Origin: Sulfurimonas sp. SAG-AH-194-C21
GTDB lineage: Bacteria > Campylobacterota > Campylobacteria > Campylobacterales > Sulfurimonadaceae
NCBI RefSeq assembly: GCF_029215985.1
Contig: NZ_JAEMVC010000001.1
Coordinates: 1 to 64,000, forward strand
Reading direction: 5' to 3'
DNA length: 64,000 nt
In this document: piece by piece, positions 1 to 64,000 of the stretch
How positions within the stretch are numbered: the stretch's first letter is position 1
How the letters are laid out: every line of letters starts with the position of its first letter
Program-made: the position numbers and the translations under genes
The notes under the pieces: generated by a model
The model's input: the letters and a program-made list of their open reading frames with translations, nothing else
Databases searched by the model: none
What the model was told of the DNA's origin: nothing

Positions 1-2
1 GG

Positions 3-284
3 CTACGTCTTATAATAGGTATTGGTAGTATTCTTATTCTTACAATAATAGTAGGGGTTACAGGTTGGTACACACTAGAGTCACAAACAAAATCCCAACT
101 CCTAGCAAATGCTGCTATTGATTTAGTATCTTCTTTAAAAGATGCTCGTCAAAATGAAAAAAACTACATTCTCCGTGATAACCAACAGCTCGCTAAATCT
201 ACTGTAAGAGCTATTAACAGTATCAAAAGTATATTACGATTAATCCTAGCATCAGATCTGGTAAGCCTGTTATCCGTGGCATGA
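3..284 (+). pseudogene. Chemoreceptor/sensor fragment (5' end outside window, 3' end broken)
   Basis: The frame is open from the window edge and reads a hydrophobic segment (LIIGIGSILILTIIVGVTGW) followed by a helical stretch containing LKDARQNEKNYILRD, then stops at 282-284. ARxxEKNxxLR is the same signature seen three times in the kinase at 3532-6570 and is typical of periplasmic helical sensor domains of chemoreceptors and kinases. Only about 60 residues of the sensor domain are present before the reading frame runs into sequence belonging to a DUF433 gene in another frame. No HAMP or signalling domain follows. I read this as the N-terminal remnant of a methyl-accepting chemotaxis protein or kinase, truncated by a deletion or recombination near position 220-235. 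Confidence 0.6.
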
Positions 285-436
285 GAATAACTGTTTATGA
301 TATTTTAGAGATGCTTTCAGATGGAATGACATTTGATGAAATAATAGAAGACTACCCAGAATTACATCAAGATGATATATATGCCACATTAGCATATGCG
401 GCAGATAAAGAGCATAAACTTTCTATATGTGCATAA
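218..436 (+). pseudogene. DUF433 antitoxin, start codon apparently lost
   Basis: Frame 2 encodes the DUF433 core: YITINPSIRSGKPVIRG, then RITVYDILEMLSDGMTFDEI, then DYPELHQDDIYATLAYAAD. Members of this family normally begin a few residues before the ITINP motif. Here an in-frame TAA lies at 215-217 and there is no ATG, GTG or TTG between it and the ATG at 281. Translation from 281 would give only 51 residues and would lose the ITINPxIRSGKPVIRG segment. The 3' end overlaps the toxin start by 10 bases, the usual antitoxin-toxin arrangement. DUF433 proteins are thought to be DNA-binding antitoxins paired with DUF5615 toxins. Either the 5' end was deleted together with the end of the upstream sensor gene, or a rare start such as ATT (233 or 239) is used. 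Confidence 0.7.
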
Positions 437-768
437 AGCTACTTTTTGATCAAAACCTATCGTACAGACTAGTCTCAAGACTAAAAGATATTTATCCAAA
501 CTCAATTCATATTGCTTCAATAAACTTAGATAAATCAAGTGATAGGGATGTATGGAAATATGCTAAAGAAAATAACTATACGATAGTCACTAAAGATTCT
601 GATTTTAATGAAATATGCATGCTTTACGATTTTCCTCCCCACATTATTTGGTTAAGACTAGGAAATAGTCGTGTATCGACTGCAGAAGAAGTACTAAGAA
701 AATATGAAGATAAAATTTGTAAAATTGTTAAAGATGCTGAAATAGGTATTATCGATATTTCGACATGA
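427..768 (+). CDS. DUF5615 family PIN-like toxin
   Basis: The 113-residue protein starts KLLFDQNLSYRL and contains IASINLDKSSDRDVWKYA and IVTKDSDFNE, the spaced acidic residues (D9 in FDQNLS, the D in SSDRDVW, and the D pair in TKDSDF) that make up the metal site of PIN-like nucleases. This pattern is characteristic of DUF5615 proteins, which are encoded directly downstream of DUF433 genes. The ATG at 427 lies inside the end of the DUF433 frame, suggesting translational coupling. The gene is full length although its partner is damaged. RNase activity is inferred from the family; the target is unknown. Confidence 0.8.
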   Translation: MCIKLLFDQNLSYRLVSRLKDIYPNSIHIASINLDKSSDRDVWKYAKENNYTIVTKDSDFNEICMLYDFPPHIIWLRLGNSRVSTAEEVLRKYEDKICKIVKDAEIGIIDIST

Positions 769-796
769 AGTTATAAAAGTTAATATAAACAAATGA

Positions 797-802
797 TATA
801 AT
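797..802 (+). promoter_or_regulatory. -10 box TATAAT, probable leaderless start of the 808 gene
   Basis: TGATATAAT ends five bases before the ATG at 808, so transcription would begin at or beside the start codon. No Shine-Dalgarno motif fits between them. Confidence 0.55.
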
Positions 803-807
803 GAATT

Positions 808-2019
808 ATGTCAGAAAATGAAAAGCATAAGATAATTGTTATTGGCGGTGGTTATGCCGGGATAAGAACTGTTCAAAATCTTGCTAAAAACCCCAAAAAT
901 GAGATAATTCTTTTAGATAAAAATCCTTATCACTATATGCAAACAGAGGTTTATGACCTTATCGCAAATGAAGAAGATTTTGCACAAATCACCCTTGACC
1001 TTTTTACATACTGTAGCGGATTTAAAAACAACAATGTCACTTTTTATAAACAAGAAGTGAAAAATATAGACTTTAATAAAAGAAAAGTTATTACAACAGT
1101 AGATAGACTCAACTATGATTATCTTGTCTTAGCAGTAGGTTCAAGAACAAAGTTTGCTCCTAATGTTGAGGGATTACGAGAGCATGCTTATGGGATAAAA
1201 GCACTTCATCGTGCTATGTACTTTAAACAAAAGTTTGAAATGTCCCTTTTTAAAAAAGTGGATGAAAGTGGTACATTATGTACACCCTTAAGTATAGTTA
1301 TAGCGGGAGCAGGACTGAGCGGTGTTGAAATAGCAGCACAAATGGCATCTTTTGCTAAAGAGTTTTATGCGAGTAACCATTTTATATGCCGTAAGCTTAA
1401 CATTATACTTGTAAACGCGGCAGAGCAGATACTGCGTGGAATGGATCAGCACTTAGTCGATAAGTCGATTGAGAGACTCTTAGACTTAGATGTAGTGATC
1501 AAAAACAGAGAAAAAGTCGTGGCGTTAACCAAAGATAGTGTAACTCTTAGTAGTGGAGAGATAGTTTTTATGGATTTTATGATTTTTGCTGGAGGCATTG
1601 AGCCAAATGGTTTGGTATATGAGTTGAACTTAGCCAAAAGTGAACGTGGTTACATTCAAACAAAACCTACCCTTCAAGTACTTGATTATGAAAGTGTTTT
1701 TGCCTTAGGGGACTGTACGACTTTAAGAGATAAGGATGAAAATATCATTGCTCCAACGGCAGATATTGCAGAGCAGATGGGAGAACTTTGTGCTGAAAAT
1801 ATACAGCTCCATCAAAAAGATAAGAGTTTAAAAAAACACAAGATACATTCACGAGGAATTCTTATAGCTTTAGGTCGAAGGTATGCAACTGCAAAGGTTT
1901 TTGGTATCTATATAAATGGTTACCTAGCATACATGATGAAAAAAATGATTGAGAGAATATATTCTAAAAAGTTAGATATGCACTCTTGTATCGGATGCAA
2001 AAAAATATTTGATGAGTAA
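808..2019 (+). CDS. NAD(P)/FAD-dependent oxidoreductase, type II NADH dehydrogenase-like
   Basis: The 403-residue protein has an N-terminal FAD-binding GGGYAGI motif (about residues 13-19), the pairing segment LNYDYLVLAVGSRTKF, a second dinucleotide motif GAGLSGVEIA (about 166-175) for NADH, and the FAD-binding FALGDC near residue 298. This is the architecture of NDH-2 (Ndh) and related sulfide:quinone reductases. The redox-active cysteine pair expected in SQR is not obvious, while two cysteines (CIGCKK) sit at the extreme C-terminus, so a peripheral-membrane NADH:quinone oxidoreductase is the better call. The C-terminal region with GYLAYMMKKMIERI may give membrane contact. It is probably transcribed as a leaderless mRNA. 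The physiological donor cannot be settled from sequence. Confidence 0.75.
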   Translation: MSENEKHKIIVIGGGYAGIRTVQNLAKNPKNEIILLDKNPYHYMQTEVYDLIANEEDFAQITLDLFTYCSGFKNNNVTFYKQEVKNIDFNKRKVITTVDRLNYDYLVLAVGSRTKFAPNVEGLREHAYGIKALHRAMYFKQKFEMSLFKKVDESGTLCTPLSIVIAGAGLSGVEIAAQMASFAKEFYASNHFICRKLNIILVNAAEQILRGMDQHLVDKSIERLLDLDVVIKNREKVVALTKDSVTLSSGEIVFMDFMIFAGGIEPNGLVYELNLAKSERGYIQTKPTLQVLDYESVFALGDCTTLRDKDENIIAPTADIAEQMGELCAENIQLHQKDKSLKKHKIHSRGILIALGRRYATAKVFGIYINGYLAYMMKKMIERIYSKKLDMHSCIGCKKIFDE

Positions 2020-2044
2020 AAACTTATCTTTAGTAAGTTTAGAA

Positions 2045-2050
2045 TATAAT
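2045..2050 (+). promoter_or_regulatory. -10 box TATAAT, probable leaderless start of the 2057 gene
   Basis: TATAAT is followed by six bases and then the ATG at 2057. No Shine-Dalgarno sequence is present in the gap. Confidence 0.5.
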
Positions 2051-2056
2051 AATTAA

Positions 2057-2701
2057 ATGAATTTACTTACAGCACAAGACATAGCGCATACTTTTGAATA
2101 CGAACTCTTTAGGGATGTAAATATTGAGCTCAACTCTGGAGAAAGTATCGCTATCATAGGTATGAGTGGGAGTGGAAAATCTACACTGCTACATCTACTT
2201 TCAACACTCTTAACACCAAGTGAAGGGTCTGTTTTACTTTTTGGTGAAGATGTAAGTAGTATGAGTAAAAAAAGACTCTCTAGCATTAAACGCCATGATT
2301 TAGGTCTTATCTTTCAATCGCATTATCTTTTTAATGGTTTTAGTGCTTATGAAAACTTAGAAGTTGCAGAGCTACTCTCAGGTGAAAAGATAGAAGATGA
2401 TTTACTAGAAGCCTTACATATAAAAGAACCTATACATCAAAAAGTAACTGAGCTCTCAGGTGGTCAGCAGCAACGTGTCTCTATAGCAAGAGTGCTGACT
2501 AAAAAACCTCGTATTATCTTTGCGGATGAACCAACTGGAAACTTAGATAAAAAAACAGCAGATGAAGTAATGAGTCTTTTCTTTGAGTACTGTAAAGAAC
2601 ATGATGCAGGCATGATACTAGTGACACATGACAATGAATTAGCACATCAGTGTGATAAGGTTTTCCACCTTGAAGATAAAAAGCTCCAGCGAATTAAGTA
2701 G
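2057..2701 (+). CDS. ABC transporter ATP-binding protein, LolD/FtsE/MacB type
   Basis: The 214-residue ATPase has Walker A GMSGSGKST (about 35-43), the Q-loop in LIFQSHYLFNGF, the signature LSGGQQQR (about 134-141), Walker B RIIFADEP and the switch histidine in LVTHD. Size and the FNGFSAYENLEVAELL segment match the small ATPases of lipoprotein-release (LolCDE) or MacB/FtsE-type type VII ABC systems. No permease gene lies beside it; fliR follows after eight bases. LolD is the most likely assignment, inferred by similarity in length and motifs. The start is the ATG six bases after a TATAAT box. Confidence 0.75.
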   Translation: MNLLTAQDIAHTFEYELFRDVNIELNSGESIAIIGMSGSGKSTLLHLLSTLLTPSEGSVLLFGEDVSSMSKKRLSSIKRHDLGLIFQSHYLFNGFSAYENLEVAELLSGEKIEDDLLEALHIKEPIHQKVTELSGGQQQRVSIARVLTKKPRIIFADEPTGNLDKKTADEVMSLFFEYCKEHDAGMILVTHDNELAHQCDKVFHLEDKKLQRIK

Positions 2702-2709
2702 TAAATAAT

Positions 2710-3474
2710 ATGGAGTTTATGAAAATATTTGAAGAAGCAAATGTAGTTGGTTTTATACTGCTTTTTTTTCGTTTTGCGGCACTTTTTATAGCTGTTCCAA
2801 TATTTTCTCATAAAAACATTCCTATGCAGATAAAAACTGCGATGGCCTTTTTCTTCACTATAGTGTTTTACTCCTCTATGCCACCCCTGCAAATAGCTAT
2901 AAATCTACCTACGATAGTGTTAGCAATTTTGAGTGAGTTTATGCTTGGTTTAGTAGTAGGCATAATACTTCAACTTGCATACCATGTTATCACTTTTGCA
3001 GGGGGAATTATCTCTTTTATGATGGGCTTTTCCATGGCGAGTGCTATTGACCCACAATCGGGTGTTTCAATGCCTATCATTTCTCAGTTTTTATCTTTAA
3101 TGGGATTAATGGTTTTACTCTCATTAGATTTGCATCACTGGGTACTGCTTTTTGTAGATAGCTCTTTAAAGGTTGTACCTTTAGGTGGGTTTGTAATGAA
3201 ACAAGATCTTTTTGACTATGTAATCCATGCTGCTTCAAATATGTTTCTAGTTGGTTTTATGATAGCGTTTCCTATAGTTGCATTGTCTTGGTTGGCTGAT
3301 GTTATATTTGGAATGCTTATGAAAACAATGCCACAGTTTAACCTTTTAGTTATAGGGTTCCCAATCAAAATCATGGTGGCGTTTGTTGTGCTCATCGCGA
3401 CATTTGCTTCGACTATGTTAATCGTGAAAACTCAAATGATAGATGCATTTAATGCGTTAGAGATGCTTTTTTAG
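2710..3474 (+). CDS. fliR: Flagellar biosynthesis protein FliR
   Basis: The 254-residue polytopic membrane protein starts with VVGFILLFFRFAALFIAVPIFSHKNIP and has the FliR hallmarks: a run of long hydrophobic helices, the segment SMASAIDPQSGVSMPIISQF and the C-terminal PQFNLLVIGFPIKIMVAFVVL. FliR is part of the FliPQR export gate of the flagellar type III secretion system in the inner membrane. No other flagellar gene is nearby, in keeping with the scattered flagellar genes of Campylobacterota. It follows the ABC ATPase by eight bases and is probably co-transcribed with it. The start may be M1 or M4. Confidence 0.9.
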   Translation: MEFMKIFEEANVVGFILLFFRFAALFIAVPIFSHKNIPMQIKTAMAFFFTIVFYSSMPPLQIAINLPTIVLAILSEFMLGLVVGIILQLAYHVITFAGGIISFMMGFSMASAIDPQSGVSMPIISQFLSLMGLMVLLSLDLHHWVLLFVDSSLKVVPLGGFVMKQDLFDYVIHAASNMFLVGFMIAFPIVALSWLADVIFGMLMKTMPQFNLLVIGFPIKIMVAFVVLIATFASTMLIVKTQMIDAFNALEMLF

Positions 3475-3499
3475 TTTTATTTAGATACAATAATAACAA

Positions 3500-3505
3500 T
3501 ATAAT
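3500..3505 (+). promoter_or_regulatory. -10 box TATAAT upstream of the 3532-9824 signalling operon
   Basis: AATATAATC lies 27 bases before the GTG start at 3532. The leader contains AAGGA followed by six bases and GTG, a good ribosome-binding site. Confidence 0.5.
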
Positions 3506-3531
3506 CAATATACTACCCTCAAGGAATATTC

Positions 3532-6500
3532 GTGAATATTTTACTCATAAATGACAATCCTGTTGTTAATAAACTCGTTACTCTTAGTGCTCAAAAAACT
3601 TCTGATAATCTTGAAGTTGTTGAATCTTTAGAAAACTTAGAATCTACTACATATGATTTAGTTGTTATAGACGATACTCTTTACAGTGATGAATTGCATA
3701 TGGAACTTAATGCAAAAGTTCAATACTCTCAATCACTCTATATCTGTTCACGTGATGCCGAAGCTGTAAGTGGTTTTACAAAAATACTTAAAAAACCATT
3801 TTTACCGACAGACCTAGTAGAACTGTTTTCAGTTTTTAGTAAAGAAGCGGATGAGATTGATCTAAGTGTGTTGGACGAGGATGATGTAGAAATTAGTCTG
3901 GATGCACCAGACATAGAAGAGTTAGATGATGAAATAAGCCTTGATGAACTGGATGAAATCGGGGAGCTAGATGAGCTTGAAGAACTCGATGGACTTGATG
4001 AACTAGAAGAGCTTAAGGATGAAGAGAGCAGTGACAGTATTTTAGATGATGATGAAGCACAAAAAGTGATAGATTTACTCGAAGAGACTGATACAGATCT
4101 TGATGAAGTGCTAGAACTTGAAGAAGAGTTAGACCTAGAACTTGAAGCTGAAGAAGAAACTGAAGATGAAGAAGAGCTAGACCTTGATATTTTATTAAAA
4201 GATTTAGATGAATATCTCAAAGAATTTCAAGAGTTTGTAAACTTAAACATTGAGAAGAACAACTCTTTGCAAGAGATGGTTGAACAGGGTAGATACCTTG
4301 AAAACAGTGCAGTCAGCCTGAAAAATGATCAAAAAATAGAGTTACAAAAACTTGAAGGTTTAGCAATATCTTCATCAGAAGACAGACAAGAAAAAAGTGA
4401 AAAAGCGGATGATGCAAATAGAATCATTAAGTTCATGGGTGAAGCACGCCAACAAGAAAAAAACTTTTTACTTCGTGGTGACTTTAGATATGCTGATGCT
4501 ACCGAAGTACTCGTTGATAAACTCATCACACAAGCAGGCACAACAAAGAATCGTTTTAACGATAAAGAGAACAAACAACTAGCCCAACAAATAATAACAA
4601 AAGCAAAAGAGTACTTACGAGAGTTACATATAGTTATGGAAGGTAAAAAGAACAAATCCTTAGTCCATGCCCGTATGATAAAACTAGGAAGAAAAGTAGA
4701 AAATAAAACAATTCGCCTCAGAGAAGATCAAAAAGAGGAACTCTTAGCTATAGAGAAGCTCGGGAAAAGTAACCTTGTTATGCGTTTAGAAAAACGTGAA
4801 AAAGCTGACTCTGCAAATAGAATCATAAAACTAATGAGTGAAGCACGACAACAAGAAAAAAACTTTTTACTGAGAAAAGAGGCTGCCTATGCAGAAGTAA
4901 CACTCTCTCTCGTACGTGAAGCAATTAAAGAGGCTACAAAACTACAAAAAAAGTTTGCAGATAAAGAAAATAAAAAACTTGCACAAACAATTATAGACAC
5001 AGCCAATCAATATATAAAAGAGTTTAAAGAAGTTGTTGGCATTACAAATGATAACTTAATTGCAGAGGATAAAATGGCGAGTCTCGGTAGAAGAGTTGAA
5101 GATCGTGCAACTAGACTACGTGGAGATCAAAAAGAAGAGCTCATTCGACTTGAAAAGCTTTCAACAGGTTTATCAAAACAGCGTTTAGACAAACGAATCA
5201 AAGTTGAAACGGCAAATACAATAATCCGACTCATGGGTGAAGCCCGTCAGCAAGAAAAAAACTACCTACTCCGAAGTGAGTCTTCTTATATAGATGTGAC
5301 GATTGACTTAGTTACACGTGCTGTTATAGATGCTAAACTCTTAAGTGAAAGATTTGAGGATATAGATAATAAAAAGCTTATAGATACTATGGTTGATGCT
5401 GCGAAAATATACCTCAAAGAGTTCAAAGATGTTGTGATCATTATAGACAAACAAGAAGCGAAGCAGACAGCTATGATTAATGCTGCAAGAAGTATAGAAA
5501 ACTTAGCAAGTGAAATACATACTAAAACACAGAAAAAAGTAAATACTTCAAGAGTAATCGCAGTAAATATCATTTTAAGTACCTTAATTATCGCTCTGTT
5601 TCTCGGTGTGCTTGTAGCTATTTTACTCACCAAAAGTATATCAAATCCTATTAAAGAGCTAGTAGTTGTTATAGATAGACTAGCTAAAGAGGACAATGCT
5701 GATGTTCCACTCGTAAACAATAAAGATGAAATAGGTCAAATAGCGAGAGCGATATCTAACTTTAAAGAGATAGTGCTCACAAGAAAAGAAAAAACAGAAG
5801 CACAACTTGTTCAGTCTGAAAAAATGGTTGCGTTAGGAGACTTAGTAGCGGGTGTTGCTCATGAGATAAACACTCCTATAGGTATAGCTGTAACAGGAAG
5901 TACTCACCTCCAAACACAGATAAAAAACCTTGAGATACTCTTTGAAAATGGTACACTTAAAAAAGCAAATTTTCGAGAGTTTGTACAAAATGCAATGCCA
6001 ACAGCCACTACAATACAGACAAACCTAGAACGAGCATCTCAACTTGTCAAAAGTTTTAAACAGGTTGCAGTTGACCAATCTTCAGAAGAGAAGAGAGAAG
6101 TAGTTCTTTATGAGTATATGCAAGACATCCTGTATAGTTTACAGCCAAAATTAAAACTCGTCAAACAAGAAGTACATATTTCCGGTGATGAAAAAATCAA
6201 AGTAGAGACTGTTCCAGGCGCACTTTCACAAATTGTTTCAAACTTAATTCTCAACTCTCTCAAACATGCTTATGCTCAAGATGAAGAGGGAACTATTCGT
6301 TTAGATATTACAACTGAGGACAAGAATGCATTAATAATTTACTCAGATGATGGAAAAGGTATGAGTGAAGAGATAATACAAAGAATATATGAACCATTTT
6401 TTACAACTAAAAGAGGTGAAGGTGGAAGTGGACTTGGACTGAGCATAGTCTATAACCTAGTAACCCAAACACTCAATGGAACAATAGAGTGTTTTAGTCA

Positions 6501-6570
6501 AGTAGGTAAGGGAACACGATTTGAAATCAGATTTCCACTAGAAAACATAGATAAAGGAGATGCTAAATAA
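3532..6570 (+). CDS. Sensor histidine kinase: receiver-like domain, acidic linker, triple sensor repeat, HAMP, HisKA, HATPase
   Basis: GTG start with AAGGA six bases upstream; 1012 residues. Residues 1-105 are receiver-like (D8, DLVVIDD with D47/D48, KKPF with K88). Residues about 110-225 are almost all Asp, Glu and Leu (LDELDE-type repeats). Residues 249-647 hold three head-to-tail copies of a 133-residue helical module, each containing GEARQQEKN(F/Y)LLR or SEARQQEKNFLLR; a fourth copy begins at residue 648 and runs into the only clear membrane helix (about 675-700). HAMP follows (SNPIKELVVVIDRLA), then HisKA with H777 in HEINTPIG, and HATPase_c with DDGKGM and GGSGLGLSIV. The ARxxEKxxLLR module is typical of periplasmic helical sensor domains, yet no signal peptide or first membrane helix precedes it, so topology is unclear. 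It overlaps the next gene by one base. Confidence 0.85.
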   Translation: MNILLINDNPVVNKLVTLSAQKTSDNLEVVESLENLESTTYDLVVIDDTLYSDELHMELNAKVQYSQSLYICSRDAEAVSGFTKILKKPFLPTDLVELFSVFSKEADEIDLSVLDEDDVEISLDAPDIEELDDEISLDELDEIGELDELEELDGLDELEELKDEESSDSILDDDEAQKVIDLLEETDTDLDEVLELEEELDLELEAEEETEDEEELDLDILLKDLDEYLKEFQEFVNLNIEKNNSLQEMVEQGRYLENSAVSLKNDQKIELQKLEGLAISSSEDRQEKSEKADDANRIIKFMGEARQQEKNFLLRGDFRYADATEVLVDKLITQAGTTKNRFNDKENKQLAQQIITKAKEYLRELHIVMEGKKNKSLVHARMIKLGRKVENKTIRLREDQKEELLAIEKLGKSNLVMRLEKREKADSANRIIKLMSEARQQEKNFLLRKEAAYAEVTLSLVREAIKEATKLQKKFADKENKKLAQTIIDTANQYIKEFKEVVGITNDNLIAEDKMASLGRRVEDRATRLRGDQKEELIRLEKLSTGLSKQRLDKRIKVETANTIIRLMGEARQQEKNYLLRSESSYIDVTIDLVTRAVIDAKLLSERFEDIDNKKLIDTMVDAAKIYLKEFKDVVIIIDKQEAKQTAMINAARSIENLASEIHTKTQKKVNTSRVIAVNIILSTLIIALFLGVLVAILLTKSISNPIKELVVVIDRLAKEDNADVPLVNNKDEIGQIARAISNFKEIVLTRKEKTEAQLVQSEKMVALGDLVAGVAHEINTPIGIAVTGSTHLQTQIKNLEILFENGTLKKANFREFVQNAMPTATTIQTNLERASQLVKSFKQVAVDQSSEEKREVVLYEYMQDILYSLQPKLKLVKQEVHISGDEKIKVETVPGALSQIVSNLILNSLKHAYAQDEEGTIRLDITTEDKNALIIYSDDGKGMSEEIIQRIYEPFFTTKRGEGGSGLGLSIVYNLVTQTLNGTIECFSQVGKGTRFEIRFPLENIDKGDAK
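4276..5472 (+). repeat. Three tandem 399-bp in-frame repeats encoding a sensor module
   Basis: Equivalent ATG codons fall at 4276, 4675, 5074 and 5473, exactly 399 bases (133 codons) apart. A second set of markers, the Met before (G/S)EARQQEKN, falls at 4435, 4834 and 5233, again 399 apart. The protein copies are clearly related but diverged, so this is an old duplication. A partial fourth unit starts at 5473. Confidence 0.9.
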
Positions 6571-8642
6571 TGAGCATACATGATGATGAGGACTTACTCT
6601 TTAGTGGTGATGAGTCACAAGATTTAGAAGAACAAAATATTATAGAGAAAGAAACTTGGAAAATATTAATTGTTGATGATGAAGTAGAAATGCACACCAT
6701 AACAAAACTCACACTTGTAGGCTTTGAGTTTAACGAAAAAACTTTAGAGTACCTTCATGCATATAGTGCTACAGAGGCTGAGGGTATCTTAAAAGAGCAT
6801 GATGATATTGCCCTTATTCTTTTAGATGTTGTAATGGAAAATGACCATGCGGGGCTTGATTTAGTCAAACATATACGTAATACACTAGATAACCACAATA
6901 CCCGTATTGTTTTACGTACGGGTCAAGCAGGACTTGCCCCTGAGAGAGATGTGGTAACAGAGTATGATATAAATGACTATATCAACAAGTCAGAACTCTC
7001 AGCTGATAAACTTTTTACAATTTTAATGGCAAGTTTACGATCGTATAGAGATATTATCTACCTAGAAAAAGGGCGCATTGAACTAGCACAAGCAAATAAA
7101 ATACTTGCAGATCAGCACAAAAGAACACAACTCACACTGGAGTCTATTGGGGATGCAGTTGTCACAACTGACACACAAGCTAATATCACCTATATGAATA
7201 AAACAGCAGAGAGACTAACGGGATGGACTAAAGAAGATGCTATGGACAAAAAGGTCTCAGAAGTTCTTCACATCATCAACTCTTACACAAAAGAAACTGT
7301 AAGAAACCCTATTTATAAAGTGCTCGAGGACTTAAAAGTAGCACTGCTTGATACACATAGTATACTCGTTTCTAAAGATGGTTTAGAATTTAATGTCTCT
7401 GATAGTGCAGCACCTATTTTTGATAGTAACAATGAACTCGTTGGTGCGATTTTAGTATGTCATGACATTACCGAAGCCTACCAGATAGAAGAGGCACTAC
7501 GACGTTCTCAAAAGATGGAAGCAATTGGTCAACTCTCCGGTGGAATTGCCCATGATTTTAACAACCAACTCGGCGTAGTTGTTGGTTATCTGGATTTTTT
7601 AGAAGAGGAGTATGAGGAGGGAGATAAACAACTGAAGTGGATACGGACTGCTATGAAAGCTTCGCAGCGTTGTATAGACTTAACTAAACAACTACTCTCC
7701 TTTTCAAGAGTAAAAACAAAAGATAAAACTACCCTCAATGTTAATACTGTTATCAAAGATATGGATATGATGCTTAAACGTTCTATAACGCCTGAGATAG
7801 AGTTAGAAGTAGTGTATGAAGACTCATCATGGCTTGTTGATATTGATGCGGGTGAACTCCAAGACGCTATTTTAAATCTTACTATAAATGCGAGGGATGC
7901 TATGCCAGATGGTGGAAAGTTACGCATAGAAACAGCGAACAAATACCTTGATGCAGCATATATCCGTCTGCATTCAGAAAAAATATCAGGAGAGTACTGT
8001 GAAATCACTATTAGTGATACCGGTACAGGAATGAGTAAAGAAACTTTAGAGAAAGTATTTGAGCCATTTTTCACTACTAAAGATAAAAGCCAAGGGACTG
8101 GACTTGGCATGTCTATGGTTTACTCCTTTATGCAAAGATTTGATGGATTTGTGCATATTTACTCAGAAATAGGCTACGGTACAGAGATAAAACTCTATCT
8201 CCCTAAATCAAAGTTACACAAATCAAAAAGCACAATCTCAGTAAAAAGTGATATCCCACACGGTAAGGAAAAAATTCTCGTAGTAGATGATGAAGAAGAT
8301 TTACTAGACTTAGCGACACACTATTTAGAGAGTTTAGGATATACTACTTTTAAGGCATCTTGTGCTGCTGATGCCCTTGAAGTACTAGAAAAAGAAAAGG
8401 ATTTTGACCTTCTATTTAGCGATGTAGTTATGCCTGGTGGTATCAATGGTTATGAACTTGCTGTACAAGCACAAAATGTACAAAAAGATCTTAAAGTATT
8501 ACTAACATCAGGGTTTACATCTAAGAGTATTTTAGAGAGTGTTCAAGAAAAACTGTATGAAGAGCTCTTGACAAAACCTTATAGAAAAATCGATTTAGCA
8601 AAAAGAGTCCGTAAAATTTTAGATGAGGGGGGGGGAAAGTAA
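6570..8642 (+). CDS. Hybrid histidine kinase: REC-PAS-HisKA-HATPase-REC
   Basis: 690 residues, no membrane helix, so cytoplasmic. An N-terminal receiver has D36-D37, phospho-acceptor D86 (LILLDVV), T117 and K140. A PAS domain (about 178-300) includes TQANITYMNKTAERLTGWTKEDA. The histidine box SGGIAHDFNNQLG carries H328 and the HATPase domain has SDTGTGM and GTGLGMSMVYSF. A C-terminal receiver (about 565-685) has ILVVDDEEDL and D618 in FSDVVMP. The ATG overlaps the upstream stop by one base, implying coupled translation with the membrane kinase. The HDFNNxL box and a C-terminal receiver fit a self-contained phosphorelay node. The last codons contain a run of nine G. Confidence 0.9.
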   Translation: MSIHDDEDLLFSGDESQDLEEQNIIEKETWKILIVDDEVEMHTITKLTLVGFEFNEKTLEYLHAYSATEAEGILKEHDDIALILLDVVMENDHAGLDLVKHIRNTLDNHNTRIVLRTGQAGLAPERDVVTEYDINDYINKSELSADKLFTILMASLRSYRDIIYLEKGRIELAQANKILADQHKRTQLTLESIGDAVVTTDTQANITYMNKTAERLTGWTKEDAMDKKVSEVLHIINSYTKETVRNPIYKVLEDLKVALLDTHSILVSKDGLEFNVSDSAAPIFDSNNELVGAILVCHDITEAYQIEEALRRSQKMEAIGQLSGGIAHDFNNQLGVVVGYLDFLEEEYEEGDKQLKWIRTAMKASQRCIDLTKQLLSFSRVKTKDKTTLNVNTVIKDMDMMLKRSITPEIELEVVYEDSSWLVDIDAGELQDAILNLTINARDAMPDGGKLRIETANKYLDAAYIRLHSEKISGEYCEITISDTGTGMSKETLEKVFEPFFTTKDKSQGTGLGMSMVYSFMQRFDGFVHIYSEIGYGTEIKLYLPKSKLHKSKSTISVKSDIPHGKEKILVVDDEEDLLDLATHYLESLGYTTFKASCAADALEVLEKEKDFDLLFSDVVMPGGINGYELAVQAQNVQKDLKVLLTSGFTSKSILESVQEKLYEELLTKPYRKIDLAKRVRKILDEGGGK
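8627..8635 (+). repeat. Homopolymer of nine G at the end of the hybrid kinase gene and in the ribosome-binding site of the next gene
   Basis: Nine consecutive G lie eight codons-bases before the ATG at 8643, in very AT-rich surroundings. They encode the Gly-rich C-terminus of the kinase and are also the only Shine-Dalgarno-like sequence for the EAL gene. Poly-G tracts of this length are the classic slippage sites behind phase variation in Campylobacterota. Gain or loss of one G would only change the last few kinase residues but would alter stop position and spacing to the next start. Confidence 0.75.
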
Positions 8643-9824
8643 ATGAATAAGAATGTAGTAATTGTTGTCGATGATGAAGTAGATTTAGCAACATTTGTTT
8701 GTGAAGTTGCAACTGAACAAGGGTTTGAAAGTCATGCTTATCATAATGGTAATAAGTTTTTAAAAGAGTATGATTTTAAAGCAGATGTAATTTTTTTAGA
8801 CTTAATGATGCCAGACATTGACGGTATTGAAGTTATTCGTCACTTAGGAGAACATAAGTGTACTACACAGTTAGTACTGATGAGTGGTGTTGATAGTTCG
8901 ATTTTACACTCAGCACAACAACTTGCACTAGCCCAAGGTTTAAATATTATCACCACTATCACTAAACCTATACGACTAAAAGAGCTTAAACATATACTAG
9001 ATAATATTTCTAAACATATCCATCTCTGCCCAGTGATTCAAGAAAACAAACGAATAGATGCAGAAGACTTAAAAAAAGCATTTATAGATGATGAACTTGT
9101 AGTCTACTACCAACCAAAACTAGACTTACATGATGCTAATGTCTTAGCCGTTGAGGCTTTGGTTCGATGGAAACATCCAACTAAAGGTTTAATCCCACCA
9201 ATGGATTTTATCAGTATTGCAGAAGAGAACAATCTTATAGATGAACTTACATGGATTGTTTTAGAAAAATCATTGCAACAGTGTGCCAAATGGAATCAAG
9301 ACTCCTTAGAAGTTAAAATTTCTGTAAATATGTCAGCTATCACACTCAAGGATTTAACGATTCCCGAGTTTATTACTAAAATGCTCAAAAAGTATAAGGT
9401 CAAACCTTCACAACTTATGCTAGAAGTAACAGAGTCTGCCCTAATGGAAGAACTCATTACATCTCTAGATATTTTAACAAGACTTCGACTCAATGGTATC
9501 GCATTATCAATAGATGACTTTGGAACAGGATACTCTTCGCTAATGCAACTACATCGTGTGCCATTTTCTGAAATAAAGATTGACCAATCTTTTGTAAAAA
9601 ATATAAGTAATGATCCAGAGTCTTTAGCAATTGCCGAGACTGTACTTATGCTAGGTCATAAACTAAACATGTCTGTAGTAGCAGAAGGTGTTGAAGATGT
9701 AGCCGTTCTACAAATATTAAAAGATATGGGATGTGATAAGATTCAGGGGTATTATATACAAAAGCCTCAAGAGGCTGATATAATTACGAAATGGTTAAAG
9801 GAGAGTTCTAAAAGATTTGGCTAA
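8643..9824 (+). CDS. Response regulator with EAL c-di-GMP phosphodiesterase domain
   Basis: 393 residues. The receiver (1-125) has D10-D11, phospho-acceptor D53 (VIFLDLMMPD) and K in ITKPIR. The EAL domain (about 145-385) keeps the catalytic motifs: VEALVRWKHP, SVNMS, EVTESALME, IDDFGTGYSS, KIDQSFV, VAEGVED and QGYYIQKP. All metal and substrate ligands expected of an active phosphodiesterase are visible, so it should hydrolyse c-di-GMP to pGpG under receiver control. It starts at the base after the hybrid kinase stop, so the two kinases and this protein likely form one operon and pathway. Confidence 0.9.
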   Translation: MNKNVVIVVDDEVDLATFVCEVATEQGFESHAYHNGNKFLKEYDFKADVIFLDLMMPDIDGIEVIRHLGEHKCTTQLVLMSGVDSSILHSAQQLALAQGLNIITTITKPIRLKELKHILDNISKHIHLCPVIQENKRIDAEDLKKAFIDDELVVYYQPKLDLHDANVLAVEALVRWKHPTKGLIPPMDFISIAEENNLIDELTWIVLEKSLQQCAKWNQDSLEVKISVNMSAITLKDLTIPEFITKMLKKYKVKPSQLMLEVTESALMEELITSLDILTRLRLNGIALSIDDFGTGYSSLMQLHRVPFSEIKIDQSFVKNISNDPESLAIAETVLMLGHKLNMSVVAEGVEDVAVLQILKDMGCDKIQGYYIQKPQEADIITKWLKESSKRFG

Positions 9825-9841
9825 GCTAAAAAGCTTAAGCC
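9819..9841. terminator. Hairpin between convergent EAL gene and tsf
   Basis: GGCTAAGCT and AGCTTAAGCC pair across a four-base loop with one bulged base. It contains both stop codons. It lacks a strong T run, so terminator function is only suggested by its convergent position. Confidence 0.4.
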
Positions 9842-10890
9842 ATTTGTGCAGCGACTTCCGCAGCAAAATCTTCTTCTTTTTTCTCAATTCCCTCACCAAC
9901 TTCAAGACGTATAAATGTTGAAATTGCAGCTGTACCACCAAGGGCTTTAGCAGCTTGTTCAACCGCTTGTGCAACTGTTAGTTTATCATCCATAACAAAG
10001 TTTTGGTCAAGTAAACATTGCTCTTGATCTAAAGTACTATTGTCAGAGATAAAACGAGCTAATTGTCCAGGAACAATTTTATCCCAGATTTTCTCAGGTT
10101 TACCTTGTTCTTTAAGAGTAGCTTTGATATCAGCTTCAGCTTTTGCTAAAACTTCTTCAGTCAGTTGACTCATAGAAACATAAGTAGGTACATTTTTAAG
10201 AGGTTTCTTCAAACGACCTAATTCAATGTTATCTTTTTTGATAACTTCGATTCTTCCAACAGTTTCAGAAGTTACATAAGCAGCATCTAAATCTCTATAT
10301 GAAAGTGTAGTTGGTTTCATTGCAGATGCATGCATCGCAACTTGCTTAAGGAATGGTCTCATACCCTCTGCAGTTTTTTGACTATCACAAAAAGCAGTAA
10401 CGATAACAGCTATTCGAGAGTTTGAATGAATATAAGCATTTAAAGAAGTACTAGCATCAGCAGTAAGTGTAGCAAAACGACGTAATTCTATTTTCTCACC
10501 AATTTTGATAACTTCTGCTTGAAACTTCTCGCCAAAGTCAGATGCACTAAACGCAGCTACATCAGCAGGCTGGTTAGTATAAATCTCTTGTGCAGTATCT
10601 TGCACTAAGTTTTGGAAACCTTCATTTTGAGCAACATAGTCAGTCTCAGAGTTGATTTCTACAACAGTAGCTTTAGAGAAGTCATCAGCGATAACGATTC
10701 CAGCAAGACCTTCAGCCGCGATTCTATCAGCTTTTTTAGCTGCTTTAGCAATACCACGAGCCTTTAAAAGTTCAGTTGCTTTAGCCATGTCTCCATCAGC
10801 TTCAACAAGAACTTTTTTACAATCCATCATAGGAGCATCAGTAGAAGCACGAAGTGCTTTTACCATTGCTGCTGTAACTGCTACTGCCAT
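9835..10890 (-). CDS. tsf: Translation elongation factor Ts
   Basis: 351 residues. The N-terminus [40 protein letters not shown] is the EF-Ts UBA-like domain, followed by [20 protein letters not shown], the TDFVA-type motif that contacts EF-Tu. It catalyses GDP release from EF-Tu. It lies two bases downstream of rpsB, the nearly universal rpsB-tsf arrangement. Length fits the longer EF-Ts of Campylobacterota. Confidence 0.97.
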
Positions 10891-10892
10891 AA

Positions 10893-11660
10893 TTATGCTT
10901 CCGTTGTAGCTGCTGGAGCTTCAGTTGCAGGAGCTTCAGTAACTACTTCTTCTTCAGTTTGCTCTTCTTCTTCTGGTGCATCACGAAGTGCTTTACCTTC
11001 ATTAATAGCCGCAGTCATTTCACGACAGAAAAGTTGAATTGAACGAATCGCATCATCATTTCCTGGAATTGGGTAGTCAATTAAGTCTGGGTCACAGTTA
11101 GTATCAAGTGGAGCAACTACTGGGATTTTAAGACAACGAGCTTCTAAAACTGCGATGTGCTCTTTAACAGCATCTACTACGAAAAGCATGTCTGGAAGTT
11201 TCTTCATGTTACGGATACCACCGAAATATGCTTCTAGCTTAACTTTTTTACGTAAAAGCATTAATTTTTCTTTCTTAGTAAGAAGATCAATTTGACCATT
11301 TTCTTGCATTTCAGAAATAATGTCTAGTTTACGGATAGACTTTTGAATAGTTGGGAAGTTAGTAAGCATACCACCTAACCATCTGTTATCTACATAAGGC
11401 ATGTTACAATCAAGTGCAGCTTGCTTTACAGAGTTACGAGCTTGTTTCTTAGTACCAACAAAAAGGATAGTTTGACCCTCAGCTGCTGCATCCATAACAA
11501 CTGTATAAGTAGTACGGAAATAACGTAAAGTCTTTTGTAAATCAATTATATAGATATTTTTACGAACACCAAAGATGTATTTTTTCATTTTCGGGTTCCA
11601 ACGACGTGTTTGGTGTCCAAAGTGTACACCACATTCTAAAAGGTCTTTCATAGTTACCAT
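10893..11660 (-). CDS. rpsB: 30S ribosomal protein S2
   Basis: 255 residues beginning [23 protein letters not shown], the S2 signature, with [12 protein letters not shown] and [13 protein letters not shown] also present. The C-terminal 30 residues are rich in Glu, Ala, Pro and Thr, an extension common in this phylum. The start is the ATG at 11660, seven bases after AAGGA; M4 is an alternative. It is the first gene of rpsB-tsf and has a structured leader of about 145 bases. Confidence 0.97.
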
Positions 11661-11805
11661 AGGTAATCCTTAAATCGCATTTATGCGAAGATTTTGTTAG
11701 TTGACTTCGATAATGTCGGACATTGACTCTCTAAAAAGAGAGTTGCACTAACTTTTGACACATATCTGTTTAATGTTTTCTATTCTACAAAAGAGAATGA
11801 AAAAT
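11661..11805 (-). promoter_or_regulatory. Structured rpsB leader
   Basis: Between the predicted transcription start near 11805 and rpsB are two perfect hairpins: ACTCTC/GAGAGT around TAAAAA (11726-11743) and the palindrome TCGCATTTATGCGA (11675-11688). S2 represses its own operon through the rpsB leader in several proteobacteria. That the same happens here is inference. Confidence 0.5.
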
Positions 11806-11811
11806 CCGCGA

Positions 11812-11817
11812 ATTATA
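11812..11817 (-). promoter_or_regulatory. -10 box TATAAT for rpsB-tsf
   Basis: Reading on the minus strand, GAGTATAATTCGCG contains a consensus TATAAT about 150 bases upstream of rpsB. The -35 region is weak. Confidence 0.6.
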
Positions 11818-11903
11818 CTCAAAATATATTTAATTTAAGCTTTTGTACCCAAGATTAGAATTTATTATGTGATTACCCTGCGTTTCAAATTGCTTTTATC
11901 TTA

Positions 11904-11909
11904 TATAAT
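11904..11909 (+). promoter_or_regulatory. -10 box TATAAT for the 11948 outer-membrane protein
   Basis: TTATATAATG lies 39 bases before the ATG. A purine-rich AAGGGGA ribosome-binding site follows at about 11937-11943. Confidence 0.55.
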
Positions 11910-11947
11910 GTATAGTATTGCAGATTTATTACATATAAGGGGAAAAT

Positions 11948-13576
11948 ATGAACAAGCCTTTACTACTTTCATTGGCTGCTGCGACTATATTAACATCTAG
12001 TTTAAGTGCAGAGTCAATGTATGAGCGTATCCAGTCAATGGAGCTTAAAATGATGCAGATGCAAGAGGAATTAGTTACACTCAAAGCACAAGACACTCAA
12101 GATGATGAAGATGAAGAAGAAACTTCTCATGAAGATTCTGAGGATGATGAAGATTCTGATTCAGATGAAGAAGGGGATGAAGATTCTGAGGACGAGGATG
12201 ATGATGAAGAAGAAACAGTTGAAGATCGTTTAGCTGATCTCGAAGAGAGTGTTACAGACCTTAACAAAGCAACAAATGGTTCGCATCTAAAATTTGGTGT
12301 TGATTACAGGTTTGCTATTGACAATATGCAGTATAAAATGGCTGATGGTTCAGAGCAAGGCAATGATGCTTTCATGACAAACAGACTATGGATTAACATG
12401 AACTGGAAAGCAACAGATAACCTCAGCTTTTCTGGTCAACTCGCTTATAACAAAGCTTTTGGTGCAAGAAGTGGAAGTGGGTCTCATAGAAGTCCATTTG
12501 AAACATTTGATTGGATTACAAATGAAAATGCATATGATGATGTAATTCGTGTTCGTTCAGCATATTTTCTTTACAAAAATGATACTTTTTTAGGAACTGA
12601 AATTCCTTGGACATTTAGTATAGGGCGTCGTCCATCTACAAATGGTCACCTTATCAACTTAAGAGAAGATGATGGTGCAGCATCGCCAATGGGTCATACT
12701 ATCAATGTTGAATTTGACGGTTTAAGTTCAAAGTTTGCTCTTGAAGATCTTATCGGTGTTGAGGGTATGTATGTTAAGTTCTGTGCTGGTCGTGGTGGTA
12801 CAAATGCTAACCCTAAATTTTTCGATGTTAGAAGAACAGGAGAGCCCGTAGTTAGTGCACCTTACACTCAAAAAAATAGTGATATAGCAGACATTGACTT
12901 AGGTGGTTTAATCTTTGTTCCATATGATGATGGTCAGTATGGATTTGCTACTCAATACTACTATGCAAATAACCTAATCGATGCAGGTTTTAATAATCTT
13001 GGACAATTTCAGGGGATGATGACTGTTGGTGGAATGCATAGTATCACTGCTAACTTCACAATGAATGGTCTTGGAGATGAGTGGAGTGATTATCTTGATG
13101 ATACATTTATCTTTGTGAGTGGTGCTATGAGTATTACGGACCCTCTTGACAATGGTAACGGTGGTATGCTTGGTTCAACTGACTCACAAACTGGTACTTC
13201 TATCTGGGCAGGATTACAAATGCCATCCCTTTTCACTGAAGATGGAAGATGGGGTGTTGAATACAATCAAGGTAGTAAATACTGGAGAAGTATTACATAT
13301 GCTGAAGATACAAACATAGGTTCTAAGATGGCTGTTCGTGGTGAAGCTTATGAACTTTATTTTACAGAACCGTTAATCGAAGATATCTTAACTTTTCAAG
13401 TTCGTGCAACATACATAGACTATAAATATACAGGAAGTAATGGTTTCTTTGGAAGTACTACCGGTACACCAGTTGAGATTACTAACTCAATGCTTAATCG
13501 TGGTGGACAAGACTATGCAGGTAGTGTTGTAGATACAGCTCAAGATATCCGTTTCTATCTAAGATACAGATACTAG
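11948..13576 (+). CDS. Outer-membrane porin-like protein (DUF3373-like) with acidic N-terminal stretch
   Basis: 542 residues with a signal peptide ending around SLSAES (residue 22). A short coiled coil (YERIQSMELKMMQMQEEL) is followed by about 45 residues that are nearly all Asp, Glu and Ser (about 50-95), then a second coil (VEDRLADLEESVTDLN). The remaining 430 residues are aromatic-rich beta-strand sequence ending DIRFYLRYRY, with a C-terminal aromatic typical of outer-membrane barrels. Segments such as NRLWINMNWKATDNLSFSGQL resemble the DUF3373 family of Campylobacterota. The coiled coil may trimerise or contact peptidoglycan. The acidic run could bind cations. Substrate is not predictable. 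Confidence 0.7.
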   Translation: MNKPLLLSLAAATILTSSLSAESMYERIQSMELKMMQMQEELVTLKAQDTQDDEDEEETSHEDSEDDEDSDSDEEGDEDSEDEDDDEEETVEDRLADLEESVTDLNKATNGSHLKFGVDYRFAIDNMQYKMADGSEQGNDAFMTNRLWINMNWKATDNLSFSGQLAYNKAFGARSGSGSHRSPFETFDWITNENAYDDVIRVRSAYFLYKNDTFLGTEIPWTFSIGRRPSTNGHLINLREDDGAASPMGHTINVEFDGLSSKFALEDLIGVEGMYVKFCAGRGGTNANPKFFDVRRTGEPVVSAPYTQKNSDIADIDLGGLIFVPYDDGQYGFATQYYYANNLIDAGFNNLGQFQGMMTVGGMHSITANFTMNGLGDEWSDYLDDTFIFVSGAMSITDPLDNGNGGMLGSTDSQTGTSIWAGLQMPSLFTEDGRWGVEYNQGSKYWRSITYAEDTNIGSKMAVRGEAYELYFTEPLIEDILTFQVRATYIDYKYTGSNGFFGSTTGTPVEITNSMLNRGGQDYAGSVVDTAQDIRFYLRYRY

Positions 13577-13589
13577 AGTCTAACAAGTT

Positions 13590-13624
13590 AAGTTCTCACA
13601 CTTGTGAGGACTTCAACTCTTTTA
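13590..13624 (+). terminator. Terminator after the porin-like gene
   Basis: AAGTTCTCAC and GTGAGGACTT form a ten-pair stem (one G-U) around ACTT, followed by CAACTCTTTT. It also lies at the 3' end of bcp on the other strand. Confidence 0.7.
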
Positions 13625-13628
13625 AAAT

Positions 13629-14096
13629 CTAAGCTTGTAAACTTACAAGTTCAGCTTGTACTTTAGCTACATGCTCTTTAACTCTTACTTTTTCAAATAC
13701 GGCCTTAACAATTCCCTCAGGATTGATAATAAAAGTACTACGAACAATTCCCATATACTCTTTACCATAGTTTTTCTTCATCTGCCAAACACCATACTCT
13801 TGCATCATGTCTGTTGACTCATCACTTAGTAGTGTTATGCCAAGGTTTTGCTTCTCTATGAAGTTGCGGTGCTTTTTAGTTGTGTCAGCACTCACCCCTA
13901 AGATAATAGCATCAAGATCACCAAAATCAAGTGCAGCCTCAGTAAACTCACAAGCTTCAGTTGTACAACCCGGAGTATTATCACGAGGATAAAAGTATAA
14001 AACTACCCATTTTCCTTTTAAGTCACGAGAACATATCTCTATATCATCTTGATTTGGGAGACAGAACTCCGGTGCTTTTTCATCAATTTTAATCAT
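13629..14096 (-). CDS. bcp: Thioredoxin-dependent thiol peroxidase (Bcp-type peroxiredoxin)
   Basis: 155 residues. The peroxidatic motif YFYPRDNTPGCTTEACEF holds the catalytic cysteine and, five residues later, the resolving cysteine of atypical 2-Cys Bcp enzymes. DEKAPEFCLPNQDD at the N-terminus and STFIINPEG near the C-terminus fit the AhpC/TSA fold. It reduces hydrogen peroxide and organic hydroperoxides in the cytoplasm using thioredoxin. Transcribed alone or with the upstream DUF420 operon. Confidence 0.93.
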   Translation of the reverse strand: MIKIDEKAPEFCLPNQDDIEICSRDLKGKWVVLYFYPRDNTPGCTTEACEFTEAALDFGDLDAIILGVSADTTKKHRNFIEKQNLGITLLSDESTDMMQEYGVWQMKKNYGKEYMGIVRSTFIINPEGIVKAVFEKVRVKEHVAKVQAELVSLQA

Positions 14097-14152
14097 ATTT
14101 TTCCTTTAAATTTATTTCTCAAAAGTTTATTTTTGTAGCTTTAGGGGGTTGT

Positions 14153-14199
14153 AGGGACTTTAGTCCCTGCAGTAATAGTGGGCTTTGCTCATTATTGCT
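14153..14199. repeat. Tandem REP-like hairpins
   Basis: Two adjacent stem-loops fill the gap between bcp and the DUF420 gene. The first is AGGGACT-TT-AGTCCCT (14153-14168), perfect. The second is a 13-pair stem with three G-U pairs and a TTT loop (14171-14199). Both share a GGGnCTTTnGnCC-like core. No T run follows on either strand. The form resembles REP/BIME-type dispersed palindromes; copy number in the genome cannot be seen here. Confidence 0.5.
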
Positions 14200-14200
14200 T

Positions 14201-14680
14201 TTAATAGATGAAGAGTAGTAGATATACCCAAATACCACTAAATGAAGTGAAGATAATAGCTACAAAAGCCTTTAATGCCATCACTTTATGTCCGCGAGAT
14301 GCTATACCTGGTAAACTTCTTTTTCTAAAGTTTATATTTCCATTAACAACGGTAAGACCCCAGTAAAAAAGCATCACAACTGCGATGAGGATATGTACAA
14401 GCAAAACTATAAGAGCATATGTATAAGGAACCCCACTTCCTTCCATAAATGCATCAAATCCACCACCAACGCGAACACCAACTTCAAAATAAGCAACAAC
14501 AACAAGTGCAACTACAAAAATGATGTTTTGTACAACCATATGTGTTTTATACATCTTTTTTCTTGCTAAAATTATCGCACCATATACAAGTATAGGCAGT
14601 ACTGCTACAAGTAGTGTAACAAAGTCCATAAAAAACGGTGCTTTTGTCCCTAAAAATCCAGCTTCAAACATATAATCCAT
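14201..14680 (-). CDS. DUF420-like integral membrane protein
   Basis: 159 residues with four or five membrane helices. Conserved-looking histidines occur in YKTHMVVQN, LLVHILIAVVM and SRGHKVMA, with GIWVYLLLFIY at the end, matching DUF420 (YozB/CtaM-like) proteins. In some bacteria this family is linked to cytochrome oxidase maturation; nothing here shows that directly. It begins on the last base of the dedA stop codon and is the last gene of the mqnP-to-DUF420 operon. Confidence 0.7.
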   Translation of the reverse strand: MDYMFEAGFLGTKAPFFMDFVTLLVAVLPILVYGAIILARKKMYKTHMVVQNIIFVVALVVVAYFEVGVRVGGGFDAFMEGSGVPYTYALIVLLVHILIAVVMLFYWGLTVVNGNINFRKRSLPGIASRGHKVMALKAFVAIIFTSFSGIWVYLLLFIY

Positions 14681-15282
14681 TAGCTATTCCTCTTTTTTTT
14701 AATGCGAAAGTATACACTAACAATGATAACTAAACCAAGTAATACACCAATAGTTATCTCACGTAAGTAAGTATTAATAAGTCCTTGATTCTCGCCTATA
14801 AAGTAGCCCAATAGTGTCAAAACTAAGGCCCAAATACCTGCACCAAAGGCCGTAAAAATTGAAAACTGTACTAGGTTCATACGTGCTAAACCAGCAGGAA
14901 TAGAGATGAGTTGACGGATGCCAGGGATAAGTCTTCCTGTAAAGGTTGAGATATGCCCATGTTTAGCAAAAAAGTCTTCCATCTTTTGCAAAGTTTCTTC
15001 TTTTATAAAAAAGTACTTTCCATACTTTATGAGTATTTTTCGCCCTAGTGTTAAAGCAAGATAATAGTTAACAAATGCCCCAACCATAGAACCACCAAGA
15101 GCACTGAGCATTATCATACTTATACTCATTTCCCCTTGACTTGCCAAATATCCTGCGGGAATCAAAACTATCTCACTCGGAAAAGGGATAAAACTGCTCT
15201 CAATTGCCATCATTATAAAGATACCTAAGTACCCCCAGTCAAAAATCAAATCTACTAGTGTTTGTGCTAATTCATGTAACAT
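14680..15282 (-). CDS. DedA family membrane protein
   Basis: 200 residues with several membrane helices and the family signatures ESSFIPFPSEIVLIPAGYLA and GRLIPGIRQLISIPAGLARM. DedA proteins are inner-membrane proteins implicated in recycling of undecaprenyl phosphate and other lipid carriers. Its position directly downstream of murG and ftsW, which use lipid-linked peptidoglycan precursors, supports a link to lipid-carrier traffic. That role is inference from family and context. Confidence 0.88.
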   Translation of the reverse strand: MLHELAQTLVDLIFDWGYLGIFIMMAIESSFIPFPSEIVLIPAGYLASQGEMSISMIMLSALGGSMVGAFVNYYLALTLGRKILIKYGKYFFIKEETLQKMEDFFAKHGHISTFTGRLIPGIRQLISIPAGLARMNLVQFSIFTAFGAGIWALVLTLLGYFIGENQGLINTYLREITIGVLLGLVIIVSVYFRIKKKRNS

Positions 15283-16302
15283 TTATATCATTTCCTCTAC
15301 TGCGTTTATCATTTTTTTTGCAACATCTGTATTTGAGTACTTCAGTAACTTCGCACTTCTTTTTTGTAAGTCAGGCTTTACTAGTATCTCATCTAAGGCA
15401 AATGGCAACTGTTGATTTTCTAACTCACACCAGCCCATACACTCATCTACAATAAACTTTGCATTAAAGTACTGATGATTTCCTGCGGCATATGGATAAG
15501 GAATGTAAAGTGCCGGACAGCCATTTGTTGTAAGTTCCCATAAAGTACTAGCACCTGCTCTACTGACTCCAAGGTCAGCCTTAGCTATAAGACTCGGCAA
15601 CTCTTTTGTAAAAGCATATAACTCCACGGCTACATCCAAATCCGCATATGCACTTTTTACTCTCTCATAATCAGCCTCACCCGCTTGATGAATGATATGT
15701 ATTCCCATCTTTTGTAACTTCTGTGCTTTTTGAAGGGCTAAGTCATTTATGGCTTTTGCACCGTGACTTCCACCTAAGAAGATAATAGTTTTTAAACTTT
15801 TTCTCTCTCTTTGAGTAGAAGCAAAAATCTCTTTTACAGGATAACCTTGGATAGAAGAGTCTTTATCATAAGCCGATATAAAACTTGTAGAAAAAGGTTT
15901 TAGGAGACGGTTGAGTTTTCCATACACTGCATTTTGTTCATGAATAAAAAGAGGAACCCTAGAAAAAATACTCGCAAATGCACCAGGAGCAGCAGAAAAA
16001 CCACCAACGCTATATACAGCATCTATTTTTTCTTCTTTGAGAATTTTTCTTGCTTTTAAAAATGCCTTAAAGACCTTTCCAAGTGCTCCCAGTTTCCCTA
16101 AACCTTTTTGATTTACTACACCTGTTGTCTCAAAAAAATGTACAGCTTTAAAAGTAGATGAGTCTTTAAAGTATTTTTGATCTTGTCCATGTGTTGAACC
16201 CATAAAGATAGCCGTATGTCCTGCTTTTGTAGCTGCTTCAACAAGAGCCTCTGCTATCATAAGGTGTCCACCAGTTCCACCACCTGTTATACATATATTC
16301 AC
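15283..16302 (-). CDS. murG: UDP-N-acetylglucosamine--N-acetylmuramyl-(pentapeptide) pyrophosphoryl-undecaprenol N-acetylglucosamine transferase
   Basis: 339 residues. The N-terminus ICITGGGTGGHLMIAEAL is the MurG glycine-rich lipid-binding loop, SVGGFSAAPGAFA and IHEQNAVYGKLNRLL are conserved, and FLGGSHGAKAIND with ISRAGASTLWEL-type motifs (SRAGASTLWEL) form the UDP-GlcNAc site. It converts lipid I to lipid II on the inner face of the inner membrane. The GTG start overlaps the ftsW stop by four bases (GTGA). Confidence 0.96.
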   Translation of the reverse strand: MNICITGGGTGGHLMIAEALVEAATKAGHTAIFMGSTHGQDQKYFKDSSTFKAVHFFETTGVVNQKGLGKLGALGKVFKAFLKARKILKEEKIDAVYSVGGFSAAPGAFASIFSRVPLFIHEQNAVYGKLNRLLKPFSTSFISAYDKDSSIQGYPVKEIFASTQRERKSLKTIIFLGGSHGAKAINDLALQKAQKLQKMGIHIIHQAGEADYERVKSAYADLDVAVELYAFTKELPSLIAKADLGVSRAGASTLWELTTNGCPALYIPYPYAAGNHQYFNAKFIVDECMGWCELENQQLPFALDEILVKPDLQKRSAKLLKYSNTDVAKKMINAVEEMI

Positions 16303-17489
16303 TCTTTGTCCATCCTTTGTATATTGTCCATGTTGACTCTGTTTGAAGCCATAAGCACCATTCCAACACCAAACGCGGAGCCAAGCATAACAGAACCACC
16401 ATAAGAGAGAAAAGGCACACTAATACCTTTAATAGGGGTAATTCCACTAATACCGTAAGCATTTACTAAAAAGGCAAAAGATAAAATGAGTCCTATACCT
16501 ATACTAAAAAGATAAACACTTTTATCCTCTGCACGGTTTGCGATTTTAAATATACGCTGCAACATCCAAAGAAAAATAAATACCACAAACGCCACACCTA
16601 TAAAACCAAACTCTTCAGCAAGACCAGCTAAAATAAAGTCCGTATGAACCTCTGAAAGAAAGCCGAGTTTAAAAGTGCCATTTCCAATGCCAACACCAAA
16701 AATACCACCATTGTTAATGGCGTTTAAAGAGTGCCCTATCTGGTAAGGCTCAACCTCAACTGGTACTCTAAGCTTTTCTGCCAAACTCTCTGGTAGTACC
16801 TCTAAGACAGAGTTTTGTGCTAATGCCCACCATGATTTTATACGAATGATTCTATGTTCAGCAGTAACAATAAATATCATCACAGCCATAAAAATTCCAC
16901 CTAAGATACTCAGAAAAAAACGGAAGCTACTTCCAGCAAATATCAACATAAAAAGAAGTGTCAGACCTAAAACAACAACCTGCCCTAAGTCTTTTTGTAA
17001 AAACGCGATGATAAACATTGCCCCTATAAAAATAACACCATAAGGAATAAAGCGCTTAAACTCATTTGTTATGCCCATTCCATCATGATGCCCTAATTTA
17101 CGAGAAAAACTCCATGCGAGAAAGTAGACAAAACCTACTTTAAAAAATTCTACAGGTGCCAAAGAGAAACCTGATACCTTAATCCAGCGTTTTGCACCAC
17201 CAACTGCTGACACCAAAGACTCTGGTAAAAAAGGCATCATTATCATAAGTGCTAAAGAGCCAAAGAAAAGTAAAAAACCAATTGGGGTAAGCCATACATC
17301 AGGGTCTAACCGAGAAAGAATAAAGATAATACTAATACCCATTACACCAAACGCAGCTTGGCGAATAGCAAAATGAAACTCATTTACATTAAATAAAAGT
17401 GTCGTATACGAGGCTAAAGTGTATGCAAGTAACACACTTATACCGATTAAGATACTCACTAAGGTGAAAAGTTTTTTATCTGCACTCAT
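16299..17489 (-). CDS. ftsW: FtsW/RodA/SpoVE family peptidoglycan glycosyltransferase
   Basis: 396 residues with about ten membrane helices. Family motifs include GGAKRWIKVSGFSLAPVEFFKVGFV, QKDLGQVVVLGLTLLFMLI, HTDFILAGLAEEFGFIG and the C-terminal PIKGISVPFLSYGGSVML. These SEDS proteins polymerise lipid II. Immediate coupling to murG favours FtsW (division) over RodA, although the two cannot be fully separated by sequence alone. It follows the 17494 gene after four bases. Confidence 0.93.
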   Translation of the reverse strand: MSADKKLFTLVSILIGISVLLAYTLASYTTLLFNVNEFHFAIRQAAFGVMGISIIFILSRLDPDVWLTPIGFLLFFGSLALMIMMPFLPESLVSAVGGAKRWIKVSGFSLAPVEFFKVGFVYFLAWSFSRKLGHHDGMGITNEFKRFIPYGVIFIGAMFIIAFLQKDLGQVVVLGLTLLFMLIFAGSSFRFFLSILGGIFMAVMIFIVTAEHRIIRIKSWWALAQNSVLEVLPESLAEKLRVPVEVEPYQIGHSLNAINNGGIFGVGIGNGTFKLGFLSEVHTDFILAGLAEEFGFIGVAFVVFIFLWMLQRIFKIANRAEDKSVYLFSIGIGLILSFAFLVNAYGISGITPIKGISVPFLSYGGSVMLGSAFGVGMVLMASNRVNMDNIQRMDKE

Positions 17490-17493
17490 GTGA

Positions 17494-18012
17494 TTACTTT
17501 ATTTTGTTTATTTTGAGTACAAACTCAACTTCAGGTTGTGAAATATGTAACTCTTTAGAGATAGTCTCAACGGACACACCCTGCTTAAAAAGTGAAAGGA
17601 TCTTTTCATCATCGTTTCCATGTACTGAAGTTGGAATACTTATCTGTTTTACACCACTTTCTAAATTAGTTATACGGTTTGCAACTTCTGTATCGATGGC
17701 GTTAATGTTATCTTGAAGTTGTTTTAAGCCTAAACTAAGAGGTTGAACCATGTCATACACACTGCGTTCTATCTCTTCATATATCGCTTCATCATTCATT
17801 CGTTGTGAATTTTCTTTGATGCTTCCCTGAGTTTCAGTCAGGTTCTTTTTGAGATAAAAAAGCTCACGGTTCATCTCTTCTACAACACTAGCAACCGAGC
17901 GAATATTTCGAGTATAACTCGCATCTTTTGCATACACATAATAAAGTAAGTAAAGGATGATTCCCGCCATTACAACAACTACATATTCTATATTAAACTG
18001 TAAGTAATTCAC
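17494..18012 (-). CDS. Membrane-anchored coiled-coil protein with C-terminal helix-turn-helix
   Basis: Function not recognised. From the GTG at 18012, which overlaps the previous stop as TAGTG and follows AAGAGAG, the protein has 172 residues. A membrane helix (YVVVVMAGIILYLLYYVYA) is near the N-terminus, followed by a coiled coil (about 40-115) with many Glu, Gln and Asn. The C-terminus SLFKQGVSVETISKELHISQPEVEFVLKI is a predicted helix-turn-helix. An upstream GTG at 18075 would add 21 residues overlapping the neighbour. Position between mqnP and ftsW hints at an envelope or division role, which is inference. Confidence 0.65.
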   Translation of the reverse strand: MNYLQFNIEYVVVVMAGIILYLLYYVYAKDASYTRNIRSVASVVEEMNRELFYLKKNLTETQGSIKENSQRMNDEAIYEEIERSVYDMVQPLSLGLKQLQDNINAIDTEVANRITNLESGVKQISIPTSVHGNDDEKILSLFKQGVSVETISKELHISQPEVEFVLKINKIK

Positions 18013-18533
18013 TATTTTTTCTCTCTTGCTTCTCGGATTAGGACTCTTTCTCTTGCTGTCATATATGCATTCCACTCTTTTTCATCTCTATCGTGCATCT
18101 TTATTATCTTTGCTAAAGTACTGCTTTGTGCTTCAAAGAACACACCAACATCATGCTTGGGATAAATTGGCATCTCAATCCGACCATAATAAAGTGTTCC
18201 CTCTTCTAAAATCTCAGTCTCCATCTTGAAGTACTCAAAACCTATAGACTCTATGGCAGATGCACAAATAAGTGAGACCCGTTTAGGCACTTCATCTTTT
18301 AAAAACATCTCAAGCGAATCTATCTTTCTATGTAACTCAACTACAAGTTCTAAAAGGATAGGGTCTGTTTCTCGTGTATCCCCTTTTGCTTTAGCAAGTT
18401 TTAACCACTGGCTAATAGGATCTTCATCGGATTCACTTAACTGCTGATACTCTCTTTCATATACTTCTTTGTCTATATTTTCTTCACTAAAACAGATGCT
18501 AATAGGAGCTTTTACTAAACGCGGAGTACTCAT
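18012..18533 (-). CDS. Conserved hypothetical protein, soluble, upstream of ftsW
   Basis: 173 residues with no membrane helix or signal peptide. The middle (about residues 85-140) reads VSLICASAIESIGFEYF, GTLYYGRIEMPIYPKHDVGVFFEA, a beta-rich pattern that faintly recalls PilZ-like barrels, but the RxxxR and DxSxxG motifs needed to bind c-di-GMP are not visible. The C-terminus is helical and charged (WNAYMTARERVLIREAREKK). It overlaps mqnP by four bases and the next gene by one, so all are coupled. No function is assigned. Confidence 0.65.
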   Translation of the reverse strand: MSTPRLVKAPISICFSEENIDKEVYEREYQQLSESDEDPISQWLKLAKAKGDTRETDPILLELVVELHRKIDSLEMFLKDEVPKRVSLICASAIESIGFEYFKMETEILEEGTLYYGRIEMPIYPKHDVGVFFEAQSSTLAKIIKMHDRDEKEWNAYMTARERVLIREAREKK

Positions 18534-19393
18534 GAGATAATCCTATCTAAAACGATTAAAATAAAAAATGCGACTCCGAGATAACCATTGACCGTAAAAA
18601 AAGCACGGTCTATTTGTGTAAAGTCACGGCGTACTAATTTTTGCTCATAGGCTAAAACGAAAGCACTTCCAAATGCAGCGACATAAGCTATGGAGCCTAA
18701 GTTTGCCTTATATACAAAAAGTGTCCAAAAAAGGACGGTAAGTGTATGAAACAGTGCGGATATAAGTAGTGTTGTCTCCGAGCCATACTTCGCAGGAATA
18801 GAGTGCAGACCTTTTTCTTTGTCAAACTCTATATCTTGCAGTGAGTAAAGCAGGTCAAAACCAGACACCCAAAACACAACACCTAAACTTAGGAAGATAG
18901 ACCACAGAGGGATAGTAGCACTAACTGCAATCACACCAGCAATAGGAGCAAGTCCGAGAGAAATACCTAAAACAATATGTGCTAAAGAGGAGAAACGCTT
19001 AAAGTATGAGTATGAGCCCAAAACAAATAAAATAGGTAGACTCACCTTTAATGCTAAGGGATTTATCATATAAGCAACTCCTACAAAGACCATTGCATTT
19101 ATTACAATAAAAAGTAAGATATTTTTTGCATTTAAACGACCATCTACATTTGGTCTATCAGCTGTTCTTGGATTTTGTGCATCTATGTCACGATCTGCAT
19201 AACGGTTTACACCCATAGCGAAATTTCTAGCACTCAATGCGGCTAAAACACCCAAAGTCAGAAGCATAAAACCAAACCAACCATCTGCAGCTACAACCAT
19301 AGCAATAAAGATAAAAGGCAAGGAAAAGATAGAGTGTTTAAACATTACTAACTCGTTAAAATCTTTTGCTTTTTGGATAACTCTTTGCAACAT
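18530..19393 (-). CDS. mqnP: UbiA-family prenyltransferase, menaquinone (futalosine pathway) type
   Basis: 287 residues, polytopic. Two aspartate-rich motifs of UbiA prenyltransferases are present: NRYADRDIDAQNPRTADRP and the second, DIEFDKEKGLHSIPAKYG, which bind the prenyl diphosphate through magnesium. In Campylobacterota the menaquinone pathway is the futalosine one and MqnP adds the polyprenyl tail to 1,4-dihydroxy-6-naphthoate; mqnC is also in this window at 37616. A 4-hydroxybenzoate role (UbiA) is unlikely in an organism making menaquinone. First gene of the operon leading to ftsW and murG; ATG preceded by GGGAAGA. Confidence 0.87.
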   Translation of the reverse strand: MLQRVIQKAKDFNELVMFKHSIFSLPFIFIAMVVAADGWFGFMLLTLGVLAALSARNFAMGVNRYADRDIDAQNPRTADRPNVDGRLNAKNILLFIVINAMVFVGVAYMINPLALKVSLPILFVLGSYSYFKRFSSLAHIVLGISLGLAPIAGVIAVSATIPLWSIFLSLGVVFWVSGFDLLYSLQDIEFDKEKGLHSIPAKYGSETTLLISALFHTLTVLFWTLFVYKANLGSIAYVAAFGSAFVLAYEQKLVRRDFTQIDRAFFTVNGYLGVAFFILIVLDRIIS

Positions 19394-19447
19394 TCTTCCC
19401 TTTGTATATAATTATTAGTTATTTTATCTAAAAGAGCTTTAAAATGA

Positions 19448-19453
19448 TATAAT
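19448..19453 (+). promoter_or_regulatory. -10 box TATAAT, probable leaderless start of miaA
   Basis: TGATATAAT is followed by six bases (TTCGTT) and the miaA ATG. No Shine-Dalgarno motif can fit in a transcript that starts at the ATG. Confidence 0.6.
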
Positions 19454-19459
19454 TTCGTT

Positions 19460-20350
19460 ATGAAACAACTTGCAATCATTGGGCCAACTGCATCAGGGAA
19501 GAGTAATTTAGCAATAAAAATCGCACTAAAAATGGATGCTTATATACTCTCAATAGACTCTCTTAGTATTTATAAAGAGATTGATATAGTCTCTGCAAAA
19601 CCCTCCAAAGAAGAACTTGCACTAGTGAAGCACTTTGGTATAAATGTTTTAAAACCTGATGAGTACTTTAGTGTAGATATTTTCATATCTCTGTATAAAG
19701 AAGTAGTAAAAAGTTGTAAAGAAAATACTAAAAACCTTGTTATAGTTGGTGGAACATCTTTTTATCTAAAATCATTAATGCAAGGGCTTTCTACACTTCC
19801 TTACATATCTCAAGAGATAAAAGAGAAAGTCAAACAGCAGTTAAAGGACTTACCTACTTGTTATGAATTACTTCTACAAAAAGATGCTTTATACATGAAA
19901 AAAATCGATAAGAATGATAGCTATAGGATAGAAAAAGCCTTACTTATTTATGAAGCTTCACGAATCACACCAACACAATGGTTTAAGGAAAATCCACCCC
20001 AACCCATCATCCAAAATATGCCAATTTACAACATAGAAGTATCGCGTGACACAATCCGTGAACGTATTAAAAAACGTACAGCTAGTATGCTTGAGACGGG
20101 CTTGATAGATGAAGTTTGTGCACTTGAGAGTAAGTACTCGCGTTTACCACAATCAATGAAAAGTATTGGAATAGTTGAAGTCTTAGATTTTCTTGATGGA
20201 AAAGTAGAGGAAGAGGAGATGTGTGAGTTAATATCAATTCACACCGCACAACTCGCTAAACGCCAACAAACTTTTAATAAAACACAGTTTGATGGACTTA
20301 TATCTGCTCCATTAGAAGAGCTTGAAGAGATTATCCTTACTAAGTTTTAG
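19460..20350 (+). CDS. miaA: tRNA dimethylallyltransferase
   Basis: 296 residues. The P-loop IGPTASGKSNLAIKIA is at residues 7-22, followed by LSIDSLSIYKEIDIVSAKPS, IVGGTSFYLKSLMQGL and DSYRIEKALLIYE, all MiaA motifs. The enzyme adds dimethylallyl to A37 of tRNAs reading UNN codons. The C-terminal HTAQLAKRQQTFNKTQF matches the family. DSLSIYKE instead of the more usual DSMQVYRG is typical of this phylum. Appears to be translated from a leaderless mRNA. Confidence 0.95.
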   Translation: MKQLAIIGPTASGKSNLAIKIALKMDAYILSIDSLSIYKEIDIVSAKPSKEELALVKHFGINVLKPDEYFSVDIFISLYKEVVKSCKENTKNLVIVGGTSFYLKSLMQGLSTLPYISQEIKEKVKQQLKDLPTCYELLLQKDALYMKKIDKNDSYRIEKALLIYEASRITPTQWFKENPPQPIIQNMPIYNIEVSRDTIRERIKKRTASMLETGLIDEVCALESKYSRLPQSMKSIGIVEVLDFLDGKVEEEEMCELISIHTAQLAKRQQTFNKTQFDGLISAPLEELEEIILTKF

Positions 20351-20353
20351 AAG

Positions 20354-20701
20354 TTACAGAGCCAAATGCATTAGAAGTTTTCTATTTACCTCTGATATTT
20401 CTTCTTCACTTAACTCTGTTAATAAGCTTTCTAACTTAATTCGTGACATATCTAAAGTGCAAAGCTCATTAATGCAGATTTCACTTCTCTCTTCTAATTT
20501 ATCGCGTTTTTCGATACAAACTCGCAAGTTACCTTGACTGATTCTCGAAGTAAGTGGAATTAATGTCACTCCTTTAAAATCTACTTTATCAATGTTTCTG
20601 TTTGCTATGTCATTTTGGATGATAAGTGCTGGTCTTACCTTTCCAAACTCACTGTTGTACTTTTTTCCAAAATTTACTAGGTATATCTCACCGCGTTTCA
20701 T
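20354..20701 (-). CDS. MazF/PemK family mRNA interferase toxin
   Basis: 115 residues beginning MKRGEIYLVNFGKKYNSEFGKVRPALIIQND, the classic MazF/PemK start with the RPxLI(I/V)QN strand, followed by LIPLTSRI and a conserved serine/threonine and arginine environment. The C-terminal half (ICINELCTLDMSRI) matches the dimer interface of the fold. It is a sequence-specific endoribonuclease by family. The start is one base beyond the antitoxin stop overlap (ATG overlapping TAATG), so translation is coupled to the antitoxin. Confidence 0.88.
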   Translation of the reverse strand: MKRGEIYLVNFGKKYNSEFGKVRPALIIQNDIANRNIDKVDFKGVTLIPLTSRISQGNLRVCIEKRDKLEERSEICINELCTLDMSRIKLESLLTELSEEEISEVNRKLLMHLAL

Positions 20702-20949
20702 TATGCCAACTCTTCTACTATCTCTTCTATCTCTAAAAATTCACTAAAAGACTCTTCTGAAAGTGCCTCTTTGTTTTGGATAATGTAGAGTTCATCTTCT
20801 ATCTTTTCACGCAGTTGTTCATATAATGCATAAGGGAATACTACACTTTTTATAATATGTTTTTTTGCATCTTCCACAAAAGTAATATCTTTTGGTTGAG
20901 TAATATACGAGGGAGTTTTTATTATATCTTTTGAGGCTATAGTAATCAT
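20701..20949 (-). CDS. Antitoxin of the MazF-type system
   Basis: 82 residues; sequence not assignable to a named antitoxin family with confidence. The first half (ITIASKDIIKTPSYITQPKDITFVED, KSVVFPYALYEQLREKIEDEL) is probably the DNA-binding or dimerisation part, and the acidic C-terminus (SFSEFLEIEEIVEELA) is suited to binding the basic groove of MazF. It is first in the operon, overlaps the toxin by one base, and has AAGGA nine bases upstream. A strong promoter overlapping a palindrome lies just upstream, consistent with autoregulation. Confidence 0.8.
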   Translation of the reverse strand: MITIASKDIIKTPSYITQPKDITFVEDAKKHIIKSVVFPYALYEQLREKIEDELYIIQNKEALSEESFSEFLEIEEIVEELA

Positions 20950-20975
20950 TTTAATATCCTTAAATAAACTACTAT

Positions 20976-21004
20976 ATTATACTACTTTAAAAGTAGTGTG
21001 TCAA
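20976..21004 (-). promoter_or_regulatory. Consensus sigma-70 promoter with operator palindrome in the spacer (toxin-antitoxin operon)
   Basis: Read on the minus strand: TTGACA (21004-20999), a 17-base spacer, TATAAT (20981-20976). The spacer is filled by the palindrome ACTACTTT-T-AAAGTAGT (20981-20997) and another GTAGT half-site follows the -10 box. This is the only near-perfect two-box promoter I see in the window. The antitoxin complex probably binds the palindrome and blocks RNA polymerase. Confidence 0.75.
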
Positions 21005-21020
21005 ATATTAAAATTACAAA

Positions 21021-21037
21021 GAGAGGACTATCCTCTC
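21021..21037 (-). terminator. Terminator hairpin whose loop is the ppiC-like stop codon
   Basis: On the minus strand GAGAGGA and TCCTCTC form a seven-pair GC-containing stem around the loop TAG, the stop codon of the parvulin gene. TTTGTAATTTTAA follows. The stem overlaps the last codons of the gene. Confidence 0.65.
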
Positions 21038-21306
21038 GCAGTAACTTCTAGTAGGTGGTAACCAAACTGAGTTTTAACTGGTCCATATACTACACCTACA
21101 TCAGCGTTAAACACGACTTTATCAAACTCAGGAACCATTTGTCCTGGACTAAACTTACCTAAGTCTCCACCATCAGCTGATGAAGGACAAGTTGAGTTTG
21201 TTTTTGCTGCATCTTCAAACGCTATGCCACCCTCTATTTCTGTTTTTAGATTATTACATTTTTCTTCACTATCTACTAGTATATGTCTTGCTGTTGCCCA
21301 TGCCAT
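21028..21306 (-). CDS. Small parvulin-type peptidyl-prolyl isomerase (PpiC-like)
   Basis: 92 residues from the ATG at 21306, which has AAGGAA seven bases upstream; an upstream in-frame ATG at 21339 would add 11 residues without a good ribosome site. Motifs ATARHILVDSEEKC, GGDLGKFSPGQMVPEFDKVVF and VKTQFGYHLLEV are those of single-domain cytoplasmic parvulins such as E. coli PpiC (93 residues). No signal peptide, so cytoplasmic. Confidence 0.9.
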   Translation of the reverse strand: MAWATARHILVDSEEKCNNLKTEIEGGIAFEDAAKTNSTCPSSADGGDLGKFSPGQMVPEFDKVVFNADVGVVYGPVKTQFGYHLLEVTARG

Positions 21307-21446
21307 ATTTATTTCCTTAATTTTTTTGTAATTATACACAAATTTTTTTACTTTAATATTTATTAATCTCTTGTGCTAAATTTTTCACTATTGTAAATAT
21401 AAACTATCTAGTGTATCATTGCACAACAATAAAAAAGGATTAAATA

Positions 21447-21953
21447 ATGATGAAAATTATTACAGCACTAACACTTGCACTACTTTTTGTAGCTTGTGGT
21501 GCAAAAGAAGAAAACACTCAAAATGTTGAGGCAAAACTTGTAGTTGGTAAAAGTTTAAGTGGTTTAACACTTCAAGATCAGTTTGAAAAAGAGCATACAC
21601 TTAAGAAAAATACTAAGAAAGTAATTTTTGCTTTTGCTAAAGATGCGGCACATATATGCAATGACTACTTTGAGACTCAAGAAGCATCATACCTTTCACA
21701 ATATAATGTTGAGTTTATCGCAGATGTAAGTGCAGCACCTTCAATTATCAAAAGTCTTTTTATTCTTCCGGGACTCAAAGATTTTAAACATACAGTTTTA
21801 CTTTTAAACGAAAAAAGTGTTGCTGCTCCATTTAGAAAAGATATGGATACTGAGAAGATAACAGTTGTTTACCTCGATGATGGAAAGATTAAAAGTATCA
21901 TGACAATCAATGCAAAAGAAGAGCTTAAAAGTACTATCGAAGCGACTAAGTAA
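21447..21953 (+). CDS. Putative lipoprotein, thioredoxin-like fold suspected
   Basis: 168 residues. The signal sequence ends in a lipobox LLFVACG, so the mature protein is probably lipidated at Cys17. The mature part contains GKSLSGLTLQDQFEKEHTL and VIFAFAKDAAHICNDYF, which recalls the start of a thioredoxin-like domain, but no CxxC redox motif is present; LLLNEKSVAAPFRKD and VVYLDDGKIKSI follow. An electron-transfer role is therefore not supported. AAAAAGGA precedes tandem ATG codons. Confidence 0.6.
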   Translation: MMKIITALTLALLFVACGAKEENTQNVEAKLVVGKSLSGLTLQDQFEKEHTLKKNTKKVIFAFAKDAAHICNDYFETQEASYLSQYNVEFIADVSAAPSIIKSLFILPGLKDFKHTVLLLNEKSVAAPFRKDMDTEKITVVYLDDGKIKSIMTINAKEELKSTIEATK

Positions 21954-21974
21954 AAAAAATACTAGCAAACTAAC

Positions 21975-22004
21975 AAGAGTTAGAAAACTTCTTTAACTCT
22001 TTTT
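21975..22004. terminator. Bidirectional terminator between the 21447 gene and the kinase cluster
   Basis: AAGAGTTA and TAACTCTT pair around an eleven-base loop, with T5 on the plus strand side and A-rich sequence on the other. It overlaps the last codons of the kinase gene. Confidence 0.6.
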
Positions 22005-24476
22005 AGCTGTAAAATCTTGAACAGTTGAGATAAAAATATTTTTATCTAAAGGTTTAGTAAGATACCCATCCATTCCTGCATCTAAAAACTTTTCTCTATC
22101 TCCTCTAAATGCATTTGCCGTTAGGGCTACAATTGGTGTATGTTGAAGGTTCTGCTCTTTTTCATAACGAAGTATCTCTTGTGTGGCTTTAATTCCATTC
22201 ATGTTAGGCATATTTTCATCCATGAAAACCAAATTATATTTACTACTTTTAAACATTTCAATCGCTTCTAGTCCATCATTAGCAATATCAAATTTAATAT
22301 TTACCTTTTTAAATATGACTCTCATAAAAAGCTGGTTACTCTTGTTGTCTTCAACTAGAAGTATTTTTAGATGAGAAAAATCAACATGTTTATTTACTAT
22401 TTTTGGAGTACTAACAGACTTTCCTATTTGTAGCGGTAGTGAAAAATAGAACTCACTCCCCTCACCTAATTTACTTTTAACATTAAGTTTTCCACCCATT
22501 AGATTCACTAATGAGCTTGATATTGAAAGTCCTAAGCCTGTGCCACCATACTTACGAGTAGTTGATATATCGGCTTGCGTAAATGACTCAAAAATTGTTT
22601 TTTGATACTCTTGGCTTATCCCTATTCCCTCATCTATTACAGATATACATAAGGCTTTATCTTCATACTTGAGATTTAAGTATATATTTTTATTTTCGGC
22701 TGTAAATTTGATAGCATTACTTAAAAGATTATTTATAACCTGTTTGATACGTAAAGGATCACCAACTAAAGCCTCTGGCATATTCTCAAAAGTAACATGT
22801 AACTGTATACTTTTTTCACTACACTTACTTGAAAAAAGATCTCTTGTCGCATTAAATTCATTGACTGGATTAAAGTCATGATAGTCAATATCTAGCTTAC
22901 CACTTTCAATTTTAGAAAAATCCAATATATCGTTAATAATTTGGAGCAGTGATTTACTAGAGTTGTCTATAATGTCTAAGTAATTAAGATTTTCATGCTC
23001 CTCTTTGAGTAGTTTTATAAAACCCATAATTGCATTGAGTGGTGTTCTTATCTCATGAGACATATTTGCTAAAAACTGCTCTTTAGATTTTTCAGCATCA
23101 ATCGAGTGTAAAATTGCTTGGTAACCTGCTAACTTGTTTTCTTCATTAAGTTTAGGGTATATGCTACACCTAACCCAATAAGAACCCACTTCTCTAAATT
23201 TATATTGACAGTCACCCTTCCAAATATTTCCGCTACTGAGCGTTTCTTTTATTTGAATATTTACTATATTATTTGTTTCATTTGTATGTAGCCTTGCAAA
23301 GGAAACACCTAAAAGTTCTTTTTTTGTGTAACCACTCATAACTAAGAGTGACTGTGTGATATAACTTATCTTACCATCTAAGTCACATTCCCATGCCATT
23401 ACATTGCTAGTAAAAAGTTCTACTTGACGTAAGAGGTCTAAGCTCAATTCGTTAATTTTACTTTCAGACTTGATTTGTTTCAATATAAAATAAAAGATAA
23501 GTAGCGAAATCAGTAATGAAAAGATTCGAATTAACTTAGATGTAAATAATATAGACTGAATTGTTTCTGAGTTAGTATAAGAGACAAACCATGCGACAGC
23601 CTCTTTGTTTATATTTTTCACAGGTAAAAATGAATATATTATTATATGCTTTCCATCACCAGAATAAGAAGAGAAGGCTTTTCCTGCTGCCATTTTGAAT
23701 AATATTGCTTTTTTCACACTTGTATCGTTTAATATCTTATGAGCACAAGGTCTCTTTTCCTTTTCTGAGAGAGTTTCAGCTAATACAAAACCTCTGTTTT
23801 CTACACTCTGAACATACTTTACAACTAAGTCGTTCTTTTTGAAAGTCTTATTTTCTATGAGTTTTTTATTTATTAAAAAACTTGCATGTAATTTCCTAGT
23901 ATTGTTTAAGTACTTTATAACATCATCACTTGAAAAAGATATCTCCATAGAACCAATATGTTCACTTCCTTTATATACTGGAAATATATTTCTAAAACCA
24001 TGAGATGTTCTTCCTTGCGAAAACACACCTAGTTGTTTTTTTGTTCTATTGGTATATTCAAAATCTTTTCTAATGCCAGTTAAATCATCTCCAAATTTAT
24101 CTACCTTATGCATACGTAAAAAAGAGATGTTATTTTTATCTACAAACTGTATTTGTAAGACCCCTTGTGTTTTCGCATCATTATAGTCTCTTAGGACTTG
24201 CATATATAATTTGGCTCTATTTTGTTTTTGTATCTTTGGACTGAGGCTTGTGTCTAGTAGTGTTGAGACATCGGAGCTTCGTAAAATATTTTTATGAATA
24301 GCAAACGCGATGTTTTTTTGAACAGACAAAAGTAGTTGATAATGTGTCGTTAAGGCATCAATATCTTCTTGAATTTCATCATTTGCGATGTTTTGTATAT
24401 TTTTTTCAGTTAAGATATAGACTATACTATTTGTAAGTAGTAATAGCATTAGTAGTAGTATTATTTTTTTCTTCAT
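21993..24476 (-). CDS. Membrane hybrid histidine kinase: periplasmic sensor (Cache-like)-PAS-HisKA-HATPase-REC
   Basis: 827 residues from the ATG at 24476; a TTG at 24509 would add 11. The first helix (IILLLMLLLLTNSIVYIL) and a second one (RIFSLLISLLIFYFILK) bracket about 290 periplasmic residues. This region has AKLYMQVLRDYNDAKTQGVLQIQFVDKNNISFLRMH and GFRNIFPVYKGSEHIGSMEISF, the pattern of double-Cache-like domains that bind small ligands. A PAS domain (MAWECDLDGKISYITQSLLVMSGY), HisKA with MSHEIRTPLNAIMGF, HATPase with DEGIGI and GTGLGLSIS, and a C-terminal receiver (LLVEDNKSNQ, VFMDENMPNMNG, TKPLDK) follow. Last gene of the signalling operon; no output domain, so it likely passes phosphate to the HPt protein at 31451. 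Confidence 0.9.
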   Translation of the reverse strand: MKKKIILLLMLLLLTNSIVYILTEKNIQNIANDEIQEDIDALTTHYQLLLSVQKNIAFAIHKNILRSSDVSTLLDTSLSPKIQKQNRAKLYMQVLRDYNDAKTQGVLQIQFVDKNNISFLRMHKVDKFGDDLTGIRKDFEYTNRTKKQLGVFSQGRTSHGFRNIFPVYKGSEHIGSMEISFSSDDVIKYLNNTRKLHASFLINKKLIENKTFKKNDLVVKYVQSVENRGFVLAETLSEKEKRPCAHKILNDTSVKKAILFKMAAGKAFSSYSGDGKHIIIYSFLPVKNINKEAVAWFVSYTNSETIQSILFTSKLIRIFSLLISLLIFYFILKQIKSESKINELSLDLLRQVELFTSNVMAWECDLDGKISYITQSLLVMSGYTKKELLGVSFARLHTNETNNIVNIQIKETLSSGNIWKGDCQYKFREVGSYWVRCSIYPKLNEENKLAGYQAILHSIDAEKSKEQFLANMSHEIRTPLNAIMGFIKLLKEEHENLNYLDIIDNSSKSLLQIINDILDFSKIESGKLDIDYHDFNPVNEFNATRDLFSSKCSEKSIQLHVTFENMPEALVGDPLRIKQVINNLLSNAIKFTAENKNIYLNLKYEDKALCISVIDEGIGISQEYQKTIFESFTQADISTTRKYGGTGLGLSISSSLVNLMGGKLNVKSKLGEGSEFYFSLPLQIGKSVSTPKIVNKHVDFSHLKILLVEDNKSNQLFMRVIFKKVNIKFDIANDGLEAIEMFKSSKYNLVFMDENMPNMNGIKATQEILRYEKEQNLQHTPIVALTANAFRGDREKFLDAGMDGYLTKPLDKNIFISTVQDFTAKKS

Positions 24477-24542
24477 GTTCGGAATTTTACTATAAGTCTT
24501 TAAATACAAAACTTTAAAAATTAAAAAACAAAAATATTTTAG

Positions 24543-27266
24543 TTAAATTTGAGTTTTATTGTGGAAATACATTTCAAATATTCTTATCAAGTTTTTCTTA
24601 TTTAAAGGTTTAGTTAAATACTCATCCATTCCTGCTTCTAAAAATCTTTCTCTGTCGCCCTTTAAGGCATTTGCAGTTAATGCAACTATAGGGGTATGCT
24701 CAAGACCTAACTCTTTTTCAAGTTCAATTATTTTCTTAGTAGCTTCAATACCATTCATATTTGGCATATTCTCATCCATCAAGATAAGATTATAATCATT
24801 TTGTTTAAATGCATCTATGGCATCTAGTCCATTCCCAACTATCTCATAAGTGACCTTCAGTTTTTTAAGAATAACCTCCATAAACATTTGGTTAGTCTTA
24901 TCATCTTCAACTAAGAGCAGTTTTAATCCAGTAAAATCTTGTAAAGGTCTCTCTGATACACTCTTAGTGCTATCTTTTACACTCTCTAATGGTAAGCTAA
25001 AATAAAACTCACTCCCAACGCCAAGCTCGCTTGTAACCTGCAACTCACCACCCATTAACTCTACTAGTTTAGTGGATATACTCAGACCCAATCCAGTACC
25101 ACCATACTTGCGTGTTGTTGTACTATCTGCTTGAGAAAAAGAATCAAATATTTTCTTCTTGTACTCTGGTGTAATTCCGATGCCCTCATCCTTAACACTC
25201 ACATGTAGCATTTCGTCCCTGTATTCTATGTTTAAAAATATATGCTTATTTTTTGGTGTAAACTTTATGGCATTGCTTAAGAGGTTATTAACAACCTGCT
25301 TTATTCTTAAGATATCGCCCTTTAAGTAGTGTGGTAAGTTACTAAAAGATATCTCTAGTTGAATACTTTTTTCTTCACTCTTTGCGAAAAAGAGGTCTTG
25401 AGTGGATTTAAACTCATAACTGGGGTCAAAGTTTATAGACTCAATATCGAGTTGTCCATTCTCTATCTTAGAAAAATCTAAAATATCGTTAATTATATTT
25501 GTCAAACTCTGACTAGAACTGTTTATAGTTTTTAAATATTTTAACTTTTCTTCATCTGCTTCCTGCTCAGTAAGAATTCCTATAAAGCCCATTATGGCGT
25601 TTAAAGGTGTTCTAATTTCATGAGACATATTCATCAAAAACTCTGACTTGGCAGTTGAGGAAACTACGGCCATCTCTTTTGCCTTAATTAGCTCTATCTC
25701 ATTTTCTTTTCTTTGTGTTATATCATGCCTGATTGCTATATAGTTCTTTATCTCTTCATTTTTATCTAAAATTGGAACTATTGAACTATCTACCCAGTAT
25801 AAAGAGCCATCTTTTGCTCTATTGCAAACTTCGTACTTCCATATCTTCTTTTTTGCAATAGTTTTATGCATCGTGGCCCAAAAATCACTATCGTACATGC
25901 CTGAGTTGACTACACTATGAGTCTTACCTAAAGTCTCTTCTTTTGAGTATCCACTTATCTCAACGAACTTATCATTTACATAGATTATTATGCCATTCGT
26001 ATCTGTTACAGTGACTATAGAATGCTCATCAATAGCCCTTTTATACTCTTGGAGTTGTCTAAATATATCTTTATTTTCTTCTAAAATTTTTACTGTTTGA
26101 GATATATTATCGTTAATAATTTTCGACATAGCAGCCAACTCATCCCCAGAACTATCATCAAGATAAGGAACTTTTTCACTTTTTTTATTTAGATAATCAA
26201 AAAAACCAAGTAGACCTTTTTGTAATTGAGAAAACTGTTTGTTTATAGTTTTACGGAGTAATATCGATGCTATTATTGAGATAATGATAACACTGAGCAG
26301 TGCTATAAGCCCAAATAGTTGAAGAGAACCTGTTGCTTCTACAGATTTTTGTACTTCACTATGCATTAGTTGTCTTTGATTTTGTAGCATCTCATGTAAG
26401 GTCTTTCTAATTTTTTCTGCAGTTGGAGCAGCTTTTGTTTTTAGTAAATAGTTTGAAACATTCCACATTTGTGATCCACGAATATCAAACATTTTCTTTG
26501 GTAGAGGAGTAAATTTCTCTCTTGCTAGACGGTATTTATCAAAATATTTTTTCTGTTTTTTATTTAAAAAACCTACTCTATTCTCCAAACTCAAAAAATT
26601 CTTTGTATTTCTCTTCCATGATTTGTAAAATGATGTTTGAAACTTCTTGTCTCCTGAGAGTAAGTATGCTCTAATATCAGCTAAAGACATAGCTGTTGTT
26701 CCATGAAGATCTGCCATAAATCCAAGTAGTACTTTTCTCTCATAACTTGCAGGTTCTTGTAACTCCAAGTCAATTATCTTTTCCATACTATTTGTTAGTA
26801 TTCTAGTTTGAGGAATAGCCTCGTCAAAAAGAATTTTTAAAGCAGGTTCGTTCTCTGGGGTATGTGCAATGTCTTCTATATCTTGTTGATATTTTTTAAA
26901 CTCTTTAAAAAGAGGAGTAAGTCTATGAAACTTCTCAATATTTTGAGGATTTGTCCATCTTTGAGATAGTTCAGTTAAAATTTCTAAGGCTGGTTCTATA
27001 TCTTCTTGCCAGGCAAAAACTCTTTCAAACTTAGACTCTTCCTCACCTAAAATTATCCATGCTCGAAGACTTCCAAGAGAGTGATTAACACCATTAAGTA
27101 AACGAGTATTTTGTTCTACTGTAGGAAGTCTTAAGTGACGGATACTCTCTCGTATTGTGTTAACCTCAGTAATTTTTATACTGTTTATCATTATAAAAAT
27201 AGTAGTAAGGATTGTTATAAGCCCAAATCCAAGACTTATCTTATGCCCTAGAGTCAACTGTTTCAA
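24543..27266 (-). CDS. Membrane hybrid histidine kinase: long helical periplasmic sensor-HAMP-like-PAS-HisKA-HATPase-REC
   Basis: 907 residues from the TTG at 27266, chosen because a perfect GGAGG lies six bases upstream; another TTG at 27287 has none. A first helix (GFGLITILTTIFIMI), a large all-helical periplasmic region of about 290 residues containing two similar-looking halves (LGSLRAWIILGEEE and MSLADIRAYLLSGDKKF), and a second helix follow. The layout fits a helical bimodular type sensor. The PAS (IVTVTDTNGIIIYVNDKFVEISGY), HisKA (MSHEIRTPLNAIMGF), HATPase (DEGIGI, GTGLGLSIS) and receiver (LLLVEDDKTNQ, LILMDENMPNMNG) are intact. It overlaps the upstream gene by 26 bases. Confidence 0.88.
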   Translation of the reverse strand: MKQLTLGHKISLGFGLITILTTIFIMINSIKITEVNTIRESIRHLRLPTVEQNTRLLNGVNHSLGSLRAWIILGEEESKFERVFAWQEDIEPALEILTELSQRWTNPQNIEKFHRLTPLFKEFKKYQQDIEDIAHTPENEPALKILFDEAIPQTRILTNSMEKIIDLELQEPASYERKVLLGFMADLHGTTAMSLADIRAYLLSGDKKFQTSFYKSWKRNTKNFLSLENRVGFLNKKQKKYFDKYRLAREKFTPLPKKMFDIRGSQMWNVSNYLLKTKAAPTAEKIRKTLHEMLQNQRQLMHSEVQKSVEATGSLQLFGLIALLSVIIISIIASILLRKTINKQFSQLQKGLLGFFDYLNKKSEKVPYLDDSSGDELAAMSKIINDNISQTVKILEENKDIFRQLQEYKRAIDEHSIVTVTDTNGIIIYVNDKFVEISGYSKEETLGKTHSVVNSGMYDSDFWATMHKTIAKKKIWKYEVCNRAKDGSLYWVDSSIVPILDKNEEIKNYIAIRHDITQRKENEIELIKAKEMAVVSSTAKSEFLMNMSHEIRTPLNAIMGFIGILTEQEADEEKLKYLKTINSSSQSLTNIINDILDFSKIENGQLDIESINFDPSYEFKSTQDLFFAKSEEKSIQLEISFSNLPHYLKGDILRIKQVVNNLLSNAIKFTPKNKHIFLNIEYRDEMLHVSVKDEGIGITPEYKKKIFDSFSQADSTTTRKYGGTGLGLSISTKLVELMGGELQVTSELGVGSEFYFSLPLESVKDSTKSVSERPLQDFTGLKLLLVEDDKTNQMFMEVILKKLKVTYEIVGNGLDAIDAFKQNDYNLILMDENMPNMNGIEATKKIIELEKELGLEHTPIVALTANALKGDRERFLEAGMDEYLTKPLNKKNLIRIFEMYFHNKTQI

Positions 27267-28839
27267 GAAATACCTCCAAGGTAGCAACTAATTGTTTTTT
27301 GTTCAGGGGTTTAGTAAGATACTCATCCATTCCAGCCTTAAGAAATCTTTGCTTATCACCATTTAGTGCATTTCCTGTGAGTGCAATAATCGGAGTATGT
27401 TTTAACTTCTCTTTTTTTTCAATGACTAAAATATGTTTTGTTGCTTCAATACCACACATAATAGGCATATTTTCATCCATAATGATAACATCGTATTTAA
27501 ATTTTTTAAACATTTCTATAGCTTCTTCACCATTTTTTGCTAAATCATAGGTTAAGTTTAACTTTTTAAATAAAATACCCATATATACTTGGTTAGCTTC
27601 AGTGTCTTCAACTAAAAGTACATGACTGCCATCAAAGTTTACATTATCTTGCTTTGACTTTTTTGTAAGTTCTTTTGTCTCTTTCATTCCTCGATTTATA
27701 TTTTTACTTTTTATAAAAAATATAAATTCACTCCCCTTGCCTAACTCACTTTTTAGTTCAATATTACCACCGAGAAGTTGTGCGAGTTTTTTAGATATAC
27801 AAAGTCCTAGTCCTGTTCCACCAAACTCTTTTGTCGTTGTAGAATCTGCCTGCGTAAAAGGTGTAAATATCTCTTTTTGATACTCTTTAGATATACCGAT
27901 ACCATTATCTTTAACACTAAAGACGATGTCCGTACCTCTCATATATACACTCAAGACAATATTTGTACTATCTTTTGAAAACTTCACCGCGTTACTGAGT
28001 AAATTTGACAAAATTTGACGAACTCTTAAAGGGTCACTATCTGATGTTTTTAGCATATCATTTGCTATATTTATATCTATACGAAGATTATTTTCATTTG
28101 CTTTAGCACTAAAAAGGTGCACAACTTGTTCTACAGTTTTACGTATATCCATAGCTTCGATATTAATAGCAAGTTGTTCACTATCAATTTTATCAGAATC
28201 CAATATGTCATTTACAATAGATAATAAAGACTCATTATTATTTTTAATGATATCTACATAGTAAAGCAGAGTTTCATCATCAAAATCTTCTTGGATGATA
28301 TCTATAAAACCCATACTTGCATTAAGTGGTGTTCTGATTTCATGGCTCATATTTGCTAAGAATGTTGATTTTATTTTATTTGCTTGGATAGCTTCTGCTT
28401 TAGCTTTTTCTAATGCTGTGTAAGATTTTTCAAGTTTAAACTTATCATAAAGAATGTCTATGATTTTTTCAAAAGCATTCTCAACTTTTTCATAATTTAT
28501 CGGTTTTAATATATATCCAGATACACCTAAGTCAAGAGATTTTTTTAAATAATCAGCATCATTAAATGCACTCATAATTAAAATAGGAACATCTTTTGAA
28601 ATTTTTCTTATAGACTCTATCATTTCTAGACCATTCATTTCGGGCATTTGAATATCAGTTAGAACTATGTCATACTTTCCTTGTGTAAACTCATTTAAAC
28701 CTTCTTTACCGTTACTCATATGGGTTATATGCTTAAATGAGTATGCCAACATATCACACATATCTTGAGATATATCATTCTCATCCTCTACATACAATAA
28801 TGATAAAGTGTCGATAAATGCTTGTTTATTATCTGGCAT
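27241..28839 (-). CDS. Cytoplasmic hybrid histidine kinase: REC-HisKA-HATPase-REC
   Basis: 532 residues from the ATG at 28839; an in-frame TTG at 28848 is less likely because the GGGA motif would sit too close. The N-terminal receiver has LLYVEDEND, DIVLTDIQMPEMNG and KPINYEK. A helical connector leads to HisKA (MSHEIRTPLNASMGF), HATPase (KDNGIGI, GTGLGLCIS) and a second receiver (LLVEDTEANQ, VIIMDENMPIMCG, TKPLNKK). No membrane helix, so it is cytoplasmic and must receive input through its N-terminal receiver. Eight to seventeen bases separate it from the upstream receiver gene. Confidence 0.92.
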   Translation of the reverse strand: MPDNKQAFIDTLSLLYVEDENDISQDMCDMLAYSFKHITHMSNGKEGLNEFTQGKYDIVLTDIQMPEMNGLEMIESIRKISKDVPILIMSAFNDADYLKKSLDLGVSGYILKPINYEKVENAFEKIIDILYDKFKLEKSYTALEKAKAEAIQANKIKSTFLANMSHEIRTPLNASMGFIDIIQEDFDDETLLYYVDIIKNNNESLLSIVNDILDSDKIDSEQLAINIEAMDIRKTVEQVVHLFSAKANENNLRIDINIANDMLKTSDSDPLRVRQILSNLLSNAVKFSKDSTNIVLSVYMRGTDIVFSVKDNGIGISKEYQKEIFTPFTQADSTTTKEFGGTGLGLCISKKLAQLLGGNIELKSELGKGSEFIFFIKSKNINRGMKETKELTKKSKQDNVNFDGSHVLLVEDTEANQVYMGILFKKLNLTYDLAKNGEEAIEMFKKFKYDVIIMDENMPIMCGIEATKHILVIEKKEKLKHTPIIALTGNALNGDKQRFLKAGMDEYLTKPLNKKQLVATLEVFLETVDSRA

Positions 28840-28856
28840 AATACACAAGTCCCATT

Positions 28857-30050
28857 TTAAAAGAAACCAAGGTCATCATCATCAAAAACTTCATCAGATT
28901 CAACTCCTACACTATAAAACATTGACTCAATTTCAAAGGCACCATTAGAAAATGAGGCATCAAAGTAGTAAATATTACTCGCTGTTTGATCAATAAAAAT
29001 AGTTTTAATCCAATTAGATATATCTTTTTCAACATTGAGTAAAAGACTTACTAATAACATCTTTTTCTCACTATTTTGGAGATCTTCTTCTTTTATATTA
29101 TGTATAAATTCATTTAAGTTCATAAACGCTCGATGAATTATTGGGAAAACCACTAAACTATCTATAATTTTTAAAAACTCATCAATATAAGCTGACACCC
29201 GCCCTAAAGATACGATTGACTCCGATGCACTACAACTTTCTATTAGGTCTAACTCTACAACAAACATATCTAAAACCTCTGTAAAGTTCTCTATCTTATC
29301 AATGATAGTATCATCAAGTTGTTCTAAAAGTTTTTCGGCACTGAGTTGATAATCAGCAGTAGAAAAACGCAAGTCTTTTTCATGTGCTTCATTAAGAGTA
29401 ACCTTCTTTTCAGATAACAAAACCTTACTCTTTTGTTCTTCAATAATTACATCAGTTTTTCCCACAAGAGTATTGAGCATAGCTATTACATCTTGTGCTT
29501 CTTTATTCTCAGATATAGCTTCTAGTTTATCTATTATAAATTTATAATGATTTTTATACTCCATCTCCTTAGTTACTACATCTTCTAAATCAGCTATATA
29601 ATGGCTTAACTCTTTTTTTTCAGCTATCTTTTTTAAAACTCTATAGAGCAAAATAAATAGTTTTTTATTATTTACAGGTTTTGGAAGTAATCCATCTATG
29701 AAATAATATGCTAAATCTTGATTTTTAACTATGTCTGTAGTTGCAGTGATTACAATAATACTTTGATCCATACAACGATCTCTAATGTTTTTTACAAGCT
29801 CTAAGCCGTCCATTATAGGCATATCTACATCTGTGATAATTAGGTCATAATAATTTCTATCTTTATTGTACATATCTAACGCTATCTGCCCGTTTAATGC
29901 CACATCACAAACATTAAAGTACTTTCCAAACGCGACCTTATAAAAGTCTATGTTTGCTGATTGGTCTTCTACTAAAAGTATTTTCATATCTCGTGCATAT
30001 GACTTTACTAAAGGGGTGATTCTTTTAACTACTTCATCTAATGTATCCAT
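28857..30050 (-). CDS. Response regulator with unrecognised helical output domain
   Basis: 397 residues. The receiver (about 20-140) is complete: ILLVEDQSA, LIITDVDMPIMDG, T in ITATTD, and LPKPVNNKK. Residues 140-397 match nothing I know. They are helical and acidic: a coiled coil (LEDVVTKEMEYKNHYKFIID), then segments such as DKIENFTEVLDMFVVELDLIE, VSLGRVSAYIDEFLKIIDSLVVFPIIHRAFMNLNEFI, and an end rich in Asp (EVFDDDDLGFF). The centre could be a degenerate HPt or four-helix bundle, although no HxxKG motif is seen. It sits between the HD-GYP regulator and the hybrid kinases and is likely part of the same pathway. Confidence 0.75.
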   Translation of the reverse strand: MDTLDEVVKRITPLVKSYARDMKILLVEDQSANIDFYKVAFGKYFNVCDVALNGQIALDMYNKDRNYYDLIITDVDMPIMDGLELVKNIRDRCMDQSIIVITATTDIVKNQDLAYYFIDGLLPKPVNNKKLFILLYRVLKKIAEKKELSHYIADLEDVVTKEMEYKNHYKFIIDKLEAISENKEAQDVIAMLNTLVGKTDVIIEEQKSKVLLSEKKVTLNEAHEKDLRFSTADYQLSAEKLLEQLDDTIIDKIENFTEVLDMFVVELDLIESCSASESIVSLGRVSAYIDEFLKIIDSLVVFPIIHRAFMNLNEFIHNIKEEDLQNSEKKMLLVSLLLNVEKDISNWIKTIFIDQTASNIYYFDASFSNGAFEIESMFYSVGVESDEVFDDDDLGFF

Positions 30051-30060
30051 CTATTTACTA

Positions 30061-31461
30061 CTAATCCTTGTATCTCTGTTGTATTTCTAAAAATTTATCT
30101 ATATTCTCTAAAAAAAGATTGATTAAAGAAGCATCAAAATGTGTTCCTCGTCCATCTTTTAACAAGTCTAGTATTTTTTCTAAAGGCCATGCTTTTTTAT
30201 AACATCTATCAGCACCCAAAGCATCAAAAACATCACAAATAGCCGTTATACGACCATATATATGAATTTCTTCACCTTTTAGGGCTCTTGGGTATCCACT
30301 TCCATCCCATTTTTCATGATGTTCATAGGCTACTATAGCTGATGTTTTAAGTATCTCTCGTTGTGAGTTTTTAAGCATATCGTAACCGAGTTCAGCATGT
30401 GTTTTCATAATCTCAAACTCATCAAAATCCAGCTTCCCTGGTTTGTTTAAAATATTATCAGGAATACCGACTTTTCCTATGTCATGCATAGGAGATGCTA
30501 ATCTCAACAACTCTGATTCTTCTTCACTTAAACCAGCTAGTCTAGCCAAGGTATAAGAGTGATTTGCAACACGTTTTACATGGTTTCCTGTCTCTTTACT
30601 TCTAGTCTCACCAATTGCACCCATAGTATACACAATCTCTTTTTGAGTATCTACTATTTCTGATACTGCCAAATCTAACTGTGCTTTTAAGTCTTCTTTA
30701 TAAAGTTCTAACTCTGTTATATCATGTCTAATACTTATGTATTCAATAATCTCATCATTGAGGTCTAAAAGAGGAATAATGACACTATTGACCACATACT
30801 CTGTACCATCTTTGGCTCTGTTTGTAATGATTCCCTGCCATCGTTTTTTCGAGCTTATAGTTTTCCACATATCTATAAAAGTTGCTTGAGGTGTTTTTTG
30901 TGAACGAAGAATTCTATGGTTTTGACCTAGCAACTCTTCTGCACTGTATTTTGAAATTTTACAAAATTCTGGATTAACATAAGTGATGTTTCCGTCTTTA
31001 TCACTCTTAGAGACTATTGCCGTTTCATCTATACTACTTTTATACTGACTCAACAAGGTTTGGTTTAAGGCAGCCTCTTTTTGTTGTGATACAAGTTCAA
31101 AACTTTCATTTAAAATACGCATAAACTTTTTAGGACGAATAGGTTTTGCAATAAAATAGTTTATATGGAGTTCAATTGCACGGATTAAATCATTTCTATT
31201 TTCTAAACCTGTCACCATTATAAAAATCTGCTTGTCATTGATTTTTTTGATATGTTCGATGAGTTCAAAACCATTTATGATGGGCATAATCATGTCAGTA
31301 ATTACAAGATCAAAAGATTTTTGTGTATAAATATCTAATGCCTCTTCACCGTTAGAAGCAAAAGTAACATTTTGTATATCATTTTTTTCAAATATAACTT
31401 TGACAAAATCACAGACAGAAGAGTCATCCTCTACATAAAGTATACTGATACTATTTTTCAT
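30061..31461 (-). CDS. Response regulator with PAS and HD-GYP c-di-GMP phosphodiesterase domain
   Basis: 466 residues. The receiver (1-125) has ILYVEDDSS, LVITDMIMPIING and AKPIRPKK. A PAS domain (about 145-260) has ETAIVSKSDKDGNITYVNPEFCKISKY. HD-GYP residues are all present: SPMHDIGKVGIPDNIL, MKTHAELGYDML, AYEHHEKWDGSGYPRALKGEEI and ITAICDVFDAL. By family it hydrolyses c-di-GMP to GMP. It overlaps the HPt gene by 11 bases, suggesting that HPt passes phosphate to this regulator. Confidence 0.92.
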   Translation of the reverse strand: MKNSISILYVEDDSSVCDFVKVIFEKNDIQNVTFASNGEEALDIYTQKSFDLVITDMIMPIINGFELIEHIKKINDKQIFIMVTGLENRNDLIRAIELHINYFIAKPIRPKKFMRILNESFELVSQQKEAALNQTLLSQYKSSIDETAIVSKSDKDGNITYVNPEFCKISKYSAEELLGQNHRILRSQKTPQATFIDMWKTISSKKRWQGIITNRAKDGTEYVVNSVIIPLLDLNDEIIEYISIRHDITELELYKEDLKAQLDLAVSEIVDTQKEIVYTMGAIGETRSKETGNHVKRVANHSYTLARLAGLSEEESELLRLASPMHDIGKVGIPDNILNKPGKLDFDEFEIMKTHAELGYDMLKNSQREILKTSAIVAYEHHEKWDGSGYPRALKGEEIHIYGRITAICDVFDALGADRCYKKAWPLEKILDLLKDGRGTHFDASLINLFLENIDKFLEIQQRYKD

Positions 31462-31774
31462 TCTTCAAACCATTAATTAAGAGATTTAGTTTCTCATATA
31501 GTACAAAATAATCTATATTTTTTTCTTCCATAGCATTGAGTTCTAACTCTCTAGCAAGATTTCCGACATCATCAAGGAGTAAGTTTAAGGCACTTCCCTT
31601 TATGGCATGTGCACTGTTTGTAATCCCCTTAAAATCATCTATTTGTATCGCTTTATCCATAAAATTTAAGTTTGTTTTTGCATTTTCTAAAAAAGAATCC
31701 ATTATCATTTCAACATCTTCTAAGTCAAATTCTAATTCATCTGCAATTTTTTGTAAGTCAATTTTATAGCTCAA
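31451..31774 (-). CDS. Histidine phosphotransfer (HPt) protein
   Basis: 107 residues, all helical, with NSAHAIKGSALNL near the middle, the HxxKG motif of HPt domains whose histidine accepts phosphate. A start at TTG (31774) has GGA eight bases upstream. Stand-alone HPt proteins shuttle phosphate between the receivers of hybrid kinases and response regulators. It is the only HPt visible in the window and sits at the head of an operon with three hybrid kinases, making it the likely hub. Confidence 0.9.
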   Translation of the reverse strand: MSYKIDLQKIADELEFDLEDVEMIMDSFLENAKTNLNFMDKAIQIDDFKGITNSAHAIKGSALNLLLDDVGNLARELELNAMEEKNIDYFVLYEKLNLLINGLKNEK

Positions 31775-31803
31775 TTTTTTAGTCCAATATGAAATTTTTT
31801 GTA

Positions 31804-31809
31804 ATTATA
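31804..31809 (-). promoter_or_regulatory. -10 box TATAAT for the HPt operon
   Basis: GTTGTATAATTAC on the minus strand lies about 30 bases before the HPt start and after the end of the double-receiver kinase gene. Confidence 0.5.
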
Positions 31810-31819
31810 CAACAAAATG

Positions 31820-33709
31820 TTATTGTAACGGTAACTTGATTTTGAATGATGCACCCGATAGTGTGTTCTCAACCTCTAGTTTTCCCTGCATATGCTCTTC
31901 TATAATGGTTTTAGACATATAAAGTCCTATCCCCGTTCCATTACTTTTTTCTTTTGTTGTAAAATAAGGCTCAAAGATTTTCTCCATTATATTTTCTGGT
32001 ATGCCACCTGCGTTATCATCTATAATTATACTTACATAGTGAGTGTCACTTTGAACTGTTATACTTATTTCACCATCTTGAACTTCATTGAGAATGATGG
32101 CATCTTTTGCATTTGCTATGATATTTAAGACTACTTGAGAGAGCTCATTTTTAAAACATTGAAACTCTACATTACTTTTAATATGTCTAGTTATTGTTAT
32201 ATTGTTCTTTATAAGTGTGGCTTCTATAACATTATTTGCTTGATCTAAAACATCTGTTGGGGTAACTAAACTTAACTTTTTATCGCTCTTAAAAAAGTCT
32301 CTAAAGTCATCTATTGTTTTAGACATCTGCTCAATAATTCGTATTGCTTTTTGTGTAGAACTTGTCATTAGTTTTTCGTTTAGATCTTCTTTTTTATAGG
32401 CTAAATTTAATTTCTGAAACATTATACCAAGAGAGCTTAAAGGTTGTCTCCACTGATGCCCAATATGACCTATCATTTCACCCATTGAAGCCATTTTAGA
32501 CTGCTGGATAAGCATCTTGTTTTGTTCCCAGTTCTTATGAACTTCATACTCAATCTTTTCTTTTAAATCACTCTCTTTTTGCTCTAAAAGTGTCACATCA
32601 AAACCGATAACAAGAATTTCATCAATCTCATCTTTCTCATTTAAAAGTGGTGTAAATGTTAAATTTAAAGAGACATACTGTAGATGAGAATTTTTAAAAG
32701 AAAAAACATCCTTAAATGGTTTTTTCTCTTGTAGTGCATCTTTTAAACCATCAATACTAACTCTATTCTCTTCACTAAGATACTCTTTAAAGTTCACATT
32801 TTCTATGAGGTCACTATCATCACAGAGTAGTTCGCATAAGCTATCATTCGCATATGTAATTGTAAAATCATTACTCATTTTAAAAAATATAGCAGCCTTA
32901 TCAATAGCCTGATTATACATTTCAAATCGAGCTTCATGGCGTTTAATTTGGCGCTGTTGCTTTAAGTCTTCCATCATTTTATCAATTCTTAGAATCAACT
33001 CTTCATTTGCATAAGGTTTTTTAATAAAATCACTTGCACCATTTTTAATAACTCTTGCTATTTTATCAGGGTCTGTTGTTCCTGAAACCACCATAATAGG
33101 CATAAGAAGGTTTCTTTTATCTCTCTTGATTGCACCTAAAAGTTTGTTTCCGTCCATTACAGGCATCTCAAGATCAATAATAGCACCATCTATTTGATGT
33201 TTTTTTATAACTAGTAGTGCTGCTTTTCCATCAACTGCATCGTAAACCTTAAAGCCGCGTTTGGAGAGAAGTATTCTTAACTGTGTTCGCATAAACCTTG
33301 AGTCATCAACAACTAACACACTTAAATGATGGTTCGTTGAAACACGTTCTATAAGTTGTACGATAGAGAGTTCCATATCTGCGAAATAGCGCTCTTTGGT
33401 TATATAGTCTATGACTACACCATAGTTAAACAGATGTTCACGTCTCTGCTTATCTCTATCAGATGTCATAACTATAACTCTAATCTCTTCATGAATCTGT
33501 AAATACGGCAGTACGTCTTCACCCACTCCATCAGGAAGCTCTAAGTCAAGCAGAGCATAGTCAAAACTTCTATCTTGTAAAATACTCTTAGCAGTTGTCA
33601 CATCAAAAGCCTGCACAACTTCATAACCTCGGCTACTTAAAGATTGTGTTAAAGAATTATTTATTAGTTTAGAATCGTCTATTATTAGTATTGAAAATTT
33701 ATTTTTCAC
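31820..33709 (-). CDS. Cytoplasmic histidine kinase: REC-REC-PAS-HisKA-HATPase
   Basis: 629 residues from the GTG at 33709, which has GGAG five bases upstream; an upstream GTG at 33715 adds two residues. Two receivers in tandem are present, the first with LIIDDSK and YALLDLELPDG, the second with LVVDDSRFM and AIIDLEMPVMDG plus KKPYANE. A PAS domain follows (FFKMSNDFTITYANDSLCELL). The histidine box GHIGHQWRQPLSSLG is the type typical of Campylobacterota kinases, and HATPase_c has DDNAGGIPE and NGTGIGLYMSK. No membrane helix. It receives rather than passes on phosphate through its N-terminal receivers, so it may integrate inputs from the other kinases. Confidence 0.92.
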   Translation of the reverse strand: MKNKFSILIIDDSKLINNSLTQSLSSRGYEVVQAFDVTTAKSILQDRSFDYALLDLELPDGVGEDVLPYLQIHEEIRVIVMTSDRDKQRREHLFNYGVVIDYITKERYFADMELSIVQLIERVSTNHHLSVLVVDDSRFMRTQLRILLSKRGFKVYDAVDGKAALLVIKKHQIDGAIIDLEMPVMDGNKLLGAIKRDKRNLLMPIMVVSGTTDPDKIARVIKNGASDFIKKPYANEELILRIDKMMEDLKQQRQIKRHEARFEMYNQAIDKAAIFFKMSNDFTITYANDSLCELLCDDSDLIENVNFKEYLSEENRVSIDGLKDALQEKKPFKDVFSFKNSHLQYVSLNLTFTPLLNEKDEIDEILVIGFDVTLLEQKESDLKEKIEYEVHKNWEQNKMLIQQSKMASMGEMIGHIGHQWRQPLSSLGIMFQKLNLAYKKEDLNEKLMTSSTQKAIRIIEQMSKTIDDFRDFFKSDKKLSLVTPTDVLDQANNVIEATLIKNNITITRHIKSNVEFQCFKNELSQVVLNIIANAKDAIILNEVQDGEISITVQSDTHYVSIIIDDNAGGIPENIMEKIFEPYFTTKEKSNGTGIGLYMSKTIIEEHMQGKLEVENTLSGASFKIKLPLQ

Positions 33710-33731
33710 TTCCACTCCACAAAAATATGTT

Positions 33732-33737
33732 ATTATA
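33732..33737 (-). promoter_or_regulatory. -10 box TATAAT for the double-receiver kinase
   Basis: GATTATAATAAC on the minus strand lies about 23 bases before the start codon; a second weaker AT-rich box lies 11 bases further upstream. Confidence 0.45.
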
Positions 33738-33808
33738 ATCTTATTATATAGTAAAAATCTTATTTATTCATAGTGGACAAAGGAGTACAAAAAAAATTAC
33801 AAAAAATT

Positions 33809-36046
33809 CTATAGTTCTAAAAGAACAGTATCTCTTCGAGTAACCTCAAACTTTCGACAACCACTCTCAAACGCAGCACCCTCACCTACTAAAATACACT
33901 TATGTTTTGCACGAGTTATCGCAGTGTATATAAGCTTAGTATTGTGCATAATAAAGTGAGTAAAAGTCATAGGAATAACCACTATATCATACTCCATTCC
34001 TTGAACCTTGTGGATAGTCAGAGCATATGAGAGCATAAGATGGCTTTTTAACTCTTCATACTCATAAACAACCACTACATCTTCGTTTGGATAAAATACG
34101 AACAGTTGTTCATCATCCTCTTCTATCTTAAAAAGCAGTCCACTCATCCCGTTAAAGATGCGTCTTTGATTAGAGTCTTCACCCATCTTAAAACCATCCC
34201 CACTCCAAGAAGTCATGTTCTCATTTTTAGTGTGTACTACTTTATCCATAAGGCGAAACTCTAAACCACCGCGTTTAACACACTTTTTAGGGTTAGGGTT
34301 AAAGTACTCTTGTAAAACCTTGTTAAGATTTGTACTTCCGAGTATGCCACCTTTCATAGGTGTTATGACTTGAAAATAATTCAGATATTCTTTTATCTGT
34401 TTGTTTTGTAGTCTGTATCTCGCTTTTTTGAGTGAGTCTAAAACGCGGTGAACTATCTCTACTATTATCTGTTGAGAGTTCTCATCTCTTAGGTTTTTAA
34501 GTTCATCTGTTGAGAGTTGATTTTTTAGTGCATAGTAATTCGCAATAGTAATGTCAACAAACTCAAAATCTTCATAAGTAGCTCTATACTGAGGTACGAC
34601 TCCCTTTCGAATATCATTTGCGATAAGAGTAATGGCTTGGTCTTCACTCTGTCTATAAATCTGGGTTAGTTTTACAGTTGGAGCTAACTCTAAAGTAAGC
34701 ACATCACTCAAAACATTACCCGCGCCAATAGGAGGAAGTTGTGCATCATCGCCGACAATGATAATAATAGCCTTACGAGAAATTTTTCCTATGAGTCTTG
34801 CAAAGAGTGAAGAGTTTATCATAGAAGCTTCATCGATAAGCAGTACACTATAAGGAAATTTATCACTATTTTCATGCTTTATAAGTAGTGACTGAATAGT
34901 TGCTGACTCATACCCTGTAGTATCACTGATACGCTGAGAAGCGATGCCACTTAAAGCACAAGTCATTATCTCTTTTTTATCATATTTTGTGTTTATGAGT
35001 TCAAGGATAGTTTTACTTGTAGTGCTTTTACCCGTTCCCGCGTAACCCACTAAAAAGAGAACCATTGCTCCCTCGTTTATCTTAACAACGGCCTCTTTTT
35101 GCTGTTCGCCTAGTTTAAGTGAAGAGTCTTTTAAAAACTCATCTATGTTTTTAACAAATCCACCACTACTGAGTTTAGTTCGCATCTTGAACTCATCATA
35201 CAAGTACTTTTCTGCATCATAAAGTCGAGCAGGTGAGACTCTATCATTTTTCATAATGACGATACTTCCCTCGCCTACTCTCTCAACTAAAGCCGCCTCA
35301 TAAAGATTGTGTTTTTGAGAAAACATAAGCAATTCATCTAAACCACTAAAAAGAACTTCTTTAGCAATACAAGAGTTCCCCTGAGCTTCACAGTAGTTTA
35401 GCAGTACATAATCCATAGCAGAACTTATGCGCCCTTCATCTTCTCTATCTATACCCATCTTCAGTGCGAGTTCATCTGCTCGTTTAAAACCGATGGAGTT
35501 TATGTGTGTAAGTATGTATGGATTGTCTTTTATCTTTGTGCATGGTTCATCTACATCTTTCATTGCAGTGGCTATTGTAGTAAGAAGTGCTGGGGAGACA
35601 TCAAAAGGAGAGAGAAATTCTCCTAAACGCCGCATTGAACGAAACTGTTTCCAAGAGGCTTGAATCTTTTTGAGGCGTTTTTCTTTTATGCCTTTAAATT
35701 CCAAGAGCCTTTCTATATCGTTATCAAGGATTTCAACTAAACCATCTTGCCCAAATTTTTCTATCAGTTCAGCTGTAAGTTTTTTTGTAAAGCCTTTGAT
35801 GATTTTATTTAAAAAGAAAAAGAGTTCGTTTTGGTTGACTTTAAGTGTCTCAAACTTAAAAGTTTTTCCATACTTTTTATGATCTTCCCAAAATCCACTC
35901 AAAGTAATAGCAGAGCCTTTTATACTCTCGATATCACTCTCATAGTAAGTACCACTAATCTTTTCACCAGTCTTAAGAGCCGCAATAATAAAACCCTCAT
36001 CTGAAAAAAGGATTCTATCTATTTGACCGATGAGTGTAGTAGCCAA
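33809..36046 (-). CDS. RecD2-like ATP-dependent DNA helicase
   Basis: 745 residues from the TTG at 36046, which has AAGGA seven bases upstream; a TTG at 36073 would add nine residues without a ribosome site. An N-terminal OB-like region (LIGQIDRILFSDEGFIIAALKTGEKISG) and helix-hairpin-helix segments (FKGIKEKRLKKIQASW) precede the superfamily 1B helicase core: Walker A VGYAGTGKSTTSK, Walker B LLIDEASMI, motif III IVGDDAQLPPIG, motif IV LTQIYRQ, and motif VI-like ALTIHKVQGMEYD with YTAITRAK. This is the RecD2 family, a 5'-3' helicase not tied to RecBC. Confidence 0.88.
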   Translation of the reverse strand: MATTLIGQIDRILFSDEGFIIAALKTGEKISGTYYESDIESIKGSAITLSGFWEDHKKYGKTFKFETLKVNQNELFFFLNKIIKGFTKKLTAELIEKFGQDGLVEILDNDIERLLEFKGIKEKRLKKIQASWKQFRSMRRLGEFLSPFDVSPALLTTIATAMKDVDEPCTKIKDNPYILTHINSIGFKRADELALKMGIDREDEGRISSAMDYVLLNYCEAQGNSCIAKEVLFSGLDELLMFSQKHNLYEAALVERVGEGSIVIMKNDRVSPARLYDAEKYLYDEFKMRTKLSSGGFVKNIDEFLKDSSLKLGEQQKEAVVKINEGAMVLFLVGYAGTGKSTTSKTILELINTKYDKKEIMTCALSGIASQRISDTTGYESATIQSLLIKHENSDKFPYSVLLIDEASMINSSLFARLIGKISRKAIIIIVGDDAQLPPIGAGNVLSDVLTLELAPTVKLTQIYRQSEDQAITLIANDIRKGVVPQYRATYEDFEFVDITIANYYALKNQLSTDELKNLRDENSQQIIVEIVHRVLDSLKKARYRLQNKQIKEYLNYFQVITPMKGGILGSTNLNKVLQEYFNPNPKKCVKRGGLEFRLMDKVVHTKNENMTSWSGDGFKMGEDSNQRRIFNGMSGLLFKIEEDDEQLFVFYPNEDVVVVYEYEELKSHLMLSYALTIHKVQGMEYDIVVIPMTFTHFIMHNTKLIYTAITRAKHKCILVGEGAAFESGCRKFEVTRRDTVLLEL

Positions 36047-36080
36047 ACGCTCTTCCTTTTTCTTTTTAAACAAAATATGC

Positions 36081-36086
36081 TATAAT
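36081..36086 (+). promoter_or_regulatory. Extended -10 (TGCTATAAT) of the antisense RNA
   Basis: TATGCTATAATTTT matches the TGnTATAAT extended -10 typical of this phylum. The next annotated plus-strand gene is about 7 kb away, so this promoter must serve a local RNA. Confidence 0.7.
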
Positions 36087-36092
36087 TTTATT

Positions 36093-36235
36093 CAGTTGGG
36101 ACAAATGAGGAGCGTCAACTCCCCATAAGCTTTTAATACAACCTAAGTTCTAAAAGAACTAAGATTATAACAATTATGACTGTGAATCTCATTGTTACAT
36201 CCTTGGTTAAAAGGCTGACCCTGTCCCACCTTCCA
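36093..36235 (+). ncRNA. Sib-like antisense RNA of a type I toxin-antitoxin locus
   Basis: Predicted start about seven bases after the -10 box. The RNA covers the complete complement of the small toxin frame 36133-36192 plus its ribosome-binding site. TGGGACA (36097-36103) pairs with TGTCCCA (36222-36228), closing an RNA of roughly 140 bases, the size of E. coli Sib RNAs. Inside are GGAG/CTCC, AGTTCT/AGAACT and TAACAAT/ATTGTTA hairpins. The 3' end is uncertain: a weak terminator (ATAATCG/CGATTAT then TTTTTT, 36255-36292) would give about 200 bases. Confidence 0.6.
36133..36192 (-). CDS. Ibs-like type I toxin peptide, 19 residues
   Basis: The minus-strand frame ATG (36192) to TAA (36133) encodes MRFTVIIVIILVLLELRLY, a single very hydrophobic helix with a charged start and a terminal Tyr. 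E. coli Ibs toxins (18-19 residues, for example a start such as MMRLVIILIVLLLIS and end AY) have the same length, charge pattern and final Tyr. AAGGA is seven bases upstream and overlaps a tiny ATG-TAA start-stop element (36200-36195). TAACAAT at the start codon can pair with ATTGTTA in codons 7-9, sequestering the start. By family it would insert in the inner membrane and depolarise it. Too short for ordinary gene finders. Confidence 0.65.
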   Translation of the reverse strand: MRFTVIIVIILVLLELRLY

Positions 36236-36276
36236 CCTCACAATGACTACATTCATAATCGCCAACCGATATGACG

Positions 36277-36282
36277 ATTATA
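36277..36282 (-). promoter_or_regulatory. -10 box TATAAT of the Ibs-like mRNA
   Basis: AGTATTATAATCGTC on the minus strand places a transcription start near 36270, giving an untranslated leader of about 78 bases before the toxin ATG and full overlap with the plus-strand RNA. Confidence 0.6.
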
Positions 36283-36334
36283 ATACTTTTTTAAATTATC
36301 ACTTAAAAGAATGACAAAATGCCATACTTTTTAC

Positions 36335-37615
36335 TTACTTCGTAACAATAGAGTAAGTAATATCTAAAATCTCTTTATGACTCTTGATAAACTTGTTTAA
36401 GTCTTTGAGTTTTAAGTTCTTGATTTTTTCTAATTCAGCTGCTGAATGACCAGCTTGGAAACCTTTATAGTAGTCCATAAATGTTCTACTTAAACGCTGA
36501 CTCATAGTCTCAACTCTCAATGGTTCACTTCCGAGAATAAACTTTTTTGTCTGCTCTAACTCTTCTTTTGTGACACCATTTTTTACAAAGTCATTGATAA
36601 CTTCACTTACTGTTTTTTTCGCTTCTTCCATAGAGTCAAGTTTCGTCTGTAAGTAACCCGACATATATGAACTTGATTTACTCATGTGAACGCGAGCATA
36701 TGCAGAGTATGCAAGTCCGCGTTTCACACGAATCTCTTCCATTAAACGGCTTCCAAAACCACCCGTACCTAAGATAAACGTAGCAACACGAGCCTTATAA
36801 TACTCTTCGTCATCTACTCTCATATTGTAAGGTGTACCAAAATAGATATATGCCTGCTCTGTTTCGCGTTTAAGTATAGACTTTTTCACACTTTTGTTTA
36901 CTTCAAAGTGTGCTACATCTTCTGCTTTTCCCACTTCAAGAGAGGCTAAAACAGTTTGCATACTCTTTTTTACTTCTTCTAAAGAGATATCTCCACCCAC
37001 AACAATTATCGCGCGAGAAAGAACTATATGCTCTTTTATAAATCTTTTGATATCTGTCACACGAATTGACTTAATACTCTCTTGGGTACCAGTAGAAGGT
37101 GTTTCAAAAACAGTGCCTTCAAACATAAGTTTTTTTAACTCAGCACCAGCGATATAGTCAAAATCATTCTCTTTTCTACTTAAGCTTCCAAGTGTCATAG
37201 TTTTAATTTTACTCATCGCTTCTTTTGAGTAGTTAGGGTCACGAAGGAGTGAGTCTAAATACTTTAAAGAGTTTTCATACTCATCTTTAAGTGAACTTAC
37301 TTCCATAACAAAAGTTTCAGTTCCTGCAGTTGCTGAAATATGAATCGCTTTTGACTCTAGTGCTTCTGCAAACTCATTTGAACCAAGTTTTCCAGTACCC
37401 TCATTGAGTACTTTTGCACTAAACTTAGCAACACCGCCCTTTTTTATATCCGCAATGCTTCCACTATTTGTAAAAACAATTTGTGTTGTTACTATTGGAA
37501 GTCTATTATCCTCTTCATATATTAGAGGTACATTTACGCCGTTTATTTCGATTGAATCTATTGTAGTTGCCATTAAAATTTTCCCTAGTACTAAAAGTGT
37601 TAAAAATATTCTCAT
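36335..37615 (-). CDS. M16-family peptidase-like protein, zinc-binding motif absent
   Basis: 426 residues with a signal peptide (IFLTLLVLGKILMA). The M16 fold is recognisable in RLPIVTTQIVFTNSGSIAD, KKGGVAKFSAKVLNEGTGKL, and GGFGSRLMEEIRVKRGLAYSAYA. The catalytic HxxEH motif that should follow the glycine-rich segment is replaced by AKFSA, so this looks like the non-catalytic member of a two-subunit M16 protease, which keeps the R/Y pair (RVKRGLAYSAY). No catalytic partner gene is in the window. It is the last gene of the kdsA-to-M16 operon and acts in the periplasm if the signal peptide is used. Confidence 0.85.
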   Translation of the reverse strand: MRIFLTLLVLGKILMATTIDSIEINGVNVPLIYEEDNRLPIVTTQIVFTNSGSIADIKKGGVAKFSAKVLNEGTGKLGSNEFAEALESKAIHISATAGTETFVMEVSSLKDEYENSLKYLDSLLRDPNYSKEAMSKIKTMTLGSLSRKENDFDYIAGAELKKLMFEGTVFETPSTGTQESIKSIRVTDIKRFIKEHIVLSRAIIVVGGDISLEEVKKSMQTVLASLEVGKAEDVAHFEVNKSVKKSILKRETEQAYIYFGTPYNMRVDDEEYYKARVATFILGTGGFGSRLMEEIRVKRGLAYSAYARVHMSKSSSYMSGYLQTKLDSMEEAKKTVSEVINDFVKNGVTKEELEQTKKFILGSEPLRVETMSQRLSRTFMDYYKGFQAGHSAAELEKIKNLKLKDLNKFIKSHKEILDITYSIVTK

Positions 37616-38674
37616 CTAAGATGCTTCGAAGATTTTTAAGGTTTCATATGCAGTGTTTCTCACCGCTGGTATCTCATCTATGTCACGGATAAGCTGTACC
37701 ATCTCTTCTTTTGCCATTGCATAAGCAGCTCCTGCTGAACTTACAACATTTTCTTCCATCATTGTTGAACCTAAATCATTTGCACCAAAACGCAGTGCCA
37801 TTTGACCGATGTAAGGCCCTTGTGTTACCCATGAACTTTGGATATTTGGCACATTATCAAGATAAAGTCGTGCTACTGCAAGTAGGCGCAGGTAACGGTT
37901 TGAAGATGGTTTTTCCATATTTGGAATAAGTTTTAGAAGTTCAGTATTTTTACCTTGAAAACTCCACATGATAAACGCACGAAAACCACCCGTCTCATCT
38001 TGAAGATCACGAATCATCTCAAAGTGCTCAAGTATCTGCTCATCCGTCTCAACTGTTCCGTACATCATTGTAGCAGTTGACATAATGTCAAGTTTATGTG
38101 CTTGACGGTGTACATTTGCCCACACTTTTGCATCTATCTTTTTAGGTGCAATGATATCACGAACATCATCATTAAGTATCTCAGCTCCAGCACCAGGAAT
38201 GGAAGCCAGCCCTTTCACTTTAAGGCGTGATAAAACCTCTTGTATAGTTATACGAGAAACTTTAGCGATAAAATCAAGCTCGATTGAAGAAAATCCGTGA
38301 ATAGTAATACTTGGATATTTTACATGAATATGTTCTACTAAATCCTCGTACCACTCAATCTTGAGTTTAGGATGCACTCCACCTTGAAAAAGTATCTGTG
38401 TTCCACCAATTTCTAAAAGTTCATCTATTTTTTTATCTATTTCATCAAAAGTTAATATATATGCGTCTGCATCTTTTTCATGTCTATAAAAAGCACAAAA
38501 CTTACAATCTACCCAACAAATGTTTGTATAGTTGATGTTTCTATCTATTACAAAAGTAGTGATACCTTTAGGATGCAGTTCTTTCTTTCGAGCTGAAGCT
38601 AAACGTCCCAGTTCTTTTAAGTCAGCATTTTTGATTAAATCTAATGCTTCTTCTTTTGTTAATCTTTTGAACAT
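37616..38674 (-). CDS. mqnC: Cyclic dehypoxanthine futalosine synthase (radical SAM)
   Basis: 352 residues. The radical SAM cluster motif CWVDCKFC has cysteines C53, C57 and C60, followed by AFYRHEKDADAYILTFDEI, GGTQILFQGGVHP and IPGAGAEILNDDVR, diagnostic of MqnC. It closes dehypoxanthine futalosine to cyclic DHFL in futalosine-pathway menaquinone synthesis. The presence of mqnP at 18530 fits. Position downstream of a multiheme cytochrome links quinone synthesis and respiration in one transcript. Confidence 0.95.
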   Translation of the reverse strand: MFKRLTKEEALDLIKNADLKELGRLASARKKELHPKGITTFVIDRNINYTNICWVDCKFCAFYRHEKDADAYILTFDEIDKKIDELLEIGGTQILFQGGVHPKLKIEWYEDLVEHIHVKYPSITIHGFSSIELDFIAKVSRITIQEVLSRLKVKGLASIPGAGAEILNDDVRDIIAPKKIDAKVWANVHRQAHKLDIMSTATMMYGTVETDEQILEHFEMIRDLQDETGGFRAFIMWSFQGKNTELLKLIPNMEKPSSNRYLRLLAVARLYLDNVPNIQSSWVTQGPYIGQMALRFGANDLGSTMMEENVVSSAGAAYAMAKEEMVQLIRDIDEIPAVRNTAYETLKIFEAS

Positions 38675-39102
38675 TGTCCCGCTTTTTTTACAAACATAGC
38701 CATAGCCTTGTTTATTTTTTTCTCTTTAATTGGTGCATCGAGAACATGTTTTGATGCTAGCCATGAACCATCTCTATATGCCATTTTTACTTTTCCATCA
38801 TTGTCTTTAAAAACAAGGATTCTAAGTGGTAAGTCAAGTCCTACAGTCATATCTTGTTGCATAAGTGCAGTACCAAGTTTAGGATTTCCAAAAATCACCA
38901 TTTTTGATTCATTAAGCTTCATGTCAACCATTTTAGCATTACCACTATGGTTAATGAGTGCAAAAACACTTAAGCCTTTTGAGCTAACAATATCTTTAAT
39001 ATTATGTGCTGTTGTAGTCACATCAACACAAGACTCTTTAACAATAATGTCATTTGCTACGAGGCTCAAGGCCATTGCTACGATAAGTGTGATTTTTTTC
39101 AT
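38659..39102 (-). CDS. DUF302-like periplasmic protein
   Basis: 147 residues from the ATG at 39102 with GGA seven bases upstream; an ATG at 39114 overlaps the previous stop. A signal peptide (KKITLIVAMALSLVA) precedes the DUF302 core SVFALINHSGNAKMVDMKLNESKMVIFGNPKLGTALMQ and LDLPLRILVFKD. DUF302 proteins have no well-established role. The mature protein holds two cysteines (ESCVD and GQCSKD). It overlaps mqnC by 16 bases and follows the dodecaheme cytochrome, suggesting a respiratory link, which is inference. Confidence 0.75.
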   Translation of the reverse strand: MKKITLIVAMALSLVANDIIVKESCVDVTTTAHNIKDIVSSKGLSVFALINHSGNAKMVDMKLNESKMVIFGNPKLGTALMQQDMTVGLDLPLRILVFKDNDGKVKMAYRDGSWLASKHVLDAPIKEKKINKAMAMFVKKAGQCSKD

Positions 39103-39104
39103 GA

Positions 39105-41540
39105 TTATTTCCATCCTCTGTTTCTTGGGTTAATAAATTTTTTCTTGATAAAAAGAGTATATACAAGATACATAAACACAAGTAAAATGAATACTCCTCC
39201 CACTATCTGTGTACCTGCACCAATATTTAAAATTTTATTTACAATATTCTTATGCTCTTTATTATCTATTTCTATCTCTGCCATCTCTGCTATGTGCTTC
39301 ATAGCACTTATACCAAGGTTTCCTTCTGGTATATCAACATGACAAGAAAGACATACTCCGCGGCGATCAAGTTTAGCTCTTTGCTCTTTATCCAAAGCTT
39401 GTGAAAGTTTAAAGTGATGCCCTACCGTCATAAGTTGTGTTCCATTTTCATCTACAAACTGAGAGTAGTCATGTTTAAGATTTGGAATTGCTGGTATCTG
39501 CTCATCTGTTTTTCTTGGCAGTACTTTTCTATCTGCACTCATAAGGTCTACAATAGTAGTTTTACTTGGATCAGCGTTTAGTTTTCCGCCACCAATACCA
39601 AGTCCTAAAGCCTTATCTGAAACATGGCAAGACTCACAGTTACGTGCTTCTTTTTGAATAGTGTGTGGTTGAACTGGTGACATGTCTAGCGTATTTTGTC
39701 CTTCTTCACCTGCACCCTCAGCATTTTTCACTTTATATATATGGTTTTGAATAAGGGCTTTTCCATCTTCACTAATAACCGTAATAGTCGTCTGACAACC
39801 AGGAATAACCGGAGTAATACGACCCTCACCATTTTGTGCTAAGGCTGGATCTTCCCAACGAAGGAATGAACGTGTTTCGGTCACTTTACCGGGTACTAGA
39901 TACTTCTTTAAGTCGCGCATACCACCAGTTGTCCCGTGAATATCTTGATCATGCGAGGCTTTAAGATAGTCGACATTACTTTTTCCACCACTATAGTCAA
40001 TCTTCACATGACAGCCATAACACTGTGGTGCCCAAGTTGCATGGCAAGTGTAACACTCTAACTCTTCTGTATGAGCTGTAACAACATCCATCGCGATTAA
40101 TGCTTTTTTTGAGAGATGCTTTTCTTCTTTTAAAAGTTTTAGTGGTTTAAGTTCTATATCTTTTCCCGAGGCAAGGTGCATGATGATTTTATTGCCTTTT
40201 TTAATAGCTTTTGGAAGTGGATTTCCGCGTGCAGTTAAAATGTAACCATCACCCTTATCTTTTGGAACATAGCCTTGTTTGAGATACTCAGCCAAATCTT
40301 GTGTAACGCCACGAGCTTTGCCTTTACTTCTCTCTTTAGAAAACTCATCAGAGTAACCGATAGGTAATTCCCAAGGATATGCTTTAGTCGTTCCATGACA
40401 ATCTTGACACTCTATCTCAACTGCTGCTAAATTTGCTCCACCTAAAAAACCATCACCGTGAAGGTCATTTGAAGTGTGACAATCTTGACACAACATCCCT
40501 TTTTGATAGTGAACATCTTCTTGCATATGCAAGTAGCGTTTAGTATGGAGTTTAGGCTGTCCATTTCCATTTTCATCAAAAGTCGCATTATATGAAGTCT
40601 CCATAAGCCCTTGATACGAAACACCTATGCGTTTACCACGGTTATGGCAAGTTGAACATGTCTCAACAGGAACACCTGAATACTTCACATCATGGATATT
40701 TACTTTTACTTTTCTTGAAGACTGTATCTGGTGCGAGAGCATATGACCCGGAGATTTTTTATCTATTGCTTGGTCATTTCCTTCATAAAAGCCTTCATTT
40801 GAGTAAGGAACATGACATGATGCACAACCTATACCTCTAAAGTCACCGCGTTTAGAGCGACCTTTACTACCTGTATGACAACGCAGGCACTCTTGACGAA
40901 GATATGTATAAACAGCTAAAGATGGATCAGCTGTTACTTCTTTTAGAGTTGGTGCCGCTGGGAGTTCTTGCATTTTTTCTGGGAAAGCTTGTGGTTCCAT
41001 TTTTGAGAGTTTTTGCATATAGTCTCTATATGTCTGAGTTCCGGAACGAGACATTGGGTCACGAGGATTATGTGTTTTGTAGTTCCCGTTTATATGTTTG
41101 TAACCCTCTTTTGCACCAAAAGACCACATTGCACCTTGGATTTTTCCTTGCTCTGTCATCATCAAAGAGTTCATTTGATTTGCCACTTGAACAGGATGAC
41201 AAGTACCACAAGTATTTTCATTTATCCAAGTACTTGCCGGTGCAGGATAGTACTCTTTTGGGCCTTTATGGTTTACAAAGTAGTCTATCGTACCACTATG
41301 TGCCTTGTTCTTATGTTTTGTCGCGGGATTTCCTCCGTGACAGATAATACAACTATTTTCAGCATAACCAGCCTCCGCAGCACGAGAAGCAATGGCCTTA
41401 CTCATCTCCGAATTTTTCTCACGAATATGCTCAATACCGTTATGACAATTCAGACAATTATTTTTTTTCGTATAGTCAATCGTTTCGCTTGCGAAAAGTG
41501 AAACACAAAATAAAAGTGCTAAAAATAGTAATTTACTCAT
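39105..41540 (-). CDS. Dodecaheme c-type cytochrome with C-terminal membrane anchor
   Basis: 811 residues with signal peptide (LLFLALLFCVSLFA). I count twelve CxxCH heme sites: CLNCH, CIICH, CGTCH, CLRCH, CASCH, CSTCH, CQDCH, CQDCH, CYTCH, CYGCH, CESCH and CLSCH. A single membrane helix (VGGVFILLVFMYLVYTLFI) and basic tail end the protein, so the heme domain is periplasmic and anchored in the inner membrane. Spacing and the long central region do not let me assign it to NrfA, OTR or Hao classes. It may pass electrons from the quinone pool to a periplasmic acceptor, or itself reduce one. Encoded in an operon with mqnC. Confidence 0.88.
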   Translation of the reverse strand: MSKLLFLALLFCVSLFASETIDYTKKNNCLNCHNGIEHIREKNSEMSKAIASRAAEAGYAENSCIICHGGNPATKHKNKAHSGTIDYFVNHKGPKEYYPAPASTWINENTCGTCHPVQVANQMNSLMMTEQGKIQGAMWSFGAKEGYKHINGNYKTHNPRDPMSRSGTQTYRDYMQKLSKMEPQAFPEKMQELPAAPTLKEVTADPSLAVYTYLRQECLRCHTGSKGRSKRGDFRGIGCASCHVPYSNEGFYEGNDQAIDKKSPGHMLSHQIQSSRKVKVNIHDVKYSGVPVETCSTCHNRGKRIGVSYQGLMETSYNATFDENGNGQPKLHTKRYLHMQEDVHYQKGMLCQDCHTSNDLHGDGFLGGANLAAVEIECQDCHGTTKAYPWELPIGYSDEFSKERSKGKARGVTQDLAEYLKQGYVPKDKGDGYILTARGNPLPKAIKKGNKIIMHLASGKDIELKPLKLLKEEKHLSKKALIAMDVVTAHTEELECYTCHATWAPQCYGCHVKIDYSGGKSNVDYLKASHDQDIHGTTGGMRDLKKYLVPGKVTETRSFLRWEDPALAQNGEGRITPVIPGCQTTITVISEDGKALIQNHIYKVKNAEGAGEEGQNTLDMSPVQPHTIQKEARNCESCHVSDKALGLGIGGGKLNADPSKTTIVDLMSADRKVLPRKTDEQIPAIPNLKHDYSQFVDENGTQLMTVGHHFKLSQALDKEQRAKLDRRGVCLSCHVDIPEGNLGISAMKHIAEMAEIEIDNKEHKNIVNKILNIGAGTQIVGGVFILLVFMYLVYTLFIKKKFINPRNRGWK

Positions 41541-41543
41541 TTA

Positions 41544-41942
41544 TTACTTGGCTTTACTTATAGCATCTAAAACACCATTAATAAATTTTGGAGACTGCTC
41601 AGTTCCAAATGCTTTAGTAATCTCAACTGCTTCATTTATAACAACAGCAGAGTCAAGTTCACCAAAAAGTATCTCATAAGCAGCTAAACGCAAGGTTGCT
41701 CTTTCAATACTTCCAAGTCTCTCAAAATCCCAATCCTTAAGATGGGTAATGATTGATTCATCACAAGCGTCAAGATGACTCATAACACCACTATATAAAT
41801 CAAGTGCAAAATCTTTTTGTTTGTTACGAATCTTTTTCTCTTCAAGAATTTCATCTGTATGTTCAGCCGTGTTTCCATTTCCTAAGTCAAAAGCGTATAA
41901 AAGGCTTACAACAGCCATACGAGCATGATGTCTAGTTGCCAT
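41544..41942 (-). CDS. nusB: Transcription antitermination factor NusB
   Basis: 132 residues starting [22 protein letters not shown], with the C-terminal NEAVEITKAFGTEQSPKFINGVLDAI that defines NusB. It binds boxA RNA with S10 in rRNA antitermination. Its start overlaps the ribH stop by one base, the common ribH-nusB pairing. Confidence 0.97.
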   Translation of the reverse strand: MATRHHARMAVVSLLYAFDLGNGNTAEHTDEILEEKKIRNKQKDFALDLYSGVMSHLDACDESIITHLKDWDFERLGSIERATLRLAAYEILFGELDSAVVINEAVEITKAFGTEQSPKFINGVLDAISKAK

Positions 41943-42406
41943 TATAGTTCCTCATATAAGTTAATCATCTCGATAACTGTAGTCATAGCTTCAAAGCCTT
42001 TGTTACCAGCTTTTGTACCAGCACGCTCTATTGCTTGCTCGATAGTATCAGTTGTCAGTAGTCCAAAACTCACTGGTTTTTGGTACTTCAAACTCATAGT
42101 AGCGATACCCTTAGTTGCTTCAGCTGAGATGTAGTCAAAGTGAGGAGTTGCCCCACGGATAACTGCACCTAAAGCACAAACAGCGTCATACTTACCTGAT
42201 GAAAGTAATTGGTCAACTATCATAGGAAGTTCAAATGCACCAGGAACGATAACCTGAGTTATATCTTCTTCATTTCCGCCATGACGATCAAATGCATCAG
42301 TTGCACCTTCAACTAGTCTATCAACTATAAAGTGATTCCATCTTGTGCTCACTATTGCGATTTTTTTACCATTAAGTACTTTTAATTTACCTTCTATAAG
42401 TTTCAT
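41942..42406 (-). CDS. ribH: 6,7-dimethyl-8-ribityllumazine synthase
   Basis: 154 residues. Motifs [51 protein letters not shown] and [25 protein letters not shown] are those of lumazine synthase, the penultimate enzyme of riboflavin synthesis, which assembles into icosahedral or pentameric particles. ribA is elsewhere in the window (60961). Confidence 0.97.
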
Positions 42407-43198
42407 TTATATCTCCTGTATCAATTTTATTTTTTTTATTAATTTATCTAAATCTTCTAACTTTAACATATTTGGTCCATCACTCAAAGCTATACTAGGG
42501 TCAAAATGTGTCTCAAAAAAGAAACCATCAACACCAATAGCCGCTGCGGCTTTAGCAAGATGAGGAACCATTGAACTATCTCCACCTGTTTTACCATTCT
42601 CTGCTGTTGGCATCTGCACTGAATGAGTAGCATCAAAGATAACCGGTGCAAACTCTCGCATGATAACTAGGTTTCTCATATCAACAACCATATTTCCATA
42701 ACCAAAACTATTACCACGTTCACAAAGGTAAACACCATGTTTTTTTGCATTTTCATAAGTAGGCTCTGAACAACCTCGCGTTTGTAGTATCTTTAAAAGT
42801 GGGTATTTCATCGCATCAGCAGAAAGAAATTGTCCTTTTTTGATATTTACTTCACAAGATGTTTTTGCACATGCAACAAGTAGGTCAGTTTGGCGACACA
42901 AAAATGCAGGAATTTGTAGCATGTCTACAACTTCGGCCACTTGATTTACCTGAGTAGACTCATGAACATCAGTAACTATTTTATAGCCAAAGTCATCTTT
43001 TACTTTTTGAAGTATTCGAAGTCCCTCATCTATCCCAAGTCCACGAAAAGACTCTAGTGACGTACGGTTTGCTTTATCAAAACTCGCTTTAAAGTAAAAG
43101 TCTATTGTCTCGTCATTATGGTACTTTTCTAACTCTTTAGCAATTTTAAAGATATTCTCTTCACTCTCAATTACACAAGGCCCTGATAATAATTTCAT
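42407..43198 (-). CDS. kdsA: 3-deoxy-8-phosphooctulonate (KDO8P) synthase
   Basis: 263 residues with [70 protein letters not shown] and DATHSVQMP. These are the KdsA residues for PEP and arabinose-5-phosphate condensation, feeding lipopolysaccharide Kdo. First gene of the operon; an extended -10 lies just upstream. Confidence 0.97.
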
Positions 43199-43228
43199 AT
43201 GTACTCTACCTATTTAAAAATATAAGTT

Positions 43229-43234
43229 ATTATA
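43229..43234 (-). promoter_or_regulatory. Extended -10 (TGCTATAAT) of the kdsA operon
   Basis: TATGCTATAATAAC on the minus strand lies about 31 bases upstream of kdsA. Confidence 0.6.
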
Positions 43235-43361
43235 GCATATTGCTATTAAAATAAAATATCTCTCTATTTTTCCCTATTTTATTATAGTATTAAGGTGGCT
43301 TCTGTATACTTGTAAGACTTATTAGACATAAATATCATCTAATTGAAAAAGGGTTTTCTAC

Positions 43362-44012
43362 ATGCGTATTTTATATCTTGAAGATGATTCACAACTAGCA
43401 AATATGGTAGTTGAATATCTTCAAAAATATCTTATAGTTGACTATGCTTCAAGCTATGATGAAGCAAAAGAGTTCATAGACACATTTCATTATGATGTAT
43501 GTCTTATCGATAGAAATATTCGTGGTCACGATATTGGTATGAATCTTATTGAACTCATCCATAACAAATCAGAAGAAACAGGTGTTATCGTACTCAGTTC
43601 TTTTGGTACAACCAGTGATAAAATCGACGGACTTGAATTTGGTGCAAACGACTACATGGAAAAGCCTTTTCATATAAAAGAACTGTATGCTCGAATTTTA
43701 GCACTTCATAGAAGAAATACACCTAAACTTATCAATCTTGAAAATGTACAATTTGATACTTTTAATAGACGTATATTTGAAGATGAAAAAGAGATATTTT
43801 TAACAAATAAAGAGAATGACTTACTCTTTTACCTGCTTATTCATAATAACAGTGTTATTTCCCAAGAACAGTTGATACAAGCACTCTATCTTCACCCTGA
43901 AGAGATAGCATCAAATACTATTAGTGTAAGAATCAATACTATTCGAAAAAAACTTCCAATCAACATCATTAAAAATATAAAGACAAGAGGTTATATCATC
44001 GAGATCAAATAA
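43362..44012 (+). CDS. OmpR-family response regulator
   Basis: 216 residues. The receiver (1-115) has ILYLEDDSQ, VCLIDRNIRGHDIG with the phospho-acceptor D, SSFGTTSDK and EKPFHIKE. The C-terminal winged helix (about 125-216) has FDTFNRRIFEDEKEIFLTNKENDLLFYLLIHNNSVISQEQL and IRKKLPINIIKNIKTRGYII. It is an orphan here with no kinase beside it; the receiver pocket looks intact. A possible -10 (TATACT, about 43306-43311) is upstream and AAAAAGGG is close to the ATG. Confidence 0.92.
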   Translation: MRILYLEDDSQLANMVVEYLQKYLIVDYASSYDEAKEFIDTFHYDVCLIDRNIRGHDIGMNLIELIHNKSEETGVIVLSSFGTTSDKIDGLEFGANDYMEKPFHIKELYARILALHRRNTPKLINLENVQFDTFNRRIFEDEKEIFLTNKENDLLFYLLIHNNSVISQEQLIQALYLHPEEIASNTISVRINTIRKKLPINIIKNIKTRGYIIEIK

Positions 44013-44972
44013 CTACTTGATTTTTATAGTGTATGTTGAGAAGCTTTTTTTATCTAAAAACTTAATCAATTTATCAAAGTTATAACTACTCTCATCTAGA
44101 TAAGAATCACCTATATTTTCAAACTCCTGAAGATTTAAACTGCTCTTTGAATATATAGCAACATAGAGTTCATAAATAGTTTTTTTATAAGGATTTGAAA
44201 CTTTAAACATATCCTCGTCTTTTATGTCTGGATATTTAAAATTATGCTGCGAAGGGTAATTTTCAAGGAGGACACCTACCTTACCATTGTGCTCAACATA
44301 CAAAATAGAGATAAACCCAGGGGTTTTATGCTGGATATTAAAATACATTTCATCTTTTTCTTTATAAACTTCCTTGTTTGCACTTAAATGAATACTTTTA
44401 GAGTGTTGTGTCGAGAAAAGTTTATAGAAGTCTTCTTGTTTTAATGCTAAAAGATACTTATCATATTTAAGTTGCCAAAGATTATTTTGTCTGATGATTG
44501 AGTAGTTTAAACTAGCTTGCATTTCATTGTTCAAAGTACAAATCAAAGTGGTCTTTTTTAGATATGTATTTTGTACCTCATCTTTTGTTTGTGGACCAAT
44601 AAGCCTTTCAAATTTTACTTCAAAAGGAGAGTTGTCATATACTGCACCGACATACCAGAGGTTTCCCTCTTGTGTAATCTTAATAAACTCTACTCCACTG
44701 AGTTGGGCTTGAGAACTTGTACTTAGATTAGCCGATGAAGAGTTACTTGCTTTACCATTAACATCACTCGAAGAGATAGCCATCTTGGATTTTATATTAA
44801 CAGAAATGAAGTTTATGATGTCATACATTGCACTCTGTTTTGCTTCTCTGAGTGTACTACCCACTCCATAACCAATGATTTGAGTTTTTTCATGCTCTAT
44901 TTTAAACATCCACTCTGGAGATGCTAATGCTAAAAGGGGTACAAATAGTACTGATAGTAATAATTTCTTCAT
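44013..44972 (-). CDS. Secreted LPP20/DUF4384-like protein, partner of caspase-like lipoprotein
   Basis: 319 residues with signal peptide (LLLSVLFVPLLALA). Residues about 20-140 resemble the LPP20 family: WMFKIEHEKTQIIGYGVGSTLREAKQSAMYDII, then a Ser/Asn-rich stretch. The C-terminal half has SKSIHLSANKEVYKEKDEMYFNIQHKTPGFISILYVEHNGKVGVLLENYPSQ, the pattern of DUF4384, a domain often attached to caspase-like (C14) proteases. Here protease and DUF4384 are separate adjacent genes three bases apart. Acts in the periplasm or at the outer membrane. Confidence 0.7.
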   Translation of the reverse strand: MKKLLLSVLFVPLLALASPEWMFKIEHEKTQIIGYGVGSTLREAKQSAMYDIINFISVNIKSKMAISSSDVNGKASNSSSANLSTSSQAQLSGVEFIKITQEGNLWYVGAVYDNSPFEVKFERLIGPQTKDEVQNTYLKKTTLICTLNNEMQASLNYSIIRQNNLWQLKYDKYLLALKQEDFYKLFSTQHSKSIHLSANKEVYKEKDEMYFNIQHKTPGFISILYVEHNGKVGVLLENYPSQHNFKYPDIKDEDMFKVSNPYKKTIYELYVAIYSKSSLNLQEFENIGDSYLDESSYNFDKLIKFLDKKSFSTYTIKIK

Positions 44973-44975
44973 ATC

Positions 44976-46343
44976 TTAATAAAACTTTTGAGATGTGTTT
45001 CCATATCTCTGTGGTATCTGCTTATAACCCAGACCCTTCATAAGAGATGAACGCTTTACTCTTGACTGTACATCTGGATAAATCGCACTAATATCTCTCT
45101 TACCTTTTGATAACTCGTCTATAAGATAGTAAGTAAACATTCTTTGTTTTTTTGCTTCAAAATCATTTGCAAAGTCAGTTGATTTTCCAGCTGTAAGTAC
45201 TGTGATTTTTCTACTGTCAATTTTTACTTTTTTACTTTTAAGAACAGGTGCTACACCCTTGTAAAGTAATGAGCCTGCATCATCCTTACCACTAAAACAT
45301 GTGTCCATAACTACAAACACCTGTTTTACATTGAGTTTCGCTAATCTAGCATAAATTTTATCAAGTCTAAGGTTTGGCTCAAGGTGAATAAAGTCGGCAT
45401 TCATATCATAAGGCAGGATATAGGTCTCTCCATCTTTTCCCGGTACACCATGTCCTGCAAAGTAAATGTAAAGATTTCCTCTACTATCTGAGAGCTCTTT
45501 AATGAGCTCCATTTTTGCTTTTAATTGCCCTGAAGTGGCTTGCTCATTTGTAAGAGTAAATATATTTTCTTTAGGAACACCCATAGTTTTATATGCTAAC
45601 TCTGCAAACGCAAGAGCTGATGTATCGGCATACGCAACATTTGGATTTTCCTGATACTTATTTATACCGATTGCAAGAACAAAAGAGTCTGGTTGTGATG
45701 CATCTGTTTTTGCAAATGTATATGGTAGTTTTGAGTCGACTACACTTTTTTGTACTTGTGCTACTACCGGTACTTTATATGCTATAGGTGTAGCTAAGCC
45801 AGTTAATAATCCATTCGTAAACTTAATAGTCTGTGTTCCTCTTTTTGTATTCCAGTATTTCCAGCTGTTTTGCATCAAAGAGCGTGTTTGATGAAAGGGA
45901 GGGTAACCACGAGTAAGTACTACTTGTTCTTTTGTCATGTTATCTGTGAGTTTTCCAGTTGCAATATTCATTTGCATTTGAGTCGAGTAGTTTTCGAGGT
46001 TTACTGGTGTTCTAGAGAAAGTTCTCTCTAATGTACCTGCCGTATCTACTCTAGAGTGTTTTTGCATAATATATAATGTCTTTTTTTGCCCATTATATTC
46101 AAAAACTATGACTTTTTTATTTACTGCTATGATTCTCACTTGAGTGTTTAAAGGGATTAAAGTCCCCATTTTATAATTTGTTCCAAATATTCTATTTTTC
46201 TGTTCCCACATTGGCACTACAGTATAAAGAATATCACGATTATGTATCATCGATTTTTGGTCTGGTGAGAGTTTAGCACTACCACAAGCAGTTATAAAAA
46301 GTGTCAGAAGTGTTAAGCCTAAAGCTAAAAATGTTTTTTTCAT
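44976..46343 (-). CDS. Caspase-like (peptidase C14) lipoprotein
   Basis: 455 residues from the ATG at 46343, with AAGGGA seven bases upstream; a start at 46364 would put seven residues before the signal. Lipobox LFITACG marks lipidation at Cys20. The N-terminal half has a small beta domain and a BamE/SmpA-like patch (VVLTRGYPPFHQTRSLMQNSWKYW). The caspase-like domain begins AIGINKYQENPNVAYADTSA; its catalytic dyad is visible as H298 in YFAGHGVPG and C349 in VMDTCFSG. A surface- or periplasm-exposed metacaspase-like protease is the likely identity. Substrate unknown. Confidence 0.85.
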   Translation of the reverse strand: MKKTFLALGLTLLTLFITACGSAKLSPDQKSMIHNRDILYTVVPMWEQKNRIFGTNYKMGTLIPLNTQVRIIAVNKKVIVFEYNGQKKTLYIMQKHSRVDTAGTLERTFSRTPVNLENYSTQMQMNIATGKLTDNMTKEQVVLTRGYPPFHQTRSLMQNSWKYWNTKRGTQTIKFTNGLLTGLATPIAYKVPVVAQVQKSVVDSKLPYTFAKTDASQPDSFVLAIGINKYQENPNVAYADTSALAFAELAYKTMGVPKENIFTLTNEQATSGQLKAKMELIKELSDSRGNLYIYFAGHGVPGKDGETYILPYDMNADFIHLEPNLRLDKIYARLAKLNVKQVFVVMDTCFSGKDDAGSLLYKGVAPVLKSKKVKIDSRKITVLTAGKSTDFANDFEAKKQRMFTYYLIDELSKGKRDISAIYPDVQSRVKRSSLMKGLGYKQIPQRYGNTSQKFY

Positions 46344-46372
46344 TATAGTATCCCTTGAAGGCAAATTATATC

Positions 46373-47260
46373 TTATTTTACTTTCGCTACTATTATGCCC
46401 GCTAATACGATTAGGATTATGCCTACTGTGCTCATTAAAGAGGGTAAAGCATCTCCAAGCATTACTCCAAGCATAATAGAAAATAAAATATTTGTATAAC
46501 TAACAGCTCCAACTATACCTGCTTTAGTTTCTCCATAAGCCTTAGTCATAAGCACTTGAGATATAGTTGCAAACACTCCCATACAGATAAGATAGACCCA
46601 CATAACCCCATGAGGTAGTACAAATTCACCAAGTAAAAAGTCAAACTCAGAAGCATTAAAATACGGAGATACAAAAAATAAAACAAGTGGTCCAATTGTT
46701 CCTGTCAGCATAAATGAAAGGACTATTACTCGTGTATCGTAGTAAGATTTTAATTCTCGCACCGAAGTATATGCAAGGGCAGCACCTATTCCCGAAAATA
46801 TCCCAAGTAAGTCGTATTTTGAAAAGCCGATATCACTCGGTTGCGTTATAAAAACAATACCTATAAAGCCTATAAAAATAGCTATCCAGCCTTTTAAACT
46901 TAATTTCTCATGCAAAAAGAAAAAGGCGAATATAGCCGTAAATATAGGGGATGTTTTTGAGTAAGTCATCGCATCACCTAAAGATATATGAGCAATGTTA
47001 TAAAAGAAAGCAAGCAGTGCTATAAAGCCAATAAAACCACGAAAAAATAGTAAGTAGGGCTTACCACCCTTTTGAACAAGAGGTTTTTTATACACAGCAT
47101 AACCAATAAGAATTACCCCTGCGATATTTCTAAAAAAGACAACCTCAAGTGAGCTCATTTCTTCAGAGGCAAGTTTTGCAAATGCCCCCATAATTGCAAA
47201 GGTAAAAGAAGCGATAAGCATATACTTAACACCCTTATTGAGATTCTTTATATAATTCAT
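46373..47260 (-). CDS. EamA/DMT-family transporter
   Basis: About 295 residues from the ATG at 47260 with ten membrane helices in two EamA repeats: VKYMLIASFTFAIMGAFAKLA to FFFLHEKLSLKGWIAIFIGFIG, and ALAYTSVRELKSYYD to MLGVMLGDALPSLMSTVGIILIV. Such drug/metabolite transporters export small metabolites; the substrate is unknown. An earlier ATG at 47341 overlaps the divergent gene and is unlikely. TACAAT ends seven bases before the chosen ATG, so the mRNA could be leaderless. Confidence 0.85.
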   Translation of the reverse strand: MNYIKNLNKGVKYMLIASFTFAIMGAFAKLASEEMSSLEVVFFRNIAGVILIGYAVYKKPLVQKGGKPYLLFFRGFIGFIALLAFFYNIAHISLGDAMTYSKTSPIFTAIFAFFFLHEKLSLKGWIAIFIGFIGIVFITQPSDIGFSKYDLLGIFSGIGAALAYTSVRELKSYYDTRVIVLSFMLTGTIGPLVLFFVSPYFNASEFDFLLGEFVLPHGVMWVYLICMGVFATISQVLMTKAYGETKAGIVGAVSYTNILFSIMLGVMLGDALPSLMSTVGIILIVLAGIIVAKVK

Positions 47261-47327
47261 GGTGCGAATTGTACTATGTGTTAACCTCTTGTTTGTATAA
47301 TCCTTTAAATTATTTAAGGATTTATTG

Positions 47328-48095
47328 ATGTTGAACCTCATTATCTTAGCTGTTGTTGGCTATGTATTTTATACGATATTTAAAAGTTATGGTAAGTATG
47401 AAGCTTACTCACAAAAAGCATTTAAAAACTTCTCTGTTTCTCACGACTCTCTCAAACGCAGTGAACTTGGTCTGTTTGTAGCTTTAGTTGCAAAAGTAGC
47501 TAAAGCCGATGGAAAAGTAGATGCTCTTGAGGCACAACTTGTTGGCATTATGTTTGATGATATTTCAGCCGTTTTTCCAGAACCCGAAAAAACAAAACAG
47601 ATTTTAAAAGATATATTTAATGAAGAAAAAGATAGAAATGATGATACCCAAGATATTGCACATCAATTAGCTTCTGTTATTAAACGCGACCATGCAAAAC
47701 TCCAACAGTTTATGGGGTTTTTAATTCAACTTGCATTTATTGATGGTGAGTGTTCTCAAGATGAAGAAGATATTTTACAGACTATAGCAGAAGCACTAGA
47801 ATTTGACCCGGATGCTTATCATGCTATCTTTGATCAGTTTGAACAGATGATGAAAAATGTATCGCCTAAAGCGAACATTGAAGATGCTTACACTCTTTTA
47901 GGTCTAAGTAAAGATGATGATATGAAAACTGTTAAAAAAGCTTATAGAAAACTAGTAAGACAATACCACCCAGATATCATCGCTTCACAAGGCAAAGATG
48001 AAGCCTACATGCAAGAGGCAACTAGGAAGACACAAGAGATAAACCAAGCTTATGAGATGATTCAAGAGGAGAAGCTTAAAGATTCTAAAAGCTAA
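47328..48095 (+). CDS. TerB-like plus J-domain protein (DjlA-like)
   Basis: 255 residues from the ATG at 47328 (AAGGA seven bases upstream). A short N-terminal membrane helix (LIILAVVGYVFYTIF) is followed by a TerB-like helical domain (LFVALVAKVAKADGKVDALEAQLV, LIQLAFIDGECSQDEEDILQTIA) and a C-terminal J-domain (DAYTLLGLSKDDDMKTVKKAYRKLVRQYHPD) with the HPD motif. This is the order of DjlA, a membrane-anchored DnaK co-chaperone. Position of the helix fits a type III orientation with the J-domain in the cytoplasm. Confidence 0.88.
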   Translation: MLNLIILAVVGYVFYTIFKSYGKYEAYSQKAFKNFSVSHDSLKRSELGLFVALVAKVAKADGKVDALEAQLVGIMFDDISAVFPEPEKTKQILKDIFNEEKDRNDDTQDIAHQLASVIKRDHAKLQQFMGFLIQLAFIDGECSQDEEDILQTIAEALEFDPDAYHAIFDQFEQMMKNVSPKANIEDAYTLLGLSKDDDMKTVKKAYRKLVRQYHPDIIASQGKDEAYMQEATRKTQEINQAYEMIQEEKLKDSKS

Positions 48096-48114
48096 TTCCG
48101 TGTAGAGTTCGTTT

Positions 48115-49017
48115 ATGAAACAATATAATTTACTTACATTTGACAATTCTGAGCTCTATCACCAAGAGCTATCTTCTCAACTAGAAAGCTTAGATATTAA
48201 TATAATTTATACAATTACAAAAGAAGAAGTTTTAGAGTATCTTATGGATAATCATGCTGACCTAATTCTTATCTATATAAGTCTTGATAGTATAGAGATA
48301 TTAGAACTTTTAGAAAACCTTCATAATGATATAGAGAGTAGATATACCCCAGTTATCCTTATTTCACATCTCGAAGACTATGACCATCTTTCAAGCACTC
48401 TTAAAGAGCATAACATCATCTCTCTTTTTACTTATAAAAGTTACCTGCACCAACTTAAAAATCTTTTAGTGTACCTACAAAGTGTTGACACAGTACAAAA
48501 GACTTTAACAAATGAGCTCAGCGAAAGTGAGTTACGTAATATAATAGATCCCCTCACTGGTGCCTACAATCGTTATGGTGCAGAAGATAAGTTTTACCAA
48601 CTTACATCACGAGTAAAAGCCTATAGTGAACCTTTTTCACTGATTATGCTTGATATTGATTTCTTCAAAAAAGTGAATGATGTACATGGTCATGATATTG
48701 GTGATGCTGTTCTTATCTCTATCTCAAATTTAATGCAAAAATCCATACGAGACAATGATGCTTTTATCAGGTTTGGAGGAGAAGAGTTTTTTATTTTTGT
48801 GGCTAATTCAAATCTTGATATAAGTACACGCATTGCACAAAAGCTCAATACTCTCATAAAAAGTAATGTACATTCAGAAAAAAAGCTCTCTATAACTGCT
48901 AGTTTTGGAGTCACAGAATATATCCAAAATGAAGAGATGAGTTCTCTTATAAAAAGAGTTGATACTCTACTTTATAAAGCCAAAGAGACAGGTCGAGATA
49001 AGGTTGTCTCAGAATAA
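48115..49017 (+). CDS. GGDEF diguanylate cyclase with degenerate receiver
   Basis: 300 residues. The N-terminal 125 residues have the size and strand pattern of a receiver (LLTFDNSELYHQEL, ADLILIYISLDSIEI, TPVILISH) but the phospho-acceptor Asp position reads as Ile/Tyr and the acidic pocket is incomplete, so it is probably not phosphorylated. The C-terminal GGDEF domain is intact with DPLTGAYNRYGAEDKF, MLDIDFFKKVNDVHGHDIGD and RFGGEEFFIFV. Active diguanylate cyclase is likely. It follows the DjlA-like gene after 19 bases. Confidence 0.88.
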   Translation: MKQYNLLTFDNSELYHQELSSQLESLDINIIYTITKEEVLEYLMDNHADLILIYISLDSIEILELLENLHNDIESRYTPVILISHLEDYDHLSSTLKEHNIISLFTYKSYLHQLKNLLVYLQSVDTVQKTLTNELSESELRNIIDPLTGAYNRYGAEDKFYQLTSRVKAYSEPFSLIMLDIDFFKKVNDVHGHDIGDAVLISISNLMQKSIRDNDAFIRFGGEEFFIFVANSNLDISTRIAQKLNTLIKSNVHSEKKLSITASFGVTEYIQNEEMSSLIKRVDTLLYKAKETGRDKVVSE

Positions 49018-49021
49018 CTTT

Positions 49022-49465
49022 TTATAAAAAATCTTTCTCCCAAAAAAATTCTATCCAATTGTTAGCTTCATTTATCCAAAAATGTGGCTCATATAAAGAG
49101 CTCTTTTTATAAAAAAGTGTGGCTGATTGAAATTCTACATTTTCAAAGTTACTTTGCAAGTAAGACATTACAACTTGAAGTGTTTCTCCACTATCAGCTA
49201 TATCATCCACAACTAGAACTCTTGTTTTATTCCCAAAGTCACAACTACCAAAAAGTGTGATTTCTTCGCGTTTTGTCTCTTTGTCATATAATTCTGTTCG
49301 TATACTTTGAACTTCTCTTAGGTTTAAACCCTCTGCCATACAGTGTGCTAGTGTCAAACCACCCCTTGCAATTGCTACTATCGACTCTGGTTTAAAAACT
49401 TTACTTTTATGTATCAGTTTTTTTGTATCGTCTCTAAATGCTTCATATGAGTAGTATTGCTTCAA
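49022..49465 (-). CDS. Phosphoribosyltransferase (purine PRT-like)
   Basis: 147 residues from a TTG at 49465 that has AAGGA five bases upstream. SIVAIARGGLTLAHCMAEGL and the PRPP loop VLVVDDIADSGETLQV are the type I phosphoribosyltransferase motifs. The short length and hood sequence NWIEFFWEKDF resemble the xanthine/guanine-hypoxanthine PRTs (Gpt-like). Purine salvage is likely; exact base preference is not readable. Confidence 0.88.
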   Translation of the reverse strand: MKQYYSYEAFRDDTKKLIHKSKVFKPESIVAIARGGLTLAHCMAEGLNLREVQSIRTELYDKETKREEITLFGSCDFGNKTRVLVVDDIADSGETLQVVMSYLQSNFENVEFQSATLFYKKSSLYEPHFWINEANNWIEFFWEKDFL

Positions 49466-49563
49466 AATATTCCTTATTGTTAGTTTTAATGTTGTGTAAT
49501 AATATAATCTAAAGATTTATATTAGTATACTTGACTTTAAAATATTTAACAAGGATACCACCA

Positions 49564-50148
49564 ATGATAAAAACCGTTTCCAAAATTACCTTATTAGGTT
49601 TAGTTATAGCGTTTAGTGCATGTGCCGATAAAGAAGAAAAGGTAGAGCCAAAACCTTATGTAGCAACATTTGAATGTAAACAAGAAAATGTTTTAGCTCC
49701 AAGATGGACATGCATACCTTCTGTTGATAGTTTTTATGCCGGTGTAGGTATCGCAAACAAAAGTGCTGCGGGAATGGCACATATGCGCAAAGTTGCTATG
49801 ATGAATGGTCGTTCTGACTTAACACAGCAAATAGCAACACAGGTTAAAGACAAGATGCAAGGTTTCACACAAACTACAGGCAATGGACAGAACGAAACAG
49901 TAGATGCTGTTACAAAAGCAGTTACAGATCAAGCAGCTAATATTAAACTTTCAAATTCCAAAGCCATAGATATGTGGAATGCTCCATCAGGTGCACTTTA
50001 TGTACTAATGGTAGTTCCTGCGGCTGATGTAAACAGTGTAATTAAAAATGCTGTAAAAACAAGCTTTAACAATGACAACGCTAAATGGCAAGACTTTAAA
50101 GCAAGTCAAGCTTTTGATGCACTTAATAAAGAATTTCCTACAAATTAA
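49564..50148 (+). CDS. LPP20-like lipoprotein
   Basis: 194 residues from the ATG at 49564 with AAGGA nine bases upstream; an earlier in-frame TTG at 49531 would add 11 residues. The lipobox LVIAFSACA marks lipidation. DSFYAGVGIANKSAAGMAHMRKVAMMNGRSDLTQQIATQV matches LPP20-family lipoproteins of Campylobacterota and the LPP20-like N-terminal part of the 44013 gene. The family is known from Helicobacter antigens; the molecular role is not established. Confidence 0.78.
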   Translation: MIKTVSKITLLGLVIAFSACADKEEKVEPKPYVATFECKQENVLAPRWTCIPSVDSFYAGVGIANKSAAGMAHMRKVAMMNGRSDLTQQIATQVKDKMQGFTQTTGNGQNETVDAVTKAVTDQAANIKLSNSKAIDMWNAPSGALYVLMVVPAADVNSVIKNAVKTSFNNDNAKWQDFKASQAFDALNKEFPTN

Positions 50149-50165
50149 TTTATTGGCACCTTACT

Positions 50166-50190
50166 TTAACTCCCTTACATAGGGAGTTAA
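50166..50190 (+). terminator. Terminator after the LPP20-like lipoprotein
   Basis: TTAACTCCC and GGGAGTTAA form a perfect nine-pair stem around TTACATA, followed by TTCCTCTT. Confidence 0.75.
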
Positions 50191-50224
50191 TTCCTCTTAC
50201 AACTCCTCCTAACTATTATTTAGA

Positions 50225-50230
50225 TATAAT
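50225..50230 (+). promoter_or_regulatory. -10 box TATAAT for der
   Basis: TAGATATAATTGC precedes der by about 66 bases; the leader ends in ACAAGGCTCATTC before the ATG. Confidence 0.5.
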
Positions 50231-50296
50231 TGCAAAAATATAAAGTATCCCATAGAGGGTATAAATAACTCTTCATAAGTTTTACAAGGCTCATTC

Positions 50297-51781
50297 ATGA
50301 AAAAAATCGCCATCGTTGGTCGTCCAAATGTTGGAAAAAGTTCTCTCTTTAATCGTTTAGTAAAAAATCGTGATGCGATTACTTCAGAACAAGCTGGTAC
50401 TACTCGTGATGTTAAACGCCGTCACTTTGTTGTTAACAACAAAGAAGCACTGCTTCTTGATACTGGTGGACTAGACAAGGGCTGTGAACTTTTTGACAAG
50501 ATAAAAGAGATGTCTCTTCGTGCTGCATATGCCGCTGACATTATTCTTTATATGGTTGATGGGAAAAGCATACCTGAAGATGAAGATAAAAAGTTCTTTT
50601 ATGAGCTTCAAGCTATGGGTAAAGATATGGCATTAGTTGTTAACAAGATTGACAACGATAAAATGAAAGAGAATCTTTGGGATTATTATGAATTTGGTAC
50701 AGATGCTATATTTGGTATCTCAGTTGCACATAACCGCAATACAGTAGAACTTCTTGACTGGGTAGCAGATAAAATACCTGAAGAAGATACTATCAAAGAA
50801 GAGGAAGAAGTAGTTGAAGTTATCCGTGAAGAAGTAGAATCAATTGATGATGAAGAGTTCTTTAAAAACACTCGTGATGAAGATGATGATGGTTTTACTT
50901 ACTGGGATGAAGATGAAATGGATGGAGTTATCACTGATGATTCTATCTTTGGAGATAACGACCGTATCAAAGAGTTTGATGAAGAAGATGTAAACCACAT
51001 CAAAATCGCTATTATTGGTCGTACAAATGTTGGTAAGTCTTCACTTCTAAATGCACTTTTAGGTGAAGAGCGTTGTGTCGTAAGTTCTGTTGCTGGGACA
51101 ACTATTGATCCAATTGATGAGACAGTTGAGTATGGTGGCAAACAACTTACTTTTGTTGATACTGCAGGTCTTCGTCGTCGTGGTAGAATTTTAGGGATTG
51201 AGAAGTATGCACTAATGCGCACAACTGAAATGCTTGAAAACTCAAACATGGCACTTGTTGTTTTAGATGCTAGTCAGCCATTTTTAGACCTCGATGAGAA
51301 GATTGCTGGTCTTGTGGATTCAAACCGTTTAGCTTGTATCATCGTTTTAAACAAGTGGGATATTTCTAAACGCGAAGATCATGACAAAATTATTGTAGAG
51401 ATTCGTGATAGATTTAAGTTCCTTTCATATGCACCTATTTTAACTCTTTCTGCATTAACACACCAAAGAGTTGATAAACTTCACGATATGATTTTAGAGA
51501 TAAATGAGAACTACTCACAAAGAATTACAACAAGTAAAGTAAATGAGGTAATTGAACGTGCACTTCGTCGCCATACTCTTCCAAGTGTTAGTGGTCAGGT
51601 TATCCGTATTTACTATGCAACGCAGTATGAAACGCGACCACCAAAGATAGCTATAATTATGAATAAACCAAGTGGACTTCACTTTACATATAGACGCTAC
51701 TTAACAAACAAAATGCGTGAGGCATTTAACTTTACAGGTACACCTTTACTCTTTAAAGCAAAGAAAAAAGGGGAGAAGTAA
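50297..51781 (+). CDS. der: Ribosome assembly GTPase Der (EngA)
   Basis: 494 residues with two GTPase domains: the first G1 GRPNVGKSS (residues 8-16) with DTGG and NKID, the second G1 GRTNVGKSS (about 241-249) with DTAGLRRRG and NKWD, then the KH-like C-terminal domain (VNEVIERALRRHTLPSVSGQ). The double G-domain is unique to Der. An acidic insert of about 60 residues (EEEEVVEVIREEVESIDDEEFF and following) joins the two G-domains, longer than in E. coli. It matures the 50S subunit. Confidence 0.96.
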   Translation: MKKIAIVGRPNVGKSSLFNRLVKNRDAITSEQAGTTRDVKRRHFVVNNKEALLLDTGGLDKGCELFDKIKEMSLRAAYAADIILYMVDGKSIPEDEDKKFFYELQAMGKDMALVVNKIDNDKMKENLWDYYEFGTDAIFGISVAHNRNTVELLDWVADKIPEEDTIKEEEEVVEVIREEVESIDDEEFFKNTRDEDDDGFTYWDEDEMDGVITDDSIFGDNDRIKEFDEEDVNHIKIAIIGRTNVGKSSLLNALLGEERCVVSSVAGTTIDPIDETVEYGGKQLTFVDTAGLRRRGRILGIEKYALMRTTEMLENSNMALVVLDASQPFLDLDEKIAGLVDSNRLACIIVLNKWDISKREDHDKIIVEIRDRFKFLSYAPILTLSALTHQRVDKLHDMILEINENYSQRITTSKVNEVIERALRRHTLPSVSGQVIRIYYATQYETRPPKIAIIMNKPSGLHFTYRRYLTNKMREAFNFTGTPLLFKAKKKGEK

Positions 51782-51801
51782 AAAGAGATTTATCTCTTTT
51801 T
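51781..51801. terminator. Terminator between der and hemJ
   Basis: AAAAGAGAT and ATCTCTTTT form a perfect stem with a TT loop and trailing T, usable on both strands between the convergent genes. Confidence 0.7.
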
Positions 51802-51806
51802 ACAAC

Positions 51807-52229
51807 TTAAAAAGGTTTTATAACAACCATTGCAACTATGAGCATCATCAGTATAGTTGGTACTTCATTATACATTCTAAAAAACTTTCCGCTCTTGAAA
51901 CACTCATCTTTTTCTAGCTGTTTTCTGTAAAAATTCATTGAGAAGAAATAGACTATCAAAATAGCGACAAAAAGAAGTTTTGCATGTAACCAAGTGTTAC
52001 CTGCAAAACCTATTTCATACACAAGGTAAGAACCACTAAGCACAGTTGTCCACATAGCAGGTACACCAATGTACTTAAAGAGTTTGTACTCTTGGATTTT
52101 GACTACTTTTACAAAACCCTCATTCTCTTTATGTTCAGTATGATAAATAAAGAGTCGAGGTAGATAAAAGAGTACTGCAAACCAAGAGATAAAAGAGACT
52201 ACATGAAACCATAAAATCCATTCATACAT
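51807..52229 (-). CDS. hemJ: HemJ-type protoporphyrinogen oxidase
   Basis: 140 residues with four membrane helices. WILWFHVVSFISWFAVLFYLPRLFIYH carries the conserved histidine and arginine, and LHAKLLFVAILIVYFFSMNFYRKQL and FFRMYNEVPTILMMLIVAMVVIKPF complete the UPF0093/HemJ pattern. HemJ oxidises protoporphyrinogen IX to protoporphyrin IX in bacteria lacking HemG and HemY, and carries heme b. hemB is also in this window. Confidence 0.92.
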   Translation of the reverse strand: MYEWILWFHVVSFISWFAVLFYLPRLFIYHTEHKENEGFVKVVKIQEYKLFKYIGVPAMWTTVLSGSYLVYEIGFAGNTWLHAKLLFVAILIVYFFSMNFYRKQLEKDECFKSGKFFRMYNEVPTILMMLIVAMVVIKPF

Positions 52230-52240
52230 AAGTTATATCC

Positions 52241-52849
52241 TTAAAAGTTTTTTTCTAAATAAATTGTGTTGTAGTTTGAACCGCCAGCTTCAACATTGTT
52301 AATGAGTCCAAAGATACCAGAACGATGTTTAAGTGCCCATCCTACATAAGTATTATGCATCCCTTTAACTCTAATGAGTCGCCCTAAATCAAAGTCTACA
52401 CTTATATCAAGATAGTTTAAAAAGTTAGAATTATTGTCATTTTTTGCTAAAGCTTCTTCATACTCAACAAAAAGAATACCACTTGTATATGAGCCACCCT
52501 CACCTATCCCAAAACGAATACGGTTATCCAAAAAGTCTAAATTGTAGTAAGCTTTTATATAGAGTGTAGCTTCATAAACATTATCACGACTTGCAGCATT
52601 CTCATTAAAATATGAAAGGCCACCTTTGACATAGATATCTAAGGGTACATCAAAAAGAGACTCTTTGAGTAAGTATCCACCATCAAAACTTATAACACTT
52701 AAATCTTTTTCAGTTTTGTTACTATAAAAATCACCTGATACAATATCGCCAAGACTACTCTTAGATGCTTGGCCATATGCTGTTTTTAATGAGTACTCAT
52801 CACTTGCAATAAGATTGAGTGCCAAAAGAAAAAAGAGAAATATTTTCAA
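52241..52849 (-). CDS. Outer-membrane beta-barrel protein, paralogue A (PagL-like?)
   Basis: 202 residues from a TTG at 52849 with AAGGA six bases upstream; signal peptide (IFLFFLLALNLIAS). Aromatic-rich alternating sequence ending NYNTIYLEKNF suggests an eight-stranded barrel. It is about 45 percent similar by eye to the next gene: shared LKFGIGEGGSYTSG-like, SNFLNYLDI, and WALKHRSGIFGLINNVEAGGSNYN. The HRSG/GGSNYN end resembles the active-site region of PagL/acyloxyacyl-hydrolase-like outer-membrane proteins, suggesting lipid A deacylation, which is only a hypothesis. Confidence 0.65.
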   Translation of the reverse strand: MKIFLFFLLALNLIASDEYSLKTAYGQASKSSLGDIVSGDFYSNKTEKDLSVISFDGGYLLKESLFDVPLDIYVKGGLSYFNENAASRDNVYEATLYIKAYYNLDFLDNRIRFGIGEGGSYTSGILFVEYEEALAKNDNNSNFLNYLDISVDFDLGRLIRVKGMHNTYVGWALKHRSGIFGLINNVEAGGSNYNTIYLEKNF

Positions 52850-52858
52850 AGTTTTTCC

Positions 52859-53479
52859 TTAAAAGTTTTTTTCTATATATACACAGTTATAGTTTGAGCC
52901 ACCATCATTTACACCATTATAGACACCATGGAAACCTGAACGATGCTTTATAAGATAACCTAACATATAGTTTTCCATACTCTTCACACGCATAAGTTTT
53001 CCCATGTCAAAGTCAAATGTAATCTCCATATAGTTTAAAAAGTTGGACTGATTATCACCTTCTTCTATCGCTTCTTGTGCTTCTACATAAGGAACACGAC
53101 CAGCATACGAACCACCTTCTGCTATACCAAAACGAAATTGGTTCCCAAAGGCATTGAGTTTGTATACAAGTTTAACATAAAGTGTTAGTTCTAAAAAATC
53201 AGCTTGATGCCCATTCTCATCAAAATAACTAAGCCCTGCTTTTGCATAAATATCAAAAGGCCAGTCAAATATATTTTCAACAAGTTTATATCCTATATCT
53301 GCACCGTAAACATTAGTACCATAGGGACTAGTGTTAAAACCTGTAAAAGTATATAATTGGTCAAAATCACTAGCAGATGAAGCACCACCGAAAATACGAA
53401 CAGAGTAGTCATTTTCTTTTAACTCTTGGGCATACGATATAGTTGATAATAATAAAAAGAGTGTAATGAGAAGTTTCAA
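52859..53479 (-). CDS. Outer-membrane beta-barrel protein, paralogue B (PagL-like?)
   Basis: 206 residues from the TTG at 53479, chosen by alignment with its paralogue, which also uses TTG; a GTG at 53515 would put 12 residues before the signal peptide (LLITLFLLLSTISYA). Shared motifs with paralogue A are DIYAKAGLSYFDENG, FRFGIAEGGSYAG, NFLNYMEITFDFDMGKLMRVKSM, and LIKHRSGFHGVYNGVNDGGSNYN. The two genes are nine bases apart and in the same direction, a tandem duplication. Role as for paralogue A. Confidence 0.65.
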   Translation of the reverse strand: MKLLITLFLLLSTISYAQELKENDYSVRIFGGASSASDFDQLYTFTGFNTSPYGTNVYGADIGYKLVENIFDWPFDIYAKAGLSYFDENGHQADFLELTLYVKLVYKLNAFGNQFRFGIAEGGSYAGRVPYVEAQEAIEEGDNQSNFLNYMEITFDFDMGKLMRVKSMENYMLGYLIKHRSGFHGVYNGVNDGGSNYNCVYIEKNF

Positions 53480-53536
53480 GTGGATTTCTTTAAAGAGAAA
53501 AAAGAATATGCCCACAAAGGGACATATTTAGATATG

Positions 53537-53866
53537 TTAAGCGTCAAGAGTTTCTAAATCTTTTACGGAACCATTTTTATGGTCCACTACTTTTTCGTGC
53601 AGTCTACGAAGTGCTTTTGAGCCCTTGTCTATCGCGATGTCTATTGCGGCATCAAGTACATCATCATGCTGTGTAATAACAATAGGCTGTGCATGAGCAA
53701 CTTTAATGTCAAACTCTACCATTACACCTTTTTTCTCAGCTGCTACGACACAGTTAATACTTGTAATTTCTAATGAATATTTTCTAAATGCTTCTACAGC
53801 ACCTTCAATATGTGCTTTAGTTGCGTCAGTTAATGTGATATCTTTTGAGCGAATTTGTAAGTTCAT
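53537..53866 (-). CDS. hpf: Ribosome hibernation-promoting factor, short form (HPF/RaiA)
   Basis: 109 residues: MNLQIRSKDITLTDATKAHIEGAV with a beta-alpha-beta-beta-beta-alpha fold, ending in AIDKGSKALRRLHEKVVDHKNG. The length matches short HPF/YfiA without the dimerisation domain. It binds the 30S decoding centre in stationary phase. Confidence 0.9.
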   Translation of the reverse strand: MNLQIRSKDITLTDATKAHIEGAVEAFRKYSLEITSINCVVAAEKKGVMVEFDIKVAHAQPIVITQHDDVLDAAIDIAIDKGSKALRRLHEKVVDHKNGSVKDLETLDA

Positions 53867-53936
53867 CGTAAATCCTTTATAAGAAGTTTTAGCTTCTTGT
53901 AGTACCTATAGTGTAACTAAATAAAGCTGAAATAGG

Positions 53937-53942
53937 TATAAT
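53937..53942 (+). promoter_or_regulatory. -10 box TATAAT for trpS
   Basis: TAGGTATAATTAC lies 29 bases before the trpS ATG; TAGGA serves as ribosome site in the leader. Confidence 0.55.
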
Positions 53943-53970
53943 TACAAAAAAAATATAGGAATTTTATTTT

Positions 53971-54936
53971 ATGAGAGTATTAACGGGGATTCAATCATCA
54001 GGGGACTTACACATCGGGAATTATTTTGGTTCTATTAAACAGATGGTCGATGCACAAAAAAAAGAGGACACTTTTACTTTTATAGCGAACTACCATGCAA
54101 TGACAAGTGTAAACGATGGAGCTAGACTTGCAGAGCTTACAATGCAGTCAGCAACAGACTTTTTAGCACTTGGTATTAACCCTGAGAAAAATACTTTTTG
54201 GGTGCAGTCAGATGTTAAAGAGGTTCTTGAACTTTACTGGTTTTTATCTTCATATACTCCTATGGGTCTACTTGAACGTGCGCATAGTTATAAAGACAAA
54301 ACAGCAAAGGGCATAAAAGCGAATCATTCACTTTTTTCTTACCCTGTTTTAATGGCAGCTGATATTCTTCTGTACTCTCCTGACATCATTCCTGTGGGAA
54401 AAGACCAAATCCAGCATGTTGAAATCGCTAGAGATATCGCAATAAAATTCAACAATCAGTATGGTGATATTTTTACAATTCCTAACTTTCGTGTAGAAGA
54501 GACTGTGCAGACTGTTCCTGGAACTGATGGGCAGAAGATGTCAAAATCTTATAAAAATACTGTAAATATTTTTGGTGAAGAGAAAAAACAGCTTAAAACC
54601 ATCAAAAAAATCGTGACTGAACAAGTTGCCTTAGAAGACCCAAAAGAATTTGAAGGCTGTAATGTTTACAATATGGCAAAACTTTTTTTAGAAGGTGATG
54701 AACTGACAGACTTACAAAACCGCTATAAAAAAGGTGGCGAAGGTCATGGTCACTTTAAAGTCTATCTAGCAGAAGTTATGTGGGAGTATTTTAGAGAATT
54801 TCGTGAGAAACGCGAGTACTATGCTGCAAATCAACTAGAAGTAAGAGAGATTTTAGCTATGGGTGCAGATAAAGCAAGAGTAACTGCTCTACCTATGATA
54901 GAAAAAATCAGAGAAGTAACTGGTATTTCCTACTAG
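53971..54936 (+). CDS. trpS: Tryptophanyl-tRNA synthetase
   Basis: 321 residues. Class I signatures: SSGDLHIGNYFGSIKQMV (HIGH-like) and KMSKSYKNT (KMSKS). LLYSPDIIPVGKDQIQHVEIARDIA is also characteristic of TrpRS. It charges tRNA-Trp. Confidence 0.97.
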   Translation: MRVLTGIQSSGDLHIGNYFGSIKQMVDAQKKEDTFTFIANYHAMTSVNDGARLAELTMQSATDFLALGINPEKNTFWVQSDVKEVLELYWFLSSYTPMGLLERAHSYKDKTAKGIKANHSLFSYPVLMAADILLYSPDIIPVGKDQIQHVEIARDIAIKFNNQYGDIFTIPNFRVEETVQTVPGTDGQKMSKSYKNTVNIFGEEKKQLKTIKKIVTEQVALEDPKEFEGCNVYNMAKLFLEGDELTDLQNRYKKGGEGHGHFKVYLAEVMWEYFREFREKREYYAANQLEVREILAMGADKARVTALPMIEKIREVTGISY

Positions 54937-54937
54937 T

Positions 54938-55864
54938 TTACTTCTTTCTCTGTTTATCTAACCAGACCATAAGCCCTTTTTGTGCATGGAGTCTATTTTC
55001 TGCTTCATCAAAAATGATGTCAGAGTGAAGTTCCATTAGTTCGGCAGATACTTCTTGTCCACGATATGCAGGAAGACAGTGCAGGAACTTAGCAGTTTTT
55101 CTTGCTAAACACATCTGTAAACTATCTACCATAAAACCTTTAAATGCTTTTATACGTTCTTCTTTTTCATCCTCTTGACCCATTGAAGCCCAAGTATCAG
55201 TAGTTACTATAGTCGCGTTTTTGATGGCTTCTTTAGGGTCATTCATCACAGTAATTTTTGCCCCACTTTCTTTTGCCATCTTTAGTGCTTCTTCTAAAAT
55301 CTCACTATCAACTTCATAACCTTTTGGAGTAGCTATTCGTAAAGAAAATCCCATTTTTGCAGCAAGGAACATCCATGAATTTGTCATGTTGTTTCCATCA
55401 CCAACATAAGCTACTACTGCTTTTTCGTTGATGCCATACTCAACCATAGTTAAGTAATCTGCTAGAAGTTGTACTGGGTGGTAAGAGTCTGTCAGACCAT
55501 TTATAACAGGTACTTTTGAGTTTGCTGCGAACTCTTCTATCATACTATGCTCGAATGTACGTATCATAACCATATTACACATACTACTGATAACTTTTGC
55601 AGTATCAGCGATAGGCTCACCACGACCAAGATGAATGTCACGATTACTTAAAAACAGTGCATGACCGCCGAGTTGGAACATACCTGTCTCAAAACTTACA
55701 CGAGTCCTTGTAGAACTCTTCTCAAAAATCATCGCTAGTGTTTGATTTTCTAGGTGCTTTATATATGTACCCGCTTTTAAATCTTTCTTTATATCAATTG
55801 CAATGTCAATAATCTCTAAAATCTCTTCTTTTGTAAAATCTTTTAGTGTTAGAAAATGTCTCAA
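54938..55864 (-). CDS. argF: Ornithine carbamoyltransferase
   Basis: 308 residues from a TTG at 55864 with AAGGA six bases upstream. Carbamoyl-phosphate binding [10 protein letters not shown], ligand motif [11 protein letters not shown] and ornithine-binding [10 protein letters not shown] are present. It makes citrulline from ornithine in arginine synthesis. Ends two bases from trpS on the other strand. Confidence 0.95.
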
Positions 55865-55927
55865 TGTATATCCTTATACTTTATAACTTATTATAGTAAT
55901 TCTTAAAAAATAAGGAATAATTATACC

Positions 55928-58900
55928 CTAAGTTTGCTTTAAAAGAAAATCTCTCATCTCATCTGCTGGAATTGGTTTAGAGTAGTAATATCCTTGAATA
56001 TCAGTACAACCATTTTGAACTAAGAACTCTTTTTGAACTTGTGTTTCAACTCCCTCGGCAATTATCTTAAGATTTAAACTTTTTGCAAGTACTATTACTG
56101 CTTTTGCAATTGCAATATCTTCTTCATTTTGTGGCAGTCCATCTACAAAAGATTTATCAATTTTTAGTTTATCTATAGGCAACTTTTTTAAATAAGACAG
56201 AGATGAATATCCCGTTCCAAAGTCATCAATAGCAAGTTCAATACCCAAGTCACTTAACTCTTGTAAAAGTAAAATTGCACTTTGAGGATTTTTCATAATT
56301 CCACTCTCAGTCACCTCTAATTCTAAACAATCATAAGCAATTCCATACTCTTTAACTGTAGTTTGTAAAAACGATACAAAATCTTTTTGTTGTAACTGTT
56401 TGACAGCAAGGTTGAGTGAAAGTTTTCCCGGGTTTAACTTCTCTTTTTGCCAAGAAGAAAAATCTCGCATTGCCATCTTCATCACTTCTCTATCAATCGC
56501 AACTATAAGTCCTGTCTCTTCTGCAAGAGGGATAAACTCAAAAGGAGCAATAAGACCTTTTAGAGGATGCCTCCATCTAACAAGAGCTTCCATCCCAATA
56601 AGTTTTTCTTCTTGTCCATTAAATTGAGCCTGATAATAGACTTCAAACTCATTGTTAGTAATCGCCTCTCTTAAATCTACTTCGAGTTCTACCCGTTTCA
56701 TTGCTTTAAGTGTCATATCTGATGAGTAGTACTGGAAGTTATTACGACCCTCTTCTTTGGCTTTATACATTGCAGCATCAGCATACATTTTAAGCTCTTC
56801 AAGTTCACATGTATCTTGAGGATATGTACTTATACCTATACTACATGATATATAGAGTTTATTATCCTCAATTAAGTAAGGTTTAACTAAAGCATCTAAA
56901 ATTTTTTGTGCTAGTTTTGAAGCATTTATCTGTTGTGTAAAATCATCCACGATAACACAGAATTCATCTCCACCAAGTCGTGCAACAAAATCTTCTTCTC
57001 GTACTGCACTTTTGAGTCTTTTTGAGACTTCTTGGAGTAGTTTATCTCCTACACCATGACCGAGGGAGTCATTTACCTCTTTAAACATATCTAAGTCAAT
57101 ATAAAAAAGTGCCACTATGTTTTTATGTCGACTTGCCTTACTCAGTGAAGTGGTAATTCTTTCATTAAAAAGTACCCTATTTGGTAAACTTGTTAACATA
57201 TCGTGATGTGCTTGGTGGTCTAAAACATCTTTTTGTCTCAAGATTTCAATATTGGCTAATTTCTCTTTTGTAATGTCTCTAGAGTATCCAATAATATTGA
57301 TAGCAATATCATCTTCATCATATAAAAGAGTTAAAGAAAGATCTATATAAACAAGTTTACCAGTTAATGTAGTGTACTCTCTTTGCTGGGTAAAATGCCC
57401 TACTCTTATAAGGTCTTTTATTGTTTCCCCTACATCATCACCATATATGATAGAGATATGTTGTCCTAAGGCATCTTCTTCTTTTATCTCATACAGTGTA
57501 TCAGAAGCATGATTCCAACTTGTGATATACCCTTGCATATCTGTTGAAATTATCGACTCTTCTATACGTTGTATCATCTGTTCTTGGTGGAGTGCTTTTA
57601 ACTCTTTAGCTTTTTCTGCTGTAATATTGGTATGTGTCCCAATCAAACGCAGTGCCTTACCATCCTCATCTCTCAAAGCTTTTGCACGATCTAGTATCCA
57701 GACCCAAGAACCATCTTTATGTTTCATACGGTTTACTATCTCTACATAGTCTGTTTTTCCTTCTAAGTGATCGTTTACAACTCCATATGTTCTTTTAATG
57801 TCATCTGGGTGAACAAGCTTTTCCCATACTGCAAATTCATTTACAAGTTCTTCATCAGCATAGCCTAACATCTCCTTCCATCTAGGAGAGTAGTAAACAC
57901 TGTTATCAGCAAGTGTCCAGTCCCAAACACCATCACTGTTTCCAATAAGTGCTAACTCTAGTCTCTCGTTTTGTCTTTGTAGTAAATCATTCTTCTCTTC
58001 TAGTGCATTCTCGGCTAAAAGTTTACTCTCCTTAAGAAGTAAAAACCACCATACGATAACACTTATTAAAATAGTGATAAGAAAAAATAGTGTAAATAGG
58101 GCATTCGCTAACTCGTAAGTGTAGAGTCTGTCTCCTATACTACTATAGGATGTATAAACCATCCAAAAACCAATACCTATCACAAATAAAATACTTAAAG
58201 TTATAGTAAGAAAATTGAAAAAACGGAGTGCTTCTTTATATGTTAAGCGTTCAAAAGATAGTTTCATCATAAAACTTACTATCTTTGCGCGAAGATTTGA
58301 TTCACTCTCATTTTTACACATATCCTTACAAGTAGCCTCTAAAGAACAACATAACGAGCAGATATTTACCCTATGAAATGGGCAGTAACTCATATCTTCT
58401 CTCTCATACATGTTATCGCAAACCTTACACTCAACTACAGCATTTTGGGATTGTACACTCGACTCTCTAGCTATATAGTATTTTCCTTGTGTAATGTATG
58501 CAATAACAGGAGAGAGAATAAATGCTAAAAATAGTGCAATAAGAGAAGAAAAACTCTGCATATATTGACCAAAAAGTCCTATAAAGGAGAGTATTGCAAC
58601 AACTGAAGCGATACCCATACTTCCAACACCAACAGGGTTGATATTGTATAGGTGGGCTCGTTTGAACTCTATGATTTTTGGAGAGAGACCAAAAGGTTTG
58701 TTAATAAGTAAGTCTGCACTAATAGCACCTATCCATGCAATAGCGAGATTAGAGTAGAGACCCAGAACCTTATCTAAAACATCAAAAACACCCATTTCCA
58801 TTAATAACAGAGCTATTGAGATATTAAAAACCATCCAGATAACACGACCAGGGTGTGCATATGTTACACGAGAAAAGAAGTTTGACCATGCTAAAGAACC

Positions 58901-59902
58901 GGCATATGCATTTGTAACATTTATCTTAATCTGAGATATAATAACAAATATAGTAGCAGCAACAAGAGCATACTCAGGGTTAGTAAAAATATACTCATAG
59001 GCAGTATGATACATATGAATAGGTGTTTTTGCCTCATAAATAGAAAGCCCTGACAATATAACAATACCTGCTAAAAATATACCACCCATCTGTTTTAAAA
59101 AGCCTATAATTATCCATCCCGGACCTGCAATAAGCATCGAACTCCACCATTTTATACGATTCTTTTTTGTAAGTGGTGGCATAAAACGTAGATAATCCAC
59201 CTGCTCACCAATCTGTGCAATTAGTGCTAAAGATATACCTAATGCATATCCAAAATGTAAAAAATTAAATTCTGAAGAGTTTGAGAGTGTTCCACTAAAG
59301 TTTACAAAAACGTCCATTGACTGAGGCTCTTTGAGCATAACTGCCACAAAAGGAGCTATCATCATCACTATCCATATAGGCTGTGTCCACATCTGAAGCT
59401 TATTTATAAAAGTAATTCCATAATACACCATAGGAACAATGATGAGAGAACTAAAGAGATAACCTAAAGAGAGCGGAAGTCCAAAGTACAACTCAAGAGC
59501 CTGCGCCATAATAGCAGCCTCAAGCGCAAAAAATATAAAACTAAAAGAGGCATAAATAAGGGATGTAATAGTAGAACCAACATAACCAAAACCTGCACTT
59601 CGAGTAATGAGATCGATGTCAATGTTATACTTTGCCGCATGATAACTAATGGGGATAGCAGTGATAAATATAATAACAGCTGCTGCAAGTATCGCCCAAA
59701 ATGCCGTTAGAAAGCCATATTCAAAAGCGATGGAAGCACCAATGGCTTCAAGGGCTAAAAATGAAATACTTCCAAGTGCGGTATTTGCGATAAGGAGTTC
59801 AGAAAATTTTCTAAATGATTTTGGGGTATAACGCAGAGAGTAGTCTTCTATACTCTCTTGTGCAACAAATCTATTGTATTCGCGTTTAGCACCCTTTTTC
59901 AA
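55928..59902 (-). CDS. NCS1-permease/Cys-cluster/PAS-PAS-GGDEF-EAL fusion
   Basis: 1324 residues from TTG at 59902 (AAGGA six bases upstream). Residues about 25-480 form an NCS1-like (purine/cytosine permease) domain with some 12 helices, e.g. RSAGFGYVGSTITSLIYASFS. About 488-530 is a cysteine cluster (CKVCDN, YCPFHRVNICSLCC, CKDMC) suited to zinc or an FeS centre. Two more helices (about 565-630) precede PAS domains near 655-770 and 785-895. GGDEF is intact (RLGGDEF near 977, DLDMFKEVNDSLGHGVGD) and EAL is intact (MEALVRWRHP near 1104, ESGIMK, IDDFGTGYSS, AEGVE). Membrane transporter-like sensor controlling c-di-GMP turnover is the inference. Whether it transports is unknown. Confidence 0.88.
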   Translation of the reverse strand: MKKGAKREYNRFVAQESIEDYSLRYTPKSFRKFSELLIANTALGSISFLALEAIGASIAFEYGFLTAFWAILAAAVIIFITAIPISYHAAKYNIDIDLITRSAGFGYVGSTITSLIYASFSFIFFALEAAIMAQALELYFGLPLSLGYLFSSLIIVPMVYYGITFINKLQMWTQPIWIVMMIAPFVAVMLKEPQSMDVFVNFSGTLSNSSEFNFLHFGYALGISLALIAQIGEQVDYLRFMPPLTKKNRIKWWSSMLIAGPGWIIIGFLKQMGGIFLAGIVILSGLSIYEAKTPIHMYHTAYEYIFTNPEYALVAATIFVIISQIKINVTNAYAGSLAWSNFFSRVTYAHPGRVIWMVFNISIALLLMEMGVFDVLDKVLGLYSNLAIAWIGAISADLLINKPFGLSPKIIEFKRAHLYNINPVGVGSMGIASVVAILSFIGLFGQYMQSFSSLIALFLAFILSPVIAYITQGKYYIARESSVQSQNAVVECKVCDNMYEREDMSYCPFHRVNICSLCCSLEATCKDMCKNESESNLRAKIVSFMMKLSFERLTYKEALRFFNFLTITLSILFVIGIGFWMVYTSYSSIGDRLYTYELANALFTLFFLITILISVIVWWFLLLKESKLLAENALEEKNDLLQRQNERLELALIGNSDGVWDWTLADNSVYYSPRWKEMLGYADEELVNEFAVWEKLVHPDDIKRTYGVVNDHLEGKTDYVEIVNRMKHKDGSWVWILDRAKALRDEDGKALRLIGTHTNITAEKAKELKALHQEQMIQRIEESIISTDMQGYITSWNHASDTLYEIKEEDALGQHISIIYGDDVGETIKDLIRVGHFTQQREYTTLTGKLVYIDLSLTLLYDEDDIAINIIGYSRDITKEKLANIEILRQKDVLDHQAHHDMLTSLPNRVLFNERITTSLSKASRHKNIVALFYIDLDMFKEVNDSLGHGVGDKLLQEVSKRLKSAVREEDFVARLGGDEFCVIVDDFTQQINASKLAQKILDALVKPYLIEDNKLYISCSIGISTYPQDTCELEELKMYADAAMYKAKEEGRNNFQYYSSDMTLKAMKRVELEVDLREAITNNEFEVYYQAQFNGQEEKLIGMEALVRWRHPLKGLIAPFEFIPLAEETGLIVAIDREVMKMAMRDFSSWQKEKLNPGKLSLNLAVKQLQQKDFVSFLQTTVKEYGIAYDCLELEVTESGIMKNPQSAILLLQELSDLGIELAIDDFGTGYSSLSYLKKLPIDKLKIDKSFVDGLPQNEEDIAIAKAVIVLAKSLNLKIIAEGVETQVQKEFLVQNGCTDIQGYYYSKPIPADEMRDFLLKQT

Positions 59903-59922
59903 AAAAAATCCTTTTTATTTTT

Positions 59923-60894
59923 TTAGTCTTGTAGTAGTTTCGCCACTTCTTTCGCATGATAAGATATGATGATGTTAGCGCCTGCACGCTTAAATGCAAG
60001 CATTGTTTCCATCACAACTCTATCATAGTCAATAAGATTGTTAAGTCCAGCCATTTTAAGCATTGCATACTCACCACTTACATTATATACAGCCATAGGT
60101 AGAGTTGTTGCATCTTTTATCTCTCTCACTAAGTCTAGATAAGCAAGTGCTGGTTTTACCATTAAGATATCAGCCCCTTGTAGTTCATCAGACACAGACT
60201 CAGAAATTGCCTCACGGCGATTTGCAGGGTCCATCTGATACGATGCTCGGTCTCCAAAACTAGGACTAGACTCTGCAACATCACGAAATGGTCCATAATA
60301 ACCTGAAGAAAATTTAGTTGAGTATGCCATAATAGGTAAGTTCTCATAACCACCTTTATCAAGGGCTTCTCGAAGAGTTTCTATAATACCATCCATCATT
60401 CCACTTGGAGCAATCATATCAGCCCCTGCTTTTGCATGGATAAGTGCTTGTTCCCCCGAAATCTCTAAGGTTGCATCGTTATTTACAGTCTCTTTTTCCT
60501 CATCTATAATCCCACAATGCCCATGGTCGGTATACTCACAAAAACACAAGTCAGTCACTACAAACATATCAGGGTGAGCTGCTTTAATTGCACGGATAGA
60601 TGACGCGATGATACCCTGTTCACACAGAGCATCACTCCCAATAGAATCTTTAGTATCAGGAATACCAAAAAGTAAAATAGAGTAAATTCCAAGTGATTTG
60701 AGTTCATCACACTCTTTTAAAATCTCATCTATACTCATCTGGAAAACACCAGGCATTGAGGATACTTCTGTTTTTATGCCTTCTCCACTTCTTATGAAAA
60801 GTGGATAGATAAAATCTTCTACATTTACCTGCGTTTCTCTTACGAGGGAGCGAAGATGCTTGTTTAAACGAGTACGGCGAAATCTTTGAAACAT
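59923..60894 (-). CDS. hemB: Delta-aminolevulinic acid dehydratase (porphobilinogen synthase)
   Basis: 323 residues. [15 protein letters not shown] is the metal-site cysteine segment, and [19 protein letters not shown] and [17 protein letters not shown] carry the Schiff-base lysines. It condenses two ALA molecules. hemJ lies at 51807. Diverges from ribA, with overlapping promoters in the 66-base gap. Confidence 0.97.
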
Positions 60895-60913
60895 TCTTAA
60901 ACCTTTTTTTTGC

Positions 60914-60919
60914 TATAAT
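60914..60919 (+). promoter_or_regulatory. Extended -10 (TGCTATAAT) for ribA
   Basis: TTTGCTATAATAAT lies about 41 bases before ribA. The overlapping TATTAT read on the other strand could serve hemB. Confidence 0.55.
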
Positions 60920-60960
60920 AATTACTAAGAAAATATTTTACCCTTTTAAAGATTAAATTA

Positions 60961-61524
60961 ATGAATATAGAGATATCCCAAGTAGCAAACTTACCCTCGC
61001 GTTTTGGTGAGTTCCATGTCAAAGCCTTTAAAGAAGGTGAAAAAGAACACCTAGTTATTTATGCAAAAAAAATGGAAGAAAATCCTATAGTGAGGGTCCA
61101 TTCAGAGTGTTTAACGGGTGATGCCTTAGGTAGCCTAAAGTGCGACTGTCGCGATCAACTAGAGTTTGCTCTTAAACTTATCCATGAAGAGGGTGGTATG
61201 GTTATCTATCTTCGTCAAGAGGGTCGCAACATTGGTCTTTTAAACAAGATAAATGCCTATGCTTTACAAGACAAAGGTCTTAATACTATTGAAGCCAACC
61301 ATCAGTTAGGATTTGCCTCTGATGAGAGAACTTATGAGGTTGTAACTTTTATCTTAGATTACTTTGATATTAAAAAGATAAAACTACTCACAAACAACCC
61401 TCATAAGGTAAAAGCAATTTCAGGAGTTGAAATTCTTGAGCGTATGCCGATAATAATGCAATCAAATAAGTTTAACGAAGACTACTTAGATACTAAACGC
61501 GATGAGATGGGACACCTATTTTAA
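60961..61524 (+). CDS. ribA: GTP cyclohydrolase II
   Basis: 187 residues with VRVHSECLTGDALGSLKCDCRDQLEFAL (the zinc cysteines C in SECLTGD and CDCRD) and RQEGRNIGLLNKINAYALQDKG. It converts GTP to the pyrimidine precursor of riboflavin. The protein lacks a fused RibB domain. Confidence 0.95.
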   Translation: MNIEISQVANLPSRFGEFHVKAFKEGEKEHLVIYAKKMEENPIVRVHSECLTGDALGSLKCDCRDQLEFALKLIHEEGGMVIYLRQEGRNIGLLNKINAYALQDKGLNTIEANHQLGFASDERTYEVVTFILDYFDIKKIKLLTNNPHKVKAISGVEILERMPIIMQSNKFNEDYLDTKRDEMGHLF

Positions 61525-61541
61525 ACTAACTGGAGTAATGG

Positions 61542-64000
61542 ATGCCTATTGATATAGAACATGATGATATAAAAACAGCTCTTAAAAAGCTCAAGGCTAG
61601 AGAGAGTATTCTTCGTAAACTAGAGTCTATATCTCGGCTAGGAAGTTGGGAAGTTGACTTAAAAACTCAAAAATCAACTTGGTCTGATATGAGTTATGAA
61701 ATCTATGGACTAGATAAAGATACCCCCGTAACCCTAGAACTATTTTTCTCATTATTGGTGCCACAGTATAGAGAAAATGCTCAACTGAAACTACAAAGTG
61801 CACTAGAGAGCGGAAATCCTGTAAGCTATCAATGTAAAGCGATACACTCAAGTGGTAAACATATTGATATCTTACTTAATGGACAGGTAGTTTACGATGA
61901 AAACGCAAAACCTAGTAAACTTTTAGGAACAACACAAGATATTACCGAACAAGAAGCTAATAAGGTACAGGCACAAGAGTTATCACAAGTCATACAACAC
62001 TCATCAAATGAAATTTATATAATCACACTCGACACATTAGAGTATCTCTATGTCAACCAAGGAGCCTGTGATGCTCTTGGATATACTGAGAAAGAATTAC
62101 TCTGTATGAATATTAAAGATATAAATCCCTATATCAAAGATGAAGAGATTCTACAACAACGTTCTCTTTTAGAATCGCAAAACTATATGTTAAACAGAAC
62201 CATACATCGACGTAAAGATAAGTCAACTTACTCTGTGCAATCTTACCTTCATACAATTAGCTATCATAATAAACGAGCATGTGTCATATTTGATACCGAT
62301 ATCTCTGACATAGTAGCACTAGAATTTCAATACAAGAAACAAGCAAAAGTATTAGAGTATATTCATGATTCTGTTATTTCAATTGATAAAGATGGATACA
62401 TAACAAACTGGAACAAAGGAAGCACAACTCTTTTTGAATATACGCAAGAAGAGATAGTAGGGAAAAGTATCGCTAAAATATACGATATTGACAATGAATA
62501 CACCTTTGAAGAACTTTTCATTATTTTAAATAATCAAGGCAACTTAGACATAGAAGCATATATGCTCAAAAAAGAGTCCCATAGAATTATTTGTGATCTT
62601 TCGCTGAGTGTCTCTAGAGATGAAAATAATAATATAGATGGCTACATAGGCTATCTTCAAGATATAACAGCACAAAAAAAGACAGAAGAGTTACTCAAAC
62701 AGCAGACACAACTTCTAGAAAAACAAGCACACTACGATATATTAACAGGCTTACCAAATAGAACACTTTTTAAAGATAGACTCTCTCAAGCTATTATCAT
62801 TTCAAAACGCAATCGGAATAAATTTGCCCTCTTTTTTATAGACCTTGACCAATTTAAGCAGATAAATGACTCACTTGGTCATCATATAGGTGATGAAGTT
62901 CTTGTAGAAGCGGCAAAAAGACTTCACTCTGTCATTCGTGAAGAAGATACACTTGCAAGGCTTGGTGGTGATGAGTTTACTATCATTTTAAAAGATTTAC
63001 AAACCATACAAAACACTTCAGTAATAGCAAAAAAAATTGTAGATATTATGAAAGAGCCAATTGTGATTAATAACCATAACCTCTATGTTACAGCAAGTAT
63101 AGGTATAAGTATCTATCCTGAAGATGCCACAAATGAACCTAACCTTATAAAATTTGCTGATGTTGCTATGTATAAAGCAAAGGATGCAGGAAGAAATAAT
63201 TTTCAGTTTTACTCTTCGGATATGACTTCACAAGCCTTTGAGCGTGTAGTTTTAGAGTCAAGTTTGCGCCTAGCTATAAAACAAGAGCAGTTTATCGTGT
63301 ACTATCAACCACAATACGATGCATTAACAGATACCATCATCGGGATGGAAGCACTTATAAGGTGGCAGCACCCTAGTTTAGGACTAACACTCCCAATAAA
63401 ATTTATTGCACTGGCAGAAGAGACTGGTTTAATTATAGAAATTGATAGACTTGTTATGAGCATGGCTATGAAACAGTTTACCCTCTGGTATTCCCAAGGT
63501 TTCAATCCTGGAGTACTATCACTCAACCTTGCGATGAAACAGTTAAATGAAGTTGATTTTTTAACTCACTTACTTGAGACTATGCAAGCAATAGGTTTTA
63601 AAACGCAGTGGTTAGAGTTAGAAGTTACAGAAGGCCAAGTGATGAAAAATCCTGAGTCCTCCATCACTACCTTAAATACAATTCATGATTTAGGGATTGA
63701 AATCGCTATTGATGATTTTGGAACAGGATACTCTTCACTTGCTTACCTCAAGAAACTACCACTTGATAAACTAAAAATTGACCGTGCCTTTGTAAAAGAT
63801 ATACCAGAAGATGAAGATGATATGGCTATCACAAAAGCTATTATTGCCTTAGCAAAAAGTTTAAACTTTAAGCTCATTGCAGAAGGTGTTGAGACACAAG
63901 AACAAAAAGACTTTTTAGTAAAAAATGGTTGCGACCTAATACAAGGTTATTTTTACTCACCTCCACTTCCTGTAGAGGAAATACAAAAACTTTTAAAACA
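61542..64000 (+). CDS. PAS-PAS-PAS-GGDEF-EAL protein (3' end outside window)
   Basis: Open from the ATG at 61542 (GGAG six bases upstream) to the window edge, at least 819 residues, no membrane helix seen. Three PAS regions come first (SRLGSWEVDLKTQKSTWSDM; HSSNEIYIITLDTLEYLYVN; HDSVISIDKDGYITNWNKG), then GGDEF (YDILTGLPNRTLFKDRL, ARLGGDEFTIIL) and EAL (MEALIRWQHP, EVTEGQVMK, AIDDFGTGYSS, LIAEGVETQ, QGYFYSPPLP). Both catalytic domains look intact. Its GGDEF-EAL part resembles the C-terminus of the 55928 fusion. It starts 17 bases after ribA. Confidence 0.9.
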   Translation, partial: MPIDIEHDDIKTALKKLKARESILRKLESISRLGSWEVDLKTQKSTWSDMSYEIYGLDKDTPVTLELFFSLLVPQYRENAQLKLQSALESGNPVSYQCKAIHSSGKHIDILLNGQVVYDENAKPSKLLGTTQDITEQEANKVQAQELSQVIQHSSNEIYIITLDTLEYLYVNQGACDALGYTEKELLCMNIKDINPYIKDEEILQQRSLLESQNYMLNRTIHRRKDKSTYSVQSYLHTISYHNKRACVIFDTDISDIVALEFQYKKQAKVLEYIHDSVISIDKDGYITNWNKGSTTLFEYTQEEIVGKSIAKIYDIDNEYTFEELFIILNNQGNLDIEAYMLKKESHRIICDLSLSVSRDENNNIDGYIGYLQDITAQKKTEELLKQQTQLLEKQAHYDILTGLPNRTLFKDRLSQAIIISKRNRNKFALFFIDLDQFKQINDSLGHHIGDEVLVEAAKRLHSVIREEDTLARLGGDEFTIILKDLQTIQNTSVIAKKIVDIMKEPIVINNHNLYVTASIGISIYPEDATNEPNLIKFADVAMYKAKDAGRNNFQFYSSDMTSQAFERVVLESSLRLAIKQEQFIVYYQPQYDALTDTIIGMEALIRWQHPSLGLTLPIKFIALAEETGLIIEIDRLVMSMAMKQFTLWYSQGFNPGVLSLNLAMKQLNEVDFLTHLLETMQAIGFKTQWLELEVTEGQVMKNPESSITTLNTIHDLGIEIAIDDFGTGYSSLAYLKKLPLDKLKIDRAFVKDIPEDEDDMAITKAIIALAKSLNFKLIAEGVETQEQKDFLVKNGCDLIQGYFYSPPLPVEEIQKLLK

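Follow-up and report, generated by a model that had tools for sequence, protein, structure and literature searches.

Gene content of the island

We analyzed a 64,000-nucleotide stretch of the Sulfurimonas sp. SAG-AH-194-C21 genome (contig NZ_JAEMVC010000001.1, positions 1 to 64,000; hereafter, the window). The genome assembly of this host comprises 2.2 Mb in 103 contigs and is 88% complete. Seven open reading frames, all on the minus strand, are nearly contiguous in the window and are transcribed from 33715 to 21993. According to Pfam, the first gene (31820–33715, minus strand) encodes a REC-REC-PAS-histidine kinase, which has an HQWRQP-type H-box and no C-terminal receiver. It is followed by the gene for a 107-aa stand-alone HPt protein (31451–31774, minus strand; Pfam Hpt, 6e-10), in which the phospho-accepting His, H56, lies in the sequence HAIKGS and fits the conserved HxxKG motif. 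The third gene (30061–31461, minus strand; Pfam HD_5, 1.6e-31) encodes a REC-PAS-HD-GYP c-di-GMP phosphodiesterase, whose catalytic motifs HDIGK and HHEKWDGSGYP are intact. The fourth gene (28857–30050, minus strand) encodes a response regulator, here called REC-UNK, in which a receiver (residues 24–132) precedes a C-terminal domain (UNK; about residues 205–397, encoded at 28857–29441 on the minus strand) that is predicted to be a five-helix bundle and ends in an acidic FF tail, DDDDLGFF.

The remaining three genes, all on the minus strand, encode hybrid kinases with Pfam architectures REC-HisKA-HATPase-REC (cytoplasmic; 27241–28848), 4HB_MCP-PAS-HisKA-HATPase-REC (membrane-bound, with a four-helix-bundle sensor; 24543–27287; Pfam 4HB_MCP, 8.6e-8) and dCache_3-PAS-HisKA-HATPase-REC (membrane-bound; 21993–24509; Pfam dCache_3, 4e-10). 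The H-box SHEIRTPL is intact in all three, and no fused HPt domain was detected in any of them by Pfam. The phospho-acceptor Asp motif is present in every receiver of the cluster.

The gaps between the genes, in the order of transcription, are 45, −11, 10, 8, about −47 and 33 bp. The 11-bp overlap places the start of the HD-GYP gene over the stop of the HPt gene. The overlap of about 47 bp between the cytoplasmic kinase gene and the 4HB_MCP kinase gene shrinks with a later TTG start preceded by GGAGG; this TTG, several codons inside the reading frame, is probably the true start. No intrinsic-terminator-like site was found between the seven genes, and the only one detected lies inside the upstream recD2 gene. 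We considered recD2 as a member of the operon and rejected it; in the closest genome (locus L201) the first four genes keep the same order several genes away from recD2, suggesting that recD2 is probably outside the operon.

A first-pass annotation, made by a model from the letters and a list of open reading frames, had described the seven genes as a near-contiguous set on one strand, and the coordinates, gaps and absence of an internal terminator agree with this. Pfam likewise reproduced the domain architectures it had given for all seven proteins, with catalytic residues intact, as well as the lack of HPt domains in the three hybrid kinases; the overlap of the HPt and HD-GYP genes, also described there, was confirmed and recurs in another species (L065). 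Its statement that the cluster relies on a single HPt is correct within the cluster but not genome-wide, where seven HPt proteins, including six others, pass the Pfam cut-off and about three are small stand-alone proteins.

The window holds a second signaling cluster on the plus strand (3532–9824), which encodes a histidine kinase of 1012 aa whose N-terminal part is acidic, a 690-aa REC-PAS-HisKA-HATPase-REC hybrid kinase and a 393-aa REC-EAL-like phosphodiesterase. In addition, a 115-aa protein that by eye resembles a MazF/PemK-type toxin is encoded at 20354–20701 on the minus strand.

Conservation of the neighborhood and the partners of the HPt

We compared the island with the corresponding loci of related genomes. 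In L201, the first four genes are collinear with those of the window at 88, 73, 90 and 86% identity up to the contig end, so that the first kinase has its 88% ortholog at the equivalent place. L100 (Sulfurimonas sp. SAG-AH-194-I05) shows the order kinase-HPt-HD-GYP (70%)-REC-UNK (54%, over the whole length)-kinase, which is the same gene order as in the window. A PASx3 kinase, the HPt and the HD-GYP protein (72%) are encoded in L065 (genome G140), where the last two genes have an equal 11-bp overlap. The order in L064 (G144) is HPt-NIT-HAMP kinase-REC-SpoIIE-HD-GYP (63%), and L066 (G149) has the same arrangement minus SpoIIE, namely HPt-kinase-HD-GYP. L110 encodes REC-UNK, HPt, a kinase, a REC-EAL-like protein and a REC-REC-HisKA protein in this order. 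Overall, HD-GYP orthologs with 63–90% identity lie close to the HPt in five relatives (L064, L065, L066, L100 and L201), and HPt orthologs share 48–53% identity in L064, L065, L066, L100, L110 and L161. L064, L065 and L066 lack REC-UNK. The kinase inputs differ at each locus and include PAS repeats, NIT-HAMP, dCache and the four-helix bundle.

Judging from these gene orders, the conserved core consists of a hybrid kinase, the stand-alone HPt and the REC-PAS-HD-GYP protein, often joined by REC-UNK, and the kinase inputs are swapped freely. Conservation of all seven genes as one set is not supported: three to five of them are kept as neighbors, and variation is found in the first kinase and among the sensor kinases. 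The view of the first-pass annotation that such a complete set in one cluster is unusual is likewise not supported, as similar islands with multiple kinases and one HPt occur at L071, L072, L145 and L110. The first three of these, in which one stand-alone HPt lies among several hybrid kinases, belong to a different genus of the family. A separate observation concerns the rate of change: in L201 the HPt ortholog (16376–16699) is 73% identical and its neighbors are 86–90% identical, indicating that the HPt gene is the fastest-evolving gene of the operon.

We also asked whether the hybrid kinases belong with the HPt. HPt orthologs at E < 1e-17 were found in 4 of 150 family genomes, and the same four genomes give the four strongest matches to the kinase core of the 21993–24509 protein among these 150. 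The probability of this coincidence by chance is 5e-8 under independence of the genomes, which are in fact related, so that its real weight is smaller. A stand-alone HPt lies within 10 kb of kinases with at least 55% core identity in 6 of 12 loci, compared with 3 of 45 for the rest (Fisher p = 0.0015, with loci treated as independent of genome kinship). Note that part of the 45-locus group was chosen for having an HPt, which biases against the observed difference. Several of the distant kinases, and none of the close ones, have a fused HPt; close kinases that lack a fused HPt and lie beside a stand-alone one are what one would expect if this kinase lineage depended on a separate HPt. In G159, two close kinase relatives are on contigs where no HPt was detected, indicating that adjacency is dispensable.

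These comparisons support the model of the HPt as a hub for the three hybrid kinases, which is plausible and better supported than before, if unproven. Because six other HPt proteins and hybrid kinases besides the three of the cluster are encoded in the host genome, the pairing with this HPt need not be exclusive. The other HPt proteins, the variable gene content around the kinase-HPt-HD-GYP trio and the reduction of the set to this trio in L064, L065 and L066 would also fit a loose hotspot of signaling genes, in which the HPt would serve one kinase and the HD-GYP protein, with the other kinases and REC-UNK using other partners. This explanation has to contend with the lack of a fused HPt in any of the three hybrid kinases and with the 64% identity between the kinase cores of the 24543–27287 and 21993–24509 proteins, which therefore look like duplicates and would share a partner. 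Furthermore, the HPt of L100 is still surrounded by REC-UNK and a pair of such kinases. We regard the hotspot as unlikely and favor the shared HPt.

The C-terminal domain of REC-UNK

No family matching the UNK domain was found in Pfam, NCBIfam or PHROGs, and none by sequence search of solved structures. Relatives were detected in 61 of 151 family genomes by a single-sequence search. A profile search across the order, covering 249 genomes, gave 55 with a match, so that most genomes of the order have none. The REC-UNK ortholog of L201 is 86% identical. Many of the members inspected are encoded in chemotaxis operons (gene names were assigned by domain and by eye), where they adjoin CheB, CheR or CheV-like genes or are the first gene of a CheY-CheW-MCP-CheA operon. 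Two more UNK proteins are encoded in the host genome: one is a 154-aa stand-alone protein whose gene adjoins CheB and CheR (L078), and the other, of 575 aa, contains the domain twice (L138). The UNK domain represents a Campylobacterota family that is absent from Pfam and occurs most often in chemotaxis operons. The output that the first-pass annotation had called uncharacterized is indeed without a Pfam family, and it can now be placed in a Campylobacterota family with a tentative role.

Two identifications of UNK with known chemotaxis proteins were rejected. Identity with ChePep was judged by gene order: the genes after the 473-aa UNK form had been supposed to be argS and tatA, but they encode CheY, CheW, an MCP and CheA. 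Identity with CheZ was judged by profile, and Pfam CheZ gave no match in the host genome even at E 10.

An AlphaFold2 model of the UNK domain is a helical bundle (pLDDT 82) with helices at residues 53–78, 81–105, 109–123, 133–160 and 168–188, and a second structure model, built from a distant member, has the same helix layout. Foldseek gave nothing significant with the UNK model (best E 0.46). In a VIA-align comparison, the top four rows were all CheA P1 domains, with Z scores of 13.4, 13.0, 12.2 and 12.0, values that helical bundles can reach by chance. The best row (1i5n) had an rmsd of 2.7 with 127 of 129 residues aligned, and the next row after the four was a designed protein with a Z score of 10.5. 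Note that this structural match is based on one UNK model. Profile comparison gave a weak preference for CheA P1 over five other domains, with the first two helices aligned, and 2 of 100 block shuffles scored as well; against the ordinary HPt family, the UNK profile scored no higher than shuffles did. These results are suggestive of a CheA P1-like, five-helix fold. No conserved phospho-accepting His was found in the P1-equivalent helix B across 40 aligned UNK sequences. The one well-conserved His (34 of 40) is located at the start of the last helix and is a Tyr in the protein of the window. If the P1-like fold is right, the lack of a conserved His in the helix means that UNK would be unable to carry phosphate and would be a pseudo-HPt.

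The second feature of the family is its C-terminus. An acidic stretch followed by x-F-F or a similar ending was found in 63 of 76 UNK proteins, compared with 23 of 1309 other open reading frames of the same loci. These 23 include members of a 349-aa receiver family, members of a 300-aa family mostly encoded beside CheR and CheB, and GGDEF proteins. The tail DDDDLGFF of REC-UNK can be set beside the end of E. coli CheZ, DDLLDSLGF. The C-terminal segment of E. coli CheZ binds CheY, and the UNK tail is predicted to be a receiver-docking peptide. An exact-pattern scan of the host genome for the tail returned REC-UNK and one 130-aa protein only. The gene for the latter is flanked by two CheY-like genes and lies upstream of the gene for a 924-aa CheA (L137, 9690–10082; G000:C38). 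This protein ends in DDEIEFF and contains a CheZ-like DxxxQ motif (YQDIITQ); it is not recognized by Pfam CheZ and is perhaps a minimal CheZ.

Several further tails were observed. GGDEF-type proteins in chemotaxis neighborhoods (L110, 4259–4993; L113, 916–1653) share the acidic EFF ending of the UNK proteins, as though the tail were a transferable module. The 349-aa REC family with this tail (L082, L083, L085, L087 and others) adjoins a kinase and a REC-PAS-HD-GYP protein, and its loci appear to form another HD-GYP module, in a different genus of the family. A different acidic tail, DDIFDF, is present in two proteins of the host genome (L137, 15022–16347; L138, 1866–2777), one of which is a receiver protein near CheA.

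Taken together, UNK may define a previously undescribed family of Campylobacterota, made up of pseudo-HPt adaptors that resemble CheA P1, lack the histidine and end in a transferable tail like that of CheZ, with occurrences on receivers, on proteins that stand alone, on GGDEF proteins and on what may be a mini-CheZ. In the present operon, such an adaptor would connect the phosphorelay and its several sensors directly to the chemotaxis machinery, in parallel with control through c-di-GMP. We advance this proposal tentatively, at less than even odds. A receiver phosphatase of the CheZ kind would also explain the CheZ-like C-terminal tail, the chemotaxis neighborhoods, the helical bundle and a conserved acidic/aromatic patch (D149, W153, Y168, D170 and S172). 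Unlike CheZ, however, UNK has no conserved DxxxQ, the motif being absent from the conserved columns of both UNK alignments inspected (A1 and A3). The fold match, moreover, goes to CheA P1, and the host genome is devoid of Pfam CheZ matches, making the phosphatase quite improbable.

A proposed branched phosphorelay with two outputs

We consider it probable, at roughly 60%, that the operon encodes a branched multistep phosphorelay with a stand-alone HPt and two outputs, a c-di-GMP enzyme and the REC-UNK adaptor. Gene content, intact residues, the conserved neighborhood, the missing His and the tail are directly seen, and from them we infer the phosphoryl flow, its direction and its targets. The two membrane-bound and one cytoplasmic hybrid kinases would phosphorylate their own C-terminal receivers, and the HPt would take phosphate from these three receivers. 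The HPt would then hand phosphate to the receiver of the REC-PAS-HD-GYP protein, changing c-di-GMP hydrolysis, and also to the receiver of REC-UNK. REC-UNK would be an adaptor acting on the chemotaxis or flagellar apparatus, probably through a phosphate-incapable CheA-P1-like bundle and a CheZ-like tail docking on a CheY-type receiver. Control of motility through c-di-GMP is likely, and control through the chemotaxis-type adaptor is hypothesized; motility would be the target of both outputs, in keeping with their encoding in one operon. The REC-REC-PAS kinase encoded by the first gene may be a further input or may itself be controlled by the HPt via its own receivers.

HPt transfer is reversible in known relays and the cluster has more receivers than kinases, so that the HPt might work mostly in reverse, with the hybrid receivers as a sink for phosphate drained from the receivers of the HD-GYP protein and REC-UNK; the sequence offers nothing in favor of this, and the catalytic motifs are intact in all kinases, leaving it a very slim prospect.

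In the forward relay that we favor, the wiring is of a known type, and REC-UNK is the new part of the island. In P. aeruginosa, HptB, a single stand-alone HPt, receives phosphate from several orphan hybrid kinases and acts on a response regulator for motility and biofilm (PMC5085249). The relay proposed here would share this scheme of multiple kinases and a stand-alone HPt. The L064 cluster contains a REC-SpoIIE regulator, and HsbR of the HptB pathway has a phosphatase domain; the G159 kinases on contigs without an HPt are likewise reminiscent of the orphan hybrid kinases of HptB. However, the HptB kinases are encoded away from HptB, whereas the present kinases are clustered with the HPt, and the outputs here are HD-GYP and REC-UNK, with no HsbA-type gene seen. 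The LuxU hub of Vibrio quorum sensing also receives many hybrid sensors on one HPt, but its output is LuxO, a sigma-54 activator, rather than a c-di-GMP enzyme, and its inputs are different. In Xanthomonas, the hybrid kinase RpfC controls the REC-HD-GYP phosphodiesterase RpfG encoded beside it, and control of this kind is proposed here as well. RpfC has its own HPt, whereas here the HPt is a separate gene, the kinases are several, and REC and HD-GYP are separated by a PAS domain.

For the UNK domain, the nearest parallels are ChePep and CheO, chemotaxis proteins found only in Campylobacterota; ChePep is important for the polar localization of CheZ, and CheO binds CheA (its HPt and linker domains, in two-hybrid assays), CheZ and the motor switch (PMC11237671, PMC9665402). 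Like them, UNK would be a lineage-restricted auxiliary chemotaxis protein; a UNK match is lacking, however, in the majority of genomes of the order, so that UNK need not be either of the two. It may instead add another chemotaxis component specific to Campylobacterota.

Sulfurimonas genomes encode very many signaling proteins. The tail and the UNK domain provide a sequence handle on a Campylobacterota-wide, chemotaxis-linked component that is missing from family databases. If the proposed relay is true, this compact operon, which combines a shared HPt, an HD-GYP protein and an adaptor of the chemotaxis type, would offer a tractable system for studying how one swim-or-stay decision is made from several signals.
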